Virus record (IMG/VR): IMGVR_UViG_3300033146_004156
Location: 1 to 56,059 of that record
Reading direction: 5' to 3' (one strand)
Length of the DNA: 56,059 bases
Source of the DNA: a virus
Shown in pieces: positions 1 through 56,059 of this stretch. Within the stretch, counting starts at the first letter, position 1, and every line of letters starts with the position of its first letter. The notes under the pieces are model-generated. The model was not told where the DNA came from. It saw only the letters and a program-made list of their open reading frames with translations, and did no database searches. The translations under genes were made by a program, and so were the position numbers.

Positions 1-329
1 GCAGAAGGTATTATAGACCATTCATTACCACATACACATTTATGAAGTATCTTTATATCACTACCTTTATACCCTTCTAAAGGTATAACTTTTATATCTT
101 TCTCTTCCAGTTTTTCTAAATACCATTTATTTGATTTAACATAAATTCTTAATTGACACCCGCATATACTTCCGCTCAATACGCTATTAGGAGTTATAAA
201 CCAATCACTATCACATATACATTTATGTAAAATCTTTACTTTACTACCTTTATACTCTTCTAAAGGTATAACTTTTATATCTTTCTCTTTTAGTTTTTGC
301 AAATAATCTTTATTAGAAAATCTCTTCAT
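1..329 (-). CDS. Partial zinc-ribbon repeat protein (runs off the left edge)
   Basis: Reading from ATG at 329 (AGGAT upstream) the frame stays open to the window edge, so only the N-terminal ~109 residues are seen. It contains two copies of a unit of about 60 residues: a basic helix, 'KDIKVIPLEEYKGS', then 'ILHKC-C..EW' and a second Cys pair. These look like treble-clef or zinc-ribbon DNA-binding repeats, which occur in phage genes linked to homing endonucleases; similar CxC...CxxC units are in the endonuclease at 25513-27000. The repeats are also visible in DNA (same ~28 bases at 80-107 and 262-289, about 182 bases apart). The nuclease part, if any, lies outside the window. The repeat structure is clear; the function is inferred. 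Confidence 0.6.
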   Translation of the reverse strand, partial: MKRFSNKDYLQKLKEKDIKVIPLEEYKGSKVKILHKCICDSDWFITPNSVLSGSICGCQLRIYVKSNKWYLEKLEEKDIKVIPLEGYKGSDIKILHKCVCGNEWSIIPS

Positions 330-358
330 ATTTATCCTATACTATTAAAGTAGTATAA

Positions 359-366
359 TATTTATA
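359..366 (-). promoter_or_regulatory. T4-type late promoter (TATAAATA)
   Basis: Exact TATAAATA on the minus strand, about 30 bases before the start codon at 329. This octamer is the -10 element read by gp55 in T4-like phages, and a gp55 homologue is encoded at 1738-2787. Confidence 0.6.
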
Positions 367-416
367 AATTAAAAGATAAATATATCCAGGAAACATATAC
401 TTAATTTCTAAAAGCC

Positions 417-683
417 TCAGCAAAATTCGGGTGCAGCGTCTAAAATGGCTGTTTTATTAATAACATTTTCAGACTTAATAAAAAATGTTTCACCATCTTT
501 AATATCTGTATTCTGTGCATTAATAACTTTTACAACGATTTCAACGATTTCTAACGTAAAACCATCGTCGTATTTTTTAGCTACAACTTTTCCATTTTTA
601 AATACATCTTCTACTGAGAAAATAACTCTATCATTTTCCTCTAGTGGAATACCTAAATTATCTTTTGCGATTTCTTGTGCCAT
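417..683 (-). CDS. Small SH3-like protein, paralogue of the upstream gene
   Basis: Unknown protein of 88 residues. I start at 683 (MAQEIAK...) rather than at the longest start 725: AAGGA lies at proper distance before 683, and the longer form would run into the preceding gene. The pattern 'GIPLEENDRVIF....NGKVV' followed by short beta strands and ending 'INKTAILDAAPEF' suggests a small barrel of the SH3/KOW type. The same skeleton (GIP, D-x-V-x-F, G-x-V, VIN...ILD..PEF) occurs in its neighbour at 697-936, so the two are a tandem duplicate. Cotranscribed with it, 13 bases apart. Function not recognised. Confidence 0.65.
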   Translation of the reverse strand: MAQEIAKDNLGIPLEENDRVIFSVEDVFKNGKVVAKKYDDGFTLEIVEIVVKVINAQNTDIKDGETFFIKSENVINKTAILDAAPEFC

Positions 684-696
684 TTTTCTGTCCTTC

Positions 697-936
697 TTAT
701 ACTGAAAATTCTGGAATACTATCAAGTATTCTCGAGCGGTTAATTACGACTGTATTGTATTTCCATTTTTTATATCCTGAAGTATTTTTAACATAGACTT
801 CAAATAAATTGGAATTTTTTCCTCTTAAACGGATTTTTTCAACTTCTCCATCCATTAATTCCCCACCAGCTGGAAAACTAACAGTATCACCAATCTGAAT
901 CGGAATCCCGTAAAAATCTTTTACTAAATTAGCCAT
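697..936 (-). CDS. Small SH3-like protein, first of a tandem paralogue pair
   Basis: Unknown protein of 79 residues. ATG at 936 follows AAGAAGGAT. Residues 9-22 read 'YGIPIQIGDTVSFP', then a G-x-V-x-K-I strand and a C-terminal 'VVINRSRILDSIPEF', the skeleton shared with 417-683. It is basic and beta-rich, as small phage SH3-like nucleic-acid or ribosome-binding proteins often are, but no specific family is recognised. It is the first gene behind a TATAAT-type promoter at 961-966, so probably expressed early. Confidence 0.7.
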   Translation of the reverse strand: MANLVKDFYGIPIQIGDTVSFPAGGELMDGEVEKIRLRGKNSNLFEVYVKNTSGYKKWKYNTVVINRSRILDSIPEFSV

Positions 937-960
937 TTAATATCCTTCTTTATATACTAT

Positions 961-986
961 ATTATACCATAAAGAATATTAAACGG
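961..986 (-). promoter_or_regulatory. Early-type promoter: TATAAT with conserved flanks
   Basis: On the minus strand the region reads GTTTAAT..., a gap, then GGTATAATATAGTATATAAAG, just upstream of the gene at 697-936. The -10 TATAAT is at 961-966. Nearly the same string precedes the genes at 2787, 27971, 28426 and 43427, but no clear TTGACA -35 is present. Confidence 0.6.
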
Positions 987-1015
987 AGCTTAAATTATAG
1001 TAACTTAAGAAAGAA

Positions 1016-1258
1016 TTACCAAATTTCAATTTCTTCAGTTTTATCTAAAAACTTCTCAAGGTCTTCATCTTTGATTATATTATTCTTAACACAATCTCTA
1101 TAAAGTAAATCTTTAAAGTCTTGGCTATCTTCCAATAAGTCACCAATTTCTTGGGGGTCTTTATCGTATGTCTCACAGTAATCTAAAATCTTTTCAGATA
1201 AAGATTCACCGTGCATTTCATTAATATCATTTATTAATTCAATTATATTGTTATTCAT
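1016..1258 (-). CDS. Small acidic protein, possible gp33-like late-transcription coactivator
   Basis: Acidic, helical protein of 80 residues, starting immediately after the stop of the gp49-like gene, with GGAG as ribosome-binding site. The pattern 'SEKILDYCETYDKDPQEIG' followed by a second helix ending 'NNIIKDEDLEKFL' resembles the short T4 gp33 / phage late-transcription coactivator family, in which 'xxYCE' plus a following 'LxxxN' helix is typical. Gp33 bridges polymerase, gp55 and the sliding clamp in T4. Its place in the same operon as a gp55 homologue supports this. The similarity is weak and the T4 clamp-binding tail is not obvious (here it ends EEIEIW), so this is a candidate only. 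Confidence 0.4.
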   Translation of the reverse strand: MNNNIIELINDINEMHGESLSEKILDYCETYDKDPQEIGDLLEDSQDFKDLLYRDCVKNNIIKDEDLEKFLDKTEEIEIW

Positions 1259-1741
1259 TTATACTCCATAGTATTCGGGCTCAACAAATAATTCAAAGTA
1301 TAGTTGAGTTAGCCCTTTAGTTAATTTTTTTGATTTTGGATAGTCTGGGAATTTCTTCTTGTGACGTTTATCTTTCGATAATTTATATCTTTTCTTAAGA
1401 TAATTGTAAGAACTCTTTTTAAGTTTTTTAGGTTTTGGGATATTAGTCGGGTGTAATACTTCCATGTGCTCTTTCTGTAGATACACGATTAAATTATTAA
1501 GATATGTAATTAAATCTGTAAGTTTATGAACACCTGCTCGCCTAAACCTAGACTTAATAACACCCTCTAAAGAATTACAAGTACTGTGTAATACACCTCT
1601 AATCTCTCCAGAATCATGGTCGTGGTCCAGTGCGGCATCATTTTTATTAATGTGCTGCTCACATAATGGACAAATATTTTCTTGCTCAAGTAAAAGTTCT
1701 TCGCGGAACTCTTTAACTTCTGAGTTTTTCAGTTGTCTCAT
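1259..1741 (-). CDS. 49: Recombination endonuclease VII (T4 gp49-like)
   Basis: Protein of 160 residues, close to T4 gp49 (157). Residues 24-27 give a CPLC zinc pair. The catalytic block follows: 'ALDHDHDSGEIRGVLHSTCN', with the DH-D-H beta-beta-alpha metal motif, a second Cys for zinc and then 'LEG'. These are the hallmarks of endonuclease VII, the Holliday-junction resolvase that trims branched DNA before packaging. The C-terminal third is very basic and Tyr/Lys-rich, fit for DNA contact. Its ATG overlaps the stop of the gp55-like gene (ATGA), implying translational coupling. Only the second zinc pair is less clear by eye. Confidence 0.93.
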   Translation of the reverse strand: MRQLKNSEVKEFREELLLEQENICPLCEQHINKNDAALDHDHDSGEIRGVLHSTCNSLEGVIKSRFRRAGVHKLTDLITYLNNLIVYLQKEHMEVLHPTNIPKPKKLKKSSYNYLKKRYKLSKDKRHKKKFPDYPKSKKLTKGLTQLYFELFVEPEYYGV

Positions 1742-2787
1742 AGAGTGCTTCCACCTTCTCTAGTAAGACTAATATTAACATTATTTTCTTTTACATAATC
1801 ACTAATGTTATTATATTCATCCATTGAAATTCTATAATCATCTGGATAAGTAACTAAAATATCTTCACAGTCAATAACAATTTTTTGAATCTCTTCAAAT
1901 AATGTATTAGGAATATTAATAATATTAACATATTTATTTATCTCAGATGTATCAGTACCATACGTACTTTTATTAGGTTCACGGTGTTTCATTTTCTGAG
2001 TCTCAATAAAATCTGCTTTAATTTTCTTTAGCTCATCATTTTGTTTATTAATAGTTGCAACATAAGCATTAAAAATAATTGTACTAATATAAGTAAATGC
2101 AGATACAAATTGTCCAGATATTTGCGACTGTTTATAACTATCAAATCTCCAAGTATATTTAAAGATATGTTCAGTAGAGAGTGACTTCATCTCTGGCTTG
2201 TAGCTGTATCCACTAAAATTCGGACGAGTAATAATCTTATTCATGACTACCATCACCATTCCACCGAAAAAATTCTTATCTCTTCTGATAAAGGTAATTG
2301 CACTTAAGTCTCTAATTTTATTTCTAATATCTCTCTTAATTTTTTGTAAACCTGGGCTATTATCTGCATCAAGTTTTTCATACTCAGTTCTTAACTCCAT
2401 AATTTCGTCAATGTGTATACCATTTTGTTTTGGCGGAGCTGTTAAGAATACCATTTTGTTATGTAACTTTTCAAAGTCTTTTTTAATTAATTGAAACTTA
2501 CCATAATTTTTACTTTTTTTATCAGTAACTTTTCTATTTACATGTCTATTTAAACTTATATTTAAACTTAGTGGATTTATGTTTTTCTTTATACAGTTTA
2601 TTAATAGTTTAGAATTGTTAAATAATATTAATTCTGAATTGAGAATAGGTTCACATAAGTAATTAATTTTTTGTGTGCTTTCATATTCTTTAAACTCATC
2701 TGTTGTTTCTTCTTTTTCTTCTATTATTTCTTCTATTATTTCTTCTATTTCTTCAGATCCTTCTACATTTGTAGAGGTGTTTTGCAT
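1738..2787 (-). CDS. 55: Late-transcription sigma factor, T4 gp55-like
   Basis: Protein of 349 residues, much longer than T4 gp55 (185). The core around residues 200-270 matches gp55: 'NFSGYSYKPEMKSLS', then 'FDSYK', then 'AFTYISTIIFNAYV', corresponding to NFSGY...EM...FDE...AYITQACFNAFV of T4. This is the minimal sigma-2-like region that directs RNA polymerase to TATAAATA. Extra parts are a Glu-rich N-terminus (residues 10-40) and an insertion at 85-190. The T4 clamp-binding C-terminus is not recognisable. It is first in an operon with gp49 and a possible gp33. The many TATAAATA sites in front of structural genes here agree with the role. Confidence 0.8.
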   Translation of the reverse strand: MQNTSTNVEGSEEIEEIIEEIIEEKEETTDEFKEYESTQKINYLCEPILNSELILFNNSKLLINCIKKNINPLSLNISLNRHVNRKVTDKKSKNYGKFQLIKKDFEKLHNKMVFLTAPPKQNGIHIDEIMELRTEYEKLDADNSPGLQKIKRDIRNKIRDLSAITFIRRDKNFFGGMVMVVMNKIITRPNFSGYSYKPEMKSLSTEHIFKYTWRFDSYKQSQISGQFVSAFTYISTIIFNAYVATINKQNDELKKIKADFIETQKMKHREPNKSTYGTDTSEINKYVNIINIPNTLFEEIQKIVIDCEDILVTYPDDYRISMDEYNNISDYVKENNVNISLTREGGSTL

Positions 2788-2805
2788 TAGTTTCCTTTAT
2801 ATACT

Positions 2806-2838
2806 ATTATATACAGTTAGTATTAAACCTAGATTAAA
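2806..2838 (-). promoter_or_regulatory. Early-type promoter for the gp55-gp49 operon
   Basis: On the minus strand: GTTTAATACTAAC..., then TATAAT (2806-2811) in GTATATAATAGTATATAAAGG, ending in the ribosome-binding site of the gp55 gene. It has the same layout as the other TATAAT promoters here, fitting pre-late expression of the sigma factor that activates late genes. Confidence 0.55.
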
Positions 2839-2851
2839 CGGAGGCTAAAAT

Positions 2852-2859
2852 TATAAATA
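2852..2859 (+). promoter_or_regulatory. Late promoter (TATAAATA)
   Basis: Exact octamer 22 bases upstream of the tube-like gene at 2881; AGGAGA ribosome-binding site lies between. It is divergent from the early-type promoter of the gp55 gene. Confidence 0.75.
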
Positions 2860-2880
2860 AGCTAAGATATAGGAGAAAAT

Positions 2881-3378
2881 ATGGCAATTAATAATAATAG
2901 TTACAGTACAAATACTAATATAAGTTTTGGTTCTGCTGAACTAGATGATTTATGGTTACAAGCACAAAGTTGTTCTGTACCAGGTATTTCAATGAGCCCA
3001 ATAAAAGCTGGTGGCCGTTCAGGAGCACAAACAGCATTTGCTGCAGATACTGTAACTTATACAGATTTAACAATTGATATGCAGATGGATAAAGATTGGA
3101 AAGTGTACGATATTATATATAAGTACTTTTTAGATGGATTAAATGTTGAAAAAGGCACGTTTAGTAATGCAAAGAAATTTGATTTATGGTTAGATATACA
3201 TATAGGTAAAGGTGATGTAATTAAAAAATTCTGGTTTTATAATTGTAGATTAATGGATATTGCAGAAATACCTGTAGATGTTTCAGATGATTCTGACGCA
3301 ATTAATGAAATAAGTCTCACATTCCAATTTGATTATATGGATTATGATAACTCATTTTTTGAAGCTGGAGTAGAATAA
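2881..3378 (+). CDS. gp19-like tail tube family protein
   Basis: Protein of 165 residues with the layout of the T4 gp19 tube family. After the N-terminal strand comes 'VPGISMSPIKAGGRSG', then 'ADTVTYTDLTIDMQMDKDW', a helix 'YDIIYKYFL', and a C-terminal strand ending in a Phe/Tyr-rich pair. This PGI...D.T.Y.DLT...D+D signature is shared by tube, tube-cap and related ring proteins that line a contractile tail. It stands alone on the plus strand behind its own late promoter, away from the three tandem gp19-like genes at 21205-23201. It may be a terminator or adaptor ring rather than the main tube; this cannot be told from sequence. Confidence 0.6.
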   Translation: MAINNNSYSTNTNISFGSAELDDLWLQAQSCSVPGISMSPIKAGGRSGAQTAFAADTVTYTDLTIDMQMDKDWKVYDIIYKYFLDGLNVEKGTFSNAKKFDLWLDIHIGKGDVIKKFWFYNCRLMDIAEIPVDVSDDSDAINEISLTFQFDYMDYDNSFFEAGVE

Positions 3379-3379
3379 A

Positions 3380-3784
3380 TTAAGTCCAACTTCCTCCATC
3401 CATAGAAATATCAATAGATGACCAAGCACCTGAAGAAGTAACTAAATCGTAGATTGTTTTACTATTCCAAGTTGCTTGTAGAGCAGATCTATCAGCAGCT
3501 GAAATATTACTGTTAAATACATATTGTTGTATAAATGATGCAGACCTCGTTACTTCAAGGGGTTTTGATATATTATTATATGGTGTTGTATCATTAATTA
3601 AATAATTCTGTATAGTACCATCTGGTAATGTATCTGAATTAATTCCACCAGAAATCCAAGTCCACATTTCATCTAACTCTAATTTCACTTGATGTGGTGC
3701 TTTGTTTAGTACATCTTGTGAACCAACATACCCATTTTTTACCTCGTAACTATCTACGAAAGCCCCAATTGTAGTTTTACTCAT
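3380..3784 (-). CDS. Tail-associated protein of unknown function
   Basis: Protein of 134 residues with AAAGGAAAG before ATG 3784. It is rich in Trp, Ser, Asn and Thr, without Cys, and ends 'WSSIDISMDGGSWT'. It reads like a small structural accessory protein (baseplate or fibre connector). It is last in the run gp7-like, propeller, 3807, 3380, which argues for a tail role. It converges on the plus-strand gene at 2881, with one base between the two stops. I do not recognise a family. Confidence 0.6.
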   Translation of the reverse strand: MSKTTIGAFVDSYEVKNGYVGSQDVLNKAPHQVKLELDEMWTWISGGINSDTLPDGTIQNYLINDTTPYNNISKPLEVTRSASFIQQYVFNSNISAADRSALQATWNSKTIYDLVTSSGAWSSIDISMDGGSWT

Positions 3785-3806
3785 TTCTTTCCTTTTTTAT
3801 TTTATA

Positions 3807-4484
3807 TTAAAATACAATTTGCCACGTAATTCTAAACGTAGTAGTATTTTCTTTAACTTTTGCTGGGAATGTTCTCATAGCAAAAATCTTTCCGTTTTTT
3901 GGACCACTAATATCTAATATTGGAGGAACACTATAACCAGGGTCTTCGTCTTTTTTTGTATAAAGAGCTGCTTCTGTCCAAGCTTTCACACCATTTGGAC
4001 CACCATTGGCACTATGAGCATCAATTGTTATTACATATTCAATTGTACTAACATTAATTATATTAACTTTTATTTGTGCATCACCAGTAGTAGTTGCTCC
4101 ATGCAGGCTGCTGCCTTCATAAACTAAAGTCGCAATACCATCACCAATTCTTGATTGTGGATCAAATACAATAGTGTATGTTTCTGTTTCTTGTTTATCT
4201 TCTGCAAATAATTGTGTTCTTTCATACTCAAAATCTCTCGCCACCAATAGATTGCCATTGGTAACATCATGGCCCGAATCACCTAATACAAATTTATTAA
4301 TATAATCTGTTTGGGGCATAACACCCATTGTAGCATTAGCCACTGATGCTTTTGATCTTTCCATAATCATATTTTGTTTTTCGTAAACATCAATAACTTT
4401 GCCAGAGGCGTCTATTGATTCAATTTTGAAAAATCCTTCAGTTGCTTTTTTAGCAGTTTCAGCGATTTCTTGCTTTATAACCAT
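3807..4484 (-). CDS. Putative tail or baseplate structural protein
   Basis: Protein of 225 residues. An N-terminal helix is followed by beta-rich sequence including 'DYINKFVLGDSGHDVTNGN' and a C-terminal strand 'MRTFPAKVKENTTTFRITW'. That ending, with a preceding 'AWTEAALYTKK', is a pattern I associate with unnamed tail and baseplate-rim proteins of myoviruses. It has its own late promoter (4502-4509) and lies just downstream of the propeller gene, so it may attach or chaperone that protein. Exact role unknown. Confidence 0.6.
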   Translation of the reverse strand: MVIKQEIAETAKKATEGFFKIESIDASGKVIDVYEKQNMIMERSKASVANATMGVMPQTDYINKFVLGDSGHDVTNGNLLVARDFEYERTQLFAEDKQETETYTIVFDPQSRIGDGIATLVYEGSSLHGATTTGDAQIKVNIINVSTIEYVITIDAHSANGGPNGVKAWTEAALYTKKDEDPGYSVPPILDISGPKNGKIFAMRTFPAKVKENTTTFRITWQIVF

Positions 4485-4501
4485 TATTTCTCCCTTTACA
4501 A

Positions 4502-4509
4502 TATTTATA
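4502..4509 (-). promoter_or_regulatory. Late promoter (TATAAATA)
   Basis: Exact TATAAATA on the minus strand, 17 bases before the ATG at 4484, in the short gap after the propeller gene. Confidence 0.7.
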
Positions 4510-4516
4510 ATTTAAA

Positions 4517-6319
4517 CTAATTTATTATAGTAGCAAAAAATTTATTAAAACTTACATTTGTATTGTTATGAGAAACTTTAGTTCTTAATTTATTATCAGA
4601 ATTAACTAAAATTTTATTTCCAAACTGCTTTACTATGGTTGCTGAATTATTTTCATTTATAGTATAATCACTAGATTGTAATGTTAAAGGGGTTAATATA
4701 CCATTACTTTTAAAAGTAATGTTTGTCTCAGTTGTATATACTTTTTCTGGGATTTCATTAATATTATCAATAATATATTTGTAAAATGAAACTGTACCTG
4801 TATCACTATAAGTACCTTGTAATATTTCACCGGTTCCGCCCAACTTAAATGTTCCAGTAACTACAATTTCATTTATTTTATCTACTGCAATTGCATAACA
4901 TCTATAATTGTTTTGGGTTCCAGATACATCTTGCAATAATTGCCAATTATTACCATCATCTTTTGTAATATATACCGCACAACCTGCTTGCTCATCAGTA
5001 CCCATTAACCAAACACTATCACTTAGATAAGTTAATCCGTTTAGTGCATCGACTTCTAAATTATTATCAGTTCTGAATGGTCTTCCTAAATCTTCCCACG
5101 ATTCTCCGTAATCTGTAGTTCTATAAATTCTATCTGCATCATTTTCACTTGGATACCTCCCACCAGAAAAAGCAACAAGTCCAGTTCCACTTTCATTTGT
5201 TGTGCATGTGTAAGAAGCGTAAGAATTAATATCATCTTTAACAACATACCATGAATTTCCACCATCGATACTTCTTAAAATTGTACTATCTTGAACAGTG
5301 CCTATACCTCCACAACCCATATTACAAATTATAGTATTATTCCCCATGAACATCATACTATAAGTTCCAAATCTTGCAGTTGTTAAACCCGGTGTACCAC
5401 CTAAATCTGTAGTATTGTCATATACTTTTGTCCAAGTTAACCCTAAATCTATACTTTTAAATATTTCACCTGAACTATCTGGGTCTGTACCATTTGCCGC
5501 AATTAAAGTATTAGCTATATAAACTGTATTGTCATATCCATAACACAGACCTCTAAGATTTGTAGTATCAACATGTTTAGGATATATAATTTCAGTCCAA
5601 GTTATCCCGTAATCTTCAGTTCTAAATAATTGTCCAGCAGGAGATGTTCCAGCTAAAGCAACACCATCTTTTAAATATACTAACCCAAAAACCGTATTTG
5701 CACCATTACCCAATACGCCTCTATCTATCCAATTTTGCCCATCATCTGATGTAAACATTTTTGCAGAACCTTCAGAACCGCAAATAAATTTTCCATCGTC
5801 ACAAAAAACTATACGTTCTGCTGATGATTCACCTGTTGTTACTAACTGAGATTCAATATCACTAAAAGTTAAACCACTTTCATTTTCATAAGTTACACCG
5901 GTAATATTATTATTTATTACAAAACTTCCATCTTGTAATGCTACCAATATATTATCACCATTAGATATTTTTTCATTTGTTCGTAACTCTCCAACATTTA
6001 TAGATTCTGATATATTAGGGTATGTCCAAGTACCATTAATATTATCTACCCCTGTAATGATATTTTCAGAAGTGAAATCTTCAGATAAAGATCTATACTC
6101 ATTAATATAAGCAGTAGTTGGATATGCTCCCGATGTAACTATAGATGTATCAATTTCATACATACCATCTTCAAATATTACGTTAGTAACAATTATATCA
6201 GTACCATCAACATTTATTATTTCGTCATTCCATATTTCAGTGGTAGTTTTAAAACTATCCACTGCCGATACTTCTATTATATTAACAGTGCTGATTCTAT
6301 TATTTGAAAGTAAACTCAT
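4517..6319 (-). CDS. Asp-box (BNR) beta-propeller tail protein
   Basis: Protein of 600 residues. Between about residues 190 and 480 it holds at least six Asp-box motifs (S/T-x-D-x-G-x-x-W): FTSDDGQNW, FRTEDYGITW, FKSIDLGLTW, LRSIDGGNSW, YRTTDYGESW and ITKDDGNNW. Such repeats form the sialidase-like six- or seven-bladed propeller. The N-terminal 180 residues are beta-rich and may bind the baseplate; the C-terminal ~110 residues form another beta domain. No catalytic Arg triad of true sialidases is obvious, so binding to a host surface glycan is more likely than hydrolysis. It directly follows the gp7-like baseplate gene, and AAAGGAT precedes ATG 6319. Confidence 0.75.
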   Translation of the reverse strand: MSLLSNNRISTVNIIEVSAVDSFKTTTEIWNDEIINVDGTDIIVTNVIFEDGMYEIDTSIVTSGAYPTTAYINEYRSLSEDFTSENIITGVDNINGTWTYPNISESINVGELRTNEKISNGDNILVALQDGSFVINNNITGVTYENESGLTFSDIESQLVTTGESSAERIVFCDDGKFICGSEGSAKMFTSDDGQNWIDRGVLGNGANTVFGLVYLKDGVALAGTSPAGQLFRTEDYGITWTEIIYPKHVDTTNLRGLCYGYDNTVYIANTLIAANGTDPDSSGEIFKSIDLGLTWTKVYDNTTDLGGTPGLTTARFGTYSMMFMGNNTIICNMGCGGIGTVQDSTILRSIDGGNSWYVVKDDINSYASYTCTTNESGTGLVAFSGGRYPSENDADRIYRTTDYGESWEDLGRPFRTDNNLEVDALNGLTYLSDSVWLMGTDEQAGCAVYITKDDGNNWQLLQDVSGTQNNYRCYAIAVDKINEIVVTGTFKLGGTGEILQGTYSDTGTVSFYKYIIDNINEIPEKVYTTETNITFKSNGILTPLTLQSSDYTINENNSATIVKQFGNKILVNSDNKLRTKVSHNNTNVSFNKFFATIIN

Positions 6320-6332
6320 ATTTATCCTTTAT

Positions 6333-6374
6333 GTAACGTCATATTTGTAACGTCATATTTGTAACGTCATATTT
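6333..6374. repeat. Three tandem 14-base repeats across a stop codon
   Basis: GTAACGTCATATTT occurs three times in a row without mismatch (6333-6346, 6347-6360, 6361-6374). The array contains the last codons and the stop (6353-6355) of the gp7-like gene and ends just before the ribosome-binding site of the propeller gene. As 14 is not a multiple of 3, copy-number changes would alter the C-terminus of the upstream protein. Confidence 0.9.
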
Positions 6375-9300
6375 GTATTAGTTGTAAACTCTTCCATACT
6401 AATATAGTTAATATCTTCAGGATTAGCAATATATGCAGTGTTATCTAACCACTCAATTTTTGTACTTAATATATTACCTTTAAATCTAGGACTTGCAGTA
6501 AAAGCAATAATATTATCACCGTTCCATTCACCCATCCATCTTTTAAATCCACTTGAAGTATATTTAATAGCTTTATTAATTTCCACTTCAGTCCAGTTTG
6601 CACTGGCAAAATTTTCAGTTTTAAAGTTTATAGTACCTCTATTACCTACAGCTTTATACCTTGTTGTTATTACTTTATTATCTTGTAATATTTCTTTATA
6701 ATCAACAGTTTCTGTATCTAAAACATTTACGTTTTTGTCAGAAGCAACATAATATATATAAGAGTAATCTTCAGCATTCCCATCAGGTACAACTCTCCAA
6801 GTACCACCATCACTATAACTAGAACCTTGATTGCTTGAACCATTTTTTAAATTAACACCAGTTAAATTAGTAGTAGCTTCATATACTATTGATGTAATAT
6901 CACCAGCAGGTGATGAAGTTAGATAAGTTACTGTTTGGTTTGTATTTATATCGGCTTCTATAATATCTGGATTTATTCTTACTGTATAATCATAATCCGC
7001 AACTGCCCCAATTCTCATCTCTAAAAATGAATCTTGTTTTTCTTCCATTCTACTATCCATTTGGATTTCAAATTCAACTCTTACATATGTAAAAGTTCCA
7101 GGTTCAGGAACCATATCAAAACTTCTATAAACACTAGTTGAAAAACTTCTTTCATATACTTCCCATAACGGATCGTCTATATAGTCCTGCGTATTAAGAT
7201 CATATGACCCTGTTTTTTTAGATTTATATGTTAAGCCTATTTGCCCCCAAGGTGCATTACTACCATTGCCTGGCGGTGGACCAGTAATTTCTACATCATA
7301 ATCCACTAAATCTCCAACAGCTAGTGTAACATTCTGTGTGTCGCCCGTTGTAGCATAATCTGAATTTGGTTTACAAATAGCATAGTTTGATGTAGGTTGT
7401 CCTATAATTTCTTCTATATTCCAATCAGTTTGGGAATACCATTTTAATGGGTCAATAAAATCATCATCATTAAGAGCATCAATAATTGCAATACCATTAT
7501 CCGAATCTATTTTTAAATCATCTTTTATATATGCTGAAGATGGATGTCCCCAAGGTATAATGACACCTTTTGGTATACTTTCTATGCTACCAATAACAAA
7601 ACCGCCTTGATTTGTTATATTTTCCGTTTCTTCTTCTTGTAATGAATCAACATTAACTAGTGATACCGTCCATCTCTCTACATCTAAGAAATTTTCAAGA
7701 TTTAAATCTATACTTCCCATATCTCTAAATGCTTTATATCTAGTTCTTAAAGTACCATCACCACTCTCACTACTTGCAACAGCATAATCAACTGTTTGTT
7801 TTTCATTAATATTTACCACTTGTGAATAACCAGTAGTAACAAATTCAGATTGACCATAGTGCCATTCATTAATAATCATATTACCATACTCTAAAGTTGG
7901 TAAAAATTGTGCATCGCTGGTGCCCACCAATGGACCAATTGTTGGTTCAATATCTTCTTCATCATTATGATCATAATATAAAGAAGTCATTTTTTCGGCA
8001 TTATCACCAAGCCAACCACTAGTATTTTCGCCACCCGCATTAAATATATCATGTGTATATAATAAAGGGTAAGGAATATCGCCATTTTTAAGATAAACCG
8101 TACTATGCTCATGATTTTCATAAACCCTATTAGGGTCATTTGGAATTATTCTAACATTTGATACAGCAAAACTAGCATTTATAGATTTAGTATATATTTC
8201 AATTTTCTCTTTACCTTTTGCTATATAATCTATTGTATATAATATATTTTCTGTTAATTCATATTCAATAGGGTCATATAATGGAGTTGGCCAGCTATTT
8301 CCATCTGGGTCATATTGTTCATTATTATTTATTCTAATAAATACGCTATCACCATCTTGTAAATCAAATACTTCGATTTCTATAACATAAGCGGAGTCTT
8401 TTATCATACTAACTTCTTGAGTTAATCTATTATCTTCATTATTACCAGAATCATATACTCTAGCTTTATTTTCAACTATGTTCCAAATAGAATCTTCGAT
8501 AAGTACACCAGCATTATTGTACTCTCCACCTTTCCAAAAGTTAACACTATCAAATGTACTATTATATACTATATTATTTGACCTATTTAGTGGTACATCA
8601 AAATAATTTATTCTTCTATCTGTATTTCCAGATGGTGGAGCATATGTATAAGATATTAAATATGAGCCATTAGCTAATATATATTTCTCATAATCATAAT
8701 CTCTAAATTCACCAAAATATATTTTTCCACTCTCAAAATTTCTTAAAGATGAACCACTAATTCCACCTCCAGAAATTATAACATTACCAGCATTATCGTA
8801 TTCAATTCTTTTACCATAAATTTCATTTATTGCAGAACTACAATCACCATCTGGACATAAACTTTTTACACCAATATTATCAGCTAAGTATATAAATTCA
8901 AGATTAAAATAGTCTATAAATGCTATTTCTAATATTTTTCTGTATATATAATTAAAACCAACAGGGTGTGCTAGTGGCATTACAAATGATTCAAAAAATT
9001 CAGGTAATAAAGAACCTTCTACTTCATATGAAAATGGTGTACATGCATCAGCATCTAAATTGGCAGCATCAGATATACTAAATGTTGCAATTCTTTTTAC
9101 ACCAATATCATTACAATCGTAATTTGTTGGCCCTGGCGCTGTTGGTATTGGAGATGGAACGTAATGTTCACCTTCAGTATTTGTACCAGGTCTTTCTAAA
9201 GATGGATAACCAGGTCTTGTATCTTCCCAGTCCCCACCAATAACTGGAGCAGTTCCAGCATCATCACCACAAATTATGAAACCTTTTGAAAATCCTAGAC

Positions 9301-9916
9301 AAGTTTCATGTTTTATATCAAAATGATATGCATCTCTTAAAGGACCTTCAATACCTGCAAGCCATGCTAATTTATAAGCATACTCAATTGCAGTTGCAGT
9401 ACCTTTTTTTTCTTTAAATGATTTACCTAAAACATATCTTTCTGCAGTATACATACTATGTTCATCATCAAAAAACTTCAAAGTATTATTAGTAACAGCT
9501 TCAGTATTTAATGAATTATATTTCGCTAGAATACCATCAAGACTATTTTTTAATTTATAATCATTTTTAGCTTTTCTCCAAATATAATAGAAATTATTCA
9601 AATACATATTGGCAAATTGTTCTTGAACATTTATAATACTTGGTATATTTCTATTTTTGCTATATGCATCTAATATATTTACAGATATTGGAGATTCTTC
9701 AGTAAGTAATTTAACAAATGCATCGAGTATTGCTTCATTTTCAGAAACTATACTCTTTGGCGATATTGTTTTTACTATGCCTTCGAATACTTTATCAACA
9801 TTATCGTTTGAACTATCCAAATTAGATGTTGATTGGTCAAATAAACCAGGTTGCGACGATGTTTCATTAGTTAGTCCAGCAGCCGGAGAAACCGGTGTTA
9901 TTGGAGTATTTGCCAT
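6353..9916 (-). CDS. 7: Baseplate wedge protein, gp7-like
   Basis: Protein of 1187 residues (T4 gp7 has 1032). The first ~200 residues are helical with 'SFKEKKGTATAIEYAYKLAW', a feature of wedge proteins next to gp6. The rest is a long series of beta-rich domains with Cys-containing stretches near residues 205-280 and 350-365, and a probable carbohydrate-binding-type jelly roll (about 455-620, 'SVFIRINNNEQYDPDGNSW'). It follows the gp6-like gene, the T4 order 25-6-7, which is the main support for the name. It may combine gp7 with additional host-contact domains. The C-terminus lies inside a 14-base repeat array. Confidence 0.6.
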   Translation of the reverse strand: MANTPITPVSPAAGLTNETSSQPGLFDQSTSNLDSSNDNVDKVFEGIVKTISPKSIVSENEAILDAFVKLLTEESPISVNILDAYSKNRNIPSIINVQEQFANMYLNNFYYIWRKAKNDYKLKNSLDGILAKYNSLNTEAVTNNTLKFFDDEHSMYTAERYVLGKSFKEKKGTATAIEYAYKLAWLAGIEGPLRDAYHFDIKHETCLGFSKGFIICGDDAGTAPVIGGDWEDTRPGYPSLERPGTNTEGEHYVPSPIPTAPGPTNYDCNDIGVKRIATFSISDAANLDADACTPFSYEVEGSLLPEFFESFVMPLAHPVGFNYIYRKILEIAFIDYFNLEFIYLADNIGVKSLCPDGDCSSAINEIYGKRIEYDNAGNVIISGGGISGSSLRNFESGKIYFGEFRDYDYEKYILANGSYLISYTYAPPSGNTDRRINYFDVPLNRSNNIVYNSTFDSVNFWKGGEYNNAGVLIEDSIWNIVENKARVYDSGNNEDNRLTQEVSMIKDSAYVIEIEVFDLQDGDSVFIRINNNEQYDPDGNSWPTPLYDPIEYELTENILYTIDYIAKGKEKIEIYTKSINASFAVSNVRIIPNDPNRVYENHEHSTVYLKNGDIPYPLLYTHDIFNAGGENTSGWLGDNAEKMTSLYYDHNDEEDIEPTIGPLVGTSDAQFLPTLEYGNMIINEWHYGQSEFVTTGYSQVVNINEKQTVDYAVASSESGDGTLRTRYKAFRDMGSIDLNLENFLDVERWTVSLVNVDSLQEEETENITNQGGFVIGSIESIPKGVIIPWGHPSSAYIKDDLKIDSDNGIAIIDALNDDDFIDPLKWYSQTDWNIEEIIGQPTSNYAICKPNSDYATTGDTQNVTLAVGDLVDYDVEITGPPPGNGSNAPWGQIGLTYKSKKTGSYDLNTQDYIDDPLWEVYERSFSTSVYRSFDMVPEPGTFTYVRVEFEIQMDSRMEEKQDSFLEMRIGAVADYDYTVRINPDIIEADINTNQTVTYLTSSPAGDITSIVYEATTNLTGVNLKNGSSNQGSSYSDGGTWRVVPDGNAEDYSYIYYVASDKNVNVLDTETVDYKEILQDNKVITTRYKAVGNRGTINFKTENFASANWTEVEINKAIKYTSSGFKRWMGEWNGDNIIAFTASPRFKGNILSTKIEWLDNTAYIANPEDINYISMEEFTTNTNMTLQI

Positions 9917-9947
9917 ACATTTCCTTTATCTATTTATTATTTGTAAA

Positions 9948-12900
9948 TTATTGAATATCGAATTTAACTTGTCTTAATCTTGGCATAGTGTTTTCAGTAA
10001 AAGGAATATTATCCGAGTTACTATCTATATTACTTGGATATACCACATGAAAATAACCAAATCCATAATCAGTAAAACATAAAAATTCTGGTATTCCACC
10101 TACACCCGTTAAAAAACCATCACCATTTTTACTTTCAAAATTTAAGTGAACTTCAATTAATTGTGATCTTTCATTTCTTATTAAATATTTACCAACAACC
10201 ATATCGGTGCCCGGCCCATCACCAAATGCAGGAATACTATCTCCAAGATAAATATTTAATTCATCGACATCATCAGATTTATTAAAATCTACAGATGTTT
10301 TATAACTTCCATCAACGTTTGTTAAACAATATAGTGATTGTGGTCTTAATACTCCAGTCATACTACTATGTGTATTTTCCCAGATCCCGGTAGTAAAATC
10401 TTCACTTTGTAAATTAATATTATTTTTAAATGTATTTGAATAATAGTATGAATCACCTGTAGAATCACCTGCACCATAACCTGCTGCAAATACTCTAATT
10501 GTATCATCAGCAATAATATCAACTATATCATTTAATGGTAACCATTTTGTAGTATCATAAAAGTTTTCTTCATTTAAATCTATATCATCGATATCGGTTA
10601 ATGCTTTGTAATATTCATATATATCACCACCCATATATCTTCTAATAACATTAGTAGTTTTAATTGATATTACGCCTGAACTTTCGCCATCAGAAAATGC
10701 AAATGAATGTAATTCTAATTCATATTTTGTTCTACCAAGTACAAATCCGTCTGTATCTATTTTAGGTAAAAATTTATTACCATCAAAATAAAATCCGTCT
10801 GTATATAATTTTTCATATGGAAATGCCAACTTAGTTATTATTCTATTATTAGTACCACCATTTAAAATCATACTAAATGCGTCATACATGTGACTTGAAA
10901 TTGAAACATAATTTTCGAGTGCTAGCTCAATACCAGAATTATCACCTAAAACTTCATCTATTCTTCTTTGTAAATTTGATGCATAATAATTAAAATCAAG
11001 TCTTTCAACATGATTCTTAAAGTATTCATTTATAACATCAAATATTAACTGATTAGTGTCGGATGCTGTTTTTGATAAATCATATTTAATTACTTTTACA
11101 ATATAGTCAAAATTGATATAAACTGGTTGTCTATTTTCATGATTCATTGTCATAATTTTGTATGGCTCTAACTCTGAAAATATACTACTGTCACTCTCAC
11201 CAGTAGGTGTATCTGGAGCAATATATGTTTCATTTCTTTTTAAATACCAATTATCTTTTAAATTATCTATAGCTTCTCTATTGACATTATATAATTCAAC
11301 ATCATCTAAAAAGTTATTATATCTAATATCAGAACACTGTGTTAATGTTTTCTCAGTTTGAAGAGAATCACAACCAGGTAAACTTCCACCATCTATAAGT
11401 GCATTATAATAAGATGTATACTCTTCACCAAGAGTACTACCTAAATATGAAACATAGTTATTATATTCAGATAAATCACTCTCATATTTAGCCAATTGTT
11501 CTAGATATTGTCTATATAGAAAGTCTTCTTTTTCCCAAGTAATGAATAAAATTGTAGCAGGTTGAGCTAACCAAGTCTTATATGCATCTCCGGCCCCATT
11601 TTCTGAACCACCATAATTACTAGTTGAGGTATACCAATTTTTATCATTAGTAATAAAAGTGCTAGCATTAGCTAAACCTTGTATATACTCAGCTTGCAAT
11701 GCAATATAAGTTGCATCTTGTATAATTTCAAGTCCTGCAGTTGGGATTGTTGTAATATTAGGATTTTCTATCCAGTCTCCAGGTATTTTTGGGAGTTCTG
11801 GAATTTGTGCTAACATCCATTGATTTCTTTCTTCAGGATAACTAATAAGTGGTTTTTGACCAGGGTTTTTAACTTCTTCTGGTGGATTCGGTATTACATT
11901 ACCAGGAGCAAAAGTATTCCATCCCTCTGGTTGTTCTAAGTAATTAACAGGTCTAGGTTTCCATCCCTCTGGCTTCTCGACTGTATCTTCATTCGGGTTT
12001 TTAACAAATGGAAATATTGGATGTCTAGGCATTGTCTGTAAATCAAATTGTAGATTGGCTAAATCTTCTTCATTAACCGCATTACTGTCACTATTTAATG
12101 AAGTACTTAAAAACGAACGTACAGTTCTTTCAGGGAAAAAACTAAATAAAATTGTAGCCGATACTTTAGCATCAGTAAATTCTTCTTCTGAACCCCAACA
12201 TTTTGTCCACTTAACATTTTCATGTCTTTGTGTTATTGAAACGTAATCTAATGCCGTTACAGCTCTATTTGCACTATTATGAAATACTGGAGCATTTTCT
12301 TTAATACTTTCAATACTTTCAATTTCAGTCCCTTGGTGTGTAACTTCACTTAAAGACACATTTATTTGGTCAGATAAAATACTATTTTGTACTGTAAATT
12401 CTTCACCTGATTTACCATCAGCGCCTTTTGAAATTAGAACATTACTCTGAATAAGTGTATTAATTCTAATAGGGTTACCATATCCACCGACTTCAAAAAA
12501 TATTGATGGCATTTGTAAAAATATATTTTGTAATCTAACAAATTTACTTCTAGCAACATCATAAGAACTATCAACTAAGAATTGGTTATATTTAGACCAA
12601 GGTTGTTTTTTAATAATTTCACCATTATCATCAACATAAGTTAACCAAGTTTCAATACCATCATCTTCTACATTATTAAATGGTATTAAATAATTTTGTT
12701 TAGTTTTTGGTATATTATTTTCAATTTCTGTAAAAGCTCTTACTGATAATAAATCATTATCTTCATAAGATATTAAATCGCCCTCTTTTACTTCTATGCT
12801 AAAATCTTTATCAAATCTATTATTATTTGTAATATTTAGAATTGATATTTCATCACCCATATAATAATATTTGTGACCGTTACTTTCAAAAATGGTATAT

Positions 12901-13292
12901 TTGGGTATTATAAGTTTATAAACATCAAAATCACTAATTGGTAACGGGTCACCATTTTCATCTAGTGTTTCAGAAAATTCTCTTCTTTTGAGTGTAATAT
13001 TAAGTTTATATCTCCAAGAAGTCCTTTGAACAGCTTCATAACCTAATTGACGACCACCAAAAAGTACGTTCATTCTTTTAGTGGCTAGTGGTAATATCAC
13101 TTCTTGTAAATTTATTGCAGTATTTGTATTTAGTACATGTACCAGATATGTCATAATATCTGCTATTTGGCTAATATTAGAGCCTGGGTATAAAATATCT
13201 GTTAAACCATTAGCTAATAAAGCTTCTTTAACTTTTTCTTCTATTTCATCAAATGAAAATGGTATCAGTTCTACTGGAATTTCGCTAGCCAT
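9948..13292 (-). CDS. 6: Baseplate wedge protein gp6-like, enlarged
   Basis: Protein of 1114 residues against about 660 in T4. The N-terminus matches the gp6/gpJ group: 'LLANGLTDILYPGSNISQIA' followed by 'MTYLVHVLNTNTAINLQEV', then 'GRQLGYEAVQRTSWRYKL'. In T4 gp6 dimers form the inner ring that ties the wedges together. The extra length comes mainly from a Pro/Trp/Asn-rich stretch around residues 420-520 ('EKPEGWKP', 'EQPEGWNTF', 'NPPEEVKNPG') and a helical insertion up to about residue 690; similar conserved sequence resumes near 'YEPYKIMTMNHENRQPVYIN'. It follows gp25 directly, as in T4. Start at 13292 has AAAGGAC upstream. Confidence 0.85.
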   Translation of the reverse strand: MASEIPVELIPFSFDEIEEKVKEALLANGLTDILYPGSNISQIADIMTYLVHVLNTNTAINLQEVILPLATKRMNVLFGGRQLGYEAVQRTSWRYKLNITLKRREFSETLDENGDPLPISDFDVYKLIIPKYTIFESNGHKYYYMGDEISILNITNNNRFDKDFSIEVKEGDLISYEDNDLLSVRAFTEIENNIPKTKQNYLIPFNNVEDDGIETWLTYVDDNGEIIKKQPWSKYNQFLVDSSYDVARSKFVRLQNIFLQMPSIFFEVGGYGNPIRINTLIQSNVLISKGADGKSGEEFTVQNSILSDQINVSLSEVTHQGTEIESIESIKENAPVFHNSANRAVTALDYVSITQRHENVKWTKCWGSEEEFTDAKVSATILFSFFPERTVRSFLSTSLNSDSNAVNEEDLANLQFDLQTMPRHPIFPFVKNPNEDTVEKPEGWKPRPVNYLEQPEGWNTFAPGNVIPNPPEEVKNPGQKPLISYPEERNQWMLAQIPELPKIPGDWIENPNITTIPTAGLEIIQDATYIALQAEYIQGLANASTFITNDKNWYTSTSNYGGSENGAGDAYKTWLAQPATILFITWEKEDFLYRQYLEQLAKYESDLSEYNNYVSYLGSTLGEEYTSYYNALIDGGSLPGCDSLQTEKTLTQCSDIRYNNFLDDVELYNVNREAIDNLKDNWYLKRNETYIAPDTPTGESDSSIFSELEPYKIMTMNHENRQPVYINFDYIVKVIKYDLSKTASDTNQLIFDVINEYFKNHVERLDFNYYASNLQRRIDEVLGDNSGIELALENYVSISSHMYDAFSMILNGGTNNRIITKLAFPYEKLYTDGFYFDGNKFLPKIDTDGFVLGRTKYELELHSFAFSDGESSGVISIKTTNVIRRYMGGDIYEYYKALTDIDDIDLNEENFYDTTKWLPLNDIVDIIADDTIRVFAAGYGAGDSTGDSYYYSNTFKNNINLQSEDFTTGIWENTHSSMTGVLRPQSLYCLTNVDGSYKTSVDFNKSDDVDELNIYLGDSIPAFGDGPGTDMVVGKYLIRNERSQLIEVHLNFESKNGDGFLTGVGGIPEFLCFTDYGFGYFHVVYPSNIDSNSDNIPFTENTMPRLRQVKFDIQ

Positions 13293-13301
13293 TTAAGTCC
13301 T

Positions 13302-13712
13302 TTAAATTTGTTTATTACGTTGTGCAATTGAAGTCATTGTATTATGAGATATAGAAAGATTTCTAAATACTTCTTGACTATTAATATAAATTACATAATT
13401 TATTACTATTTCTAAGTAATTATACTCTTGTTCTTTATTTATTTTTATTGAGATAAGTCTAGCTCTAGGCTCATATTTTTCTAGAACATTTTGCATTGCT
13501 ACTTCCATAGCTTTCTCTTCAAAAAATCCCATATTATCGAATAAGAATACCGATATTGGATTGCCTAACCAAGGTTTTCCTGGCACTTCGCCAATCTCAA
13601 TAGTGAATAAATTTTTTATGGAGTTTTCTATAGCTTGAATATCTTCTGCAAGTTTATAACCTACCTGCACTTCTGCTTTTGTGCGTGGTGTTAAATCGGT
13701 GTATACAGCCAT
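13302..13712 (-). CDS. 25: Baseplate wedge protein gp25
   Basis: Protein of 136 residues (T4 gp25 has 132). It has the features of the gp25/GpW sheath-initiator family: an N-terminal 'AEDIQAIENSIKNLFTIEIG', the 'PGKPWLGNP' loop, and the central 'KYEPRARLISIKI' containing the highly conserved E-P-R. This protein starts sheath polymerisation at the baseplate in phage tails and type VI secretion systems. It has its own late promoter at 13734-13741 and AAGGAAAG before the ATG. The next gene is gp6, the usual order. Confidence 0.95.
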   Translation of the reverse strand: MAVYTDLTPRTKAEVQVGYKLAEDIQAIENSIKNLFTIEIGEVPGKPWLGNPISVFLFDNMGFFEEKAMEVAMQNVLEKYEPRARLISIKINKEQEYNYLEIVINYVIYINSQEVFRNLSISHNTMTSIAQRNKQI

Positions 13713-13733
13713 AACTCTTTCCTTTATTTGTAT

Positions 13734-13741
13734 TATTTATA
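13734..13741 (-). promoter_or_regulatory. Late promoter (TATAAATA) for gp25-gp6-gp7
   Basis: Exact TATAAATA on the minus strand, 21 bases before the gp25 start. It divides the tail operon into a hub part and a wedge part. Confidence 0.7.
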
Positions 13742-13755
13742 AAGGAAAGGAGAAT

Positions 13756-14652
13756 TTATTTTGGTGTACCAACCCAATTAAAATCACCAGCTCTCTCTTT
13801 TGGGTCAACAGGCGGTGCATCGCTTACTGAAGGAGTAGTACCTGCCTTATAAGGGTGTCCGTGACTTTCATAAATATCTCTTAAAGAGCTTAAATTTCCT
13901 AAAGAATCTGCAACATCTCCTTTGGCTGTAATATCAGTTCCTGATGTAATTGTAGTTCCGGTTTCTAAACTTCCAGTAACTTTTAAATCACAGTCAATAA
14001 CCATATTTCCATCTGCTCCAACTGTAAAAAGCCCAGGTGTTTCTTGCCAGATATTCCCATCTTTAGATGCTTGAATTGTAATATCACCATCATTAGAGAT
14101 TTCGACTCGTGCTCCAGTAGAATGCTGTATTCTAATCCTTGAGTTATTTGGAGTTCCATCAATTTCAACTATATTACCATTATGGTCTTCGTACACTTTA
14201 TTATTTGGATAAGTTGCTAAATATGCAGTATCTTTTTCTTCAGTAAATCCATCTCTTGAAACTCTATCACCTGTAATATCTGGCTCTAATTTTTTACCGT
14301 ATGTTAATGGATTATCTGCTTCATTTAATCTTACTGGAAACTTTCCGTTAGGGTCTCTAAATCCACCTTCAACTTCTTTACTAGTGAAAATACCTTTTGT
14401 AGTTCCTATAAAAAGAAAATTAGTATAAGTACTATTTAAATTAAAACAATAACCCCAAGTACCAATTAAAATATTAGTGCTTGACCCTAGTGTATTACCT
14501 GCATCAAGCGGTGCTAGAACATCACTCCAGGGCATATCGGTAAGTGCCACAAGTTCTAAATCTTTTGTATGAACACCTTCAACACGTATTTTAACTCTTC
14601 CTAAGTGTTCAGGATCTTTATTATCTTCTACTACACATCTAAATAATTCCAT
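13756..14652 (-). CDS. 5: Baseplate central spike, gp5/gpV-like without lysozyme
   Basis: Protein of 298 residues. The N-terminus (1-120) has the OB-fold start of the gp5/VgrG group: 'VEDNKDPEHLGRVKIRVEG', then 'PWSDVLAPLDAG'. Residues 155-240 form short beta repeats (IRIQHSTGARVEISNDGDIT...) leading into a triple-stranded helix, followed by 'ESHGHPYKAGTTPSVSDAPP'. The HxH near the end is like the iron-binding tip of P2 gpV-type spikes. T4 gp5 (575 residues) carries a lysozyme domain between these parts; here it is missing, so wall digestion must be done by something else or is not needed. Confidence 0.85.
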   Translation of the reverse strand: MELFRCVVEDNKDPEHLGRVKIRVEGVHTKDLELVALTDMPWSDVLAPLDAGNTLGSSTNILIGTWGYCFNLNSTYTNFLFIGTTKGIFTSKEVEGGFRDPNGKFPVRLNEADNPLTYGKKLEPDITGDRVSRDGFTEEKDTAYLATYPNNKVYEDHNGNIVEIDGTPNNSRIRIQHSTGARVEISNDGDITIQASKDGNIWQETPGLFTVGADGNMVIDCDLKVTGSLETGTTITSGTDITAKGDVADSLGNLSSLRDIYESHGHPYKAGTTPSVSDAPPVDPKERAGDFNWVGTPK

Positions 14653-14655
14653 AAT

Positions 14656-15822
14656 TTACTCCGGGTTTCCTGCTGCATAATCAGCCGCAGATAGTTCTAA
14701 AAATTGAAAAAAGTTTCCTGTAATAAGTTTATCTATTACTCCAGTAACCACATAAACAGCACTAAATACTTCATCGGCTTCTTGCGTTTGTACACTTTGC
14801 GCTCTTGGAATAATCAACTTAATTTTTGTATACATTCTTGTAATATTTAAACCTTGAATGACTATCGTTAATTGTTGTTGTTTATTAATAATATCACGAT
14901 AATCTACATTATTTCCCATAAGTTCGTTATCAAATAAATGACTAATTTCTCTAACCCCTACTGATTCTACAAGGTCAGGTAATTTTAGTTCCCCCATTCC
15001 AAATGTAGAATTAATTTCTTGTGAGTCGTATGCGGTTTTTGCACTGATTTCTTCGGGGTCGTATTTTAAATCTTTAATACTTAACATACTACGATTTGCA
15101 TTAACTGCTCGCTGTGTGCTTTTAAAATTTGATACTTTACCGTTATACTCTAATATATTCCAGTGAGGATATTTACTGTTTAAATTTAATGTAAAATCAA
15201 ATTCTTTTGGTTCATGTATTGCTCCAAAATCTGAAAACTTTCTTGATGAAAGATGTATACCATCTCTATCAGAAAACATCAGTATATTAGTATATTTATT
15301 TTGTTGCTTGATAAATTCTAATACAGACATATTTGCTGGGGTTATAATATTATCAATCTTTTTATCATCAACTTCCATATAATAGCTTGCAGTGCCACCT
15401 GCCATATCAATTAAATCTGCATATATTTCTAACATGGTTTTCTTACTATATGCTTTGGATATAAAAGTATTGTTTAAAGTATTAGCTATATAATCTTCAA
15501 ATTTCATAGTAACATTTATTTGATTATTTTTTAACCTTAAAACATCAAGACTAGTCATTATACAGTCTAGCGAAATTTTATTATCATTTATATCAATTAA
15601 TTCAATTAATATTAAAGCGTAAGTTAAAGGGGCAAGCTCTGTTAAGTTCATTGTATCAACAAATGTTACTCGGCCTTTAATAATATCATGATAATTAACT
15701 TGAATATCAATTATATCTTGTGACCTTAATTTTAAACCATTTACAGTGACATTAAGGAGTTTATGTTTAGCTTCTTTTAGTACCGGAGTACTATCGAATG
15801 TATCAGTAGGATTAAAAGACAC
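14656..15822 (-). CDS. 27: Baseplate hub protein, gp27-like
   Basis: Protein of 388 residues, nearly the length of T4 gp27 (391). It has the beta-rich hub pattern: 'SQDIIDIQVNYHDIIKGRV' near residue 35, 'VTMKFEDYIANTLN' near 105, a helical 'MSVLEFIKQQNKYTN' near 165 typical of VgrG/gpD-type hubs, and a late 'TYKIKLIIP'-like strand. Gp27 trimers hold the gp5 spike, and the spike gene follows directly (3-base gap). Identification rests on length, hub-like pattern and gene order. Confidence 0.75.
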   Translation of the reverse strand: MSFNPTDTFDSTPVLKEAKHKLLNVTVNGLKLRSQDIIDIQVNYHDIIKGRVTFVDTMNLTELAPLTYALILIELIDINDNKISLDCIMTSLDVLRLKNNQINVTMKFEDYIANTLNNTFISKAYSKKTMLEIYADLIDMAGGTASYYMEVDDKKIDNIITPANMSVLEFIKQQNKYTNILMFSDRDGIHLSSRKFSDFGAIHEPKEFDFTLNLNSKYPHWNILEYNGKVSNFKSTQRAVNANRSMLSIKDLKYDPEEISAKTAYDSQEINSTFGMGELKLPDLVESVGVREISHLFDNELMGNNVDYRDIINKQQQLTIVIQGLNITRMYTKIKLIIPRAQSVQTQEADEVFSAVYVVTGVIDKLITGNFFQFLELSAADYAAGNPE

Positions 15823-16310
15823 TATGACTCCTCTAATGTTATTCTATTATCTTCTCTATTCTTATCTATTAACGAAATGAGTGCATTTAATTTTTCAGGT
15901 TTCGGAACAGTAATGGATTTTCTTTTTGAATTAATATCTTCTATTGTAACACTTATGTTATCAAATATTGAAAGCGCATCTTCAGTTAAGGTAGCATTAA
16001 GGTCTAATTCTTTCTTAATAATTGTGTGTAAGCTGCTAACTTGGTCCATTATAATATCACTATTATAAAACATATTCCATAAGAAAACATCATTATTCGC
16101 TGCCAATATAATATCTGCATAATTCTCTGATTTATATAATTTATAAGAAATACCTTCCAACTTCTCATCCATTTGCATTTCATAAGTCATGAAATAATCA
16201 GGTTTACTTTTAAATAATTCAAGCATTTTTCCGTAATATATACTTGTATAATCAGTTACATTAAGGCCATCAATAACTCTTCTATCATATTTGTATAATG
16301 AATTTTTCAT
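15822..16310 (-). CDS. 53: Baseplate wedge protein gp53
   Basis: Protein of 162 residues. The N-terminal pattern 'YYGKMLELFKSKPDYFMTYE' followed by 'GISYKLYKSENYADIILAAN' and 'LWNMFYNSDIIMDQ' is the LysM-like fold seen in T4 gp53 (the 'Y..Y....WD.I...N' pattern). In T4 it clamps wedges together around the hub. One base overlaps the hub gene (TAATG type), so expression is coupled. Confidence 0.8.
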   Translation of the reverse strand: MKNSLYKYDRRVIDGLNVTDYTSIYYGKMLELFKSKPDYFMTYEMQMDEKLEGISYKLYKSENYADIILAANNDVFLWNMFYNSDIIMDQVSSLHTIIKKELDLNATLTEDALSIFDNISVTIEDINSKRKSITVPKPEKLNALISLIDKNREDNRITLEES

Positions 16311-16316
16311 ATTTTC

Positions 16317-17309
16317 TTAACTATCCTCATTAAATTCGGCATTATCTGATCTACTAAAACCATCAACATCAAGACCAGTTTTTGCATCATACCCACCAAA
16401 TGTTGGAGGTTTAAGAGGGTCACCTTCTCTCTCTTTAATATTACTTTTATCTTGCCAGTCTTCCATGGTTTTCATTCTTCTCTCCACTAATTCAAGAGTT
16501 AAATTAATTTCTTTAGGCATACCATCTTCAAAAATTTCCATTGCTCCACCACTTCCATATGTAATATTAACTGTTTGTATCATCATTTCTTCATATCTTA
16601 ATACTTCATTAAGTAATTCATTAGTTAAAGTAACTTTACAAAAATAAGGTGCCAATAATAATGCATTAGCAAGCTGTAATTCTGGAGCAGAATATAATTT
16701 GAACAATCTAATTATATTTAAAATAGTTTTTGTCTCTTCTTTGCTTTGAGGAGATATAATCCAAGCTAGTGATAACGACCTTAGGCCTGTACCCTTATAT
16801 TCTTGTACTTTATCTGGATTAGTTAATAATGCTCTTGAGCCTGTAAACTTTGCCATACCGGATAGAGCATTACTAACACTAAAGTCTCCACCCATATCCA
16901 TAGCTTTACTCATTAGATTTGAAACAACACCTTGCCCTTGTAAATATTCGTTAGAGATAGACTCAGCAATTCCGTTTGTTAATGGCATGAATATTGAATC
17001 TTTATAAGTTTTAGCATTTGCATCAATTGCGGCGCTATCAAGATCTGCCGATGCTTTACCATTAGCACTTGCATTAACTCTTTTACTAAATGCATTTGCA
17101 ACTTTATTACCAACAGCTTTACTTGAACTACCGGCTTTTTCTAATGATACTTTAGGATTTCCTTTTCCAGTTGCAAATTGCACACCGGCATCAACAACAC
17201 TAGTTAAAGCAGTTACTATATTCTTACCCAAATCTGGACTATAAAAATCAAATGCTATGTAATTTTGTTTACTTAAATCATTTGGAAAAATATTTAATTT
17301 AGTACTCAT
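16317..17309 (-). CDS. 48: Baseplate tail-tube cap, gp48/gp54-like
   Basis: Protein of 330 residues (T4 gp48 364, gp54 320). The N-terminal half is Ala/Ser/Asn-rich and helical. The C-terminal half has the diagnostic stretch: 'SPQSKEETKTILNIIRLFK', then 'APYFCKVTLTNELLNEVLRY', 'YGSGGAMEIFEDGMPKEINL' and 'ERRMKTMEDW'. These tube-cap proteins sit between hub and first tube ring and end in a gp19-like fold. The gene follows the tape measure as in T4 (29-48). Confidence 0.85.
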   Translation of the reverse strand: MSTKLNIFPNDLSKQNYIAFDFYSPDLGKNIVTALTSVVDAGVQFATGKGNPKVSLEKAGSSSKAVGNKVANAFSKRVNASANGKASADLDSAAIDANAKTYKDSIFMPLTNGIAESISNEYLQGQGVVSNLMSKAMDMGGDFSVSNALSGMAKFTGSRALLTNPDKVQEYKGTGLRSLSLAWIISPQSKEETKTILNIIRLFKLYSAPELQLANALLLAPYFCKVTLTNELLNEVLRYEEMMIQTVNITYGSGGAMEIFEDGMPKEINLTLELVERRMKTMEDWQDKSNIKEREGDPLKPPTFGGYDAKTGLDVDGFSRSDNAEFNEDS

Positions 17310-17318
17310 TTAATCTCC

Positions 17319-19217
17319 TTAAAAATCAAGTTCACTATCAAAATCGACATTAGCTTTAGTTTGTAATAATGTGTGTTCATTATTATCCGCAGATAATTTA
17401 GAAATTTGTGCGTTAAATTCATTATTAATTCTATCTTGCTCTGTGATAATTGCTTTATTAGATGAACTTTCGCTATTCTTTTTGCCACTTTTAATATTTA
17501 TATTTTTCCCACCTACTGTCGTAGAACTTGATTCTGTAACATTTACAGCAACTGATGTTGAAGTTGAATTATCACCTGCAATATTTGTAGAACTCTGTGA
17601 TGAATTATTAGTTGTATTGGAGTTGTTAAGTGTAGTATTTGTAACTTTATTACCTTGTGTTTTCTTAATATTGGTATTCACTTTTTTAACACTACTATTA
17701 TTATTTACAACTTTGTTATTAGCTGTGTTATTCATATTTGATGTTACCACTTTAGAATTAGTAGTATTTCCGGTACCATTTAAGCCATCACTCCCTGCTG
17801 TACCTTCTCCAGCTCTTACATCTTTATGCTCTTCTGTGTTAACTGTACTATAATTAAAAGTTTCCTTAATAATTTTTGCTTTTTCTTTTTCTTCTTTTTG
17901 TTTTTTTACCTGATAATCTAGCATTATTTTTGCTATCTTTGCTGGTTTATTTTGTTCTGTTCCAGAGTGTCCACTCATTTGGCTTTTCATCATTATTCTT
18001 AAATCTGTAGTTGTAATTTTACCTTCTTCAAGAAGTTTTACCATTAGTTTCTCATTAAATCCATCATCTCCATTTTCATCAACCACAACACCCATATTTA
18101 TTAGCGCTTTATATCTGCCTTGCTCTTTAAATGTTCTGCTCGGCCCATCACTAGTTTCTTCTGCTATTTTTTCGGCTTTTTCAATAATTGCTTCTTCTTC
18201 TAACGTTACGGCTTTTTCTAAACCCGCCAACGAAGCAAGTTTAGGCATTGATGCTATTATCTGATTTTTTAACCATCCACTTATACCATATTTTGCAATC
18301 TCATTCATCATTTCTCTAAATGTATTTTCTATTGCTCTCCAATTATCGCCGAATATAGCAGTTAAAACTGGAGATGTTATATTTTCATATACCCATTTAA
18401 ATGCATTACCGACACCGGATGTGATTACTTCCCACCATCCACCATTTTCTGTAACATAAGTGGATACACCGGCCCATAATTCAGCACCTTTTGTAATTAT
18501 CCAAGAACCAAAATTAAGAACTGCATCACCAATAGCGGCGAGGCCTTTTAAAATACCCATACCAGCATCAATAAATACTTGTTTCCAACCACCTTGTGAT
18601 TGTGCCCATCCATCTAATGCTTTCCAAATATTTATTGCACCTTTTTTAATAACGTCCCATAACCAGCCTATCATTCCACCAGGGTGGTCACTTGCTGCGC
18701 TCCACCAAGCAATTAGGGTTGTAATTGCTGCTATACCAAGACCTAATATCATATCTAAAATCGACATTTTTTCTTTTACTTTAAGTGGTTTATCACTTTT
18801 TACTGTTGAGGTTATTAAATCATCTTTTTTCTTCTGATTAATATCATCTTTTTGTACTTTCTTAGCACTATCTTTAGCTATTTTTACTAGCTCTGTTTGA
18901 TTGTCCGCTATAGATTCCATATTTTTTAACATTTCAGTAGTAAAGAATTTAGATTGATTTTCTGCTTGATTTCTTTCTTGTTTAGTTCCACCTTTAACTG
19001 TAAGCTCTTTATTATTATCTACTATAAATTTACCACTCTTAAGTGTTGCTTCCATATTTTTTGCGCCAGCAGCGGAAGTACACGGTGCTAATGAATTTTC
19101 GGGAGCTTCGGGGGCTTCGGTTGTTTTATCTATTTTTTTAGAAGTTGTAGTAGTTACTGCATCTTTTGCAGGAGCTACTTTGTCTTTAGTAAACATCCCT
19201 GATATCATTGGTAACAT
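17319..19217 (-). CDS. 29: Tape measure protein, gp29-like
   Basis: Protein of 632 residues (T4 gp29 590). It shows a basic, Gln/Lys-rich helix at 60-145, a strongly hydrophobic segment at about 152-175 ('MILGLGIAAITTLIAWW'), Trp/Gly-rich helical repeats at 180-300, and a low-complexity Asn/Thr/Ser tail (about 470-590). Hydrophobic segments plus long helices are usual for tape measures, which set tail length and enter the host membrane at ejection. It lies between the gp26-like and gp48 genes, matching T4. The start is TAATG-coupled to the preceding gene, with AAGGAAG upstream. Confidence 0.75.
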   Translation of the reverse strand: MLPMISGMFTKDKVAPAKDAVTTTTSKKIDKTTEAPEAPENSLAPCTSAAGAKNMEATLKSGKFIVDNNKELTVKGGTKQERNQAENQSKFFTTEMLKNMESIADNQTELVKIAKDSAKKVQKDDINQKKKDDLITSTVKSDKPLKVKEKMSILDMILGLGIAAITTLIAWWSAASDHPGGMIGWLWDVIKKGAINIWKALDGWAQSQGGWKQVFIDAGMGILKGLAAIGDAVLNFGSWIITKGAELWAGVSTYVTENGGWWEVITSGVGNAFKWVYENITSPVLTAIFGDNWRAIENTFREMMNEIAKYGISGWLKNQIIASMPKLASLAGLEKAVTLEEEAIIEKAEKIAEETSDGPSRTFKEQGRYKALINMGVVVDENGDDGFNEKLMVKLLEEGKITTTDLRIMMKSQMSGHSGTEQNKPAKIAKIMLDYQVKKQKEEKEKAKIIKETFNYSTVNTEEHKDVRAGEGTAGSDGLNGTGNTTNSKVVTSNMNNTANNKVVNNNSSVKKVNTNIKKTQGNKVTNTTLNNSNTTNNSSQSSTNIAGDNSTSTSVAVNVTESSSTTVGGKNINIKSGKKNSESSSNKAIITEQDRINNEFNAQISKLSADNNEHTLLQTKANVDFDSELDF

Positions 19218-19852
19218 TAACTTCCTTTTTTATCTTCTTTAACCTGAATTAAACCTAAAAATATTTCCCGTTCATATGGAATCATTGTGTCAGTATCGCG
19301 TTTTGTCATATTAGTGAAAGTACTAATATCTAAATACTGTTCAAATATATTTTTAATCGGATATTTAGAGATAATATTAGGTACTTCTGGTTTAGTTCTA
19401 AACCCAGTACCACATTTTTTACAAAATAATTCACAAATGGGGTCAAATATCTTTCTATTTGTCTCATCAATATTATTCTCTAACTCATTATATTCAGTTA
19501 AGCTTTTATTATTTATAAAATCTTCGTCTAATTCATCTATATCTTCAATTATTTTATAATCTTCTACTAAATCTTTAAAAAACATTTTAGGTATTGATAA
19601 ATTAAAGAAATCTTGGTAACCACAATTCTTACAAGTATGCGTAATCTCTATTAAATCTGCTACTGATATTTCTCTGAGTTTAAAGATAAATGCTTCTGCT
19701 TCTAATTCATTAGCTGCTTCTATCCCAAGTATTTTACATATTTTTACTAAAGTAAACGAGCTTTCCATAGTTTGAATAAGTGCATTCTTCTCTTGCTCAG
19801 TGGTATAAGGATTAAAATTATTTAAATTATCCTTAAATTCGTCTTTAGTCAT
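19217..19852 (-). CDS. Baseplate hub assembly protein with Cys ribbon (gp26/gp51-like)
   Basis: Protein of 211 residues starting at 19852; the longer frame to 19921 would run into the previous gene. It has two Cys pairs, CKNCG near residue 82 and CKKCG near 145, likely one zinc site, and a C-terminal 'MTKRDTDTMIPYEREIFLGL'. This D..M.PYER+I..G ending occurs in the T4 baseplate protein family including gp26 and gp51, which are needed for hub assembly. It overlaps the related gene upstream by 8 bases. The two may be a tandem duplicate with split roles. Confidence 0.65.
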   Translation of the reverse strand: MTKDEFKDNLNNFNPYTTEQEKNALIQTMESSFTLVKICKILGIEAANELEAEAFIFKLREISVADLIEITHTCKNCGYQDFFNLSIPKMFFKDLVEDYKIIEDIDELDEDFINNKSLTEYNELENNIDETNRKIFDPICELFCKKCGTGFRTKPEVPNIISKYPIKNIFEQYLDISTFTNMTKRDTDTMIPYEREIFLGLIQVKEDKKGS

Positions 19853-20537
19853 CAACTTTTCTAGGTAGAAGTGGCTCAAAGAATGATGGAATTTTATCGA
19901 AAATATAATCTGATTCAACATTACAAGATGGACATAGTACTTTTGACCCTATTGTTACTCGAGATTCATTATCAATAAAAGTTTGTGCTAGCTCATTAGA
20001 ATCTTTAATACTTAAGTTATCACTAATATTTAATATCTGCTCAAAATTTTTGATTTTAACTCCAGCATATTCTTCTACATGAAGCATCAATTCAATATCT
20101 TTAGCAAGTTCATCTGGATACTTTGCAGAAATAGATTCTATACTGCCTTTATTAATTTCTCTCCATTTTATACCATTGGCTTCAAATGGAAAAGAAGCAG
20201 GTCTATATGTAAATGTTTTATCTAATGTGGTATTAATTATAATTTCTTTATCACAATTATTACAATTAATTGTAAATTCTACATCGTCACCTGTGCTCAT
20301 TATTCTGAGATTAAATAAAATATATTTAATCTCATCTGGTGAGTAATATTGTTCATTATTGTTTATATAGGGAATTACAAGTGTATCCAAAATATCATCT
20401 TCGGTAATATTTTCACCTTTTTTTCTGAAAATTTTAACAAAATCTTTCTTTGTTTTACCCATCCAGGGTGAAATCGAAACTGTTTTTTCAGCTGATAACT
20501 TTAATTCTATGGCACTATCTGCATTATAATATGTCAT
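19845..20537 (-). CDS. 26: Baseplate hub assembly protein, gp26-like
   Basis: Protein of 230 residues. It has 'GKTKKDFVKIF', 'EDDILDTLVIPYI', 'YYSPDEIKYILFNLRIMSTG', and Cys pairs CNNCD (about residue 90) and CPSCN (about 210). The 'D..YLL..LR..S.G' plus 'C..C' layout is that of the T4 baseplate protein family (gp26). These proteins organise hub assembly and are small components or chaperones. It is first in the run leading to the tape measure, and has a TATAAT-type promoter rather than TATAAATA upstream. An 11-base perfect inverted repeat lies inside the gene at 20307-20333. Confidence 0.7.
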   Translation of the reverse strand: MTYYNADSAIELKLSAEKTVSISPWMGKTKKDFVKIFRKKGENITEDDILDTLVIPYINNNEQYYSPDEIKYILFNLRIMSTGDDVEFTINCNNCDKEIIINTTLDKTFTYRPASFPFEANGIKWREINKGSIESISAKYPDELAKDIELMLHVEEYAGVKIKNFEQILNISDNLSIKDSNELAQTFIDNESRVTIGSKVLCPSCNVESDYIFDKIPSFFEPLLPRKVDD

Positions 20538-20553
20538 TTTTATCCTTTACTCT

Positions 20554-20559
20554 ATTATA
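20554..20559 (-). promoter_or_regulatory. TATAAT -10 element before the gp26-like gene
   Basis: On the minus strand TTTAATATTC, a 19-base gap and TATAAT, then the ribosome-binding site of the gene at 19845-20537. It is similar to the early-type promoters elsewhere, though the flanks are less conserved. Confidence 0.4.
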
Positions 20560-20590
20560 GCGTATGTATATTAAAAGAATATTAAAGGGA

Positions 20591-21160
20591 CTAATTACTT
20601 TTGAAATTATCAATAAAAGTTGATTCACCAAATCCCGTGAAGTCTTCATTTGAATATTTATTTGATATAAATGAGACATCGAATTCTGCAATTTGTGAAC
20701 TTGAATTATCAAAGTTTAAAGCACTTACAGATGTAATTAAAGCATTAGATGTTCTAAATATATTTACTATATTACTATTAAATTCACCATTACCAGTATC
20801 TTGATTAATACTAATACTTGTTGCTATATCTTTAGGATATTTATATTGTTGTGCCATCCAAATCCCTTCAAAAAATCTTCTTAAAAATCCACCATTAAAA
20901 TCTCTAAATTTTATAGTAAATCTAAAAGATTCAAACATTCTTACACCAAGTCTTCTCTCGCCACCCATAATATTATCAGCCTCTGCTGATGATAAAGTTG
21001 GTGCATCTATTGTCATCAATGATTTTTCAATTGAGTCTTTAAACGCATCTAAAGAGCCAAAATATTTCGTTGCTGCCGGATTAGACATATACACATCAAA
21101 GTTATCTGTTAAAGTCCAATTTGTATTTAGTGCATTTTGCATCACATCTTTGATAGCCAT
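20591..21160 (-). CDS. Tail tube-like protein (gp19/gp54 type)
   Basis: Protein of 189 residues. It includes 'MFESFRFTIKFRDFNGGFLR', then 'GIWMAQQYKYPKDIATSISI', and a final beta segment ('EFDVSFISNKYSNEDFTG'). The order of a central strand, a helix with aromatic residues, then a partner strand and C-terminal sheet recalls tube-initiator proteins such as gp54 or other gp19-fold rings. It is transcribed away from the three gp19-like genes from a shared palindromic late promoter. Identification is by fold pattern only. Confidence 0.5.
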   Translation of the reverse strand: MAIKDVMQNALNTNWTLTDNFDVYMSNPAATKYFGSLDAFKDSIEKSLMTIDAPTLSSAEADNIMGGERRLGVRMFESFRFTIKFRDFNGGFLRRFFEGIWMAQQYKYPKDIATSISINQDTGNGEFNSNIVNIFRTSNALITSVSALNFDNSSSQIAEFDVSFISNKYSNEDFTGFGESTFIDNFKSN

Positions 21161-21175
21161 AGTAATCCTTTTAAG

Positions 21176-21187
21176 TATTTATAAATA
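21176..21187. promoter_or_regulatory. Palindromic bidirectional late promoter
   Basis: TATTTATAAATA is its own reverse complement, so one TATAAATA faces each way (minus 21176-21183, plus 21180-21187). The plus copy is 18 bases before the gp19-like gene at 21205, the minus copy 16 bases before the gene ending at 21160. Confidence 0.75.
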
Positions 21188-21204
21188 GTTAAAAGGAGTT
21201 TTCT

Positions 21205-21918
21205 ATGGCATCAGCTAATATTATTTTACATTCAAATGGTGGGAATATTGCTAGACCTACTAAATTTGATGTAATTATTACTTTTCCAACAGACCTTGAT
21301 ACATCTGTTAATGGACAAGTATGGAATACTCTAGTTAAAACTATAACAATACCCACCACTAAAATGGAAACAATTGAATACAAATATAAAGGTCATATTA
21401 TACCTATTCCAGGCAGAGTACAACCAGATTATATTTTACCAATTTCATTTTTGATAGATGAAAATTATCAATTAAATACAGCCCTATTACAATGGATTGA
21501 AGGTATGGATAAGTTCTTTAATAGCACAACAGGGACAATAGAAGATAAAAGAGATGATTTATATAAACCGACTGGTAATATTAAAGTCATAGGGAAGACT
21601 TGGGAGAATATATCAATAATTGAATATAATTTTGAGAATGTTTATCCAATTTCCGTAAGCGGGACTGAATATTCAACTGAATCAGTTGGTTCATTGTTAG
21701 ATTTTAGCGTTGAATTTTCATTTACTCAATTTTATACAACTAATCTTCCAGAAAAAATAGGTCCAATAGAAGGATTTGTTAATGATGCTATAAATGAAGT
21801 TACTGGATTTGTTAATGATCAGAAAGATAAATTAATGAATAGTATTGGTGATTCAGAATTTAGTAAAACAACATCAAGTGCAATCGAAAGTACAAATGAT
21901 TTTTTTAAATCACTATAG
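21205..21918 (+). CDS. gp19-like tail tube protein 1 (with C-terminal extension)
   Basis: Protein of 237 residues. The first 185 residues have the gp19 pattern: 'ARPTKFDVIITFP', 'LVKTITIPTTKMETIEYKYK', 'GRVQPDYILPISFLIDENY', a helix 'ALLQWIEGMDKF' and a C-terminal strand 'FSVEFSFTQFYTTN'. Residues 189-237 are an added helical tail beginning 'IEGFVNDAINEVTGFVND'. It is first of three consecutive paralogues. It may form a special ring at one end of the tube, with the third gene forming the tube proper. Confidence 0.7.
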   Translation: MASANIILHSNGGNIARPTKFDVIITFPTDLDTSVNGQVWNTLVKTITIPTTKMETIEYKYKGHIIPIPGRVQPDYILPISFLIDENYQLNTALLQWIEGMDKFFNSTTGTIEDKRDDLYKPTGNIKVIGKTWENISIIEYNFENVYPISVSGTEYSTESVGSLLDFSVEFSFTQFYTTNLPEKIGPIEGFVNDAINEVTGFVNDQKDKLMNSIGDSEFSKTTSSAIESTNDFFKSL

Positions 21919-21927
21919 GATAAATAA

Positions 21928-22596
21928 ATGATAACAGAACTATTAAATAGTGTTGCCAGTGGAGCTAGAAAAAATAAATATAGAGTGCTTTTACCAGTTG
22001 ATGGTTCATTAGGTAAAGAGATGGATATATTAATTCATACTACAACATTACCAGGTAGAACTTTAACACCAGTTGAAACTGTAATAAAAGGTCATAAAGT
22101 ACAACTTGCCGGTGAAACAAGTTTAGAAAGTACATGGGAAGCAACATTTTATAATACTGAAAGTTTAGACGCTAGAAATCATTTTATAAAATGGATGACC
22201 CAAGTTCATAATAATGATGTTGATACATCAATGCCAGCATCCGGTGTTTTAGGTGATATAGAAGGATTTGTTAATGATGCGTCGGCTGCTGTCGAAACAA
22301 CTACAGCATTAATAAACGATCCATTAGGCACATTATTTGGTGGTGGTGGTGGTTCAGCATCTTATCAAAAAGATATAACTATTCAACAATTAAATTATGC
22401 CGGAGAGAAAGTGGCAGAAGTAAAACTTATTGGTGCTTTCCCAACCAGTGTTTCGGCACTAGACTATGATGATAGCACTGGCGAAATAAGTACAACTAGT
22501 GTAATATTTAATTATACAAATATAGAAGTAGCTGGAATATCTGAAGAGCCTGGTGGAATTAAAGGTTTGATTAATACAGCGAAATCTTTTATTTAA
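21928..22596 (+). CDS. gp19-like tail tube protein 2 (with central insertion)
   Basis: Protein of 222 residues. The gp19 skeleton is clear: 'NKYRVLLPVDGSL', 'TTTLPGRTLTPVETVIKGHK', 'GETSLESTWEATFYNTE', helix 'ARNHFIKWM', 'QLNYAGEKVAEVKLIGAFPT' and 'TTSVIFNYTNIEV'. An insertion at about residues 108-148 ('IEGFVNDASAAVETTT...' ending in a Gly run) separates the halves and repeats the helix found at the C-terminus of tube protein 1. The gene follows the first by 9 bases, in the same operon. Confidence 0.75.
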   Translation: MITELLNSVASGARKNKYRVLLPVDGSLGKEMDILIHTTTLPGRTLTPVETVIKGHKVQLAGETSLESTWEATFYNTESLDARNHFIKWMTQVHNNDVDTSMPASGVLGDIEGFVNDASAAVETTTALINDPLGTLFGGGGGSASYQKDITIQQLNYAGEKVAEVKLIGAFPTSVSALDYDDSTGEISTTSVIFNYTNIEVAGISEEPGGIKGLINTAKSFI

Positions 22597-22601
22597 AGAT
22601 T

Positions 22602-22609
22602 TATAAATA
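22602..22609 (+). promoter_or_regulatory. Late promoter (TATAAATA)
   Basis: Exact octamer 19 bases before the main tube gene at 22629, giving it a promoter separate from the two preceding paralogues. Confidence 0.75.
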
Positions 22610-22628
22610 TAAAAAATAAGGAATTATA

Positions 22629-23201
22629 ATGGCAAATATTAGAGATTTATCAGCTACTGTTGGTGCTGGTGCAAGAGCAACAAAATACCGTGTAACTTTT
22701 GCATTCCCAAGTGGGATATCTGGAGTAACAAATCTTGATGAGGTTGATGTTTTAGCTAAAACTGCAACAGCTCCTGGTAAAGAAATAGGACAAATAGAAC
22801 TTTGGAGTCAAGGAAGAAAATTAGTTATTCCAGGTGATACTGCTTATGATGGTACTTGGGCTGTTGATTTTTATCTAACAGAAAATCATTCACTAAGATA
22901 TGATATGATTAAATGGATGGATTCTGCTGATAACTTCCAAAAAAATACTCACTCTGGAAACCCTGGTGCAATTTTTGCAGACTTAAGATTAGAGCAACTT
23001 GATAGTGCTGGTGTAGTATCTGCAACTTATACTATGCATAATTGTTTTGTATCTAATGTTGGGGAAGTTTCTTATGCAGATGATTCAGCCGATACTATCG
23101 CAGAATTTAATTGTATATTTACTTATTCTGACTGGGTTATTGGGAATGATGCTGAATCAATTTATACACCTATAAGTGCTACAGAGAATGAAATAGCATA
23201 A
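22629..23201 (+). CDS. 19: Tail tube protein gp19
   Basis: Protein of 190 residues, shortest and most regular of the three tandem paralogues (T4 gp19 163). It contains 'GARATKYRVTFAFP', 'DVLAKTATAPGKEIGQIELW', 'GRKLVIPGDTAYDGTWAVDF', the helix 'HSLRYDMIKWM' and 'AEFNCIFTYSDW'. It has its own late promoter and sits directly before the sheath gene, so it is the best candidate for the major tube subunit. The sequence 'SAT.GAGARATKYRV' parallels 'SVASGARKNKYRV' of the second paralogue, supporting duplication. Confidence 0.85.
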   Translation: MANIRDLSATVGAGARATKYRVTFAFPSGISGVTNLDEVDVLAKTATAPGKEIGQIELWSQGRKLVIPGDTAYDGTWAVDFYLTENHSLRYDMIKWMDSADNFQKNTHSGNPGAIFADLRLEQLDSAGVVSATYTMHNCFVSNVGEVSYADDSADTIAEFNCIFTYSDWVIGNDAESIYTPISATENEIA

Positions 23202-23202
23202 T

Positions 23203-23210
23203 TATAAATA
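23203..23210 (+). promoter_or_regulatory. Late promoter (TATAAATA) for the sheath gene
   Basis: Exact octamer overlapping the end of gp19. It lies 129 bases ahead of the sheath start, so the transcript has an unusually long leader for this genome. Confidence 0.75.
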
Positions 23211-23246
23211 TATTAAGTCAAACGTGTAATTAGTTTTATATTGGAC

Positions 23247-23299
23247 TTTAGAATGCCGCTTTAAGTGAAGAGCTTTTAGCCTAGAAAAAGTATTCTAAA
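23247..23299 (+). ncRNA. Possible structured 5' leader of the sheath mRNA
   Basis: The gap 23202-23339 carries no ORF of note. Arms TTTAGAAT (23247-23254) and ATTCTAAA (23292-23299) are a perfect inverted repeat. Between them GCTTT-AAGTGA-AGAGC can form a 5-pair hairpin and CTTTT...AAAAG a second one, so a small three-way junction is possible. Its place after a late promoter suggests mRNA stability or translation control. No known ribozyme core was recognised. Confidence 0.35.
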
Positions 23300-23339
23300 T
23301 ACACCTCTTTGATTAAAATAAAATTACAAGGAAACAAAA

Positions 23340-25496
23340 ATGGCAAATTACTTAAGTGCTGGAGTCTATGTAAAAGAAATAGATAACTCTGCAATAGTTC
23401 CAAGTGTCTCTACATCAATGGCGTATTTCGCTGGAAACTTCACAAAAGGCCCCATAGAAGAACCTTTCGTTATTACTAATAAGAGCGAATTAGAATTCTA
23501 TTATGGTAAACCAACAGACAAAAATTACAGAGAATGGTTCCAATGTTCAAAATATTTTGATTATTCAAATCAACTTATAATATCAAGAGCGTATACTGAA
23601 GGCAATTTAGAAAATTCATTTATTAATACGGGTGAAACTAATGAATGGGTTGCTGGTTCAACTATTATTAATAGACTAGATTCTATAGATGCTATATATG
23701 TTGGTACAATTATTACATTTAGAAATCAAAATAGTGGTACACCTGCTGATAGATATGTTGTTAAGGAAATTATATTAGATGATATGGATGGTACTTATAC
23801 CATCAGTTTTAATAGAATAGATGAAAACAATGAAGAAATAGCTAGTCCTAATGATGGTTTAATTGAACCTTTAACAACTAACAGTTCAATTTGGATTTAT
23901 AAAGAACACCAAAATGCTGGTGCTGACGCTCATCATAATTTAAGTGTTTTAGGTGCGGTGGCAAATCCCACAATTAACCAAAATTTCGCTTTATATAAAA
24001 ATGAGCAAGACTTTGATTATAAAAAAGAACATATTTCCATACCAGATGATGTTAAATTAAAATTTATAGCAAAAACAGCTGGTTCTGCTAACAATAATAT
24101 TAATATTGCAATTGTTAATAGCTACGATTTTTATGATTATTATGATAGTACTATTGACAGTTATGTTGATACAAAATGTGAAGCATTTAAAGGTCAAAGT
24201 ATATTAAATTATTTTGAGTATCCTCCTGTATATAATGAAGAAGAAGGTATTGCTGAAATAGGTATTGTTATACAACAAGGCGATAATACAGAGTCTTTTA
24301 TAGTATCTTTTGATGAAGCAGCTGTTGATGGTAATAACAGATCAAAGTATATTGAGAATGTTATTAATGAGGGTTCAAATATTGTTAACGTTATTGATAA
24401 TAAATCACTTAATAAATTCGATGTGACTGTTTTTATTGCAGATGAAGCAGAAGATTCTGAAGGTAGATTATTTAAAGAATATAGTACTTATATTTATTCA
24501 TCAATATATAAAGATTCACAAGGTAGCACAAGTGAAAAGCCATTACCTGCAGGTACTGAAACTAATGATGTTTTTGGCCCACTTAATTTTTTTGGTGGTG
24601 AGTCTCCATTAGTAACAGAAAGTGATTTATATGATGCTTATTTTGAAGTTATTGATAAAGAACTTTACGAAATTGATATAGTTATTGGTAATTCTGAAGA
24701 TGATGGAGCAGGTGCTATTTCTTTAGCAAAAGATAGAGCTGATTGTATTGCCTTTGTGGGTGCTAGATATGAAGATGTTGTTGGTAAAAAATCAGCAGTT
24801 GCAGTTCAAAATTTAGTTGATTATATTCTAAGAAATCAAGATTCTCCACTAGAACGTACTATGTTCGCTGCATTCTTTGGTAACTACCATAGAATTTATG
24901 ATAATTTTGCTAAGAAATATAGATGGATTCCGGTTGCTGGTGATATGGCTGGATTAAGATCAAATACAAATACTAATCAAGCTTCTTGGTGGGCATCTGC
25001 TGGACTAAGACGTGGTGTTATTCGTAATATTGATAAAATTTCTTTTTCTCCTAATCAGGCTCAAAGAGACCAACTATATAAAAATAATATTAATCCTATT
25101 GTTAGTTTTCCTGGTGAAGGTAACTTATGTTGGGGGCAAAAAACATTATTAAACTATTCAAGTTCATTTGATAGAGTTAATGTTCGTGGACTTTTCAATA
25201 CAATTGAAAGAGCAATGGCTAAAGCTGCAAAATCGACTGTATTTGAATTTAATGATCCATTTACAAGAAATGCTGTGCTAGCAATGTTTAATCCTTATTT
25301 ATCAAGTGTAAAAGCTGGTAGAGGTATTGCTGATTTCAAAGTTATTTGTGATACTACTAACAATACTCCTGATGTTATCAGTAGAAACGAATTAATGGTA
25401 GACATATATATTAAACCTGCATATGCGGCCGAATTTATCCAACTGAGCTTCAACAATGTTGGTACCCGTTCATTTTCTTCGGTTATAGGGGCATGA
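23340..25496 (+). CDS. 18: Tail sheath protein gp18
   Basis: Protein of 718 residues (T4 gp18 659). The N-terminus 'YLSAGVYVKEIDNSAIVPSV' is the classic sheath start (SPGV...E.D...). The C-terminal third has the conserved assembly core: 'AAFFGNYHRIYDNFAKKYRW', 'VPVAGDMAG'-like 'IPVAGDMAGLRSNTNTNQAS', 'LRRGVIRNIDKISFSPNQAQ', and a last beta strand after 'IYIKPAYAAEFIQLSFNN'. Subunits polymerise around the tube and contract. The middle region (about 180-420) is a variable outward domain. Its stop is part of a hairpin shared with the convergent endonuclease gene. Confidence 0.95.
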   Translation: MANYLSAGVYVKEIDNSAIVPSVSTSMAYFAGNFTKGPIEEPFVITNKSELEFYYGKPTDKNYREWFQCSKYFDYSNQLIISRAYTEGNLENSFINTGETNEWVAGSTIINRLDSIDAIYVGTIITFRNQNSGTPADRYVVKEIILDDMDGTYTISFNRIDENNEEIASPNDGLIEPLTTNSSIWIYKEHQNAGADAHHNLSVLGAVANPTINQNFALYKNEQDFDYKKEHISIPDDVKLKFIAKTAGSANNNINIAIVNSYDFYDYYDSTIDSYVDTKCEAFKGQSILNYFEYPPVYNEEEGIAEIGIVIQQGDNTESFIVSFDEAAVDGNNRSKYIENVINEGSNIVNVIDNKSLNKFDVTVFIADEAEDSEGRLFKEYSTYIYSSIYKDSQGSTSEKPLPAGTETNDVFGPLNFFGGESPLVTESDLYDAYFEVIDKELYEIDIVIGNSEDDGAGAISLAKDRADCIAFVGARYEDVVGKKSAVAVQNLVDYILRNQDSPLERTMFAAFFGNYHRIYDNFAKKYRWIPVAGDMAGLRSNTNTNQASWWASAGLRRGVIRNIDKISFSPNQAQRDQLYKNNINPIVSFPGEGNLCWGQKTLLNYSSSFDRVNVRGLFNTIERAMAKAAKSTVFEFNDPFTRNAVLAMFNPYLSSVKAGRGIADFKVICDTTNNTPDVISRNELMVDIYIKPAYAAEFIQLSFNNVGTRSFSSVIGA

Positions 25497-25519
25497 AATT
25501 AGGAGGAAACTCCTAATTT
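25496..25519. terminator. Bidirectional hairpin terminator
   Basis: AAATTAGGAG (25496-25505), loop GAAA, CTCCTAATTT (25510-25519): a perfect 10-base stem, starting in the stop of the sheath gene and containing the stop of the convergent endonuclease gene. The right arm ends in ATTT on either strand, so it can serve both genes. Confidence 0.75.
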
Positions 25520-27000
25520 AATACAAATACATAATTTCCACAATCGTGTATTTGTCTATATCCATTTAAAAACATATTTTCTGTTTCTGTTTTCTTTATA
25601 TCAAAGATTTCTAGTTTACTTAATTTATGCTTTTGAAATTTATTTCTTGACCAAAGAATTCTTTCTTTATTAAAATAAAAATAATTTGGTACACTTATAT
25701 TTTTTAGATTAAATCCAAGCATTTTATATAAATGGCCATCACTCCATCTCCGATTGGCATATGAAACAATTCCACCAGTATGTAATAATCTAAAGTTTTT
25801 TAATAATTTAGATGCTCCACCTATAATAGAATGGTTTATTTTATTACAAAACCTAATCATTTCATATTTAATATTTGCATCTTTAATAAATCTGGCTTTA
25901 CTGAAAGTCATCACAGAAACTAATTCGGTATTATAAAATAATCCATAATTTAAACTTGAAGTGCCTTTACCCTGCAAATGATTATTTTCACAGAATATAC
26001 TTGCTTCACTAGATGTTATTTTTTTAAATACTGTTTTCCGCGCATAAATTTTATTTTTATTCTTTTTTAGTTTATTTCTTATTACACTTTTCCACTTATC
26101 TTTATTTTCGTACCATTCATTTTCGAAAATTTGCAATAAATGTATATTATTATTAATACAGAGATTAGTTTTATCATTATGTTTGAATTTATTAAATTTA
26201 TCTATATTACTTGGAAATGTTAAACCTCTTGAATGCCATAGTAAACCGTTATATTCTATTGCAATGTTATAATCTGGTAAAAAAATATCTAGTTCTTTTC
26301 CATTAAGAATTTTTCTATTATTATGTAAAATATTATTTACACCTAACGATTTAATATATTCTATAATTTCTAGTTCTACATTAGAATTTTGTTTAGAGCA
26401 TTTAAGGCAAGTACCTCCACGCATAACATTGGAAATTTGCATATTACTTATATTACCACATTTACATTTAAAATCAAGATATATTTTTCCAGGTATATAT
26501 TTAGATATTAATTTCATATTATTGTTTTTATTTTTCAATACATCTATAAATTCCTTTTCTGTATATGCTCTTATATTGCTTCTTTTATTAAATGTACATG
26601 TTTCACATTCTTTTCCATTATAAACTTTTTTAAGTACTTCTTTAAATTCATTACCGCATTTACATTTAAATAAATATTCTTTATTAATACAAGTGGATTT
26701 TTCTAAAAGCTTAAATCCAGCAGCCTCAATACTTTTTATATATTCTTTTAATTTATTATCACTGTTACTTGTGGAACGCTTTAATATTGCACAGTCGCTC
26801 CGCCCACACGTTTCATTATATCCACCCTTAAAAGATAAGAATTTTTTATTTTTACCACAGTCGCATTTTGGAATTTCTGCTATTTCAAAGTATATATGAT
26901 ATAATTCTTGCGTTGTTATATCTAAATGCCTAGTTTTATTGACCTCTAGTTGATATTCATTTCTTAATAAATTTTCTTGTATATATTCTTTAGTTATCAT
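25513..27000 (-). CDS. Freestanding homing-type endonuclease with zinc ribbons
   Basis: Protein of 495 residues. Residues 45-205 hold three Cys-ribbon units (CDCGKN...CGRSDC; CKCGNEF...CETC; CKCGNIS...CLKC). Then comes a nuclease core of the Vsr/EDxHD type: 'GKELDIFLPDYNIAIEYNGL' followed by LWHS, with D, E and H in the expected places. The last third ('NHLQGKGTSSLNYGLFYN', 'MIRFCNKINHSIIGGASKLL') resembles the C-terminal part of Hef-like phage homing endonucleases. It stands alone with its own TATAAT promoter, next to the sheath gene, a typical place for an intron-less homing gene. It looks intact; target site not evident. Confidence 0.75.
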   Translation of the reverse strand: MITKEYIQENLLRNEYQLEVNKTRHLDITTQELYHIYFEIAEIPKCDCGKNKKFLSFKGGYNETCGRSDCAILKRSTSNSDNKLKEYIKSIEAAGFKLLEKSTCINKEYLFKCKCGNEFKEVLKKVYNGKECETCTFNKRSNIRAYTEKEFIDVLKNKNNNMKLISKYIPGKIYLDFKCKCGNISNMQISNVMRGGTCLKCSKQNSNVELEIIEYIKSLGVNNILHNNRKILNGKELDIFLPDYNIAIEYNGLLWHSRGLTFPSNIDKFNKFKHNDKTNLCINNNIHLLQIFENEWYENKDKWKSVIRNKLKKNKNKIYARKTVFKKITSSEASIFCENNHLQGKGTSSLNYGLFYNTELVSVMTFSKARFIKDANIKYEMIRFCNKINHSIIGGASKLLKNFRLLHTGGIVSYANRRWSDGHLYKMLGFNLKNISVPNYFYFNKERILWSRNKFQKHKLSKLEIFDIKKTETENMFLNGYRQIHDCGNYVFVLN

Positions 27001-27023
27001 TATTTTATCCTATTCTATTCTAT

Positions 27024-27029
27024 ATTATA
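27024..27029 (-). promoter_or_regulatory. Early-type promoter for the endonuclease
   Basis: Minus strand: GTTTAAGAATATTATGT, TATAAT (27024-27029), ATAGAATAG, then AGGAT before ATG 27000. Layout as in the other TATAAT promoters. Confidence 0.5.
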
Positions 27030-27078
27030 ACATAATATTCTTAAACTTAGTTTAATAATTATTAGATATAATAAATAA

Positions 27079-27207
27079 AGTAAGTCGTAAGACCTTTCTG
27101 AAACTGAAATAAAAGAATTAAAAAGACTTAAAGCCCACTTAAAACAAGTTGATGAGCATATAACACAAATAGAAATCCAGATGTTTACTAAACATCATAC
27201 GGATTAA
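27079..27207 (+). pseudogene. Start-less 3' remnant of a coiled-coil gene
   Basis: From 27091 to the stop at 27205-27207 the frame encodes 38 codons of good coiled-coil character ('SETEIKELKRLKAHLKQVDE' onward, ending TKHHTD). There is no start codon: the frame is closed upstream by TAA at 27088-27090, and another TAA lies at 27076. It is probably what is left of a gene cut off when the adjacent homing endonuclease or its flanks arrived. The other ~80 bases of the gap 27001-27203 hold the endonuclease promoter. Confidence 0.4.
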
Positions 27208-27557
27208 ATAAAACATTCTGGGTAAGTATTTTTAAATTCTTTTAACGGAATTCTAGTACCTCCGATTTTATTCCAAATACCTTCTCTCTGAATAATCCTA
27301 GTTTTTATTAATATATGCGTTAGTCCAGTATCTAATAATTTAATTGGGTCTTTTAATACTTCAGCAACTTGTTGAGGTGAATTATAGTAATCAGTAAATA
27401 TTCTCTGACCACCTTTCACATACATTATATTTATTGCGATCTCTTGAGGTAAGTTCCAAGGCTTAGTATATATTATACTCCAGTATATTTTATCTTTTGT
27501 TTTATACTCTCTTATATAACAATTATCCCAATTAATATTTTCAATATAATTATCCAC
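27204..27557 (-). CDS. Unknown protein with probable GTG start
   Basis: Protein of 117 residues, beginning with GTG at 27557, 6 bases after the stop of the previous gene; no good Shine-Dalgarno is seen, so translation probably depends on coupling. It is rich in Ile, Tyr, Trp and Asn with mixed charge, containing 'QRIFTDYYNSPQQVAEVLKD' and ending 'LKEFKNTYPECFI'. No family recognised. Its stop overlaps the plus-strand remnant at 27079-27207. Confidence 0.6.
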   Translation of the reverse strand: MDNYIENINWDNCYIREYKTKDKIYWSIIYTKPWNLPQEIAINIMYVKGGQRIFTDYYNSPQQVAEVLKDPIKLLDTGLTHILIKTRIIQREGIWNKIGGTRIPLKEFKNTYPECFI

Positions 27558-27563
27558 TTGTAG

Positions 27564-27971
27564 TTAGATACCGTATTGAGAGTGAGAACTTTTAAGTAAT
27601 TGTTTCATATAAGCAGCTGAACATTTATAATTTGCATCATTTAATGTATATACAACAGGATATTTTGAACTTCTTGTTTTATAACCAAGAATTCTTAATG
27701 TACCACGGTCAGTTGCAATTTCTTCAAATAATGCTTTAACTGGAATTCCATGTCTTGACGAATAATTTTTAAAATCTTCAGACTCTCTAGTTTGAGGAAA
27801 AACACCATCTTCAGTTTCAACATCTTTAGTAATAGTAATTTTTGTAGTAATATCTACACCAAAACTAGCACCAGCACGTTTAATATTAATACCGTTTTTT
27901 TTAGCGTATGCTGCAATAACTTTGTCTAAACCGGCTAAATAATCTTTTGTTTCTTTTCTTGAAAATGACAT
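27564..27971 (-). CDS. Conserved-type phage protein of unknown function
   Basis: Protein of 135 residues with AGAAGGAT before ATG 27971. An N-terminal helix 'AGLDKVIAAYAKKNGINIKR' leads to a strand 'ITTKITITKDV', a helix 'SEDFKNYSSRHGIPVKALFE', and 'GTLRILGYKTRSSKYPVVYT'. This pattern (a long helix, then 'F...G....Y.I.G...R.+KYPV') recurs in unnamed early proteins of large phages. Basic, possibly nucleic-acid binding. It has its own TATAAT promoter and a hairpin at the mRNA start. Confidence 0.7.
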   Translation of the reverse strand: MSFSRKETKDYLAGLDKVIAAYAKKNGINIKRAGASFGVDITTKITITKDVETEDGVFPQTRESEDFKNYSSRHGIPVKALFEEIATDRGTLRILGYKTRSSKYPVVYTLNDANYKCSAAYMKQLLKSSHSQYGI

Positions 27972-27989
27972 ATTAATCCTTCTTTTTTA

Positions 27990-28021
27990 AAGAGCCTTCG
28001 CTCTTGATATACTATATTATA
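27990..28021 (-). promoter_or_regulatory. Early-type promoter followed by a 5' hairpin
   Basis: TATAAT (28016-28021) in GTTATAATATAGTATATCAAG. Immediately downstream AAGAGC-GAAG-GCTCTT (27990-28005) is a perfect 6-base hairpin that would be the first few bases of the transcript, just before the ribosome-binding site of the gene at 27564-27971. It may protect the 5' end. Confidence 0.5.
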
Positions 28022-28066
28022 ACATAACTTAGATTAGTTCTAGCTTAAATTATTAAACTTAACCAA

Positions 28067-28426
28067 TTATATATGTGTCATTAATGACATTTTTCTTTTA
28101 ATAATATCTTGATATATACGAGCTATTACTTTATAACGTTCATAATCAAAAATTAATTCTGCATATTTTATAAGAAACTTAGAATAATATTCTTCTGATA
28201 CTTCGGTAGTAAATTCTTGTAGAGTCATTTCAAAATTATAATGGTATATTGAACTTATATCAAAGCCCTCATTATCGATTTCACTTTTAAAATCTTCGTA
28301 AGCAAAATATGTAAGTGCTTCACCTTTTTCTTCCAATAGATATAAAACATTTTGCATTTTTTTTGCAAGTTCAACCAACGTATAAGCTTGGCCTTCAATA
28401 TTTTCTGTAGTTTCTAAAATATTCAT
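28067..28426 (-). CDS. Unknown helical acidic protein
   Basis: Protein of 119 residues. I choose ATG 28426 (MNILETTEN...), preceded by AAGAAGGAT, over the longer frame to 28456, which has no site. Mostly helical, acidic, Tyr-rich: 'TLVELAKKMQNVLYLLEEKG' then 'YYSKFLIKYAELIFDYERYK'. No Cys, no membrane segment. It has a strongly conserved TATAAT promoter and is likely an early accessory gene. Function unknown. Confidence 0.65.
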   Translation of the reverse strand: MNILETTENIEGQAYTLVELAKKMQNVLYLLEEKGEALTYFAYEDFKSEIDNEGFDISSIYHYNFEMTLQEFTTEVSEEYYSKFLIKYAELIFDYERYKVIARIYQDIIKRKMSLMTHI

Positions 28427-28481
28427 AATAATCCTTCTTTTCAAGATGAGATTCAAAACACTCTTATCCTTTATATACTAT

Positions 28482-28509
28482 ATTATACCATGTTTAACAT
28501 TAAACCTAG
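28482..28509 (-). promoter_or_regulatory. Early-type promoter
   Basis: Minus strand: GGTTTAATGTTAAACATG, then GTATAATATAGTATATAAAG, with TATAAT at 28482-28487. One of the best matches to the repeated promoter pattern of this window. Confidence 0.6.
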
Positions 28510-28557
28510 CTTAAATTCGCCTCAAGAACCGTTTAATTCTGTAATTCTTTCGTATTT

Positions 28558-28565
28558 TATAAATA
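28558..28565 (+). promoter_or_regulatory. Late promoter (TATAAATA) for the 28581-gp15 operon
   Basis: Exact octamer 16 bases before the ATG at 28581, with AAAGGAT between. Confidence 0.75.
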
Positions 28566-28580
28566 ACTAAAAGGATTATT

Positions 28581-28916
28581 ATGGATTTTAATAGCTTCAA
28601 GAAAAAGAAAACAATTACAGAATCGAAAAATGAATTAGAGCTAGAATTAAAAATACTAGAATCTTCATTAGAATCAGCAGCAGATTTAACAACTGGCGAC
28701 AGAACAATAATTGAAAAGAAAATTATATCTGTTCAAGGTAAAATAGAATTACTTGAAAATACAGTTGCTGGTGATATTGCAGTTGCAACTACAGATTTTA
28801 GTTTATGTTCTGGAAAAGAAGATTGTGAATGTGGTAAATGCGCACTACTAAAAAGACCAGAACTTAAAGAAGCGGTTATAAAAGCTTCACCATTTACTGG
28901 ATTCTTCGGGAGTTAA
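28581..28916 (+). CDS. Unknown coiled-coil protein with Cys cluster
   Basis: Protein of 111 residues. The first 65 residues are a charged amphipathic helix pair ('ESKNELELELKILESSLESA', 'IEKKIISVQGKIELLEN'). Residues 76-89 form a tight Cys cluster, CSGKEDCECGKC, that could bind zinc, followed by a hydrophobic tail ending 'SPFTGFFGS'. It is translated just before gp15 (2-base gap) from the same late promoter, suggesting a virion or tail-completion role. Family not recognised. Confidence 0.65.
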   Translation: MDFNSFKKKKTITESKNELELELKILESSLESAADLTTGDRTIIEKKIISVQGKIELLENTVAGDIAVATTDFSLCSGKEDCECGKCALLKRPELKEAVIKASPFTGFFGS

Positions 28917-28918
28917 TA

Positions 28919-29764
28919 ATGGCTTTAGATTATGATACTCAAATAAATAATACTTTAATATTTAATAGTACTCGTACATATACACTTGCAATTTTAGATG
29001 GCTTAAATAATATTAAACATTTTGTAAGAAATGAAGATGGTTCAGCTTCCGAAAAAGTAGTACCTATTACATTTGGTAACTATGAGAAATCTATAGCTTT
29101 AGCTGATATAGACCAAGCTACTTTAGAACAAGGTAACTGGAATTTTGTTCCAAGAATGGTCTTAAGTTTTGAAGGTATGACTAAAGCAGGTGAAAGAACT
29201 ACGAATAAATTCCAGAAACTTTCCAAGAAGATTGAGTACGAGGGTAAGACTTTATTAAATTATGGTTTCAATTCAGTACCTTATGACTTTCAATTTGTAT
29301 TAACACTACAAGCAAGAGGATTAAATGAAGCATTTCAAATAGTAGAACAAATTTTACCTATGTTTCGTCCTTCTTATAATATACAGATTCAAGAATATCC
29401 AATGTTTGATGAAATGACGGAGACTCAGTTACAGATAACAGACCCTAGCTTTGAAATTATAGATGAATTTGCTGCAGAAGATATAAACTTAATTAATGTT
29501 ACATTTTCACTAAACTTAAGAGCGAATCTTTATATGCCTTTACAGTTAATTGCACCTATCGAGACTGTTAAACTGTTTAATCATTTATGGGAAACTCAAG
29601 ATTATAAAGAAAGCCAAAAAGCTTCATATTACAAATGGAATGTTTGTGCAGAAGGTAATCATAAAATTTATAATACTGAGATTGAAGAACATTATGCTCC
29701 GCCTAAGCTAAATGATAAACCAAAAATACAAGAAAAAGAAAAAGTGGTTTGCGAAAAACCATAA
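28919..29764 (+). CDS. 15: Tail sheath stabiliser and completion protein gp15
   Basis: Protein of 281 residues (T4 gp15 272). The central match is strong: 'FQIVEQILPMFRPSYNIQI', where T4 has FQIVEQILPYFQPHFN, plus 'KVVPITFGNYEK' (T4 RVPITYASKEH), 'WNFVPRMVLSFEGM' and the C-terminal 'LNLRANLYMPLQLIAP'. Gp15 hexamers cap the head-proximal end of the tail and dock to neck protein gp14, which is encoded at 48824-49615. The Lys/Glu-rich C-terminus beyond residue 245 is variable. Confidence 0.92.
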   Translation: MALDYDTQINNTLIFNSTRTYTLAILDGLNNIKHFVRNEDGSASEKVVPITFGNYEKSIALADIDQATLEQGNWNFVPRMVLSFEGMTKAGERTTNKFQKLSKKIEYEGKTLLNYGFNSVPYDFQFVLTLQARGLNEAFQIVEQILPMFRPSYNIQIQEYPMFDEMTETQLQITDPSFEIIDEFAAEDINLINVTFSLNLRANLYMPLQLIAPIETVKLFNHLWETQDYKESQKASYYKWNVCAEGNHKIYNTEIEEHYAPPKLNDKPKIQEKEKVVCEKP

Positions 29765-29805
29765 ATATCGTAAGATATTAAGAAATATAAAAACAAGGAA
29801 TTATA

Positions 29806-31074
29806 ATGGCATCAACAGGTATATTACAAAGAAGAGATTTAAAAGCCAATTTAATAAGTGGAATTCCATCAGATATTAATTATGGTTGGAGCGGGCAAGT
29901 TGCGATTGGTGAATTTGTTTTTGCCACAGACTTTAAAGAAATTGGATTTGTTGACAGTACAGATACATTAGTTTGGAGAGATATTGATGACTTTGGTAAT
30001 TCAATTTCGACAATTGAAGATCTATCTAATGTGGATGTAACTGGATTAACAGATACTAACATATTACAGTATGATTCAGCCACTTCTTCTTGGAAACCCG
30101 TAGCATCAACGCTAAGTATAACAGAATTAACTGATGTTGATACTGCGACTGTTGCTCCTACAGATACTCAAACTTTAGTGTGGGATAATGCTAATTCTTT
30201 ATGGAAACCTGGCACAATTGATACTGGTGATACTTCATCAGGTTTAGAAGCTATAGATGATGGTAATGGTATAGGTTGGAGATTAATAGGAACAGACCCT
30301 TTAAATTATGGAAATATTGGACTAAATAGTATCGATTTTTCATATTCTTCTGGTAGTTCTAATATATTTGGACCAACACAATCCAACTCTTTTACAATTG
30401 GTTATAATACTATAGCTTCAGGTAAAATGGCTTTTGCTGGAGGTTATACTACTGTTGCTTCTGGTGATAGATCTTTTGCTGGTGGCGGAGGAACTGTTGC
30501 TTCGGGTGATGCTTCTTTTACTTATGGAACAGATAATATAGCATCTGCAACAAATTCAACTACTTTTGGGCAGGGTATTAATGCAATAAATAATGCTTCT
30601 TTTGCGTTAGGAAGTTTTAATGTTGGTACTGATATTAACACAATTTTAGAAGTTGGTATTGGTACATCAGATAGTATAAGAGCAAACGGATTAGAAGTTT
30701 ATTTAGATGGAACTGCAACTTTACCAGAAGCAACTCCAGCAGAAATAACTAATAGAGGTGACCAAGCAATTGCAACTGTTGGATATGTTAATACAGTTGC
30801 CGGTGGCGGTGGCGGTGGCTCTTCTACTCCATTAGATATAGAAATAGCATTTGCAAATATTACAAATATGTTATATGATGTAAATAATTATTTAACTAAA
30901 ACTGTTTATGCTGCATTTGAATCTTATAATGCTGGTTATACAAGTAATTATACTTATGGTTCAAATAATAATCTTGATACTTTAATTATTAAAAATGATG
31001 TTGCGGTGGTTGTATTAACAGTTACATACGGATATGATGCAAATAATAATCTAATAACTGTAACTCGTACTTAG
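29806..31074 (+). CDS. Tail fibre protein with YadA-like head repeats
   Basis: Protein of 422 residues. Residues 60-140 contain two 'LSNVDV / LTDVDTATVAPTDTQTLVWD' repeats found in phage fibre shafts ('L.D.L.WD...W.P'). Residues 185-290 are YadA/Hep-type head repeats ('ASGKMAFAGG', 'ASGDRSFAGG', 'ASGDASFTYG'), 14-16 residues each, giving a trimeric left-handed beta roll. A Gly-rich linker at about 330 leads to a C-terminal beta domain with 'TYGYDANNNLITVTRT'. The N-terminus probably attaches to the baseplate. It opens the LamG gene array; a similar protein closes it at 45464. Confidence 0.75.
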   Translation: MASTGILQRRDLKANLISGIPSDINYGWSGQVAIGEFVFATDFKEIGFVDSTDTLVWRDIDDFGNSISTIEDLSNVDVTGLTDTNILQYDSATSSWKPVASTLSITELTDVDTATVAPTDTQTLVWDNANSLWKPGTIDTGDTSSGLEAIDDGNGIGWRLIGTDPLNYGNIGLNSIDFSYSSGSSNIFGPTQSNSFTIGYNTIASGKMAFAGGYTTVASGDRSFAGGGGTVASGDASFTYGTDNIASATNSTTFGQGINAINNASFALGSFNVGTDINTILEVGIGTSDSIRANGLEVYLDGTATLPEATPAEITNRGDQAIATVGYVNTVAGGGGGGSSTPLDIEIAFANITNMLYDVNNYLTKTVYAAFESYNAGYTSNYTYGSNNNLDTLIIKNDVAVVVLTVTYGYDANNNLITVTRT

Positions 31075-31083
31075 GACTAAAAT

Positions 31084-32457
31084 ATGAGTGCTACATTAGC
31101 AGAAGACGTAATAGTATTGGATAAAGTTGGTGGAAATATTATATGTGGTTATGGTTTAAATATTTCTAATTTTTTCGGAGAAACATTAAAAAATAAATCT
31201 ATATTAGATCCAATGGCAGAAACTAAATGGTATTGGCCTTTTAATTGTAAAGATTTATTAACCGATACAATAGTGAATAAAGTAGCTATTTCTAACGGAA
31301 TACCAGAACAAGATACACTATTATATAATAATTTTTCGTATCCATGTGTAAAATTAGATTCAACAGAGTATTTAGGCATGGGGTTGATATATAATGGTAG
31401 TGTAAATGAAAATACTTTTCAAAAAACTACAACAATTTCATTTATTTTTAATACTGATAAAATAGTATACGGTAGTAAAATAGCACAAGGGCATCACACT
31501 ACTGGAACAGCTGTATTATTAACTAGTAATTTATTTGGTTTACATTTTACTTATGATAACACTACATCATTAACACTGGGTATTTATAATTCAAATGGTG
31601 ATTATGATTATTGTTATACATCTGGGATAAACTTTCAAATAAATACTAGTTATCATGTGACTTGTGTCTTAGATGCTGCCACATCATCAGCAAAAATATA
31701 TATCGATGGTATATTAAGAGGTTCATCAACAATTTCAGGGATAGTACAAACATATTATGATGCTAATGTATATTTTAATTGGTCAACAACCTCAAATCAA
31801 GGAAATATTAAAATAGCTAATTTTAAACTTATTAAAAAAGCTTTAAGTGCTTCTGAAGTTTTAACATTATCTACTGAAGAAATTAATGTACAAGTATTCG
31901 TCCCTATTAAAATTTCAACAAGGAAACATTTTCCAGAAGATCAAGAAGAATCAGAAGACCCAGTTGATACATCTGGGTGGTACCACATCACATTTAATTC
32001 CGATACTTATGGTGATTATGATTTAGATACATTAACTCCAACTTCAGGATTTGGCGGAACATTTGCGAACCATTCGCTAGATTCAAATAATTATTTGACT
32101 TCTACAGGTGCATCTTCTAATAATAGTTTTAAATCTAGAGTTGTTGATAGTATTCATCTTGAGGCAGATAGAAATTATACAGATAAATCAACAACTAGTA
32201 ATTATCGTTGTAAAATTACCTGGGACCCCAATACTAGAACTTGGGATAGAACAGATAATGTAGATTATTGGTTATATCCTATAAATCAAACCGCAAGTAA
32301 TTCTCACTCATTAGGTGTAATTACATCAGACCCAAGATTCTTATGTGATGTTTATGATACAAATACATCGGATTCAAACTCTAGTGGAGAATATTCATTA
32401 TTTCCAAAAAATGCTTTTATTTATTTACATAACGGCGAAAGAATAGAGGAGATATAA
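31084..32457 (+). CDS. LamG-type tail adhesin A (array copy 1)
   Basis: Protein of 457 residues, first of eight 'MSxEL-type' genes. N-terminal tag MSATLAEDVIVLDKVGGN is matched only by gene A' (36627). Residues 45-265 form a LamG/ConA-like domain (start 'TKWYWPFNCKDL', 'SYHVTCVLDAATSSAKIYID', closing 'FKLIKKALSASEVLTL'). The C-terminal ~170 residues differ from every other member: a Thr/Ser-rich beta domain with 'CKITWDPNTRTWDRTDNVDY'. LamG domains bind sugars or surface proteins. The stop overlaps the next start (TAATG). Likely part of a receptor-binding appendage; no catalytic motif seen. Confidence 0.65.
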   Translation: MSATLAEDVIVLDKVGGNIICGYGLNISNFFGETLKNKSILDPMAETKWYWPFNCKDLLTDTIVNKVAISNGIPEQDTLLYNNFSYPCVKLDSTEYLGMGLIYNGSVNENTFQKTTTISFIFNTDKIVYGSKIAQGHHTTGTAVLLTSNLFGLHFTYDNTTSLTLGIYNSNGDYDYCYTSGINFQINTSYHVTCVLDAATSSAKIYIDGILRGSSTISGIVQTYYDANVYFNWSTTSNQGNIKIANFKLIKKALSASEVLTLSTEEINVQVFVPIKISTRKHFPEDQEESEDPVDTSGWYHITFNSDTYGDYDLDTLTPTSGFGGTFANHSLDSNNYLTSTGASSNNSFKSRVVDSIHLEADRNYTDKSTTSNYRCKITWDPNTRTWDRTDNVDYWLYPINQTASNSHSLGVITSDPRFLCDVYDTNTSDSNSSGEYSLFPKNAFIYLHNGERIEEI

Positions 32458-33896
32458 TGTCAGCAGAATTAGGTGTTTTAAATAAGATTAGACCACATAA
32501 AGATTTTTATGGTATTCATAAAGATGATTTTAATTCAAATAGAAGTATAGATATATCTAGAGTATTTGATAAAACTCCAAATATTGGCGATAGTACTGTA
32601 GATATTCATGATATTTTTGAAGATGGTAGTTGTTTAGCTACATATCAATTTAATGGGGATGTTACAGATTTAGGTGGGAATTATGATGGAACAAATACAA
32701 ATATAATATTTGAAGATGGAGTATATAATGAATCTAGTAAATTTAGTGGTAACTCATATTCAGATTTAGGATTTAATCTAAACACTAAGTCATTCTCTAT
32801 ATCTATGTGGGTTTATCAATCTAATAATGCATATATATTAGGAAACGTTCAATCTTCAGCTTCTGATTATGGTATTATTTTATATTCTAGAGATGGTTTT
32901 ATACAAATGAGATTCTTCAATTCAAGTGGAACATATTCTTCATTAGATATTATATGTAATAATAATTCTTGGAACCATATAACATATACATATAATAGAG
33001 ATTCTCATATTATAAAAGGATATTTAGACGGTATTTTATTTGATTCAACGATAAATCTACATTTAATAGATATTTCTGCAACATATAACTTAAGATTGGG
33101 TGGATTTCCTAATCCTCATAGTTCTGGGTTTATTGGAAATGTGGATCAATTCCGTGCCTTTAATAGAGTATTAACAGAATTAGAGATAAAAAAACTCTAT
33201 TATGAACAACCACAGAAAAAAATTGTGATGGATATTGAAATGCCTCAAGAATATATTAGTACAGTAAGTAATGTAGACCCATTCGATGATGATTCTGGAG
33301 TTGCTCTTTATCAGTTCGATGGAGATGCATTGGATACTGGTGGTAATTATCATGGAACTAATTCTGGAGTTACATTTGAATCCGGTAAGTATAATCAATG
33401 TGGTGTGTTTAATGGTTCCAATTCTTATATTAGCTCTATTACCACTAATCAACAAGTATATTGTGTTAGTTGTTATATAAACATTAATGATTTTTCAGAT
33501 AGTGGTATTTATAATACACTATCAGATTTTTCTGAATATTCAACTTCGGGAATATTGCTAGCTTTAGATTCTTCCTCACAGAGTATAGTAGGGTTATGTA
33601 GGGATGGCACAAATAGTTCAACTGTAAGTTTTAGTGCTAACATTGATAAGTACTATTTTATAGTATTACAAGTTGATTACAAAACAGTGAGTTTATATAT
33701 AGATGGTAATCTTGTGGATACTCACATTAATGCGAATGATTTTATAATTGCACAAAAAAATACACAAATTGGAGTTTATGGTATTAGTGGTGTGTCATAT
33801 CACTTTAATGGTAAAATAGATCAACTAAGAATATTCAACAGAGCTTTAGATGAAAAAGAGATAAATATATTATATAACGAAAGGGTCTTAAGATGA
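32457..33896 (+). CDS. LamG-type tail adhesin B (array copy 1)
   Basis: Protein of 479 residues. The tag 'MSAELGVLNKIRPHKDFYGI' then 'HKDDFNSNRSIDIS' is matched by gene B' (38682). Two LamG-like domains follow, about 45-250 and 265-478. Each starts 'ATYQFNGDVTDLGGNYDGT' or similar, has 'W.HITYTY...... GYLDG' in the middle and closes with 'VDQFRAFNRVLTELEIKKLY' or the same pattern. The second domain shares a nearly identical stretch of DNA with B'. Overlaps the next gene by 4 bases. Confidence 0.7.
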   Translation: MSAELGVLNKIRPHKDFYGIHKDDFNSNRSIDISRVFDKTPNIGDSTVDIHDIFEDGSCLATYQFNGDVTDLGGNYDGTNTNIIFEDGVYNESSKFSGNSYSDLGFNLNTKSFSISMWVYQSNNAYILGNVQSSASDYGIILYSRDGFIQMRFFNSSGTYSSLDIICNNNSWNHITYTYNRDSHIIKGYLDGILFDSTINLHLIDISATYNLRLGGFPNPHSSGFIGNVDQFRAFNRVLTELEIKKLYYEQPQKKIVMDIEMPQEYISTVSNVDPFDDDSGVALYQFDGDALDTGGNYHGTNSGVTFESGKYNQCGVFNGSNSYISSITTNQQVYCVSCYININDFSDSGIYNTLSDFSEYSTSGILLALDSSSQSIVGLCRDGTNSSTVSFSANIDKYYFIVLQVDYKTVSLYIDGNLVDTHINANDFIIAQKNTQIGVYGISGVSYHFNGKIDQLRIFNRALDEKEINILYNERVLR

Positions 33897-35986
33897 GTGC
33901 AGAATTAGCAATACTTAACAAAGCAAAAAACGAATCTGGCCATACTGTTGCAGCACCTTATTACGATGTAGATGAAACTAAACTGGATATTAGTGAAAAA
34001 ATTATAGGTAAAGATACAACCAATATTCATAATGTTTTCAATGATGAGAGCTGTATCGCTACATATCAATTCAATGGAGATGCTAATGATTTAAGTGGGA
34101 ATTATAATTTCACTAGTAATTTAGTAGATTATGTGGATGGTAATTTTCATAAAGCTATTGAATTTAATAATATCAATTCGCTATTAACATCTACAAGTTT
34201 ACAACCAATATTTGCACAAACAGATATTTCTATAAGTCAGTGGATTAAAGTAAAAGATTTTACATCCTTTGAATATATATGGAATGTTGGCGCAACCGTA
34301 GATAACTTTGCAATGACTCTTTATTTTAATAATGATACAATAGTATTTGGTTTAGTTGATAACGAGTATAATACACATAATCTTGTTGTACCCATAATAA
34401 AAAATAATGAATGGGTGCATATTGCTATAGTTCTAAATAATACTCACAGTAAATTATATATTAATGGAACGCTTGCTGGAGAAAACACTGATGTGTTTAC
34501 AAGAATTAGTATAACTCATGGGTTATTTGTTGGCGGGTGGGGTACTCATATAGATTTAAATAAATATACTGGACAATTAAATCAGATGAGAATATTTAAT
34601 AAAATATTATCAAATACTGAAGTTAAAGATTTATATAATGAATACAATATAGTCTCCGGATACGAAGGAACTTACTCAACAACAGATTTACACGATATCT
34701 TTAATGATGGTTCTGCAATTGCCACTTATACAATGGATGGTAATGTTAAAGATCTTTCAGGAAATTATGATGGTGTTGCTACTAATATTAATTATGCTAA
34801 GGGTAATTTTTATGGTTCAAGAAGTTCAGTTTTTGATGGGGCATCAAATATTGATTTATTAGAGCATGCATCGGCTTTTGAATCTAATAACTATTCAGTT
34901 TCGGGTTTTGTAACATTTAATAAACTCGAAGGGCAGAGAGGCATATTTAATAGTTTTTATTATCAAGCAAGTAATGTGTATTGGGGAATATTTATAGGCT
35001 ACTTCGGTTCTGCATTACAGGTTGTTCATATGAATAATGGTCCATGGGGCCTGGATGAACAACTAATTTCATTAGACTGCCTTATAGAAGATACTAAACA
35101 TTTTATTACAATAACTAGTAATGATGCATATGTTAAAATATATGCCGACAACATTTTAATTTCAGAAAAACAACTACCTTTAGCTGGTTGGGCTACAACA
35201 AAGGCACAAAAAATAGGGGATCTATTAACTGCTCAAATAGAGCAACTAAGAATATTTAACAGAGCATTAACAGAATCCGAAATAAATACACTATACACTG
35301 AAACTTTACCTCGCCCAATATCTGAAGATATTTCTGATATTTTTGAGGATAATAGTATTTTAGCTCATTATAAATTTAATAATAATGCAGTTGATGAGAC
35401 TGCAAATTATAATGGAACAGTACTTGATACTACTTATACAACAGGAAAATTTAATAAAGGTTTAGAGTTAAGTGGATATGGAAATAGTTATTTAAGTATC
35501 CCGCTTAAATTAAGTACAGTTTCATCTATTAGTTTATGGATAAACTTTAATAATTTTGACCACCGTATTGGTATATACAGTGAGTGGTGGAATTCATATG
35601 ATTGTTGTCATAACATGTGGGCTGCTGGTGGAGAAATACGAACACATACCCAACATGTTTGTACTTCTAGTGGTCAAACAAATGATTACCGCTCTAATTT
35701 AAAATTAGATTTAAATACTTGGTATAATGTAACTGCGATTTATGATGATACTAAACATGAAGTATATATTGATGGAATTAAAGTTATAGATGGCACTATA
35801 CAAGCTTTTACAGGAGGAAGGAATTTACGTTTTGGACCTTATTATCAAGATGTTTCAGTTTATCCAGATAGAACATTAGATGGTAGTATAGACCAAATAA
35901 GAATTTTTAATAAGGCTTTATCACATAAAGAAGTCTTAGATTTATATAATGAAATGCCAGAATTAAAGGCGGTAATACAAAAATGA
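33893..35986 (+). CDS. LamG-type tail adhesin C (array copy 1), three domains
   Basis: Protein of 697 residues. The tag 'MSAELAILNKAKNESGHTV' is nearly identical to that of C' (39500). Three LamG-like domains at about 45-252, 262-478 and 485-690, each with the opening 'IATYQFNGDANDLSGNYN' type and the closing 'IEQLRIFNRALTESEINTLY' type. Short linkers 'HDIFNDGSAIATYTMDGN' connect them. The third has a Cys pair (YDCCHNMW) absent from others. It ends 'YNEMPELKAVIQK', an ending also seen in C' and, modified, in D'. Overlaps the next gene by ATGA. Confidence 0.7.
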   Translation: MSAELAILNKAKNESGHTVAAPYYDVDETKLDISEKIIGKDTTNIHNVFNDESCIATYQFNGDANDLSGNYNFTSNLVDYVDGNFHKAIEFNNINSLLTSTSLQPIFAQTDISISQWIKVKDFTSFEYIWNVGATVDNFAMTLYFNNDTIVFGLVDNEYNTHNLVVPIIKNNEWVHIAIVLNNTHSKLYINGTLAGENTDVFTRISITHGLFVGGWGTHIDLNKYTGQLNQMRIFNKILSNTEVKDLYNEYNIVSGYEGTYSTTDLHDIFNDGSAIATYTMDGNVKDLSGNYDGVATNINYAKGNFYGSRSSVFDGASNIDLLEHASAFESNNYSVSGFVTFNKLEGQRGIFNSFYYQASNVYWGIFIGYFGSALQVVHMNNGPWGLDEQLISLDCLIEDTKHFITITSNDAYVKIYADNILISEKQLPLAGWATTKAQKIGDLLTAQIEQLRIFNRALTESEINTLYTETLPRPISEDISDIFEDNSILAHYKFNNNAVDETANYNGTVLDTTYTTGKFNKGLELSGYGNSYLSIPLKLSTVSSISLWINFNNFDHRIGIYSEWWNSYDCCHNMWAAGGEIRTHTQHVCTSSGQTNDYRSNLKLDLNTWYNVTAIYDDTKHEVYIDGIKVIDGTIQAFTGGRNLRFGPYYQDVSVYPDRTLDGSIDQIRIFNKALSHKEVLDLYNEMPELKAVIQK

Positions 35987-36606
35987 GTAAAGAATTAACT
36001 AGTGCTAGAAGTGTTGTAGCTTATGGTATGAGAGCAATAAAAGATGAAAATTTTAACTCTGAGACAATGATTGATGTTACATTAGATGCTTCCATGAATA
36101 ATCCTGTATCGTCAGGCACAAAAATTATAATACCATATCGAGATGGTGATTATGAACAAGTCTATGAAGTACCTAACAAATGTGTTAGATTATCAGATGG
36201 AACTATGTGGTGTCATACATACAATGTTCCCGATAATAGTAATGAAGCTGGAGTAAAAGCAGCTATCAAAGCAGAATTTGGTGACTCTGCTGTAATTTTA
36301 GATTGGTCCGATTTAATTGCGTATCATTCAGTCAATGGGGATTTACAACCTATGTTTGATTTAGCTACAAATCTTAACATAACACTTTATAGCGGTATTT
36401 ATGGAATATGCCAATATTATGGAGACTATACCCAATCAAGTTCAAAAAAATATTTTGTTGCTAGTGAAGCACAATATCATACATCTAGTTTTTCTGTATT
36501 TGCAACACTTGGGGTTGGTGAAGGCACACACGGAGATGATTTAGCAAATATGAGTTCTGGAGATGGACAATTTCCTTGTTATGTTAAAATTCCGACACCA
36601 GTATAA
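35983..36606 (+). CDS. Adhesin-array protein D (copy 1), no LamG domain
   Basis: Protein of 207 residues. N-terminal tag 'MSKELTSARSVVAYGMRAIK' then 'SETMIDVT' is shared with D' (41681). The remainder is a single domain unlike LamG, with 'DGDYEQVYEVPNKCVRLSDG', 'MWCHTYNVPD' and a Gly/Ser-rich C-terminus. The domain has four Cys. It may be an attachment or regulatory member of the appendage. No family recognised. Its stop overlaps a TATAAATA at 36602, so the second array copy has its own promoter. Confidence 0.6.
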   Translation: MSKELTSARSVVAYGMRAIKDENFNSETMIDVTLDASMNNPVSSGTKIIIPYRDGDYEQVYEVPNKCVRLSDGTMWCHTYNVPDNSNEAGVKAAIKAEFGDSAVILDWSDLIAYHSVNGDLQPMFDLATNLNITLYSGIYGICQYYGDYTQSSSKKYFVASEAQYHTSSFSVFATLGVGEGTHGDDLANMSSGDGQFPCYVKIPTPV

Positions 36607-36609
36607 ATA
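36602..36609 (+). promoter_or_regulatory. Late promoter (TATAAATA) for the second adhesin cassette
   Basis: Exact octamer overlapping the stop of gene D and 17 bases before gene A'. It is the only TATAAATA I noticed between 28566 and 45405, and stands exactly at the junction of the duplicated cassettes. Confidence 0.65.
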
Positions 36610-36626
36610 GTATAAAAAGGACTTAA

Positions 36627-38678
36627 ATGAGTGCAGAATTAGCGGAAGATATACAAGTCCTTGATAAAATTGGTGGAAATAAATTTTCAGACACTAAAGG
36701 TGTATATATAATAGTTGATGATTTTACATCACATTACAAGTTAGAAAGCAATGCACTAGATGCAACAGGAAACTACAATGGTACTGAACTAGGAAATACA
36801 TACGAATTGGTAAATGGTAAAGGGTCAGTAGCTAGTTTTGATGGAGTGGATGATTATATAACTATACCTAGTGATGCTACATCATTAGATAATACTACAT
36901 TTTGTTTTTGGTACCGAGTAACAGGCACAGGAACTGGTGGAGATGATTCTGAATTACCATCTGATGTGTTCTTCAGTAAGGGTAGATATAATAGTTCTTT
37001 CACTGGAATGGTTGTACTTAGAGCAAACGATGCTACAGTAGCCAAGGTAATGTATCATAAAGGATCTGGAGTTATTGGTAATGCATTATACGTGTTTGAT
37101 ATACCAGCTGAGGTAGGAACTTTCCACCATTTAGCTTTCCATCATGATAATTCAGGTGTTGATAGTGTTCTTACAGTATTTATTGATGGAGAATATCATG
37201 GATCTCATTCTACTACTAACTCAACATTTGATAATTCTTTAGATTTAATGATAGGGGCTGGACTCACATATAATAATGGGACTATAGGTGATTTTCTCAA
37301 AGGTAACATATCAAACCTAAGAATTTATGATAGAGTATTATCTTCGCTAGAGATAAATTCAATTTATAACTCAGAATTGGATAATACACCAAAATATAAA
37401 AACAAACTAAGTGTCTTAGACTTCTTAACAGATACTGACCCTACTCCTCAAGATTATGTAGCGTATTACCCTTTGACTGGAACAGCTGAGGATAAGACTG
37501 GAAATTATGATGGTGTTGAGAATGGTGGTTTAACTTATGTTGATGATTCTGAGAGAGGAAGTGTTGTAAATTTTGATGGAGTTGATGATATTATTTCTGA
37601 TTCAATATATAATATTAGTGACTCAGGTAGTTTATCATATTATATTAAGTCTAATGATTTAATTAAACAACATATTCAAACGAGTAAATTTTTCTGTTAT
37701 AGAGACTATATTTTTATATGGGATGCCAATAATGGAAAGGAAAATTATACATCATATAATATGAGTAGTTTTATGAAAACAGGTGAATGGAATCACATAT
37801 ACGTAGATACAAATACTATAGCCGTTAATGGTCATATTATAGATGTCACAGGAGTAAGCGGGGTAGCTTCGTATATATATGATGTGGGGACTATTGGTGG
37901 AGGTTTTAATAGAACGAATGGATTTTATTACGCTAACACTCAATTATCAAGTATAAGAATCTATGATAGAGTACTATCAACAAAAGAAATAGAAACAATT
38001 TACAACTATGAAAAGATTACACATAATGTTCCAGTAGATGATGGACTAATTGCTTATTATCCATTGAAGAAAAATTCGAAGGATAATTGGTACAATCAAT
38101 TCAATGGCACTGATACAGGTGTTGTTTATGATGGACAGAGTGCTAGTTTTGATGGAGTTGATGATAAAATCGATATTAGTCAAATTTCGAGTCAACTAAA
38201 AATACAAAATTTTAGCATAAGTTGTTGGGTAAAAAAGGTAGATGATTCAAATGTTACATTTTTCGGCTACACTAATCATAATTACTATTATGGATACACT
38301 CTTAATTCAATTAACTCTAAGTATAGATTCACATCATATGGTGATAATGGAGTAGCTCAGATTGATATTCAATCAGAAAGTAATATCGTAGTTGGAAAAT
38401 TTCAACATGTAGTGGTTACAATTTCTGACAATAATATTCGTATGTATATTAATGGAGAGATAATCATATCTGAATCAAGTCAAAATATTCTGTTTGATAC
38501 TACCATGTATAGTCTCATAGGCGAAAATTCAATCAGAAACGATTATAATAGATATATGAAGGGCAACTTATCTGATTTCAGATTTTACAACAAAGCTCTG
38601 AGTGATAATGAAATAAAAGAAATCTACGACACTGAATTACCAGAATTTATAGATTTAACAATACCAAAAAAAGGATAA
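36627..38678 (+). CDS. LamG-type tail adhesin A' (array copy 2), three domains
   Basis: Protein of 683 residues. The tag 'MSAELAEDIQVLDKIGGN' matches gene A; the rest does not follow A. Three LamG-like domains at about 30-248, 265-462 and 468-678. Typical parts: 'HYKLESNALDATGNYNGTE', 'SFDGVDDYITIP', 'FHHLAFHHDNSG', 'VFIDGEYHGS' and 'LRIYDRVLSSLEINSIYN'. The third ends 'DFRFYNKALSDNEIKEIYD'. A therefore kept the N-terminus but exchanged its binding region: one LamG plus unique domain in A, three LamG in A'. RBS AAAAGGAC. Confidence 0.7.
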   Translation: MSAELAEDIQVLDKIGGNKFSDTKGVYIIVDDFTSHYKLESNALDATGNYNGTELGNTYELVNGKGSVASFDGVDDYITIPSDATSLDNTTFCFWYRVTGTGTGGDDSELPSDVFFSKGRYNSSFTGMVVLRANDATVAKVMYHKGSGVIGNALYVFDIPAEVGTFHHLAFHHDNSGVDSVLTVFIDGEYHGSHSTTNSTFDNSLDLMIGAGLTYNNGTIGDFLKGNISNLRIYDRVLSSLEINSIYNSELDNTPKYKNKLSVLDFLTDTDPTPQDYVAYYPLTGTAEDKTGNYDGVENGGLTYVDDSERGSVVNFDGVDDIISDSIYNISDSGSLSYYIKSNDLIKQHIQTSKFFCYRDYIFIWDANNGKENYTSYNMSSFMKTGEWNHIYVDTNTIAVNGHIIDVTGVSGVASYIYDVGTIGGGFNRTNGFYYANTQLSSIRIYDRVLSTKEIETIYNYEKITHNVPVDDGLIAYYPLKKNSKDNWYNQFNGTDTGVVYDGQSASFDGVDDKIDISQISSQLKIQNFSISCWVKKVDDSNVTFFGYTNHNYYYGYTLNSINSKYRFTSYGDNGVAQIDIQSESNIVVGKFQHVVVTISDNNIRMYINGEIIISESSQNILFDTTMYSLIGENSIRNDYNRYMKGNLSDFRFYNKALSDNEIKEIYDTELPEFIDLTIPKKG

Positions 38679-38681
38679 GAA

Positions 38682-39503
38682 ATGTCAGCAGAGTTAGCAA
38701 CAATACAACAAATTAAGAAAAAGAAAGATATGTATGCAATACATGAAGATAATTTTATTCCAAATAAACAGATTGATATTTCTGGGATGTTTCCTGAGAC
38801 TACATTAATAGATAAGAAAATAGTCCTAGATATAGAAGAACCTCAAGAATATATTAGTACAGTAAGTAATGTAGACCCATTCGATGATGATTCTGGAGTT
38901 GCTCTTTATCAGTTCGATGGAGATGTTTTAGATACTGGTGGCAATTATCATGGAACTAATTCTGGAGTTACATTTGAATCCGGTAAGTATAATCAATGTG
39001 GTTATTTTGATGGAAATCATCAAATTACAACAAATGTTCCATATTTTACAGGAGACTTTACAATCAGTGCTCATATCAAAACAGATGGAACAGCTGGAGG
39101 ATACTTGGCATCTGAATGGAATTCTTCTGGTGGGTATGGTATTTTTATTTCTATCGGACATGATGCTATTGGACTTGGGGCATATAACGGGACTAATCAA
39201 ATATCTACATGGGGTTTGGTAGATCATGACAATGGTAATAGCTGGAATCATGTCACATTCTCCTTTAATGGAACTACTGATGTTGACGGTGTTAAATTAT
39301 TTTTCAATGGTAAGGAAGTTGGATCTGGTTCATCAACTAGTGCAGTGTTAAGTGGTGCTTCACATCCTTTATATATTGGAACTACAATGCATAGTACGCA
39401 ATTTGATGGTAAAATAGATCAATTCAGAATATTCAACAGAGCTTTAAACGAAAAAGAGATAAATATATTATATAACGAAAAAATTGAAAGGCATCTTACA
39501 TGA
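38682..39503 (+). CDS. LamG-type tail adhesin B' (array copy 2), one domain
   Basis: Protein of 273 residues. Tag 'MSAELATIQQIKKKKDMYAI' then 'HEDNFIPNKQIDIS' as in B. It has one LamG-like domain (about 60-270) corresponding to the second domain of B: the linker 'PQEYISTVSNVDPFDDDSG' and the domain start are the same, after which the sequences diverge ('FTISAHIKTDGTAGGYLASE'), and the close 'IDQFRIFNRALNEKEINILY' is again the same. The gene looks like B with its first LamG domain deleted and the middle of the second replaced. ATGA overlap with C'. Confidence 0.7.
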   Translation: MSAELATIQQIKKKKDMYAIHEDNFIPNKQIDISGMFPETTLIDKKIVLDIEEPQEYISTVSNVDPFDDDSGVALYQFDGDVLDTGGNYHGTNSGVTFESGKYNQCGYFDGNHQITTNVPYFTGDFTISAHIKTDGTAGGYLASEWNSSGGYGIFISIGHDAIGLGAYNGTNQISTWGLVDHDNGNSWNHVTFSFNGTTDVDGVKLFFNGKEVGSGSSTSAVLSGASHPLYIGTTMHSTQFDGKIDQFRIFNRALNEKEINILYNEKIERHLT

Positions 39504-41659
39504 GCGCAGAATTAGCAATACTTAACAAAGCAAAAAACGAAGCCGGTCATACTGTTTGTGTTCCAGAATATGATTACGATCCTTCTGATGAAGTTGATAT
39601 TAGTCGTAAAGTTTTGGGTGAATCTACACTTAATATAGTAGATGAAGCAACTATACACAATACTGATCCATTTGGTGATGGTAGTCTAGTGCATAAAATG
39701 GAAATGAATGACATTAATCCTACCATTGGCACAGCTGTAACAAATAATAATATTACTTTTGTTGATGAAAGTATGTTTGGTGGATCAAGTGTGTTTAATG
39801 GCACAAATTCAACATTTCTTTACGATGCAGATATTAAACCTGTTTTGACTAATCATTTCACAATAAGTGCATTTTGTAAAGCAAGTTCGATAATCAATAG
39901 CTCATATATATATTTGAGCGGTTGGACTACTCAAAATGCTAGTAGTTTAATACAATTACATCCTACTGGAATTTATGCATCTATCATTGATGGTTCTGGG
40001 CACTGGCATAATGTCTCATACATACGCACACCACCTATAAATGAATGGATTAGTATAATACTCATTTATTCAAGTACAGGATTGAAGTTATATGTGAATG
40101 GAGATTTAAAAAACGAAATATCAGGATCATTCAGCATAAAAAACATAGATGCAAATGTGCAAGTTGGTGGTTGGTATGATAATAATTCTAATTATTTCGA
40201 TGGTTTAATAGACCAAGTGGAAATATATAATAGACCATTAGAACATCATGAAGTACAAAAAATTTACAATTTAAGATCTTCTAATTATTACGAAGATACT
40301 ACAGATGTTAGAAAAATCCATGATATCTTTAATGACAGTTCTGCGATTGCCACTTATACAATGGATGGTAATGTCAAAGATTTAAGTGGAAATTATGATG
40401 GAGTTCCAACTAATATTAGTTATGGAAAGGGCGATTTTTATGGTAGTAGAAGTACTGTATTTAATGGTGTTGATAGTAAAATAATGATACCTAATCCTGA
40501 TGATTTTAAGATTGAAAACGATAGTGTAAGTGTATGGTTTAAAGTTGAGCACTCATCTAATGCAGTTGTTGTATTTAATAATAATACAGCTTCTTCTGGT
40601 GGTGGACGGACAATCAATGGTGGATTTTTAATAAAATTGGTTGATGGAACTATTCGCACAGATCATTTTATGAAGGACGTTGAGACTAATACAGACTACT
40701 TGGGTAATACTAACACTTCATATGCTGGTATATCTGTCACACCGTATAATTCAAACACTTGGAATAATTTAGTTATTGTTCGAGAATCCCTAAACACACA
40801 CAAAATATATTTAAATGGCATATTTGTAAATTCAGTATCCACATTGCAAAATATGAGGTGGAGTTCAGACTCTAGCAGGGATAATGTAAGTATAGGTATG
40901 TTATATGAAAGTGATACAGATTATTTTCCACTAAATGGTGAAATAGACCAACTAAGAATTTTCAACAGAGCCTTAACTGAATCTGAAATAAATGTACTTT
41001 ATACAGAAACTCTTCCAAGACCTCAAACAGTAAATAATTCTGATGTCTTTAATGATGGTAGTATTTTAGCTCATTATAAGTTCAATGGAAATGCATTAGA
41101 CGAAACTGGTAATTATAATGGAGTTGAAACAAATGTAACTTATGATGATGATGGTAAGTTTGGAAAATGTTTAGAAATGCCAGATATTGGTAATACTGGA
41201 AAAATTAATACTGGGACGATAACAGGTGACGTAATATCCTTAAGTTTATGGGCCAATATACCAATTTTTAAAGTTAGTGGGAGTTTATTCTATACTACAT
41301 CAAAAATTGGTATATATCTTATTGATAATGGGATTGCCATGCATTACAATAATGTTTGGTCTGGACCATTAAATTGTGTATTGCCTATAGATAATTTATT
41401 TCATCATTATGTGGTTACATCAAGAGACAATTTGTGTGTGTTGTATATAGATGGTATAGATAGTGCACAATTTGATATTACTGGAGGCACTCCACTAACA
41501 AATATAGAAATTGACATCGGCGGGGATGGAACCAGCTCATATTGCTTAAATGAATCTTTGACTGACCAACTAAGAATCTTCAACAGAGCCTTAACTCCTT
41601 TAGAAGTCTTAAAATTATATGAAGAAAAACCAGAATACAAAGCGGTTATTACAAAATGA
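39500..41659 (+). CDS. LamG-type tail adhesin C' (array copy 2), three domains
   Basis: Protein of 719 residues with the C-type tag 'MSAELAILNKAKNEAGHTV'. Three LamG-like domains at about 55-268, 278-500 and 510-712, matching C domain for domain: linkers 'HDIFNDSSAIATYTMDGN' and 'ILAHYKFNGNALDETGNYN' and ends 'IDQLRIFNRALTESEINVLY' and 'DQLRIFNRALTPLEVLKLY' are close, while the cores between them differ. This fits conserved scaffolding with diversified binding faces. Ends 'YEEKPEYKAVITK'. Confidence 0.7.
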   Translation: MSAELAILNKAKNEAGHTVCVPEYDYDPSDEVDISRKVLGESTLNIVDEATIHNTDPFGDGSLVHKMEMNDINPTIGTAVTNNNITFVDESMFGGSSVFNGTNSTFLYDADIKPVLTNHFTISAFCKASSIINSSYIYLSGWTTQNASSLIQLHPTGIYASIIDGSGHWHNVSYIRTPPINEWISIILIYSSTGLKLYVNGDLKNEISGSFSIKNIDANVQVGGWYDNNSNYFDGLIDQVEIYNRPLEHHEVQKIYNLRSSNYYEDTTDVRKIHDIFNDSSAIATYTMDGNVKDLSGNYDGVPTNISYGKGDFYGSRSTVFNGVDSKIMIPNPDDFKIENDSVSVWFKVEHSSNAVVVFNNNTASSGGGRTINGGFLIKLVDGTIRTDHFMKDVETNTDYLGNTNTSYAGISVTPYNSNTWNNLVIVRESLNTHKIYLNGIFVNSVSTLQNMRWSSDSSRDNVSIGMLYESDTDYFPLNGEIDQLRIFNRALTESEINVLYTETLPRPQTVNNSDVFNDGSILAHYKFNGNALDETGNYNGVETNVTYDDDGKFGKCLEMPDIGNTGKINTGTITGDVISLSLWANIPIFKVSGSLFYTTSKIGIYLIDNGIAMHYNNVWSGPLNCVLPIDNLFHHYVVTSRDNLCVLYIDGIDSAQFDITGGTPLTNIEIDIGGDGTSSYCLNESLTDQLRIFNRALTPLEVLKLYEEKPEYKAVITK

Positions 41660-41680
41660 TAAACAATATAAAGGAAAGAT

Positions 41681-42988
41681 ATGTCAAGTGAATTAACACA
41701 AGCAAAACAAATTAAACCTTATGGTATGAGAATTATATCACCAGAAAGATACGATGAAAATACAATGATAGATGTTACAGAATCTGTAGAAAATTCCCGC
41801 ACTAATGTTGAGCATGTTGTAATAAATGGTAGTACAACAACATTAGAAGATTTAAGTAATTACGCAGATATTTCAGCAATTGAAGCATCTGGCACGTTTC
41901 TAACTGATTCAACTTATGGAATTTCTTGGGGGCAACATATTGAATCTGATACATCATTAGATTTAATTATAGATGATGTCAATATATCAGAAGTACAATT
42001 TACTATAAGTGGTATATTAAATTCAAATTCGTTAGGATGGATGCATATTCTTATATATAATGCCGATGAAGAATATATAAGTTCTTCAACTATTAGAGAT
42101 GCCTGGGCAGCTGATTCAGTAGGCCAGACTTATGTAAGAGATGATATACTAATACAATCTCAATCAGCAATTAATATTATAAACGATACCATTATAGTTA
42201 AAGATATTAATATTACAAAAATAGTGGTTGGAATTTATTATATGCCTGGTTATAGTAAATCTCCAAGATGGATAAATTATTTAAAATATATTACTTCTAC
42301 TATAAAAGATGTAGAAATTAACACAACACACATTCACGATATTTTTGAAGATAATTCTATACTAGCGACTTATAGATTTAATGGCGATACTAAAGATATT
42401 GGTGGGAATTATAATGGTACTAATAATGGAGTTACATTTAATTCTGGAAAATTCGGAGAAGCTGGTACCTTTAATGGTGTGGATAGTAATATAGATATTG
42501 AGAATAATTCAAAATTTAATGTAAATACAACAGGTGCTATTACAATTTCTGGGTGGACTAAACTTGATAATTTTACAATAGAAAGTTATTTATTCAGCAC
42601 TAATAGTAATTCAAATACAACTTACAGCTATTATTTAGGAATAAATAATACTTCTAAAGTTGCATTATGCGGACATTGTAATGGAACTAATTGGAGTAAT
42701 GCGCATGGTACTACTGTTATAAAGCCAAATACTTGGTATTTTTTAACTGGTATTATAGTTAATGGTGGAGGTATTTCTATTTATCTTAATGGTAAATTAG
42801 AAGGGACAGCAACAGCACAACCAACAACTAATAATGTTATTGATGTTTGTATAGGGAGAAGTAGAGAATATTATTTAGATGGTAAAATAGATCAATTAAG
42901 AGTATTTAATAGAGCTTTAACAAAAGATGAAGTTTTAACTCTTTATAATGAAAGAGAAGATTATAAATGTGTAATTCCTATGCAATAG
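41681..42988 (+). CDS. LamG-type tail adhesin D' (array copy 2)
   Basis: Protein of 435 residues. The tag 'MSSELTQAKQIKPYGMRIIS' then 'ENTMIDVT' matches D. Residues 45-210 form a beta domain not related to D's domain ('DLIIDDVNISEVQFTISGIL', 'WMHILIYNADEEYISSS'), and residues 222-430 are one LamG-like domain ('ILATYRFNGDTKDIGGNYN', 'WYFLTGIIVNGGGISIYLNG', 'IDQLRVFNRALTKDEVLTLY'). It ends 'YKCVIPMQ', paralleling the C and C' ends. Last of the array; its end overlaps the convergent HD-domain gene by 11 bases. Confidence 0.7.
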   Translation: MSSELTQAKQIKPYGMRIISPERYDENTMIDVTESVENSRTNVEHVVINGSTTTLEDLSNYADISAIEASGTFLTDSTYGISWGQHIESDTSLDLIIDDVNISEVQFTISGILNSNSLGWMHILIYNADEEYISSSTIRDAWAADSVGQTYVRDDILIQSQSAINIINDTIIVKDINITKIVVGIYYMPGYSKSPRWINYLKYITSTIKDVEINTTHIHDIFEDNSILATYRFNGDTKDIGGNYNGTNNGVTFNSGKFGEAGTFNGVDSNIDIENNSKFNVNTTGAITISGWTKLDNFTIESYLFSTNSNSNTTYSYYLGINNTSKVALCGHCNGTNWSNAHGTTVIKPNTWYFLTGIIVNGGGISIYLNGKLEGTATAQPTTNNVIDVCIGRSREYYLDGKIDQLRVFNRALTKDEVLTLYNEREDYKCVIPMQ

Positions 42989-43427
42989 TACCTTTTCCCA
43001 AATCATCATATTTTTGAAATAACTCTAGGTCTTTTTTAAATTTTACAGTTAAAGTATTATAAATTTGTGCTTTAACTGTGAATCTTTCGTAGTCACCTTT
43101 AACATAACATTTTTCCATATCTCTTAATAAATAATGATAACGAACTAAATTTTTAGTATAGTCACTAATAAATGGAATATCTGCAATCATTAAATATGAT
43201 GCTTCTTCGTGGTCAGTAAAACTATATTCTTTATTAATAATATCTTCTGGTTTTTGATAAGCGGTAAATGGTTTTCCAATATCATGCAAAAATGCAGCAG
43301 GAATCATTTTATAATTACCGGCTTTTACTGTTTCATAAACAACTCTTAAGGTATGAACAACAACACCATGTTTGTGCCATGCATTCTGCCTCCAAAAAGC
43401 TGTTGTCATAATCGCTTTAATATTCAT
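42978..43427 (-). CDS. HD-domain phosphohydrolase
   Basis: Protein of 149 residues with HD-superfamily metal residues: 'HKHGVVVHTLRVVYE' (first His), 'AAFLHDIGKPFTA' (the HD pair) and 'FTDHEEASYLMI' (following His). Such proteins remove phosphates from nucleotides or cyclic nucleotides. It is short and single-domain. Well-formed RBS (GAAGGAGA) and TATAAT-type promoter suggest early expression. Possible roles are nucleotide metabolism or removal of a host signalling nucleotide; the substrate cannot be read from sequence. Confidence 0.8.
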   Translation of the reverse strand: MNIKAIMTTAFWRQNAWHKHGVVVHTLRVVYETVKAGNYKMIPAAFLHDIGKPFTAYQKPEDIINKEYSFTDHEEASYLMIADIPFISDYTKNLVRYHYLLRDMEKCYVKGDYERFTVKAQIYNTLTVKFKKDLELFQKYDDLGKGTIA

Positions 43428-43451
43428 ACAATCTCCTTCTCTTTATAGTAT

Positions 43452-43478
43452 ATTATAACATGTTTAACGTTAAAGCAC
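43452..43478 (-). promoter_or_regulatory. Early-type promoter for the HD gene
   Basis: Minus strand: TTTAACGTTAAACATG then TTATAATATACTATAAAG, TATAAT at 43452-43457. Same pattern as 28482-28509. Upstream of it, in the rest of the gap (43481-43510), TTAGTTAT...ATAACTAA is an 8-base inverted repeat with 14-base loop, perhaps a weak terminator of the P-loop gene. Confidence 0.55.
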
Positions 43479-43534
43479 GGTTAGTTATTGGAACTAGTTT
43501 TGATAACTAATATTCGTTTAAAATTAGATTTAGA

Positions 43535-45382
43535 CTAACCCCAAGTATTAATAGTTGGTGTATACTTCTTGATTTTATCAACAATTTTACCTGTTAGTAT
43601 TGATAAATCTATTTTTTTACCAGCTTCTTTAACTTTAACGTACGCAGAATCTACAACATAGAACCCACCTGTTTCTGAAGCTTTAATCGCTGAATCTTGT
43701 CCCTTTTTATTAAAGGCAAATACGATAGCTCCATCCATATACTTCTTGATTTTAGAACCCATATTAACAATTTTTTTCATTGTTAATGCTGCTCCCTCGT
43801 GAGTATCAATTAAAATATCTTCAGGTACAACACGACTTCTTTCTTGATTTTGAGTTAAAGCAACTTTAACATCATTAACAACCCAAACAATATGGATATT
43901 TTCTTTAGCATAACCAAGTTCTGCAGTGTCCATAATAATATCGTTAAGCTTTTGGATATCATCTAAAGTAACATCAAATATAATATTTGGTTTTCTCTCT
44001 GGATTAGATGCAGCGATTGTATCAAATAATCTTCTTTGTTTCTTATCAGATATACCTAAATCTTTAACAATTTTATGTACTACTGAAACATTTTTAGGAT
44101 TCTTTAAATCAATATCTTTTAAAGATACTCCCATCTGTTTCATAACTTTATCATTTAACATAGGAGATTTCATAGCAAATACTTTAAGAGCATCAACATC
44201 TAAAATCTTCCCTTCAATTCCTAAAAGATTTTGAGTCACAAATCCTTTACCTGAATTATGATTTACTAAAAAATTCTTTAGTATAAATCTTTTATCTTCT
44301 TCTTCTATACTAAAACCATAATAATTATTTTCTGGTAATTCTTTTATTTCAAACCCCATTCTTAATACATTTTTATTCTTTTTATTAATAGGTTGTTTAT
44401 ATTCTAACACAATTGGTAAATCACTAAAATCATTTCCACTAATAGAAATTCTGTGATATTGTCTTATTTCACCATTCCAATTGATATTTTTTACAACACT
44501 TTTTGTTCTATAACCCAATGAACCACATAAAAATTCAATATCTTCTTTTAAACCATCAAATTTTGTTAAAATTTCAAACATTCCGCCAATATTACAACCA
44601 TCGGAATCTATTAAACCGGCAAGTACTTTTTTTCTATTTTCACTTGAAGTAATTAATAATTCTTTTGGGATTCGTTTTTCTGTATTAATATAACAATTAT
44701 CTCTAACATAATTAAGAAATGGGTTAATTTTTGAACCCTTTGTTGTAAGAGAATATGTTTTACAACCTAATTTTGTTGTTTTAATTGGGTTAAATGAATA
44801 ATTATTTATTTCATATTTTTCACTAATATGAGATATTAGTGGAGAATCATTCTCAATTGTAAAATTGGGGGTATTTCTTGTACCGTCTCCAAGCCAAAAT
44901 CCAATTAACCAAGGGTCTATTTCAAAATCATAATTATTTTCAAATTCAATTAATTCCGATTTATATAACTTAAGATATTTTTTAACTGATGGTTTAGTTT
45001 TTAAATATTCCGAATAAGTAAGATTATAAATTTGGCCTTTTTTAAATCCACATTTATTTGTGCTGCAAATAAATGTATGAATATGATTAATATTACAAGT
45101 ATAAGAGTCACCCTTATTTGTTGTAACTTCTAACATTTTTTCTCTACCAGAATGTAATTCTTTAACAGTACGAAGTTTTGAGTCGGGTCCCATTAATTTA
45201 TCATTAATATTTATATCTTGCACTTTTTTATATTCACCATTATACATTAGTATTTCTGTATCTTTAGTATGACACCCGGCTCCACCAGCTAATATAACAA
45301 TATTTCCAAATTTTGGATATGCTTTTTTACCTAGTGTAATTAGTACTTCATTAATAAATTCATTTTTAAAATCAAATTTCAT
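43535..45382 (-). CDS. P-loop kinase/ATPase-like protein interrupted by an intein
   Basis: Frame of 615 residues. After removal of the intein (residues 37-376) the mature protein has 275 residues and begins 'KFGNIVILAGGAG' joined to 'SGKGFVTQNLLG', restoring a Walker A P-loop GGAGSGKG. A probable second motif is 'GKILDVDALKVFAM'. Further parts: 'RKPNIIFDVTLDDIQKLND', 'IHIVWVVNDVKVALTQNQER', and a Lys-rich C-terminus. The zeta-toxin / polynucleotide-kinase-like branch is the nearest guess. The N-terminus 'KFDFKNEFINEV' looks like a capsid-targeting tail. A palindromic late promoter (45406-45417) lies upstream, so it is a late gene, possibly packaged in the head. Confidence 0.75.
   Translation of the reverse strand: MKFDFKNEFINEVLITLGKKAYPKFGNIVILAGGAGCHTKDTEILMYNGEYKKVQDININDKLMGPDSKLRTVKELHSGREKMLEVTTNKGDSYTCNINHIHTFICSTNKCGFKKGQIYNLTYSEYLKTKPSVKKYLKLYKSELIEFENNYDFEIDPWLIGFWLGDGTRNTPNFTIENDSPLISHISEKYEINNYSFNPIKTTKLGCKTYSLTTKGSKINPFLNYVRDNCYINTEKRIPKELLITSSENRKKVLAGLIDSDGCNIGGMFEILTKFDGLKEDIEFLCGSLGYRTKSVVKNINWNGEIRQYHRISISGNDFSDLPIVLEYKQPINKKNKNVLRMGFEIKELPENNYYGFSIEEEDKRFILKNFLVNHNSGKGFVTQNLLGIEGKILDVDALKVFAMKSPMLNDKVMKQMGVSLKDIDLKNPKNVSVVHKIVKDLGISDKKQRRLFDTIAASNPERKPNIIFDVTLDDIQKLNDIIMDTAELGYAKENIHIVWVVNDVKVALTQNQERSRVVPEDILIDTHEGAALTMKKIVNMGSKIKKYMDGAIVFAFNKKGQDSAIKASETGGFYVVDSAYVKVKEAGKKIDLSILTGKIVDKIKKYTPTINTWG
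44255..45274 (-). mobile_element. LAGLIDADG intein in the Walker A motif
   Basis: An in-frame insertion of 340 residues. It begins with Cys (block A: CHTKDTEILMYNG), has the block B T-x-x-x-x-H pattern (YTCNINHIHTF), two LAGLIDADG helices (LIGFWLGDGT and LAGLIDSDG), a C-terminal block 'YYGFSIEEEDKRFILKNFLV', and ends His-Asn followed by Ser. All residues needed for splicing (Cys1, block B His, HN, Ser+1) are present. The site is between GGAG and SGKG of the host P-loop, so the host protein is inactive until splicing. Both endonuclease Asp residues are present, so homing activity is plausible. Confidence 0.95.
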
Positions 45383-45405
45383 CGGCTCTCTCTAGTATTT
45401 TTATT

Positions 45406-45417
45406 TATTTATAAATA
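45406..45417. promoter_or_regulatory. Palindromic bidirectional late promoter
   Basis: TATTTATAAATA again, between the divergent P-loop/intein gene (minus) and the fibre gene at 45464 (plus). One TATAAATA faces each direction (45406-45413 minus, 45410-45417 plus). Confidence 0.7.
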
Positions 45418-45463
45418 TTATAAAGAATATAAAGAATATTAAATTAATAGCAAGGAAGAAAAT

Positions 45464-46906
45464 ATGGCTACAGTATGGGGTGAAATATCAGGCTTTATCA
45501 CAAACCAAGTAGATTTAAATGCTTTAATAGATGTTAAAAGTAATGGTTTAAATAAAGTAACAGAAGAAGTAGGAAAAGATGGGTGGATACTAAAGGATAA
45601 TAATGGTAGATTATTATCAAATCCAGTAGGTGCCTACTCTATTGACTTTACTTGGCAAGACCAATCAAATCCAGTAAGAGTTGTTGGGGCAATAGGTAAT
45701 TATAGTTTTGCAACTGGTAGAAATACACTAGCATCTGGGTTTAATTCTACAGTATCTGGTGATAGTTCAGTTGCATCAGGAAATAATTCAATAGCATCTG
45801 GATTAAATACAACAGCATCTGGAGATTACAGTTACGCAGCAGGAAGAGACAATATTGCTGAAGGCTTACAATCATTTGTAGTTGGTGTAAATAATAATGC
45901 AATATCTAATTCTAGTTTTGCTGCAGGTAATACAAATATAGTAGAAGCGCATGCTACAAATCCATTTCAAACCGCATTAAATGGGTTCGCTTCTGGAAGT
46001 AATTTAATAGTAAATAATCCAAATCAAGCAGCGTTTGGTTCATATAATGCATTAGATGAATCAGACAATTCTGGTAAATATAAAATATTTACTATTGGAA
46101 TTGGATCATCAACTCCAGGTATTAGACAAAATGGGTTCGAAGTTTATAATGGAACCGGTCTAGAAAGAGGATCTGTAAAGGCACCTTATTTACAACAATC
46201 TACTATTGAAGCGGATATTACGGGTAAAGTTTTAATTACTAAAGAATATTTAGAAAGCGCTTATAATCATGCATTTGATGATGCTCCCATAGATGGAAAA
46301 ATTTACGGTAGAAGTAATAAATCTTGGAAACAAGTAGCAGATGGAGCATCGACGCAAGTATATTATAAAGGAACTGTAACCCCTCCCCAAGATTTTACTA
46401 TTCCGAATTCTCCCGATTTTCTTTTCTCGGCTGGAGATATTTACATGCAATATCAAATCCCTCATTTTGTTACTGATGGTAATGTTAATGATGTTGATGG
46501 TAATACTGCTTTATATGATGGGAATTATGCATATGATTCTGAATACCGTGAATATATGGTTAAAGATACTGGTTCGCCGAGAACTGGTAATGTTGCAGAT
46601 TTTATCTGGATAGAAATTACAAATGGTACATTAAATGAAGCACCATCTAATAATGTAAATTATAATAGAAGAAATGATAAGTGGGTGGAAGCTGCAATTC
46701 AAAAAGATGTATTATATAATAATAAAACATATTACAGACGTAATAAAGAATGGGTGGAAGCAGATTTAAATATTGTATTTAAAGGTGTTGAAGAACCCAA
46801 TACATTAGACGATTTCGGAGCAACTGGTGATAATTATATGAGGCAGAAAATAGATACTCCCCCTAATAATTATGTACTAAATTCAGAACCTGGTAGTCCA
46901 GATTAA
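45464..46906 (+). CDS. Tail fibre protein with YadA-like head repeats 2
   Basis: Protein of 480 residues. N-terminal part (1-80) includes 'LLSNPVGAYSIDF', then from about 82 to 190 YadA/Hep repeats ('FATGRNTLASGFNSTVSGDS', 'ASGNNSIASGLNTTASGD') form a trimeric beta roll. Residues 250-480 contain 'IDGKIYGRSNKSWKQV' and 'APSNNVNYNRRNDKWVEA' units of fibre shaft type, also seen in the next gene. Similar in architecture to 29806-31074, at the other end of the LamG array. Pre-tube N-terminus probably fixes the protein to the baseplate or to another fibre segment. Confidence 0.75.
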   Translation: MATVWGEISGFITNQVDLNALIDVKSNGLNKVTEEVGKDGWILKDNNGRLLSNPVGAYSIDFTWQDQSNPVRVVGAIGNYSFATGRNTLASGFNSTVSGDSSVASGNNSIASGLNTTASGDYSYAAGRDNIAEGLQSFVVGVNNNAISNSSFAAGNTNIVEAHATNPFQTALNGFASGSNLIVNNPNQAAFGSYNALDESDNSGKYKIFTIGIGSSTPGIRQNGFEVYNGTGLERGSVKAPYLQQSTIEADITGKVLITKEYLESAYNHAFDDAPIDGKIYGRSNKSWKQVADGASTQVYYKGTVTPPQDFTIPNSPDFLFSAGDIYMQYQIPHFVTDGNVNDVDGNTALYDGNYAYDSEYREYMVKDTGSPRTGNVADFIWIEITNGTLNEAPSNNVNYNRRNDKWVEAAIQKDVLYNNKTYYRRNKEWVEADLNIVFKGVEEPNTLDDFGATGDNYMRQKIDTPPNNYVLNSEPGSPD

Positions 46907-46915
46907 AGGAAAATA

Positions 46916-47740
46916 ATGGCAAATTTTTACACATACGACTTAAGAAATACAAGTGGTAATATTATATCTGGGACACCCGATGTAGTTAGAATTTATATTA
47001 GAGATGGTTATAGATTAGAAGTTGCATTAGTTGATGTAACGGCAATAAACCCTAATATGGAAATAACAATTAATGGCTTCTCGTTTAATTTTGGTGATGC
47101 TTTAACATCAGTAGTTAATGGAGATCAGACACATATTTGGAATTGGGGACTTAGTTTTCCTGGTGTACAAGGACTTTATAATTATCTTGAAACTAATGGA
47201 AGTGTTTTTAATATTTCTACAACTGATTTAGATTTAAATGTGCCGTATAGTGAATATACAAAAAACGGATCTACATGGGATTTAATATCTTGGGGAGAAG
47301 TGAAAGAAGCACCGTCAGATAATGCTCAGTATATTAGAAAAAATAAAGGTTGGTCTGTACTTGCAGCAGTAGAAGAAGCACCGCCCGGTAGTTTAGAATA
47401 TACAAGATCTAATGGTGGTTGGAAAGTGGTTGAACATATTCCAGAAGTATTAGATGATACTAAGTCATATGTTAGAAAATATGGGCAATGGGTAGAAGCT
47501 TATTTTGCAGGTGGACCAAAATTTAAAACTTATGAATATACTGCCACAGAAGGTCAATCTGTTTTTAGTGGTGTAGATAATAATGGTGAAACCTTATTAA
47601 TTAGCAATAATGTTAATGTACAGTGTTATTTAAATGGTTATTTATTAAAATTAGGTGATGCCACAATAACATCAACTACAATTACATTAACAAACAGTGT
47701 TACTTTAAATAGTAGTTTAAGTTTTATAGAATATTTATAG
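46916..47740 (+). CDS. Tail fibre distal subunit
   Basis: Protein of 274 residues. Residues 125-205 contain three or four repeats of the type 'EAPSDNAQYIRKNKGW', 'EAPPGSLEYTRSNGGW' and 'VLDDTKSYVRKYGQW', matching those at the end of the preceding gene product. The last 70 residues are a beta domain (from 'KTYEYTATEGQSVFSGVDNN'), with a probable tip. N-terminal 100 residues contain 'DGYRLEVALVDVTAINPNME'. Translation follows closely after the previous gene (9-base gap). Confidence 0.7.
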   Translation: MANFYTYDLRNTSGNIISGTPDVVRIYIRDGYRLEVALVDVTAINPNMEITINGFSFNFGDALTSVVNGDQTHIWNWGLSFPGVQGLYNYLETNGSVFNISTTDLDLNVPYSEYTKNGSTWDLISWGEVKEAPSDNAQYIRKNKGWSVLAAVEEAPPGSLEYTRSNGGWKVVEHIPEVLDDTKSYVRKYGQWVEAYFAGGPKFKTYEYTATEGQSVFSGVDNNGETLLISNNVNVQCYLNGYLLKLGDATITSTTITLTNSVTLNSSLSFIEYL

Positions 47741-47749
47741 AATATTTAT

Positions 47750-48000
47750 ATGAGATTAGATGAAATTAGAAAAAAAAATTAAAAAGAACTGGTGCATATT
47801 CAAGATATATTTATGAAAAATATATGAAGTTAGATAGAATTATAGATTTAACGTATGTTTAAGAGAATACATCCGAGGTTTTAGATGCAGTTATTTGAAA
47901 AATTTTAAGTAGTACGCATACAGCGGCAAAGGAGCTACATATATTTTAACGATAGATATTACAACTTTAGAAAATGAAAATACAGAAATATTTAGTAAAT
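47750..48000 (+). pseudogene. Decayed small gene (frameshift and stops)
   Basis: The gap 47741-48025 has no intact gene. From ATG 47750 the frame reads MRLDEIRKK and breaks at a run of nine A (47770-47778); with one more A it continues 'LKRTGAYSRYIYEKYMKLDR' and 'IIDLTYV', stops, then goes on in the same frame as 'ENTSEVLDAVI', stop, 'KILSSTHTAAKELHIF', stop. The residues after each stop still look protein-like (helical, with AAKELHI like a helix-turn-helix). This suggests a recently lost gene of about 80 residues. Confidence 0.45.
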
Positions 48001-48025
48001 ATACTAAATTTAGATAAGGATATTA

Positions 48026-48334
48026 ATGAATAAAGAAAAAATATTAGCAGATTTTACAGCAGATTTTAAAAAAGCTAAAGGCGCAATTGAGGAAATTTTA
48101 GAGCATAATAGAGCCATTGATGGTTTTTTAGTAGAGGATTTAACTCAAGGAGATTATAATAAGCTCGAGGAGCACATCGAAATTTCTAAAATAATACTTG
48201 ATGGTATTAAGAGTTTCAATGACCTGTACAAAAATGCCCCGGCTGTTTTAGAAAGTATAGATAAACTTCCAGGCGATGATAAGAAAAAAACTGGCACTTC
48301 ATTAGAAGATGTTATGAAAAAATTAGAGGATTAA
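48026..48334 (+). CDS. Unknown helical protein
   Basis: Protein of 102 residues with AAGGATATT before the ATG. Helical and acidic throughout: 'DFTADFKKAKGAIEEILEHN', then 'LEEHIEISKIILDGIKSFND' and a charged C-terminus 'KKTGTSLEDVMKKLED'. No Cys and no hydrophobic segment. It is followed after 2 bases by the 33-residue ORF. It may be a scaffold or head-tail accessory protein. Family not recognised. Confidence 0.65.
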   Translation: MNKEKILADFTADFKKAKGAIEEILEHNRAIDGFLVEDLTQGDYNKLEEHIEISKIILDGIKSFNDLYKNAPAVLESIDKLPGDDKKKTGTSLEDVMKKLED

Positions 48335-48336
48335 AA

Positions 48337-48438
48337 ATGGCAACACAAGAACAATTAGACTCAGTAAGAGATTTACATGAGTTAAACTATAAAGGTTTAG
48401 CTGGATATAGAGAAGGGGGAATATCTGCTACTTCTTGA
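48337..48438 (+). CDS. 33-residue ORF: truncated member of the MAxTxQ family
   Basis: Too short for a usual gene call but well placed: ATG 2 bases after the previous stop, GAGGA in the upstream gene's end. It reads MATQEQLDSVRDLHELNY, then about 15 residues and a stop. The first 18 residues match the N-termini of the proteins at 50030 (MATTEQIQAVAELHAGVN) and 50711 (MAATAQIDVVKTLHEAET). It is therefore likely the cut-off N-terminus of a third member, ended by fusion to unrelated DNA that carries the minus-strand gene 48387-48584. Confidence 0.5.
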   Translation: MATQEQLDSVRDLHELNYKGLAGYREGGISATS

Positions 48439-48584
48439 TTTAGTTTAACAGATTTTAACGAAAATCCACCTAATTTAACATACGTTGCAGGAATAATTTC
48501 CCAGTCGTCAGCCATAGCTGGAATAATTTTTGTTTTTTTACTTGTGAATTGTTTGAATAGTCTCGGGTTGAAATCGCAATACAT
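48387..48584 (-). CDS. Short protein, probably C-terminally truncated
   Basis: Frame of 65 residues beginning at 48584 with GAAGGATATAA upstream and an early-type TATAAT promoter. It is basic at the start ('DFNPRLFKQFTSKKTKIIP'), then 'DDWEIIPATYVKLGGFSLKS'. Its last ~17 codons overlap the 33-residue plus-strand ORF. Good start signals but an arbitrary-looking end suggest its 3' part was lost at a deletion joint. No family recognised. Confidence 0.5.
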   Translation of the reverse strand: MYCDFNPRLFKQFTSKKTKIIPAMADDWEIIPATYVKLGGFSLKSVKLNQEVADIPPSLYPAKPL

Positions 48585-48616
48585 TTATATCCTTCATATT
48601 TAATATATTATATTAT

Positions 48617-48642
48617 ATTATAACATATTAGTATTAAAGGAA
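48617..48642 (-). promoter_or_regulatory. Early-type promoter
   Basis: Minus strand: TTTAATACTAATATGT, then TATAATATAATATAATATAT; first TATAAT at 48617-48622. Same layout as the other early-type sites, with an extended TATAAT run. Confidence 0.5.
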
Positions 48643-48649
48643 TATTAAA

Positions 48650-48823
48650 TCATTTATTTAGTATACTAGATAATATATTAATAATATTTTTTGACCTAAA
48701 ACAATTTGGATATTCAATATGAAATTCATTAAATTCCTCTAATATCTTCTCTACTTCTTCTAAATCTTCCAAATCTACTTCTAAGTATTTATCAGTTAAA
48801 ATTGTTATTTTAGTTAAGATGAT
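48650..48823 (-). CDS. 57-codon open frame without ATG, in frame after the gp14 stop
   Basis: Directly after the TAA of the neck gene, in the same frame, lie 57 sense codons before TGA at 48650. The product would be 'LTKITILTDKYLEVDLEDLE', 'EVEKILEEFNEFHIEYPNCF', then 'RSKNIINILSSILNK', which looks like genuine acidic helical protein. There is no ATG, GTG or TTG at the start; the codons after the stop are ATC ATC TTA. AGGA is 6 bases before the second ATC. Either stop read-through, a rare ATC start, or a gene that lost its start. Confidence 0.35.
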   Translation of the reverse strand: MILTKITILTDKYLEVDLEDLEEVEKILEEFNEFHIEYPNCFRSKNIINILSSILNK

Positions 48824-49615
48824 TTATCCTAGAGAACCAAATACTGAATCAGTACTTGAGATTGTTTGACCTTCGACATCTTGGTCAACTTTAGTATCTT
48901 CTAAAGCATCGAAATATTTATCTAAGTCCTCGAAACTTTCTTCATAAGCATCTGTAGGACCAGTTTCTTGATAATCAATTTTAGGTGCTTGTGATGGATC
49001 TTGAGGTAAGTTCTGAGGTTTAGTACTTAAATCATCTTTCTTATCTTTGTCATATTCCATTTCATTTTGTTGACTATTATAGTAAACAGTAGTTGTAAAT
49101 GTATATACAGAGTTATCGTCAGCATAAGTAAAAAGATTATTCATCCCTTCAGTTTGCTGAGACACATCTGTAATTTCTAAGATTGTACCAGATGGTAAAA
49201 CAAGTAATCCATTTAAGAATAAAGTATATACGTTAGCTAAATGCTCTCTTCCAGTAATTGGCGGGTTTATACCATTTTGAATATCTCTTTCAACTTCTTC
49301 TTTAACTTCAAGCAATATGTCTTCTAATGATTTTCTAGATACGAAGAATGTTATACTTCGCTTGTTGTTTAATCCCCATAAGTTCCAATCCATCGAGCCT
49401 TCAAATCCTGCTGAGTCTTCTGGGAGCATATATAACTTTTTACTATTTCCTTCTTTCATTTTAAGATGACTGAAATCTTTTAGAACTGGGTCAATATTCA
49501 TGCGTTCAGTTAGCAAAAAATCTACCTGTACCCCATACATATTGATAACTTCAACTATATGGTTTTCGGCTAATTGATACTCGTTTTTCCCATTACGATT
49601 AAGATTAAAACCCAT
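48824..49615 (-). CDS. 14: Neck protein, gp14-like
   Basis: Protein of 263 residues (T4 gp14 256). Similar layout to gp14: N-terminal 'NEYQLAENHIVEVINMYGVQ', 'VLKDFSHLKMKEGNSKKLYM', 'FEGSMDWNLWGLNNKRSITF', then 'NGLLVLPSGTILEITDV' where T4 has GDLIYFPMDNSLFEINWV, and an acidic unstructured C-terminus (180-263, 'YEESFEDLDKYFDALED'). Gp14 joins head and tail, binding gp15. Location in the packaging-gene group supports it. Palindromic late promoter upstream. Similarity to T4 is modest. Confidence 0.65.
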   Translation of the reverse strand: MGFNLNRNGKNEYQLAENHIVEVINMYGVQVDFLLTERMNIDPVLKDFSHLKMKEGNSKKLYMLPEDSAGFEGSMDWNLWGLNNKRSITFFVSRKSLEDILLEVKEEVERDIQNGINPPITGREHLANVYTLFLNGLLVLPSGTILEITDVSQQTEGMNNLFTYADDNSVYTFTTTVYYNSQQNEMEYDKDKKDDLSTKPQNLPQDPSQAPKIDYQETGPTDAYEESFEDLDKYFDALEDTKVDQDVEGQTISSTDSVFGSLG

Positions 49616-49633
49616 ATTTTTCCTTTATTATAA

Positions 49634-49645
49634 TATTTATAAATA
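49634..49645. promoter_or_regulatory. Late promoter (palindromic TATTTATAAATA)
   Basis: The minus-strand copy (49634-49641) stands 18 bases before the gp14-like gene. The plus-strand copy faces into a region without a plus-strand gene and may be non-functional. Confidence 0.6.
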
Positions 49646-49732
49646 AACATACTGAATGGTATATAGGGTCTACATCAATAGAAAAAATATTGCGAAGATA
49701 TTGAATATATGCAGTGGTTAAATAATATTTAA

Positions 49733-49975
49733 TTATTCACCCTTTGCAACTTTCATTTGTTGTTTTTGTTCTTCCTCTTTACGAGCTATTTCTTCTTCCA
49801 TATCTTTTTCAGTACGGAATTTTTTAGCTATAGAATTTTTTTCTAATGTTACTTTTTGAAGCTTTCTATCTTTTTCTTTTTGTTCGTGCTGCTCTTGCTT
49901 AACAATTTCGGCAGATTTTCTCATCTCTTCATTTTCTTCTTCAGCAGTTTTACTTAAAAACATTTCTAAAAACAT
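49733..49975 (-). CDS. Small coiled-coil protein
   Basis: Protein of 80 residues with AAAGGAGC before ATG 49975. Apart from the first 10 residues (MFLEMFLSKT) it is one long, highly charged Glu/Lys/Gln helix ('EENEEMRKSAEIVKQEQHEQ', 'RKEEEQKQQMKVAKGE'). Placed among probable head genes. It may be a head core or scaffold-like component. No family recognised. Confidence 0.6.
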   Translation of the reverse strand: MFLEMFLSKTAEEENEEMRKSAEIVKQEQHEQKEKDRKLQKVTLEKNSIAKKFRTEKDMEEEIARKEEEQKQQMKVAKGE

Positions 49976-50001
49976 ATATGCTCCTTTATTTAATCTCTAG
50001 T

Positions 50002-50022
50002 GAACACTCAAAAAGAGTGTTC
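50002..50022. terminator. Hairpin between two minus-strand genes
   Basis: GAACACTC (50002-50009), loop AAAAA, GAGTGTTC (50015-50022): perfect 8-base stem just after the stop of the gene at 50030. No T-run follows on the minus strand, so it could be an mRNA 3'-end stabiliser or processing site rather than a strict intrinsic terminator. Confidence 0.5.
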
Positions 50023-50029
50023 TAAGGAA

Positions 50030-50440
50030 TTAAGAAATTATAAATTCTACAGAAGATGTTTTACCACCAAGTACTGCAAAGATTGAAGTTGTTCCAGCAC
50101 TTACACCAGTAACTATACCATCAGTATCAACCGTAGCTACAGCCTCATTAGTAGATATATATGAAGGTAAACTTGCATCAGTACTATCAGATGCATCTCC
50201 AATATCAGAGTATTTAATTAATACTGTTAATTGTTCTGTAGCAGTTCCAGTAATTGTACCAGTTCCAGTAATTGTAAAATATTTTACAATTAATGCACCG
50301 GCAGCAACAACCGCAGCAAGTTCATAAGGGTCAGTATGAACAATATCATATTGGCCAATATCTTTATCATATTCATTTAATGTTTCATTAACACCTGCAT
50401 GTAGTTCTGCAACTGCTTGAATTTGTTCTGTAGTTGCCAT
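50030..50440 (-). CDS. Probable head decoration protein with Ig-like (Big2) domain
   Basis: Protein of 136 residues. Residues 1-55 carry the MATTEQIQAVAELH tag and 'DPYELAAVVAAGA'; residues 58-136 form a bacterial Ig-like (Big2) domain with 'YISTNEAVATVDTDGIVTGV' followed by 'SAGTTSIFAV'. The same tag, with 'DPYEL', is in the protein at 50711 and a bare tag in 48337. Ig-like domains are common on phage capsid surfaces (as in T4 Hoc). Between terminase and neck genes, this is likely a head-bound adhesin or decoration; the tag would be the capsid-binding part (inference). Confidence 0.6.
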   Translation of the reverse strand: MATTEQIQAVAELHAGVNETLNEYDKDIGQYDIVHTDPYELAAVVAAGALIVKYFTITGTGTITGTATEQLTVLIKYSDIGDASDSTDASLPSYISTNEAVATVDTDGIVTGVSAGTTSIFAVLGGKTSSVEFIIS

Positions 50441-50441
50441 A

Positions 50442-50687
50442 TTAAGCTCCTATACTTTTGTGAAATATTGCTAATTTTGCTTTCTTAAGAGCAAATACTT
50501 CGTCTTCAGTTAATTTAGTTTTTTTAGTCTCAACTTCTTTAGTCTCAACTTCTTTAGTCTCAACTTCTTTAGTCTCAACTTCTTTAGTCTCAACTTCTTT
50601 AGTCTCAACTTCTTTAGTCTCAACTTCTTTAGTCTCTTTTATAAAAGAAGAAACTAAGTCTTCTAGTATTTTTTTCTTTTTAGCCAT
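50442..50687 (-). CDS. Protein with KEVET tandem repeats
   Basis: Protein of 81 residues. N-terminus MAKKKKILEDLVSSFIKET, then seven repeats of K-E-V-E-T (residues 20-54), then 'KKTKLTEDEVFALKKAKLAI' and 'FHKSIGA'. The repeats arise from seven exact 15-base units. Highly charged, surely extended or helical. RBS AAAGGATAATAT. One base separates it from the next gene. No known family; likely a spacer-like structural or head protein whose length can change by repeat slippage. Confidence 0.65.
   Translation of the reverse strand: MAKKKKILEDLVSSFIKETKEVETKEVETKEVETKEVETKEVETKEVETKEVETKKTKLTEDEVFALKKAKLAIFHKSIGA
50526..50630. repeat. Seven exact 15-base tandem repeats
   Basis: The unit AGTCTCAACTTCTTT is repeated seven times without any mismatch, followed by a partial unit AGTCTC. 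In-frame (5 codons per unit). The perfect identity, including third codon positions, shows recent slippage expansion. Confidence 0.95.
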
Positions 50688-50710
50688 TATATTATCCTTT
50701 AATTAACGAA

Positions 50711-50947
50711 TTAACCGTTTGAGTCTGTTTTACCAGCATAATATAATTCATACGGGTCTCCACCAGCAATAGTATTTGGATCAAGTGCACCAGCATTATC
50801 TGTACCTAAATTACCGTTACTAGTTTGTGCCGCATATCCACCTTCGCTATATTCTGTATTTACATCAGCTGAAGCTGTAGCTCTATCTGATTTAGTTTCG
50901 GCCTCATGTAATGTTTTTACTACATCTATTTGTGCTGTTGCTGCCAT
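50711..50947 (-). CDS. Probable head-associated protein with MAxTxQ tag
   Basis: Protein of 78 residues. It starts MAATAQIDVVKTLHEAET, the tag also seen in 50030-50440 and 48337-48438, and ends 'IAGGDPYELYYAGKTDSNG' with the shared DPYEL. The middle is Gly/Ala/Asn/Thr-rich without Cys. Its small size and repeat of the tag hint at a capsid- or tail-surface component. Late promoter at 50975-50982. Family not recognised. Confidence 0.6.
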   Translation of the reverse strand: MAATAQIDVVKTLHEAETKSDRATASADVNTEYSEGGYAAQTSNGNLGTDNAGALDPNTIAGGDPYELYYAGKTDSNG

Positions 50948-50974
50948 TTTAAATTCCTTAGTTTTTATTTACTT

Positions 50975-50982
50975 TATTTATA
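50975..50982 (-). promoter_or_regulatory. Late promoter (TATAAATA)
   Basis: Exact octamer on the minus strand, 27 bases ahead of the start at 50947. It sits in a short inverted repeat ACTTT...AAAGT. Confidence 0.65.
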
Positions 50983-50993
50983 AAAGTAAATTA

Positions 50994-51404
50994 TTAAGAA
51001 TTTAAAGCTCTTAACCTTGCAAGTTCTTTACGACCACCAGCAACATCAAATGGATTTTTAGGGTCTAATTTAGAACCTTTTTCAAATCCAGGTAATTCTA
51101 AAATAGGAACATCATTAATTGGTGTTTCAGTATCTAATTCTAATTCTTGTGAAGGCGTTTCATCATCGTCCACCAAATCTTCGGGTTCGTCAACGGTAGG
51201 AAGTACATTATCGTCTTCAGTTTCAACAGGTTCTTGAATTTCATCTAGTACCCCTTCGTCTTCAGCACTTCCTGTAGCTTCATCCAATTCGTCGATAAGA
51301 ATATCTCCAGCATCGAAAGCTTCTCCGACAACTTCTTCTGAAGTTTCAACTTGCGTTTCAAGTTCAGGTTCTTCATTTTCTACCTTTTTCTTATGTTTAG
51401 CCAT
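50994..51404 (-). CDS. Very acidic unstructured protein
   Basis: Protein of 136 residues. After a basic start (MAKHKKKVENEE) residues 10-95 are rich in Asp and Glu with Pro/Thr, and the last 40 residues are 'ILELPGFEKGSKLDPKNPFD' and 'VAGGRKELARLRALNS'. Strongly acidic prohead-type proteins are known among head core and packaging genes of T4-like phages; position next to terminase fits. Its TATAAT promoter has unusual upstream repeats (51437-51469). Function not established. Confidence 0.6.
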   Translation of the reverse strand: MAKHKKKVENEEPELETQVETSEEVVGEAFDAGDILIDELDEATGSAEDEGVLDEIQEPVETEDDNVLPTVDEPEDLVDDDETPSQELELDTETPINDVPILELPGFEKGSKLDPKNPFDVAGGRKELARLRALNS

Positions 51405-51420
51405 TTAAGCTCCTTTATAT

Positions 51421-51480
51421 ATTATACTTCTTTAACATTAAACTAATATTAAACTAATATTAAACTAATATTAAATTATT
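51421..51480 (-). promoter_or_regulatory. TATAAT promoter with phased 11-base A+T repeats upstream
   Basis: TATAAT at 51421-51426 (minus). Upstream, ATTAAACTAAT is repeated three times at exact 11-base spacing (51437-51469) plus a partial fourth. A period of one helical turn suggests intrinsic bending or an UP-element-like contact with polymerase. Confidence 0.5.
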
Positions 51481-51485
51481 AAATT

Positions 51486-52295
51486 TTACTTTATACCTAG
51501 TTTTTTCTCGTAATATTCAATAGCATCAGAAGCTCTTTCGGCTAAAACATCAACCGAAGGTTTAACTTTAACATCATACGTACTCTTTAATAAACGTTGA
51601 TGTAATGGACTTGAAGCCCTATATGCGTCTCTTGACATTAAAGCATCTACAATTTCAAAATCATATCCGATAATTTCATTATATGCTTGGGTTTCTTTAT
51701 AACGCATAGCTATAATTTCTTTTTTATATTTAGTAATAACTTTCTTAGCTATATCAAAATAATCTATAATTAATTTTTGTCTTTCTTTACCATTAATGTA
51801 ATCAAAGCTATCCATTATTTCATAACGAGATTCGTTAAATAAAGGGTATTTCTTAGTCATTAATTTTCTCATATCTGTAGATATTTTAGTAAACAATACA
51901 GCTATATCATGGTCTAAAATTTGGTTTTGTTTAACCCAACGTCTACCATGAGAATCTGGAACAGTCCAAATATCTTCATTAGCATCAATAGAAAATCTGC
52001 CTTTTAATACAAATGTTAGCGGCATATCGGCATTATCAATATCCATTGCTCCACTAGAAAATATTTCATTATTATTCCATTTAGTGAAACAAGATACACC
52101 TTTTTTAGTGCCTTGTAATTTTTTAAGTCTTTCAATATTTGTATATACAGTTGTGTGTAAGTAAATGGCTTCAGGATTGTTAAAAACATCTTCAAACATT
52201 TTAGGAGACAAAGGTAAATCGAAATTTATAATATTCTCTATAATTTTTTTTGAACTATCGTTTTTCTCTGTTATAAATTCGCTTTTAAATGTCAT
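51486..52295 (-). CDS. Unknown protein with capsid-targeting-like N-terminus
   Basis: Protein of 269 residues. It begins MTFKSEFITEKN, like the capsid-targeting sequence of T4 internal head proteins (MKTYQEFIAE), with I-T-E matching the gp21 protease cleavage rule (L/I-x-E). The body has 'YLHTTVYTNIERLKKLQGTK', 'VSCFTKWNN', 'MPLTFVLKGRFSIDA' and 'DSHGRRWVKQN'. The spacing His-Thr...Ser/Thr strand...suggests a compact enzyme-like fold (ADP-ribosyltransferase-like is a speculative option). It follows terminase and has a late promoter, so is probably a virion protein, maybe ejected. Confidence 0.6.
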   Translation of the reverse strand: MTFKSEFITEKNDSSKKIIENIINFDLPLSPKMFEDVFNNPEAIYLHTTVYTNIERLKKLQGTKKGVSCFTKWNNNEIFSSGAMDIDNADMPLTFVLKGRFSIDANEDIWTVPDSHGRRWVKQNQILDHDIAVLFTKISTDMRKLMTKKYPLFNESRYEIMDSFDYINGKERQKLIIDYFDIAKKVITKYKKEIIAMRYKETQAYNEIIGYDFEIVDALMSRDAYRASSPLHQRLLKSTYDVKVKPSVDVLAERASDAIEYYEKKLGIK

Positions 52296-52310
52296 TGTAT
52301 TCCTTTTTCT

Positions 52311-52318
52311 TATTTATA
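52311..52318 (-). promoter_or_regulatory. Late promoter (TATAAATA)
   Basis: Exact octamer on the minus strand 15 bases before ATG 52295, just after the terminase stop. Confidence 0.7.
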
Positions 52319-52322
52319 TAAA

Positions 52323-54218
52323 TTAGCTGTATTGACTCATATTATTTAGTTCTCTTAATGATGTGAATTTTTCATCTTCATCAAATGTATTATTAATTTT
52401 ATCCATCATAGCTTCTCTTGAATTTTCATATTCAGAGTTTCCATCACTGAATCCACCAACATCAAGTAACGAATAATAATCAGCTGTTTCAACACCCTCA
52501 TCGTCTTCAATATCGATTCTTAGGGCTTTAAGAAAAAGGTGGTGGTCGTCCATAACTTTTATATGTGTAAATGGTGCAAGTGAAATTGCCAATGACATAA
52601 CCATATCATCTTTTGAACCATCACTTGCCACATATTTACCATTTTCATTTAGTTCAAAAGTTAATAATTCTTCTATTGTAACTTTATCATTAATAATTAA
52701 TTTACCTTCTTCTATAAAAGCTTTCATTAAACTTAAAATTAATGGACGTGTTTTTTGTGTTGTTCTAAACCCATGCCTTTTACTATACCCTTTATTATTG
52801 GTATCTCTTTCTCTAAACAAATTAGGATATTCATATGTATACCATAGTGTATCAACTATCGATGTACCAATACCATCATTAACTTCAACTGTTATAAATG
52901 CTTCATTATAATAATTACCAAGTTCTGATAAATGCTCGCCCATTATCATGTAATCTACTTGTAAAGCCCCGGTGGCAACTTGTACAAATGGAAATTTTGT
53001 TATATCCATTACTTGAATACCAAAATTATCTATTCCATCACCTGATGGGTCAACACCAATTGCATAATTATGCCCTTGTTTTACTTCTTCATAAATATTA
53101 ATTTTATGAAATATCTCAGGTATATTAAGTTTCTTTGAAGTTGTTAAATTCTTTAATACCTCGCCATCGATTAATGTTGTACTTGAACCTAAAAATAAAT
53201 TTTCTTCTGTGCTTTTAAAGAATTTTTCGCCATATTTTTTAACAGTAATAGCACGATATTCTTCGGGAGTAAGTAATATGCCATCTTTATTATATCTAGG
53301 TACCTCTTTCCAACTATTTTCTACTAAATTATACCCATTGGTCCCGGCTTTCGCACCTGTTACCAAATGTGCCCAAAAATTTAAACCTTTAGCCGTACTA
53401 GTCATTATTACTTGTTTAGTTATTAAAGATGCCATGGTAGGAAATACTGAATCCTGAAAAGCATCCCATTCTTTTTTATTATAATAAGCGACCTCATCTA
53501 AATATAAAAGAGATATACTAAAACCACGAAATGCATCACCGTGAGGGCGAGATGTCATTATACGTGTGCCATTTTCGAACTCAATACTTCTAGTGTTCCA
53601 TGAGTCCATATTTGGAGCCAACCATATAGGTAATTCTACTAATATTTTTTTAATTTTATCAAGAACTTCTGCAGCAGTGCTTTCCCTATTTCCAACTATT
53701 CCAGTATTAAATGGGTCTTTTCTAGACATACTATTCCATAAAATATAGTTTGCGCTCCCCACTGTTTTTCCTGACTGACGCGAAAAACTTACACATAAAT
53801 CTTGCCCCGTTAAAAAAGCATCATCTAATTTTAATTGATAATCTCGGGGTTCACCACGTTGAACACCATTTCTTGTTAGAATAAAAGAATATAATCGTTT
53901 AAAATATCTATAATCATTATATACTTTTTCAATTTCTATCTCGTGTAAAATATTTAAATCTAATTCAGTGCCTATCGAACGCAGTGTACCAATTCCATTA
54001 TAACTTATTCTTTTGTTATATTTATCATGATAATAACCACTTTTTTTCTTAAATGAAAGTAATTTTAACAATCCGTCGTGCTCGGCAAAAGTCCAGTCTT
54101 TGGTATTTTTCACAAATTTAAGAAAAGTAATACTCTCTAATAATTCTGGTAATATTTGTTGTATGGTTTCATCATCCATTTTAGCAATATTATGGAGTAG
54201 TTTTTTAAATTTATTCAT
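52323..54218 (-). CDS. 17: Terminase large subunit gp17
   Basis: Protein of 631 residues starting at 54218 (MNKFKKLL..., AGGATTAT upstream); the longer frame to 54245 runs deeper into the upstream gene. T4-type terminase motifs: Walker A SRQSGKT at about 146-152, Walker B LLYLDEVAY at about 237-245 with the catalytic Glu, motif III MTSTAKG at about 272-278, nuclease residues in AIGVDPSGDG (about 386-395), VEVNDGIG and DGSKDDMVMSLAIS. It is the motor and headful nuclease that pumps DNA into the prohead. Overlaps the homing endonuclease stop by 8 bases. Confidence 0.97.
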   Translation of the reverse strand: MNKFKKLLHNIAKMDDETIQQILPELLESITFLKFVKNTKDWTFAEHDGLLKLLSFKKKSGYYHDKYNKRISYNGIGTLRSIGTELDLNILHEIEIEKVYNDYRYFKRLYSFILTRNGVQRGEPRDYQLKLDDAFLTGQDLCVSFSRQSGKTVGSANYILWNSMSRKDPFNTGIVGNRESTAAEVLDKIKKILVELPIWLAPNMDSWNTRSIEFENGTRIMTSRPHGDAFRGFSISLLYLDEVAYYNKKEWDAFQDSVFPTMASLITKQVIMTSTAKGLNFWAHLVTGAKAGTNGYNLVENSWKEVPRYNKDGILLTPEEYRAITVKKYGEKFFKSTEENLFLGSSTTLIDGEVLKNLTTSKKLNIPEIFHKINIYEEVKQGHNYAIGVDPSGDGIDNFGIQVMDITKFPFVQVATGALQVDYMIMGEHLSELGNYYNEAFITVEVNDGIGTSIVDTLWYTYEYPNLFRERDTNNKGYSKRHGFRTTQKTRPLILSLMKAFIEEGKLIINDKVTIEELLTFELNENGKYVASDGSKDDMVMSLAISLAPFTHIKVMDDHHLFLKALRIDIEDDEGVETADYYSLLDVGGFSDGNSEYENSREAMMDKINNTFDEDEKFTSLRELNNMSQYS

Positions 54219-54885
54219 TAATAATCCTAGCATACCAATTAACAAATTTTATATTGCCATTATTTTCTAATTGTATTTTATTACACTTTAATTTTGGTAC
54301 ATCATATATTTTAATACTATGTTTATATGATTTAATTATTCGATGATATGGTAAACTATTTTCTTTACATATTAATATTAAATTGCCATGTGATTTATAT
54401 TTTAATTCGCCATTATTATCATAAATAAATATTTTTAATGCTCTGGGATTTTTATTACCGCTCACATCTGGGGCTGTATCTTTATTTTTTTGTATTCTTT
54501 CTTCTGAATGTTTTTTACCAGTCAATGCCAATGATATATTATTTTTATGCTTTTCAGATAAATTTAAGCCTTTGTTTGAATAATAAAACCCTTTAGAAGT
54601 CTGATTGGACTTATTTAAAAATACAGGGTTATTTCTAACATTTAGCCTATTATGATATTTGGCTTCAAATATATTAGCATATTGTCTATCATTTAAATTT
54701 TGGTATATTATTTTATAATTATAATCTTTGGGATTGTTTTTTTGGTCTTGAATAAAAAGTTTATTTGAAGAAGAAGAAAAATAATTAGTGCCAATATCAC
54801 CAAGTGGTGAAATTTTGCTACTTCTTGAACCTACATAGTAAAATTTTGTTTTCTTGTTTGTTATTCTATATACATAATGAAACAT
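54211..54885 (-). CDS. GIY-YIG homing endonuclease (Seg-like) with NUMOD3
   Basis: Protein of 224 residues. Residues 4-20 have a GIY-YIG variant 'YVYRITNKKTKFYYVGSRSS' (Y-V-Y ... Y-V-G), with conserved Arg/Ser after it and a catalytic Glu candidate in 'FEAKYHNRL'. Residues 100-140 hold the NUMOD3 DNA-binding helix 'GLNLSEKHKNNISLALTGKK' with 'HSEERI'. Freestanding endonucleases of this type (Seg) spread by cutting a phage locus. It sits immediately upstream of terminase in the same operon, with a promoter and a structured leader of its own. Looks intact. Confidence 0.85.
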   Translation of the reverse strand: MFHYVYRITNKKTKFYYVGSRSSKISPLGDIGTNYFSSSSNKLFIQDQKNNPKDYNYKIIYQNLNDRQYANIFEAKYHNRLNVRNNPVFLNKSNQTSKGFYYSNKGLNLSEKHKNNISLALTGKKHSEERIQKNKDTAPDVSGNKNPRALKIFIYDNNGELKYKSHGNLILICKENSLPYHRIIKSYKHSIKIYDVPKLKCNKIQLENNGNIKFVNWYARIINE

Positions 54886-54904
54886 TATATATCCTTATAA
54901 ATTG

Positions 54905-54988
54905 AATTATAAGAGGAGTTTCCAGACCCAAATTAATTATGTAGAAGGAGTCTGGAAAAGCTTCTACATAATTAAGTCTCTTATAATT
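54905..54988. repeat. Three interlocked perfect inverted repeats (possible RNA switch)
   Basis: Order A-B-C-B'-C'-A'. A/A' 11 pairs (54905-54915 / 54978-54988), B/B' 9 pairs (TTTCCAGAC 54919-54927 / GTCTGGAAA 54950-54958), C/C' 15 pairs (54933-54947 / 54961-54975). Linkers are only 2-5 bases. B and C cross each other, so both cannot fully form at once in RNA with these short links: it is a bistable or pseudoknot-like element, enclosed by A. It forms most of the gap 54886-55022, the leader of the GIY-YIG gene. Confidence 0.85.
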
Positions 54989-54996
54989 TATTTATA
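54989..54996 (-). promoter_or_regulatory. Late promoter (TATAAATA) for the homing endonuclease
   Basis: Exact octamer on the minus strand directly abutting the inverted-repeat element. A transcript from here would start inside arm A', so only read-through transcripts would carry the full structure. Confidence 0.65.
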
Positions 54997-55028
54997 TTTT
55001 AGGATTTTAGGATTTTAGGATTTTAGGA
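54997..55028. repeat. Four tandem 8-base repeats (TTTTAGGA)
   Basis: TTTTAGGA occurs four times without mismatch. On the minus strand (TCCTAAAA) the first unit includes the stop codon of the gene at 55023. Confidence 0.9.
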
Positions 55029-55205
55029 TTTAAACCCGTCACCCGCAGTTTTTAACCCATACGATGTATAAACTCTCGACATTTCATGTTGACAAACTTC
55101 GCAGAATTCTTCTCTTGAAGATTCCATCATTGGTTTACTAACAGTAACCTCTTTATTACACTCATCGCATTCACCTTGAACACATTTATATACGTATATT
55201 GCCAT
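55023..55205 (-). CDS. FmdB-like zinc-ribbon protein
   Basis: Protein of 60 residues. It starts with a Tyr-rich strand 'MAIYVYKCVQGECDECNKEV' and carries two Cys pairs, CDEC (residues 13-16) and CEVC (residues 35-38), the layout of small FmdB-type zinc ribbons. It ends 'YGLKTAGDGFKS', a form common to such phage proteins. Possible transcription or DNA-end accessory role; not known. Translation is TAATG-coupled to the 16-codon ORF upstream. Confidence 0.75.
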   Translation of the reverse strand: MAIYVYKCVQGECDECNKEVTVSKPMMESSREEFCEVCQHEMSRVYTSYGLKTAGDGFKS

Positions 55206-55255
55206 TATACTCCACCTTCTCCGTCTAATTTATTATCGTTATTTTCCCATTTCAT
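55205..55255 (-). CDS. 16-residue micro-ORF with strong ribosome-binding site
   Basis: ATG 55255 is preceded by TAGGAGGTAAAAAG, the best Shine-Dalgarno in the neighbourhood. It encodes MKWENNDNKLDGEGGV and its TAA overlaps the ATG of the zinc-ribbon gene (TAATG). It may be a leader peptide that couples translation, or a tiny protein. Only the signals speak for it. Confidence 0.45.
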   Translation of the reverse strand: MKWENNDNKLDGEGGV

Positions 55256-55281
55256 CTTTTTACCTCCTACAGTAATTGTTT

Positions 55282-56019
55282 TTAATCGTTCCAGTAACCT
55301 GAAGTTCTACCTTCGATTTCTGTTTTGTGTTTTTTTCCATCCCACTCAAAAGTAGCGATAGTAATTGGTGTGTCCATTGAAGCACCTTGATAAGAAGTCC
55401 AGCTTTTAGAAGATGTTTCTTCTTCTATCTCATAATGGAATTTATAAGTATCAGTAAAAATAATTGAATCTAAATCACCTTTTAAAGCAATCTGGATTGC
55501 CCAACCAATAGCTTTTGAAGATTCTGGAGCTGACTCTCTTGCTTCTTCTGCAAAATTATCTTTAACCATTTCAACGAATTTTTTAGATTTGTACATCTTT
55601 TTAATTTTGTCTTCATACTCTTCAATAAAAGCAGCAACATCATCTTTATTAAGGTTTTTATTCTTAGCAAGATATTTAGCATCATAAATGTCCATCTTAC
55701 GACCTTTTACAACTCTTGCAACAGCTCTACCGAAACTTCCAACATTGCCCATCTTTTTTGCTTGTGCAAGTGTAATTAGTTCAAATGTTTTCTGAGGTAC
55801 AGAAGCTCTTGCTAAAAGATTTTCATATTCATCCCAGTACATAGAACCTGGTCTAAGTCTACTACGAAGTTTTTTACCTTTTTCTTGGTCTTCAAGTTTC
55901 TTTTGAAAACCTTTAAGTTTTTTAATCTCTGAGTCTGTTAGAGGTTTATCAAGTGGTTTAAGTGCTGAACTTTTACCTCTTGGTCTTTTAACTGCTTCTG
56001 TAAACATTTCTTTAAACAT
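55282..56019 (-). CDS. Unknown protein with capsid-targeting-like N-terminus
   Basis: Protein of 245 residues. The start MFKEMFTEAVKRPRGKSS resembles the head-targeting tails of T4 internal proteins and of 52295 (F..xFxTE). Following are Lys/Arg-rich helices ('LTDSEIKKLKGFQKKLEDQE', 'KGKKLRSRLRPGSMYWDEYE') and an acidic C-terminal beta region ending 'EWDGKKHKTEIEGRTSGYWN'. Highly basic N-terminal half suits DNA contact in the head. Late promoter upstream at 56039-56046. No family recognised. Confidence 0.65.
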   Translation of the reverse strand: MFKEMFTEAVKRPRGKSSALKPLDKPLTDSEIKKLKGFQKKLEDQEKGKKLRSRLRPGSMYWDEYENLLARASVPQKTFELITLAQAKKMGNVGSFGRAVARVVKGRKMDIYDAKYLAKNKNLNKDDVAAFIEEYEDKIKKMYKSKKFVEMVKDNFAEEARESAPESSKAIGWAIQIALKGDLDSIIFTDTYKFHYEIEEETSSKSWTSYQGASMDTPITIATFEWDGKKHKTEIEGRTSGYWND

Positions 56020-56038
56020 ATTATTCCTTTTATTGTAT

Positions 56039-56046
56039 TATTTATA
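56039..56046 (-). promoter_or_regulatory. Late promoter (TATAAATA)
   Basis: Exact octamer on the minus strand 19 bases before ATG 56019. Confidence 0.7.
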
Positions 56047-56059
56047 TTATCTCTTATAC

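Follow-up and report, generated by a model that had tools for sequence, protein, structure and literature searches.

A T4-like phage locus with two sets of four tag-bearing LamG genes, probable adhesins whose domain cores appear to be replaceable

Introduction

A central question is how phages can switch receptor specificity while keeping the particle intact. In the Ackermannviridae, four receptor-binding proteins combine class-specific N-terminal assembly domains with exchanged C-terminal binders (PMC11414711). In the gp37/gp38 adhesins of T-even phages, as they are presented in later papers, glycine-rich motifs enclose hypervariable segments (Montag 1987, cited through PMC12892980; Tetart 1998, cited through PMC11414711). 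Recent domain mosaicism in tail fibres has been described as a further diversification route (Smug et al. 2023, PMC10684548). The locus reported here carries eight genes for proteins with a short N-terminal tag, mostly followed by LamG domains. The initial annotation knew of no described system so arranged, which was too strong a statement in view of the branched tailspikes of the Ackermannviridae (PMC11414711) and of phage proteins with a tag and LamG domains, which are common.

Results

The window, i.e. the whole 56,059-nucleotide stretch that was analysed, comprises positions 1 to 56,059 of IMG/VR record IMGVR_UViG_3300033146_004156, which is part of a genome. An ORF check confirmed eight consecutive genes on the plus strand, lying end to end from 31084 to 42988 as first annotated and designated A-D and A'-D' (Table 1). 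With Pfam Laminin_G_3 (PF13385), 14 LamG stretches were found in the distribution 1,2,3,0/3,1,3,1 over the two sets, exactly as had been estimated from the sequence. Seven of the eight proteins scored 43.8-150.9 bits (cut-off 27.6), with D below the cut-off. D lacks LamG and was unmatched in Pfam, in PHROGs and among PDB sequences, and its single-sequence structure model (pLDDT 37) was unusable. The non-LamG regions of D' (Table 1) and of A (residues ~273-457) were likewise unmatched in Pfam and in a search of solved structures.

Table 1. Positions of the array genes, their neighbours and the repeated segments (all on the plus strand)
Feature	Position	Strand	Description
Late promoter motif TATAAATA	28558..28565	+	T4-type, 23 nt before gene at 28581
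gp15-like tail sheath stabilizer/terminator	28919..29764	+	phrog_227, E 1e-33; gp15 of Campylobacter and Vibrio phages
Trimeric fibre-like protein	29806..31074	+	YadA-head-like repeats by eye; homologue in L009 and L051
A	31084..32457	+	tag 1-18, one LamG (31219-31875), unmatched C-terminal region
B	32457..33896	+	tag 1-37, two LamG (32628-33209, 33294-33884)
Linker and N-edge of LamG B.2	33216..33415	+	repeat D4, 92% nt to 38814-39013
DNA across B/C junction into C tag	33879..33949	+	repeat D7, 71 nt, partner 39486-39556, 86%
C	33893..35986	+	tag 1-36, three LamG (34049-34645, 34712-35305, 35354-35956)
N-edge of LamG C.2	34691..34839	+	repeat D6, partner 40319-40467, 83%
C-edge of C.2, linker and N-edge of C.3	35221..35416	+	repeat D5, partner 40927-41122, 77%
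D	35983..36606	+	tag 1-33, unmatched domain, without LamG
Late promoter motif TATAAATA	36602..36609	+	T4-type, 25 nt before A'
A'	36627..38678	+	tag 1-18, three LamG (36723-37376, 37452-38012, 38043-38636)
B'	38682..39503	+	tag 1-37, flexible linker, one LamG (38892-39482)
Linker and N-edge of LamG B'.1	38814..39013	+	D4 partner of 33216-33415
C'	39500..41659	+	tag 1-37, three LamG (39683-40276, 40340-41011, 41060-41629)
D'	41681..42988	+	tag 1-33, unmatched region ~residues 60-220, one LamG (42356-42955)

The sole usable structure model was that of B' (mean pLDDT 78.7). Foldseek searches with it returned domain 4 of the arabinanase AbnA (E 2e-11) and viral ConA-like proteins (E 6e-15), and these results, together with Pfam, support a concanavalin-like beta-sandwich fold for the LamG domains. 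Clostridial neurotoxin binding domains were also among the matches; these are taken to reflect a common lectin-like fold only. Pfam and PHROGs gave only LamG-type matches for the eight genes, with no gp37-like trimeric distal fibre shaft, and no trimerisation module was found in the array proteins, unlike in classical fibres.

All eight proteins begin with MSxxL; where MSxEL or close to it was first described, A begins MSATL. The tags were compared over residues 6-45, leaving out this common start, by BLOSUM62 Z-scores with 500 shuffles. Within pairs the Z-scores were 9.6 (A/A'), 14.8 (B/B'), 22.3 (C/C') and 14.6 (D/D'), and for each pair none of the 500 shuffles reached the observed score; the highest value across classes was 4.2 (D/B'). 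The strict order A-B-C-D-A'-B'-C'-D' therefore holds, and the alignment that had been named beforehand as capable of overturning it showed the tags to be closer within classes than across them. A search with the tag profile matched these eight places and none else in the record. The joint profile matched the own record, as a positive control, and none of 17 related records. Pattern searches of IMG/VR, run with protein C in full length and with the tags of C, B and D, yielded no relatives, but the pattern method requires near-exact peptides, so that distant tags could be missed. Against annotated phages, the C tag, B', D, C' and D' gave weak matches, LamG-type matches or none. Thus no further phage bearing these tags came to light in the IMG/VR pattern scans or in the 17 related records, and the tags matched no known anchor. 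They are under purifying selection (pN/pS 0.56, bootstrap 0.39-0.83), if weakly in the D tag (0.83), which fits an attachment role. In the structure model of B', residues 2-17 of the tag form a helix.

The B, C and D tags have one layout, MSxEL followed by (I/L/V)D(I/V)(S/T) near residue 33, and so give the impression of being variants of a single tag type rather than unrelated sequences. Such a layout would be expected of proteins using one type of interface, and the eight products might then form a single hetero-oligomeric or branched complex, their tags binding to one another, or to one shared scaffold, in fixed order instead of to separate baseplate sites. The Ackermannviridae tailspikes are a complex of this kind, in which four proteins from one cluster have class-specific N-terminal domains (PMC11414711). 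We nevertheless hold a single complex to be unlikely here, because the tags, at 18-37 residues, are far below the size of XD/TD domains, and because Pfam and PHROGs recognised in the array neither the gp10-like XD/TD N-terminal domains that mark the Ackermannviridae proteins nor a trimer domain.

The array follows the gene for gp15, the sheath terminator, with a gene for a fibre-like protein between the two; the N-terminus of the latter, MASTGILQRRDLK..., compares with MATTGIIQRRDLK in L009 and MATTGLIQRRDIK in L051. Half of the 28 TATAAATA sites precede a start codon by 23-54 nt, against an average of 1.7 for permuted 8-mers. The site at 28558 presumably drives a unit running through gp15, the 29806 gene and A-D, and the one just before A' allows the second set to form a late unit of its own. 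At the corresponding locus of Vibrio phage Va1, one gene bears the annotation "gp36+37 fusion long tail fiber"; the relative L051 (G010) has long fibre-like genes, and the relative L009, whose gp15 is 80% identical, has one LamG gene. The array thus occupies a place beside tail genes and behind a late promoter, as a T4-like long tail fibre locus does. A gp15 scan found one close relative only, and all the sheaths obtained in a scan of genome contigs were remote (24-36% identity). For several array proteins the best match in PHROGs, phrog_8510, is classed under head and packaging, as would be expected if the genes encoded head-surface decorations, or proteins outside the virion, with a tag directed at the head or the host surface. 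That assignment is rather improbable, as phrog_8510 matches mostly via the LamG domains, the array has tail genes as its neighbours, and relatives carry a tail-fibre locus at this place.

The initial reading of the eight genes as a duplicated four-gene block was supported, since the tags pair in strict order, the DNA at the B/C junction is conserved in both sets (repeat D7), and the second set has a T4-type late promoter motif of its own. Tag divergence is unequal across the pairs (72% amino acid identity for C, 51% for B), as might result from independent stepwise duplications that gave the order A-D/A'-D' by coincidence; with the same tag order in all four pairs and the same junction DNA in both sets, such a history is very improbable.

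For comparison of the domains, each LamG was divided into an N-edge (first 38 residues), a C-edge (last 30) and the core between them (~120 residues), and the positional pairs B.2/B'.1, C.2/C'.2 and C.3/C'.3 were examined. In this order, identity is 95, 89 and 66% in the N-edges and 80, 73 and 53% in the C-edges, whereas the cores, which vary in length, share 23, 19 and 26%. Unpaired LamG domains average 33/23.5/40% for N-edge, core and C-edge, and the cores of paired domains are therefore no closer to each other than those of unpaired ones. The linker and N-edge of the paired B domains (95% amino acid, 93% nucleotide identity) are better conserved than the B tags in front of them (68% at the nucleotide level), and edges in general are conserved about equally to the tags or more. 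The proposal that the tag is retained while the module behind it is swapped was consequently not supported in that form; the exchanged unit is mostly the core inside the LamG domain, in addition to gain and loss of whole domains. The best N-edges in other phages reach 58-63% for B.2/B'.1 and 55-61% for C.2/C'.2, so that by this comparison the edges of these two pairs are lineage-specific. The cores have no close relative in other phages (best 28-37%), and the search there gave no donor for any of them.

LamG families generally conserve their terminal strands over the middle, as the averages of the unpaired domains also illustrate, and the cores might simply be fast-evolving under positive selection without any recombination. 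We give this explanation very little weight, because the jump is seen at synonymous sites as well as in the amino acids. In B.2/B'.1, fourfold sites are identical at 22 of 24 positions over the linker and N-edge but at 3 of 16 in the core, which indicates that the core was replaced and not mutated; pS and pN are 0.21 and 0.03 in the edge and 0.68 and 0.59 in the core. The unequal core lengths point the same way, as do other viral contigs. There, 128 of 135 edge-matched non-redundant LamG pairs have core identities of 10-29% and none lies at 40-59%, a bimodal distribution, with the low-core pairs coming from 47 contigs. The reciprocal case was also found, a core 81% identical between edges of 46% (N-edge) and 61% (L093/L098).

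Diversity-generating retroelements in phages often have lectin-like tail proteins as their targets. Mutagenesis of the LamG cores by such an element was rejected as barely conceivable, since no reverse transcriptase (PF00078) was found in the record, a partial genome, or in three related records, while positive controls matched, and since the cores differ in length and throughout, unlike the products of adenine mutagenesis.

Discussion

Taken as a whole, the locus is more probably than otherwise a receptor-recognition locus that has expanded in a T4-like phage, with tag-anchored adhesins, block duplication and LamG core replacement. Judged from their sequences, the array products are likely to be tag-anchored virion adhesins. 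The eight late genes would each give an adhesin with a short N-terminal tag, a predicted helix plus flexible linker serving as the attachment part, followed by zero to three LamG or other variable domains. The four tag subtypes A-D would probably dock at four places on the tail or on each other, and the LamG domains, as concanavalin-like lectins, are putative binders of surface glycans. The array probably originated when a four-gene block was duplicated, after which specificity would have been altered as ~120-residue cores were replaced and whole domains gained or lost, the replacement most likely proceeding via homologous recombination at the conserved domain-edge DNA. Swapping of LamG cores between near-constant edges is thus a likely means of changing the cells that are recognised.

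The locus offers a readable record of such change in one genome, with paired copies in which the LamG frame is almost unchanged and the core foreign, and the same edge/core signature recurs in dozens of other viral contigs. A bolder generalization, which we advance tentatively and rate at somewhat less than even, is that the LamG adhesins of phages serve generally as a platform for recombination, on which the DNA of the two domain edges is the landing frame for unrelated ~120-residue cores across phages; the array would then be a 2 x 4 platform with four tag addresses, presenting many specificities per virion at fixed positions. Should the edges prove to be general landing frames, the natural pool of lectin cores in phages could be located and read through them. 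As to how adhesins are placed on a tail, the four conserved tags are unusually simple candidate peptides. The open-access literature gave no description of LamG cores being exchanged in phages; most subscription papers lay outside this search.

Among known systems, the tag and LamG proteins of IMG/VR loci L055-L134 resemble the array proteins in often having a tag of ~20-40 residues directly before one to six LamG domains, and in the edge/core pattern. However, in the stretches read there each locus has a single LamG gene or two (three in one), and their tags (MLGKRLIN..., MSLRKRLLVKPP..., MKALKGGWK...) belong to other families. The protein-fragment mosaicism of phages (PMC10684548) is alike as mosaic diversification of tail fibres, but in the array what is replaced is a portion of a single domain, and the main text of that paper contains neither the word laminin nor the word concanavalin. 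With T-even gp37/gp38, as later papers present them, the array shares variable receptor-binding segments between conserved motifs, proposed recombination at these motifs and a tail-fibre locus, the frame here being a LamG beta-sandwich with two edges and many paralogues instead of a polyglycine sandwich. The TSP1-TSP4 proteins of the Ackermannviridae (CBA120, S117; PMC11414711) are likewise encoded in a four-protein gene cluster with class-specific conserved N-termini and exchanged binders, and an origin by duplication has been proposed for them too. The array has the same combination of class-specific N-termini and a variable binding part, but its N-terminal part is only 18-37 residues long, LamG arrays take the place of beta-helix tailspikes as its binders, it has two sets of four, and its exchange takes place inside the binding domain.

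Tags and LamG domains of the array

The genes of the array stand in the order A, B, C, D, A', B', C', D' and fill the space between a fibre-like gene and an HD-domain gene; adjoining genes overlap or lie at most 21 nt apart. When the common first five residues were left out, the N-terminal tags paired strictly by class as the initial annotation had claimed, with Z scores of 9.6, 14.8, 22.3 and 14.6 within pairs and a best cross-class score of 4.2. The A tag is the shortest. Because the B, C and D tags have one layout in common, ending in the motif (I/L/V)D(I/V)(S/T), a single ancestral tag probably gave rise to them as subtypes. The pN/pS of 0.56 over 124 codons (bootstrap 0.39-0.83) shows selection on the amino-acid sequence of the tags, least clearly in D (0.83). 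In a structure model of B', a helix at residues 2-17 is followed by a mostly low-confidence stretch (residues ~18-63), which is probably flexible, and then by the LamG domain. Pfam detected 14 Laminin_G_3 domains, distributed 1,2,3,0/3,1,3,1 as first annotated, and Foldseek assigned a concanavalin-like fold, with domain 4 of the arabinanase AbnA as best match.

Replacement of domain cores

Each LamG domain was split into an N-edge (38 aa), a core and a C-edge (30 aa). No other pairing has N-edges as close as those of B.2/B'.1, C.2/C'.2 and C.3/C'.3 (numbers denote the domain within each protein). Among the C-edges, those of the first two pairs are the two most similar, and those of C.3/C'.3 only moderately so (53%). 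The cores of all three pairs are no closer than those of unpaired domains. In B.2/B'.1, 22 of 24 fourfold sites are identical in the linker and N-edge versus 3 of 16 in the core. Point mutation, even with positive selection, would not be expected to alter silent sites in the middle alone, and therefore the cores have been replaced. B.2/B'.1 is the strongest case; that of C.3/C'.3 depends on few silent sites. Because A.1/A'.1 and C.1/C'.1 are unlike over the entire domain, they would reflect either exchange of whole domains or older edges.

B.2 and C.2 have N-edges peculiar to this phage (best match elsewhere 55-63%), and core replacement therefore postdates the duplication. With a pS of 0.21 versus 0.54, the B edge is younger than the B tag, so the copies must have been homogenised later or have had unequal histories. 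The proposal that the tag stays fixed while the module after it changes freely is too simple.

Edges and cores in other viral contigs

A scan with the LamG alignment yielded 80 viral contigs. Its patterns sit in the edges and bias it to edge similarity over ~10 residues each side of one domain per locus, but not to synonymous agreement or dissimilar cores. After redundancy removal, 135 pairs, not independent since they have domains in common, had edges at least 75% identical. Their core identity is bimodal: 10-29% in 128, 30-39% in 4, 40-59% in none and 60-79% in 3. Pairs with low core identity involve 47 contigs. Agreement at fourfold sites of the edges is 0.36-0.43 for dissimilar pairs and increases to 0.78 where the edges are closest and the cores unlike. 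In many of these contigs, edges near-identical at the synonymous level surround unrelated cores. The reverse occurs between loci L093 and L098 (core 81%, N-edge 46%, C-edge 61%). In most proteins of these contigs, too, a short N-terminal tag immediately precedes the first LamG domain, and the stretches read hold at most three LamG genes per locus.

Genomic setting and late promoters

The window covers part of the genome of a T4-like myovirus. The sheath is 47% identical to that of Vibrio phage Va1 by pairwise alignment (40.8% by tblastn), and a gp15-like terminator, baseplate wedge and hub genes and a terminase are present. In Va1 the gene after gp15 carries the annotation long tail fibre gp36+37. 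At this place, locus L051 has long fibre-like genes, and the closest relative, L009, has a fibre-like gene of 682 aa and a single LamG gene. No LamG match was found in records G008 (235 kb) and G010 (183 kb). L009 has an apparent insertion at the same place in the P-loop gene as the window, and, near sheath and gp15, insertions that look similar to the homing-endonuclease-like genes of the window.

Half of the 28 sites of TATAAATA, the T4-type late promoter core, stand 23-54 nt 5' of start codons (14; control mean 1.7), including two overlapping divergent pairs. The sole plus-strand site within the array lies 25 nt before A'; A-D could be transcribed from the motif before the gp15-containing unit.

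Coordinates of features in the window
Feature	Position	Description
Divergent TATAAATA pair	21176-21187	overlapping
Gene adjoining sheath	25513-27000	resembles homing endonuclease by eye; no Pfam match
Late promoter motif	28558 (start)	before gp15-containing unit
Fibre-like gene	29806	before A
Array A-D'	31084-42988	plus strand
HD-domain gene	42978	
P-loop gene	43535-45382	zeta-toxin/kinase-like; split after GGAG by intein-type Hint and homing endonuclease (PF05203, PF05204)
Divergent TATAAATA pair	45406-45417	overlapping
Two fibre genes	45464-47740	several foldon-like (Fibritin_C) repeats, e.g. YVRKYGQWVEAYF; first also with YadA head repeats
Small gene	50442-50687	tandem KEVETKEVET-type heptad repeat
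Gene adjoining terminase	54211-54885	resembles homing endonuclease by eye; no Pfam match

Interpretation and comparison with known systems

The gene anatomy, block duplication and core replacement are well supported and held with high confidence. With less assurance, position, promoter type, fold and selection favour the eight proteins being virion adhesins held by their tags; the four tags may bind four sites of the baseplate or each other. LamG core exchange appears to be new to the literature searched, which is mainly open-access. The array works similarly to the tailspike cluster of Ackermannviridae (PMC11414711) and to T-even gp38 (PMC12892980); the likeness is one of working and does not establish membership in either.

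Follow-up and report, generated by a model that had tools for sequence, protein, structure and literature searches.

An interlocked leader RNA upstream of homing endonuclease genes in T4-like phages: a candidate translational switch

Introduction

Free-standing homing endonucleases need to be expressed in a manner harmless to the phage that carries them, and the timing of their expression is known for few T4 cases. For I-TevI, I-TevII, I-TevIII, segB, and Aeh1 mobE, control by a late promoter combined with a hairpin at the RBS is presented as established in the sections of PMC2988022 devoted to them. In those sections and the corresponding part of PMC3014915, the I-TevI-type arrangement consists of one hairpin, formed on upstream transcripts only. 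The seg43(25) leader of Aeromonas phage 25 is described in the relevant section of PMC2988022 as having one very stable hairpin of unknown effect just upstream of the endonuclease RBS, which it does not cover; neither an interlock nor an anti-SD strand is reported in that section. In T4-type phage mRNA, the T4/T2 gene 32 leader pseudoknot also involves interlocked 5′-end pairing upstream of the RBS, with short coaxial stems bound by gp32, as outlined in part of PMC3014915.

The present analysis concerns a leader element in a 56,059-base virus record encoding a T4-like terminase, the whole of which is referred to here as the window. The element shares with I-TevI-type control its association with homing endonuclease genes, a late promoter abutting the structure, and RNA pairing that would hide the RBS. 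It differs in that its 5′ strand, A′, lies inside the late transcript, in possessing two mutually exclusive inner helices, and in that the same fold, with unlike sequence, is found before many endonuclease types. It is set apart from the seg43(25) leader by the description of the latter, and from the gene 32 pseudoknot by stems too long and linkers too short for the helices to coexist fully.

Results

The element and its setting in the window

Features of the locus are listed in Table 1. The RNA is read from the minus strand in the order promoter TATAAATA, A′-C′-B′-C-B-A, SD, and ATG of the endonuclease gene. A previous sequence-only reading had described three inverted repeats in the plus-strand order A-B-C-B′-C′-A′, with short linkers and a promoter beside A′; upon recomputation the repeats are real, with 11 perfect, 9 Watson-Crick, and 15 perfect pairs, and are arranged as claimed. 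The B/B′ helix reaches 11 pairs when flanking G-U and extra pairs are included, L1 overlaps the 5′ end of B′, and the C helix stands 0 nt from B′ and 3 nt from B. The folding energy of the element corresponds to a z of −4.4, with 0 of 200 shuffles as stable. The further claim that B and C exclude each other holds for the full-length helices: across the 45 copies described below C has 14–21 pairs and the linkers are mostly 0–2 nt (L3 is 0 nt in 23 of 45 and at most 4 nt), too short to bridge the C helix. On geometric grounds, B and C could coexist only with about half of C opened, and with C of this length the coexisting stems and long linkers of a gene 32-type H-type pseudoknot are not found.

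Table 1. Features of the leader element and its surroundings in the window
Feature	Position	Strand	Remarks
A′ arm AATTATAAGAG, core AUAAGAG, anti-anti-SD	54978..54988	-	11/11 pairs with A
C′ arm	54961..54975	-	15 perfect pairs with C; covaries with C in 45 copies
L1, CUCU-like loop segment after C′	54957..54960	-	CUUU(U) here; complementary to A′
B′ arm inside C loop	54948..54958	-	Perfect core 54950-54958
C arm	54933..54947	-	Pairs with C′ 54961-54975
B arm	54919..54929	-	Perfect core 54919-54927
A arm CTCTTATAATT	54905..54915	-	Partner is A′ or SD strand
SD strand UUAUAAGG(A), pairs with A	54891..54898	-	SD core AAGGA 54892-54896
Putative T4-type late promoter -10 element TATAAATA	54989..54996	-	TATTTATA on + strand, next to A′
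Expected transcription start (+1)	54983	-	Inferred from T4 rule
Free-standing GIY-YIG-type homing endonuclease gene, 224 aa	54211..54885	-	phrog_314 homing endonuclease, E 5.8e-21
terL (terminase large subunit)	52323..54218	-	Terminase_6N, E 2.7e-7; phrog_5989

The endonuclease gene is an insertion before terL, which lies directly downstream and whose start overlaps the endonuclease gene end; the upstream neighbour is a small zinc-ribbon-like gene. The endonuclease has no Pfam match at E ≤ 0.001, and no viral relative was found using it alone as the query, whereas terL as the query gave one. Comparison of the window DNA with known phages revealed no similarity. The nearest terL relative (L003, 49–51% identity) has no endonuclease gene upstream of terL and carries an insert in the Walker B region (L003:2180-2585) that looks intein-like (ending ...THHNC) and to which Pfam gave no name. 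Elsewhere in the window, a 615-aa gene (43535-45382, minus strand) contains an intein whose homing endonuclease domain was recognized by Pfam (Hom_end_hint, E 1.1e-22; Hom_end, E 0.0018), set in a Zeta_toxin-like P-loop host protein (E 0.001, below the curated cut-off), and a 495-aa gene without the element (25513-27000, minus strand), for which no Pfam match was found, is weakly like the endonuclease behind another copy (phmmer E 8.6e-11).

T4 late transcripts start about 5 nt after TATAAATA, and the late promoters and +1 positions of the window and the other copies are inferred from this rule. The motif alone shows no enrichment in the window, with 28 sites for 24 expected, but 13 of the 28 are located no more than 60 nt before the start of a gene on the same strand, for which 0.8 are expected. 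Just upstream of the promoter, an 8-base unit (ATTTTAGG on the plus strand) is repeated four times in tandem at positions 54996-55035; the minus strand of these repeats carries UCCU, which could pair with the SD in read-through RNA.

Recurrence in viral contigs

The first further copy was encountered in L087, a distant endonuclease relative (65% identity over 63 aa), in which the arm order is as in the window and the C and B sequences are quite different yet both paired. A pattern consisting of the promoter and the two A arms only is found in 34 stretches of viral contigs. With the window included, this pattern, which ignores C and B, has 35 distinct viral matches, of which 30 contain an interlocked C/B (29 of 34 if the window is left aside); by a loose test, the interlock is present in 2 of 33 matches in cellular (bacterial and archaeal) genomes. 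One of the latter two, L144, is weak, lies on the strand opposite its promoter match, and was taken as chance; the other, L150, is on a MAG contig of 25,249 bases, a length identical to that of the viral L117 contig, and was taken as the same phage. A Sulfurimonas match (L129) does not have this fold. Among the five viral matches without interlock, three look like chance and two, L107 and L120, precede endonuclease-like genes. These two (L107:2211-2277 and L120:8355-8420) represent a second leader type with the same promoter and A arms, followed by GATAGG... and a short, simpler hairpin with no C/B interlock.

The census comprises at least 45 distinct copies on at least 32 viral contigs, with a bias toward copies having the AAGAG/CTCTT arms that its patterns required; the first census pattern also demanded TATAAATA and the second did not. 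Further copies outside these counts are at G009:12918, G002:11572, and L317, with a longer variant in G005. A descriptor of the C/B interlock gave 48 matches in 2.3 million bases, a total covering both strands of the loci collected up to that point, versus 2 in block-shuffled sequence, the 48 including reverse images and a few chance matches. This descriptor replaced a looser one that gave 673 matches versus 247 in a one-strand shuffle. Two control patterns with scrambled arms gave no matches at all and were thus uninformative.

The pattern is present in none of 11 records of known phages, and the regions upstream of endonuclease relatives in four isolates (L305-L308) are without the element. 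At E ≤ 1, neither the window stretch nor seven element-bearing loci had a relevant match in Rfam; a partial tmRNA match (L101:1911-2004, E 8.1e-5, below the gathering score) lies away from the L101 element. A search of the open-access full-text literature found no description of the element. The interlocked leader is apparently an RNA family so far undescribed.

Covariation of the inner helices and conservation of the outer segments

The compensatory changes in relatives by which the sequence-only reading had proposed to check the fold are massive in both inner helices. Among the 45 copies there are 43 distinct C arms and 45 distinct B arms, and B varies in length from 6 to 13 pairs, with 10 in 24 copies. 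Watson-Crick pairing is 94.8% for native C and 96.1% for native B, compared with 37.6% and 39.0%, respectively, when arms are swapped between copies. Native pairing is reached by 0 of 1000 permutations, the native partner is the best in 44 of 45 copies for C and 43 of 45 for B, and all four Watson-Crick pair types occur at most positions of both helices. Because the copies were picked by a descriptor that requires helices, the result obtained by ignoring C and B (30/35 versus 2/33) is the fairer test.

The only conserved segments are A′, CUCU, A, and SD, and almost every pair of C and B is variable; a conserved aptamer core sequence, as in metabolite riboswitches, is absent from the 45 copies. 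CTCT occurs within the first 9 bases of the C loop in 38 of 45 copies, compared with a mean of 3.8 and a maximum of 10 for shuffled loops. The A arm is nearly invariant in sequence; L182 and L317, from the same metagenome judging by contig name, have CAAGAG/CUCUUG, and compensated change in A itself is confined to few copies, perhaps of a single lineage. In 43 of 45 copies, TATAAATA precedes A′ by no more than 30 nt, in 42 it lies 6–9 nt from AAGAG, and in most copies no more than about 2 nt separate the start of the AUAAGAG core from the expected +1.

L117 (3373-3433, minus strand) shares its C arms with L264 and L280 but, compared with these copies, seems to have its C loop in reverse orientation, perhaps by inversion between the C arms; its B′ is a direct rather than an inverted repeat of B, making it a natural B-minus variant. 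A leader peptide (AUGUAG in C′) and a leader-peptide attenuator were considered and rejected as general explanations: 13 of the 45 listed copies have no ATG, GTG, or TTG 4–13 nt after AAGAG, and ORF lengths differ.

Genes downstream of the element

In every copy an ATG lies 26–35 nt after CTCTT. Among 41 downstream proteins of at least 36 aa, matches to the homing or HNH endonuclease families phrog_314, phrog_655, and phrog_12434 number 19, 13, and 10 (overlapping counts), others match phrog_3339, 12131, 10820, and 681, and for a few the only matches are to families with no assigned function. The L103 protein has no family match and reads YVYRITD...YYGS, which is GIY-YIG-like by eye; those of L106:7302 and L093 match only phrog_5104, a family whose name gives no function, and are linked by sequence to copies of the phrog_3339 type. 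In the window and six related contigs, 15 of 17 elements precede genes found by similarity to endonucleases, and the remaining two, at contig ends, precede cut or short reading frames that begin like endonucleases. No element was found before other kinds of gene among the 873 open frames of at least 60 aa in these seven records; the endonuclease set of this comparison included the genes behind elements, and the independent evidence is the family matches. Sequence comparison thus identifies the downstream genes as predicted homing endonuclease-type genes of several unrelated folds.

Twenty of the 35 endonuclease-like genes in the seven records have no element, as judged by the descriptor, and the element is therefore not needed for such genes. 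In several of these, TATAAATA and the ATG are separated by a few bases only. At G002:1260, G002:2659, and G001:9148 (minus strand) the ATG is about 4 nt after TATAAATA, and late RNA would be nearly leaderless; the two G002 genes follow tRNA-gene-like sequences.

Strand A as a predicted anti-SD

All foldings are based on secondary-structure energies without pseudoknots or proteins. In the predicted late transcripts of several copies, A is paired with the SD strand and not with A′. The hairpin from A to the ATG has a mean energy of −7.3 kcal/mol over the 45 copies, whereas dinucleotide shuffles average −1.7 kcal/mol (the mean z is −4.0), and at least three of the five SD core bases are predicted to be paired in 44 of 45 copies. 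The window is among the weaker copies, with −5.4 kcal/mol, z −1.9, and 5 of 100 shuffles as stable. The same records contain 80 further late leaders, for which the mean z is −0.26, versus −3.16 for the element leaders; such a hairpin is thus not a feature of late leaders in general. Comparison of the copies shows strand A to be complementary to two segments, A′ at the RNA 5′ end and the SD strand, and A therefore has two potential partners. Both A pairings are kept in L182 and L317, where the SD strand is GGAUAC or GGAAUAC together with CAAGAG/CUCUUG, and in L119, which has CUCUUAUUA with UAAUAGGAG.

Before the SD is made, the predicted mean probability of A′/A pairing is 0.97 and exceeds 0.5 in 45 of 45 copies. 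Once the leader is complete the mean is only 0.26, with A′/A still winning in 10 of 45, and the mean for A/SD is 0.60, exceeding 0.5 in 31 of 45. For the window copy A′/A changes from 0.67 before the SD to 0.00 after, with A/SD at 0.70; its full leader is predicted to be close to C/B balance (C 0.43, B 0.48). Mean energies of the states are close, at −22.3 kcal/mol for A′A+C, −25.7 for C+A/SD, and −21.1 for B+A/SD, a comparison made without the A′L1+B+A/SD state, the mean of which is invalid through one value (L117). The A′/L1 pairing is weak, with a mean of 3 pairs. Helix B is seldom populated in nested folding of the full leader (mean probability 0.11), so that it is the covariation that argues for a role of B.

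Discussion

As brought out by comparison of the copies, the architecture promoter-A′-C′-L1-B′-C-B-A-SD-ATG, with its putative promoter, is found again and again, while C and B change freely and the changes are compensated. We consider it rather likely that the leader is a portable, cis-acting translational switch of homing endonuclease late mRNAs in a group of T4-like phages. The sequence-only reading had also proposed an RNA switch for a homing endonuclease beside a late promoter, and it was right about the two exclusive inner helices and the association with promoter and gene. It overlooked the additional pairing of A with the SD and the recurrence of the element before endonucleases of many kinds. 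Its switch logic does not stand: late transcripts were held to be unable to form A/A′, whereas A′ lies at about +1 and is thus part of late RNA, in which 6–10 A′/A pairs remain possible.

That logic had been drawn from I-TevI, in which RNA initiated upstream hides the RBS and late RNA lacking the 5′ strand is translated. I-TevI remains the nearest functional relative, since here too an endonuclease gene lies directly downstream, a late promoter adjoins, and an RBS-hiding structure is predicted (44 of 45 copies), but in prediction the structure forms on late transcripts too. The arrangement is an established one for T4-type endonucleases in the sections of PMC2988022 that treat it, and the late promoter is directly at the 5′ strand; A′ is nevertheless at +1 rather than upstream of it. 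For the read-through RNA of the window, folding predicts pairing of the promoter sequence close to the SD (probability 0.85), as it does for a few other copies, and over 41 copies the mean probability of promoter/SD pairing is only 0.16; sequestration by the promoter strand was consequently rejected as a general mechanism, since it applies to a minority of copies only. The predicted SD accessibility is 0.29 in late transcripts, 0.24 in read-through transcripts, and 0.26 with shuffled upstream sequence, as computed for the 41 of 45 copies that were usable (4 are without TATAAATA or flanking sequence), and is thus independent of the start in prediction. In the window copy the SD is predicted to be hidden in both (unpaired 0.04 late, 0.02 read-through), contrary to the view that structure would form only on read-through RNA. 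Timing of the I-TevI type, which needs neither B nor C, is therefore regarded as an unlikely account of the element.

Binding of a phage or host protein to the folded leader, for example via CUCU in the C loop, with B and C regulating the binding, is suggested by CUCU being the sole conserved loop sequence (38 of 45 copies) and by the binding of T4 gp32 to the leader pseudoknot of its own mRNA (described in part of PMC3014915). L1 could be a protein-binding segment instead of a partner of A′, but a copy of A would account for CUCU just as well, and we regard this proposal as distinctly unlikely. It is also quite improbable that the element is mainly a 5′-terminal protective structure, in which A′/A and the interlocked domain slow ribonucleases and translation control is secondary. 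The 5′ stem and the long C hairpin are indeed stable and A′ is at the expected +1 in most copies, but the A/SD complementarity in 44 of 45 copies and the retention of a second, exclusive helix B would be left unexplained. The palindromic arms adjoining the promoter, and the I-TevI autorepression noted in part of PMC2988022, could point to a site acting in DNA, as an endonuclease operator, a homing site, or another palindrome function. Against this, the identity of C arms is 0.363 between copies preceding homologous endonucleases (152 pairs) and 0.377 between copies preceding non-homologous ones (628 pairs), some genes unmatched at E 1e-5 have identical C arms in front of them, and the arms keep a strand-specific order with respect to promoter, SD, and ATG, which speaks for RNA, making a DNA-level function very improbable. 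An endonuclease-specific operator was rejected because the arms do not follow the endonuclease.

Translation of the MS2 maturation gene and of hok mRNA depends on a transient fold that precedes a stable, closed one, and the translational switch favored here may resemble those kinetic leaders in this dependence, although they have another architecture and are not known to contain interlocked, freely covarying helices or to be linked to homing endonucleases. In the ON state of the proposed switch, A′/A pairing would leave the SD free, and in the OFF state A/SD pairing would hide it. A is synthesized before the SD, and the nascent RNA would thus pass through the A′/A state; the full leader would then tend to relax to A/SD, so that each transcript would be open to translation for a short time only. 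The C hairpin would place A′ beside the A side and so favor ON. B, made later, would invade B′ in the C loop and open the outer part of C, whereupon A′ may fall back onto the CUCU copy in L1, freeing A for the SD and leading to OFF. Two pairs of segments look alike, A′ and SD (AUAAGAG / UAUAGGAG) and L1 and A (CUCU / CUCUUAU), and these likenesses would explain why A′, L1, A, and SD are kept in sequence, whereas C and B, having one partner each, drift. Tentatively, and with less than even confidence, the element may be viewed as a self-contained kinetic translation timer based on strand exchange between the two mutually exclusive helices, an accessory RNA of mobile elements with an invariant four-segment code (A′, L1, A, and SD) that has repeatedly been captured by unrelated homing endonuclease genes. 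If it is such a timer, the hypervariable helices would be selected for pairing and perhaps also to differ from other copies in the same genome.

The element provides a handle for finding endonuclease genes in unannotated phage contigs, and the free, compensated drift of its two exclusive helices documents a bistable RNA in nature with unusual clarity. If endonucleases of folds as different as GIY-YIG and HNH share one portable leader, this would mean that such selfish genes exchange their regulation and not only the enzyme.
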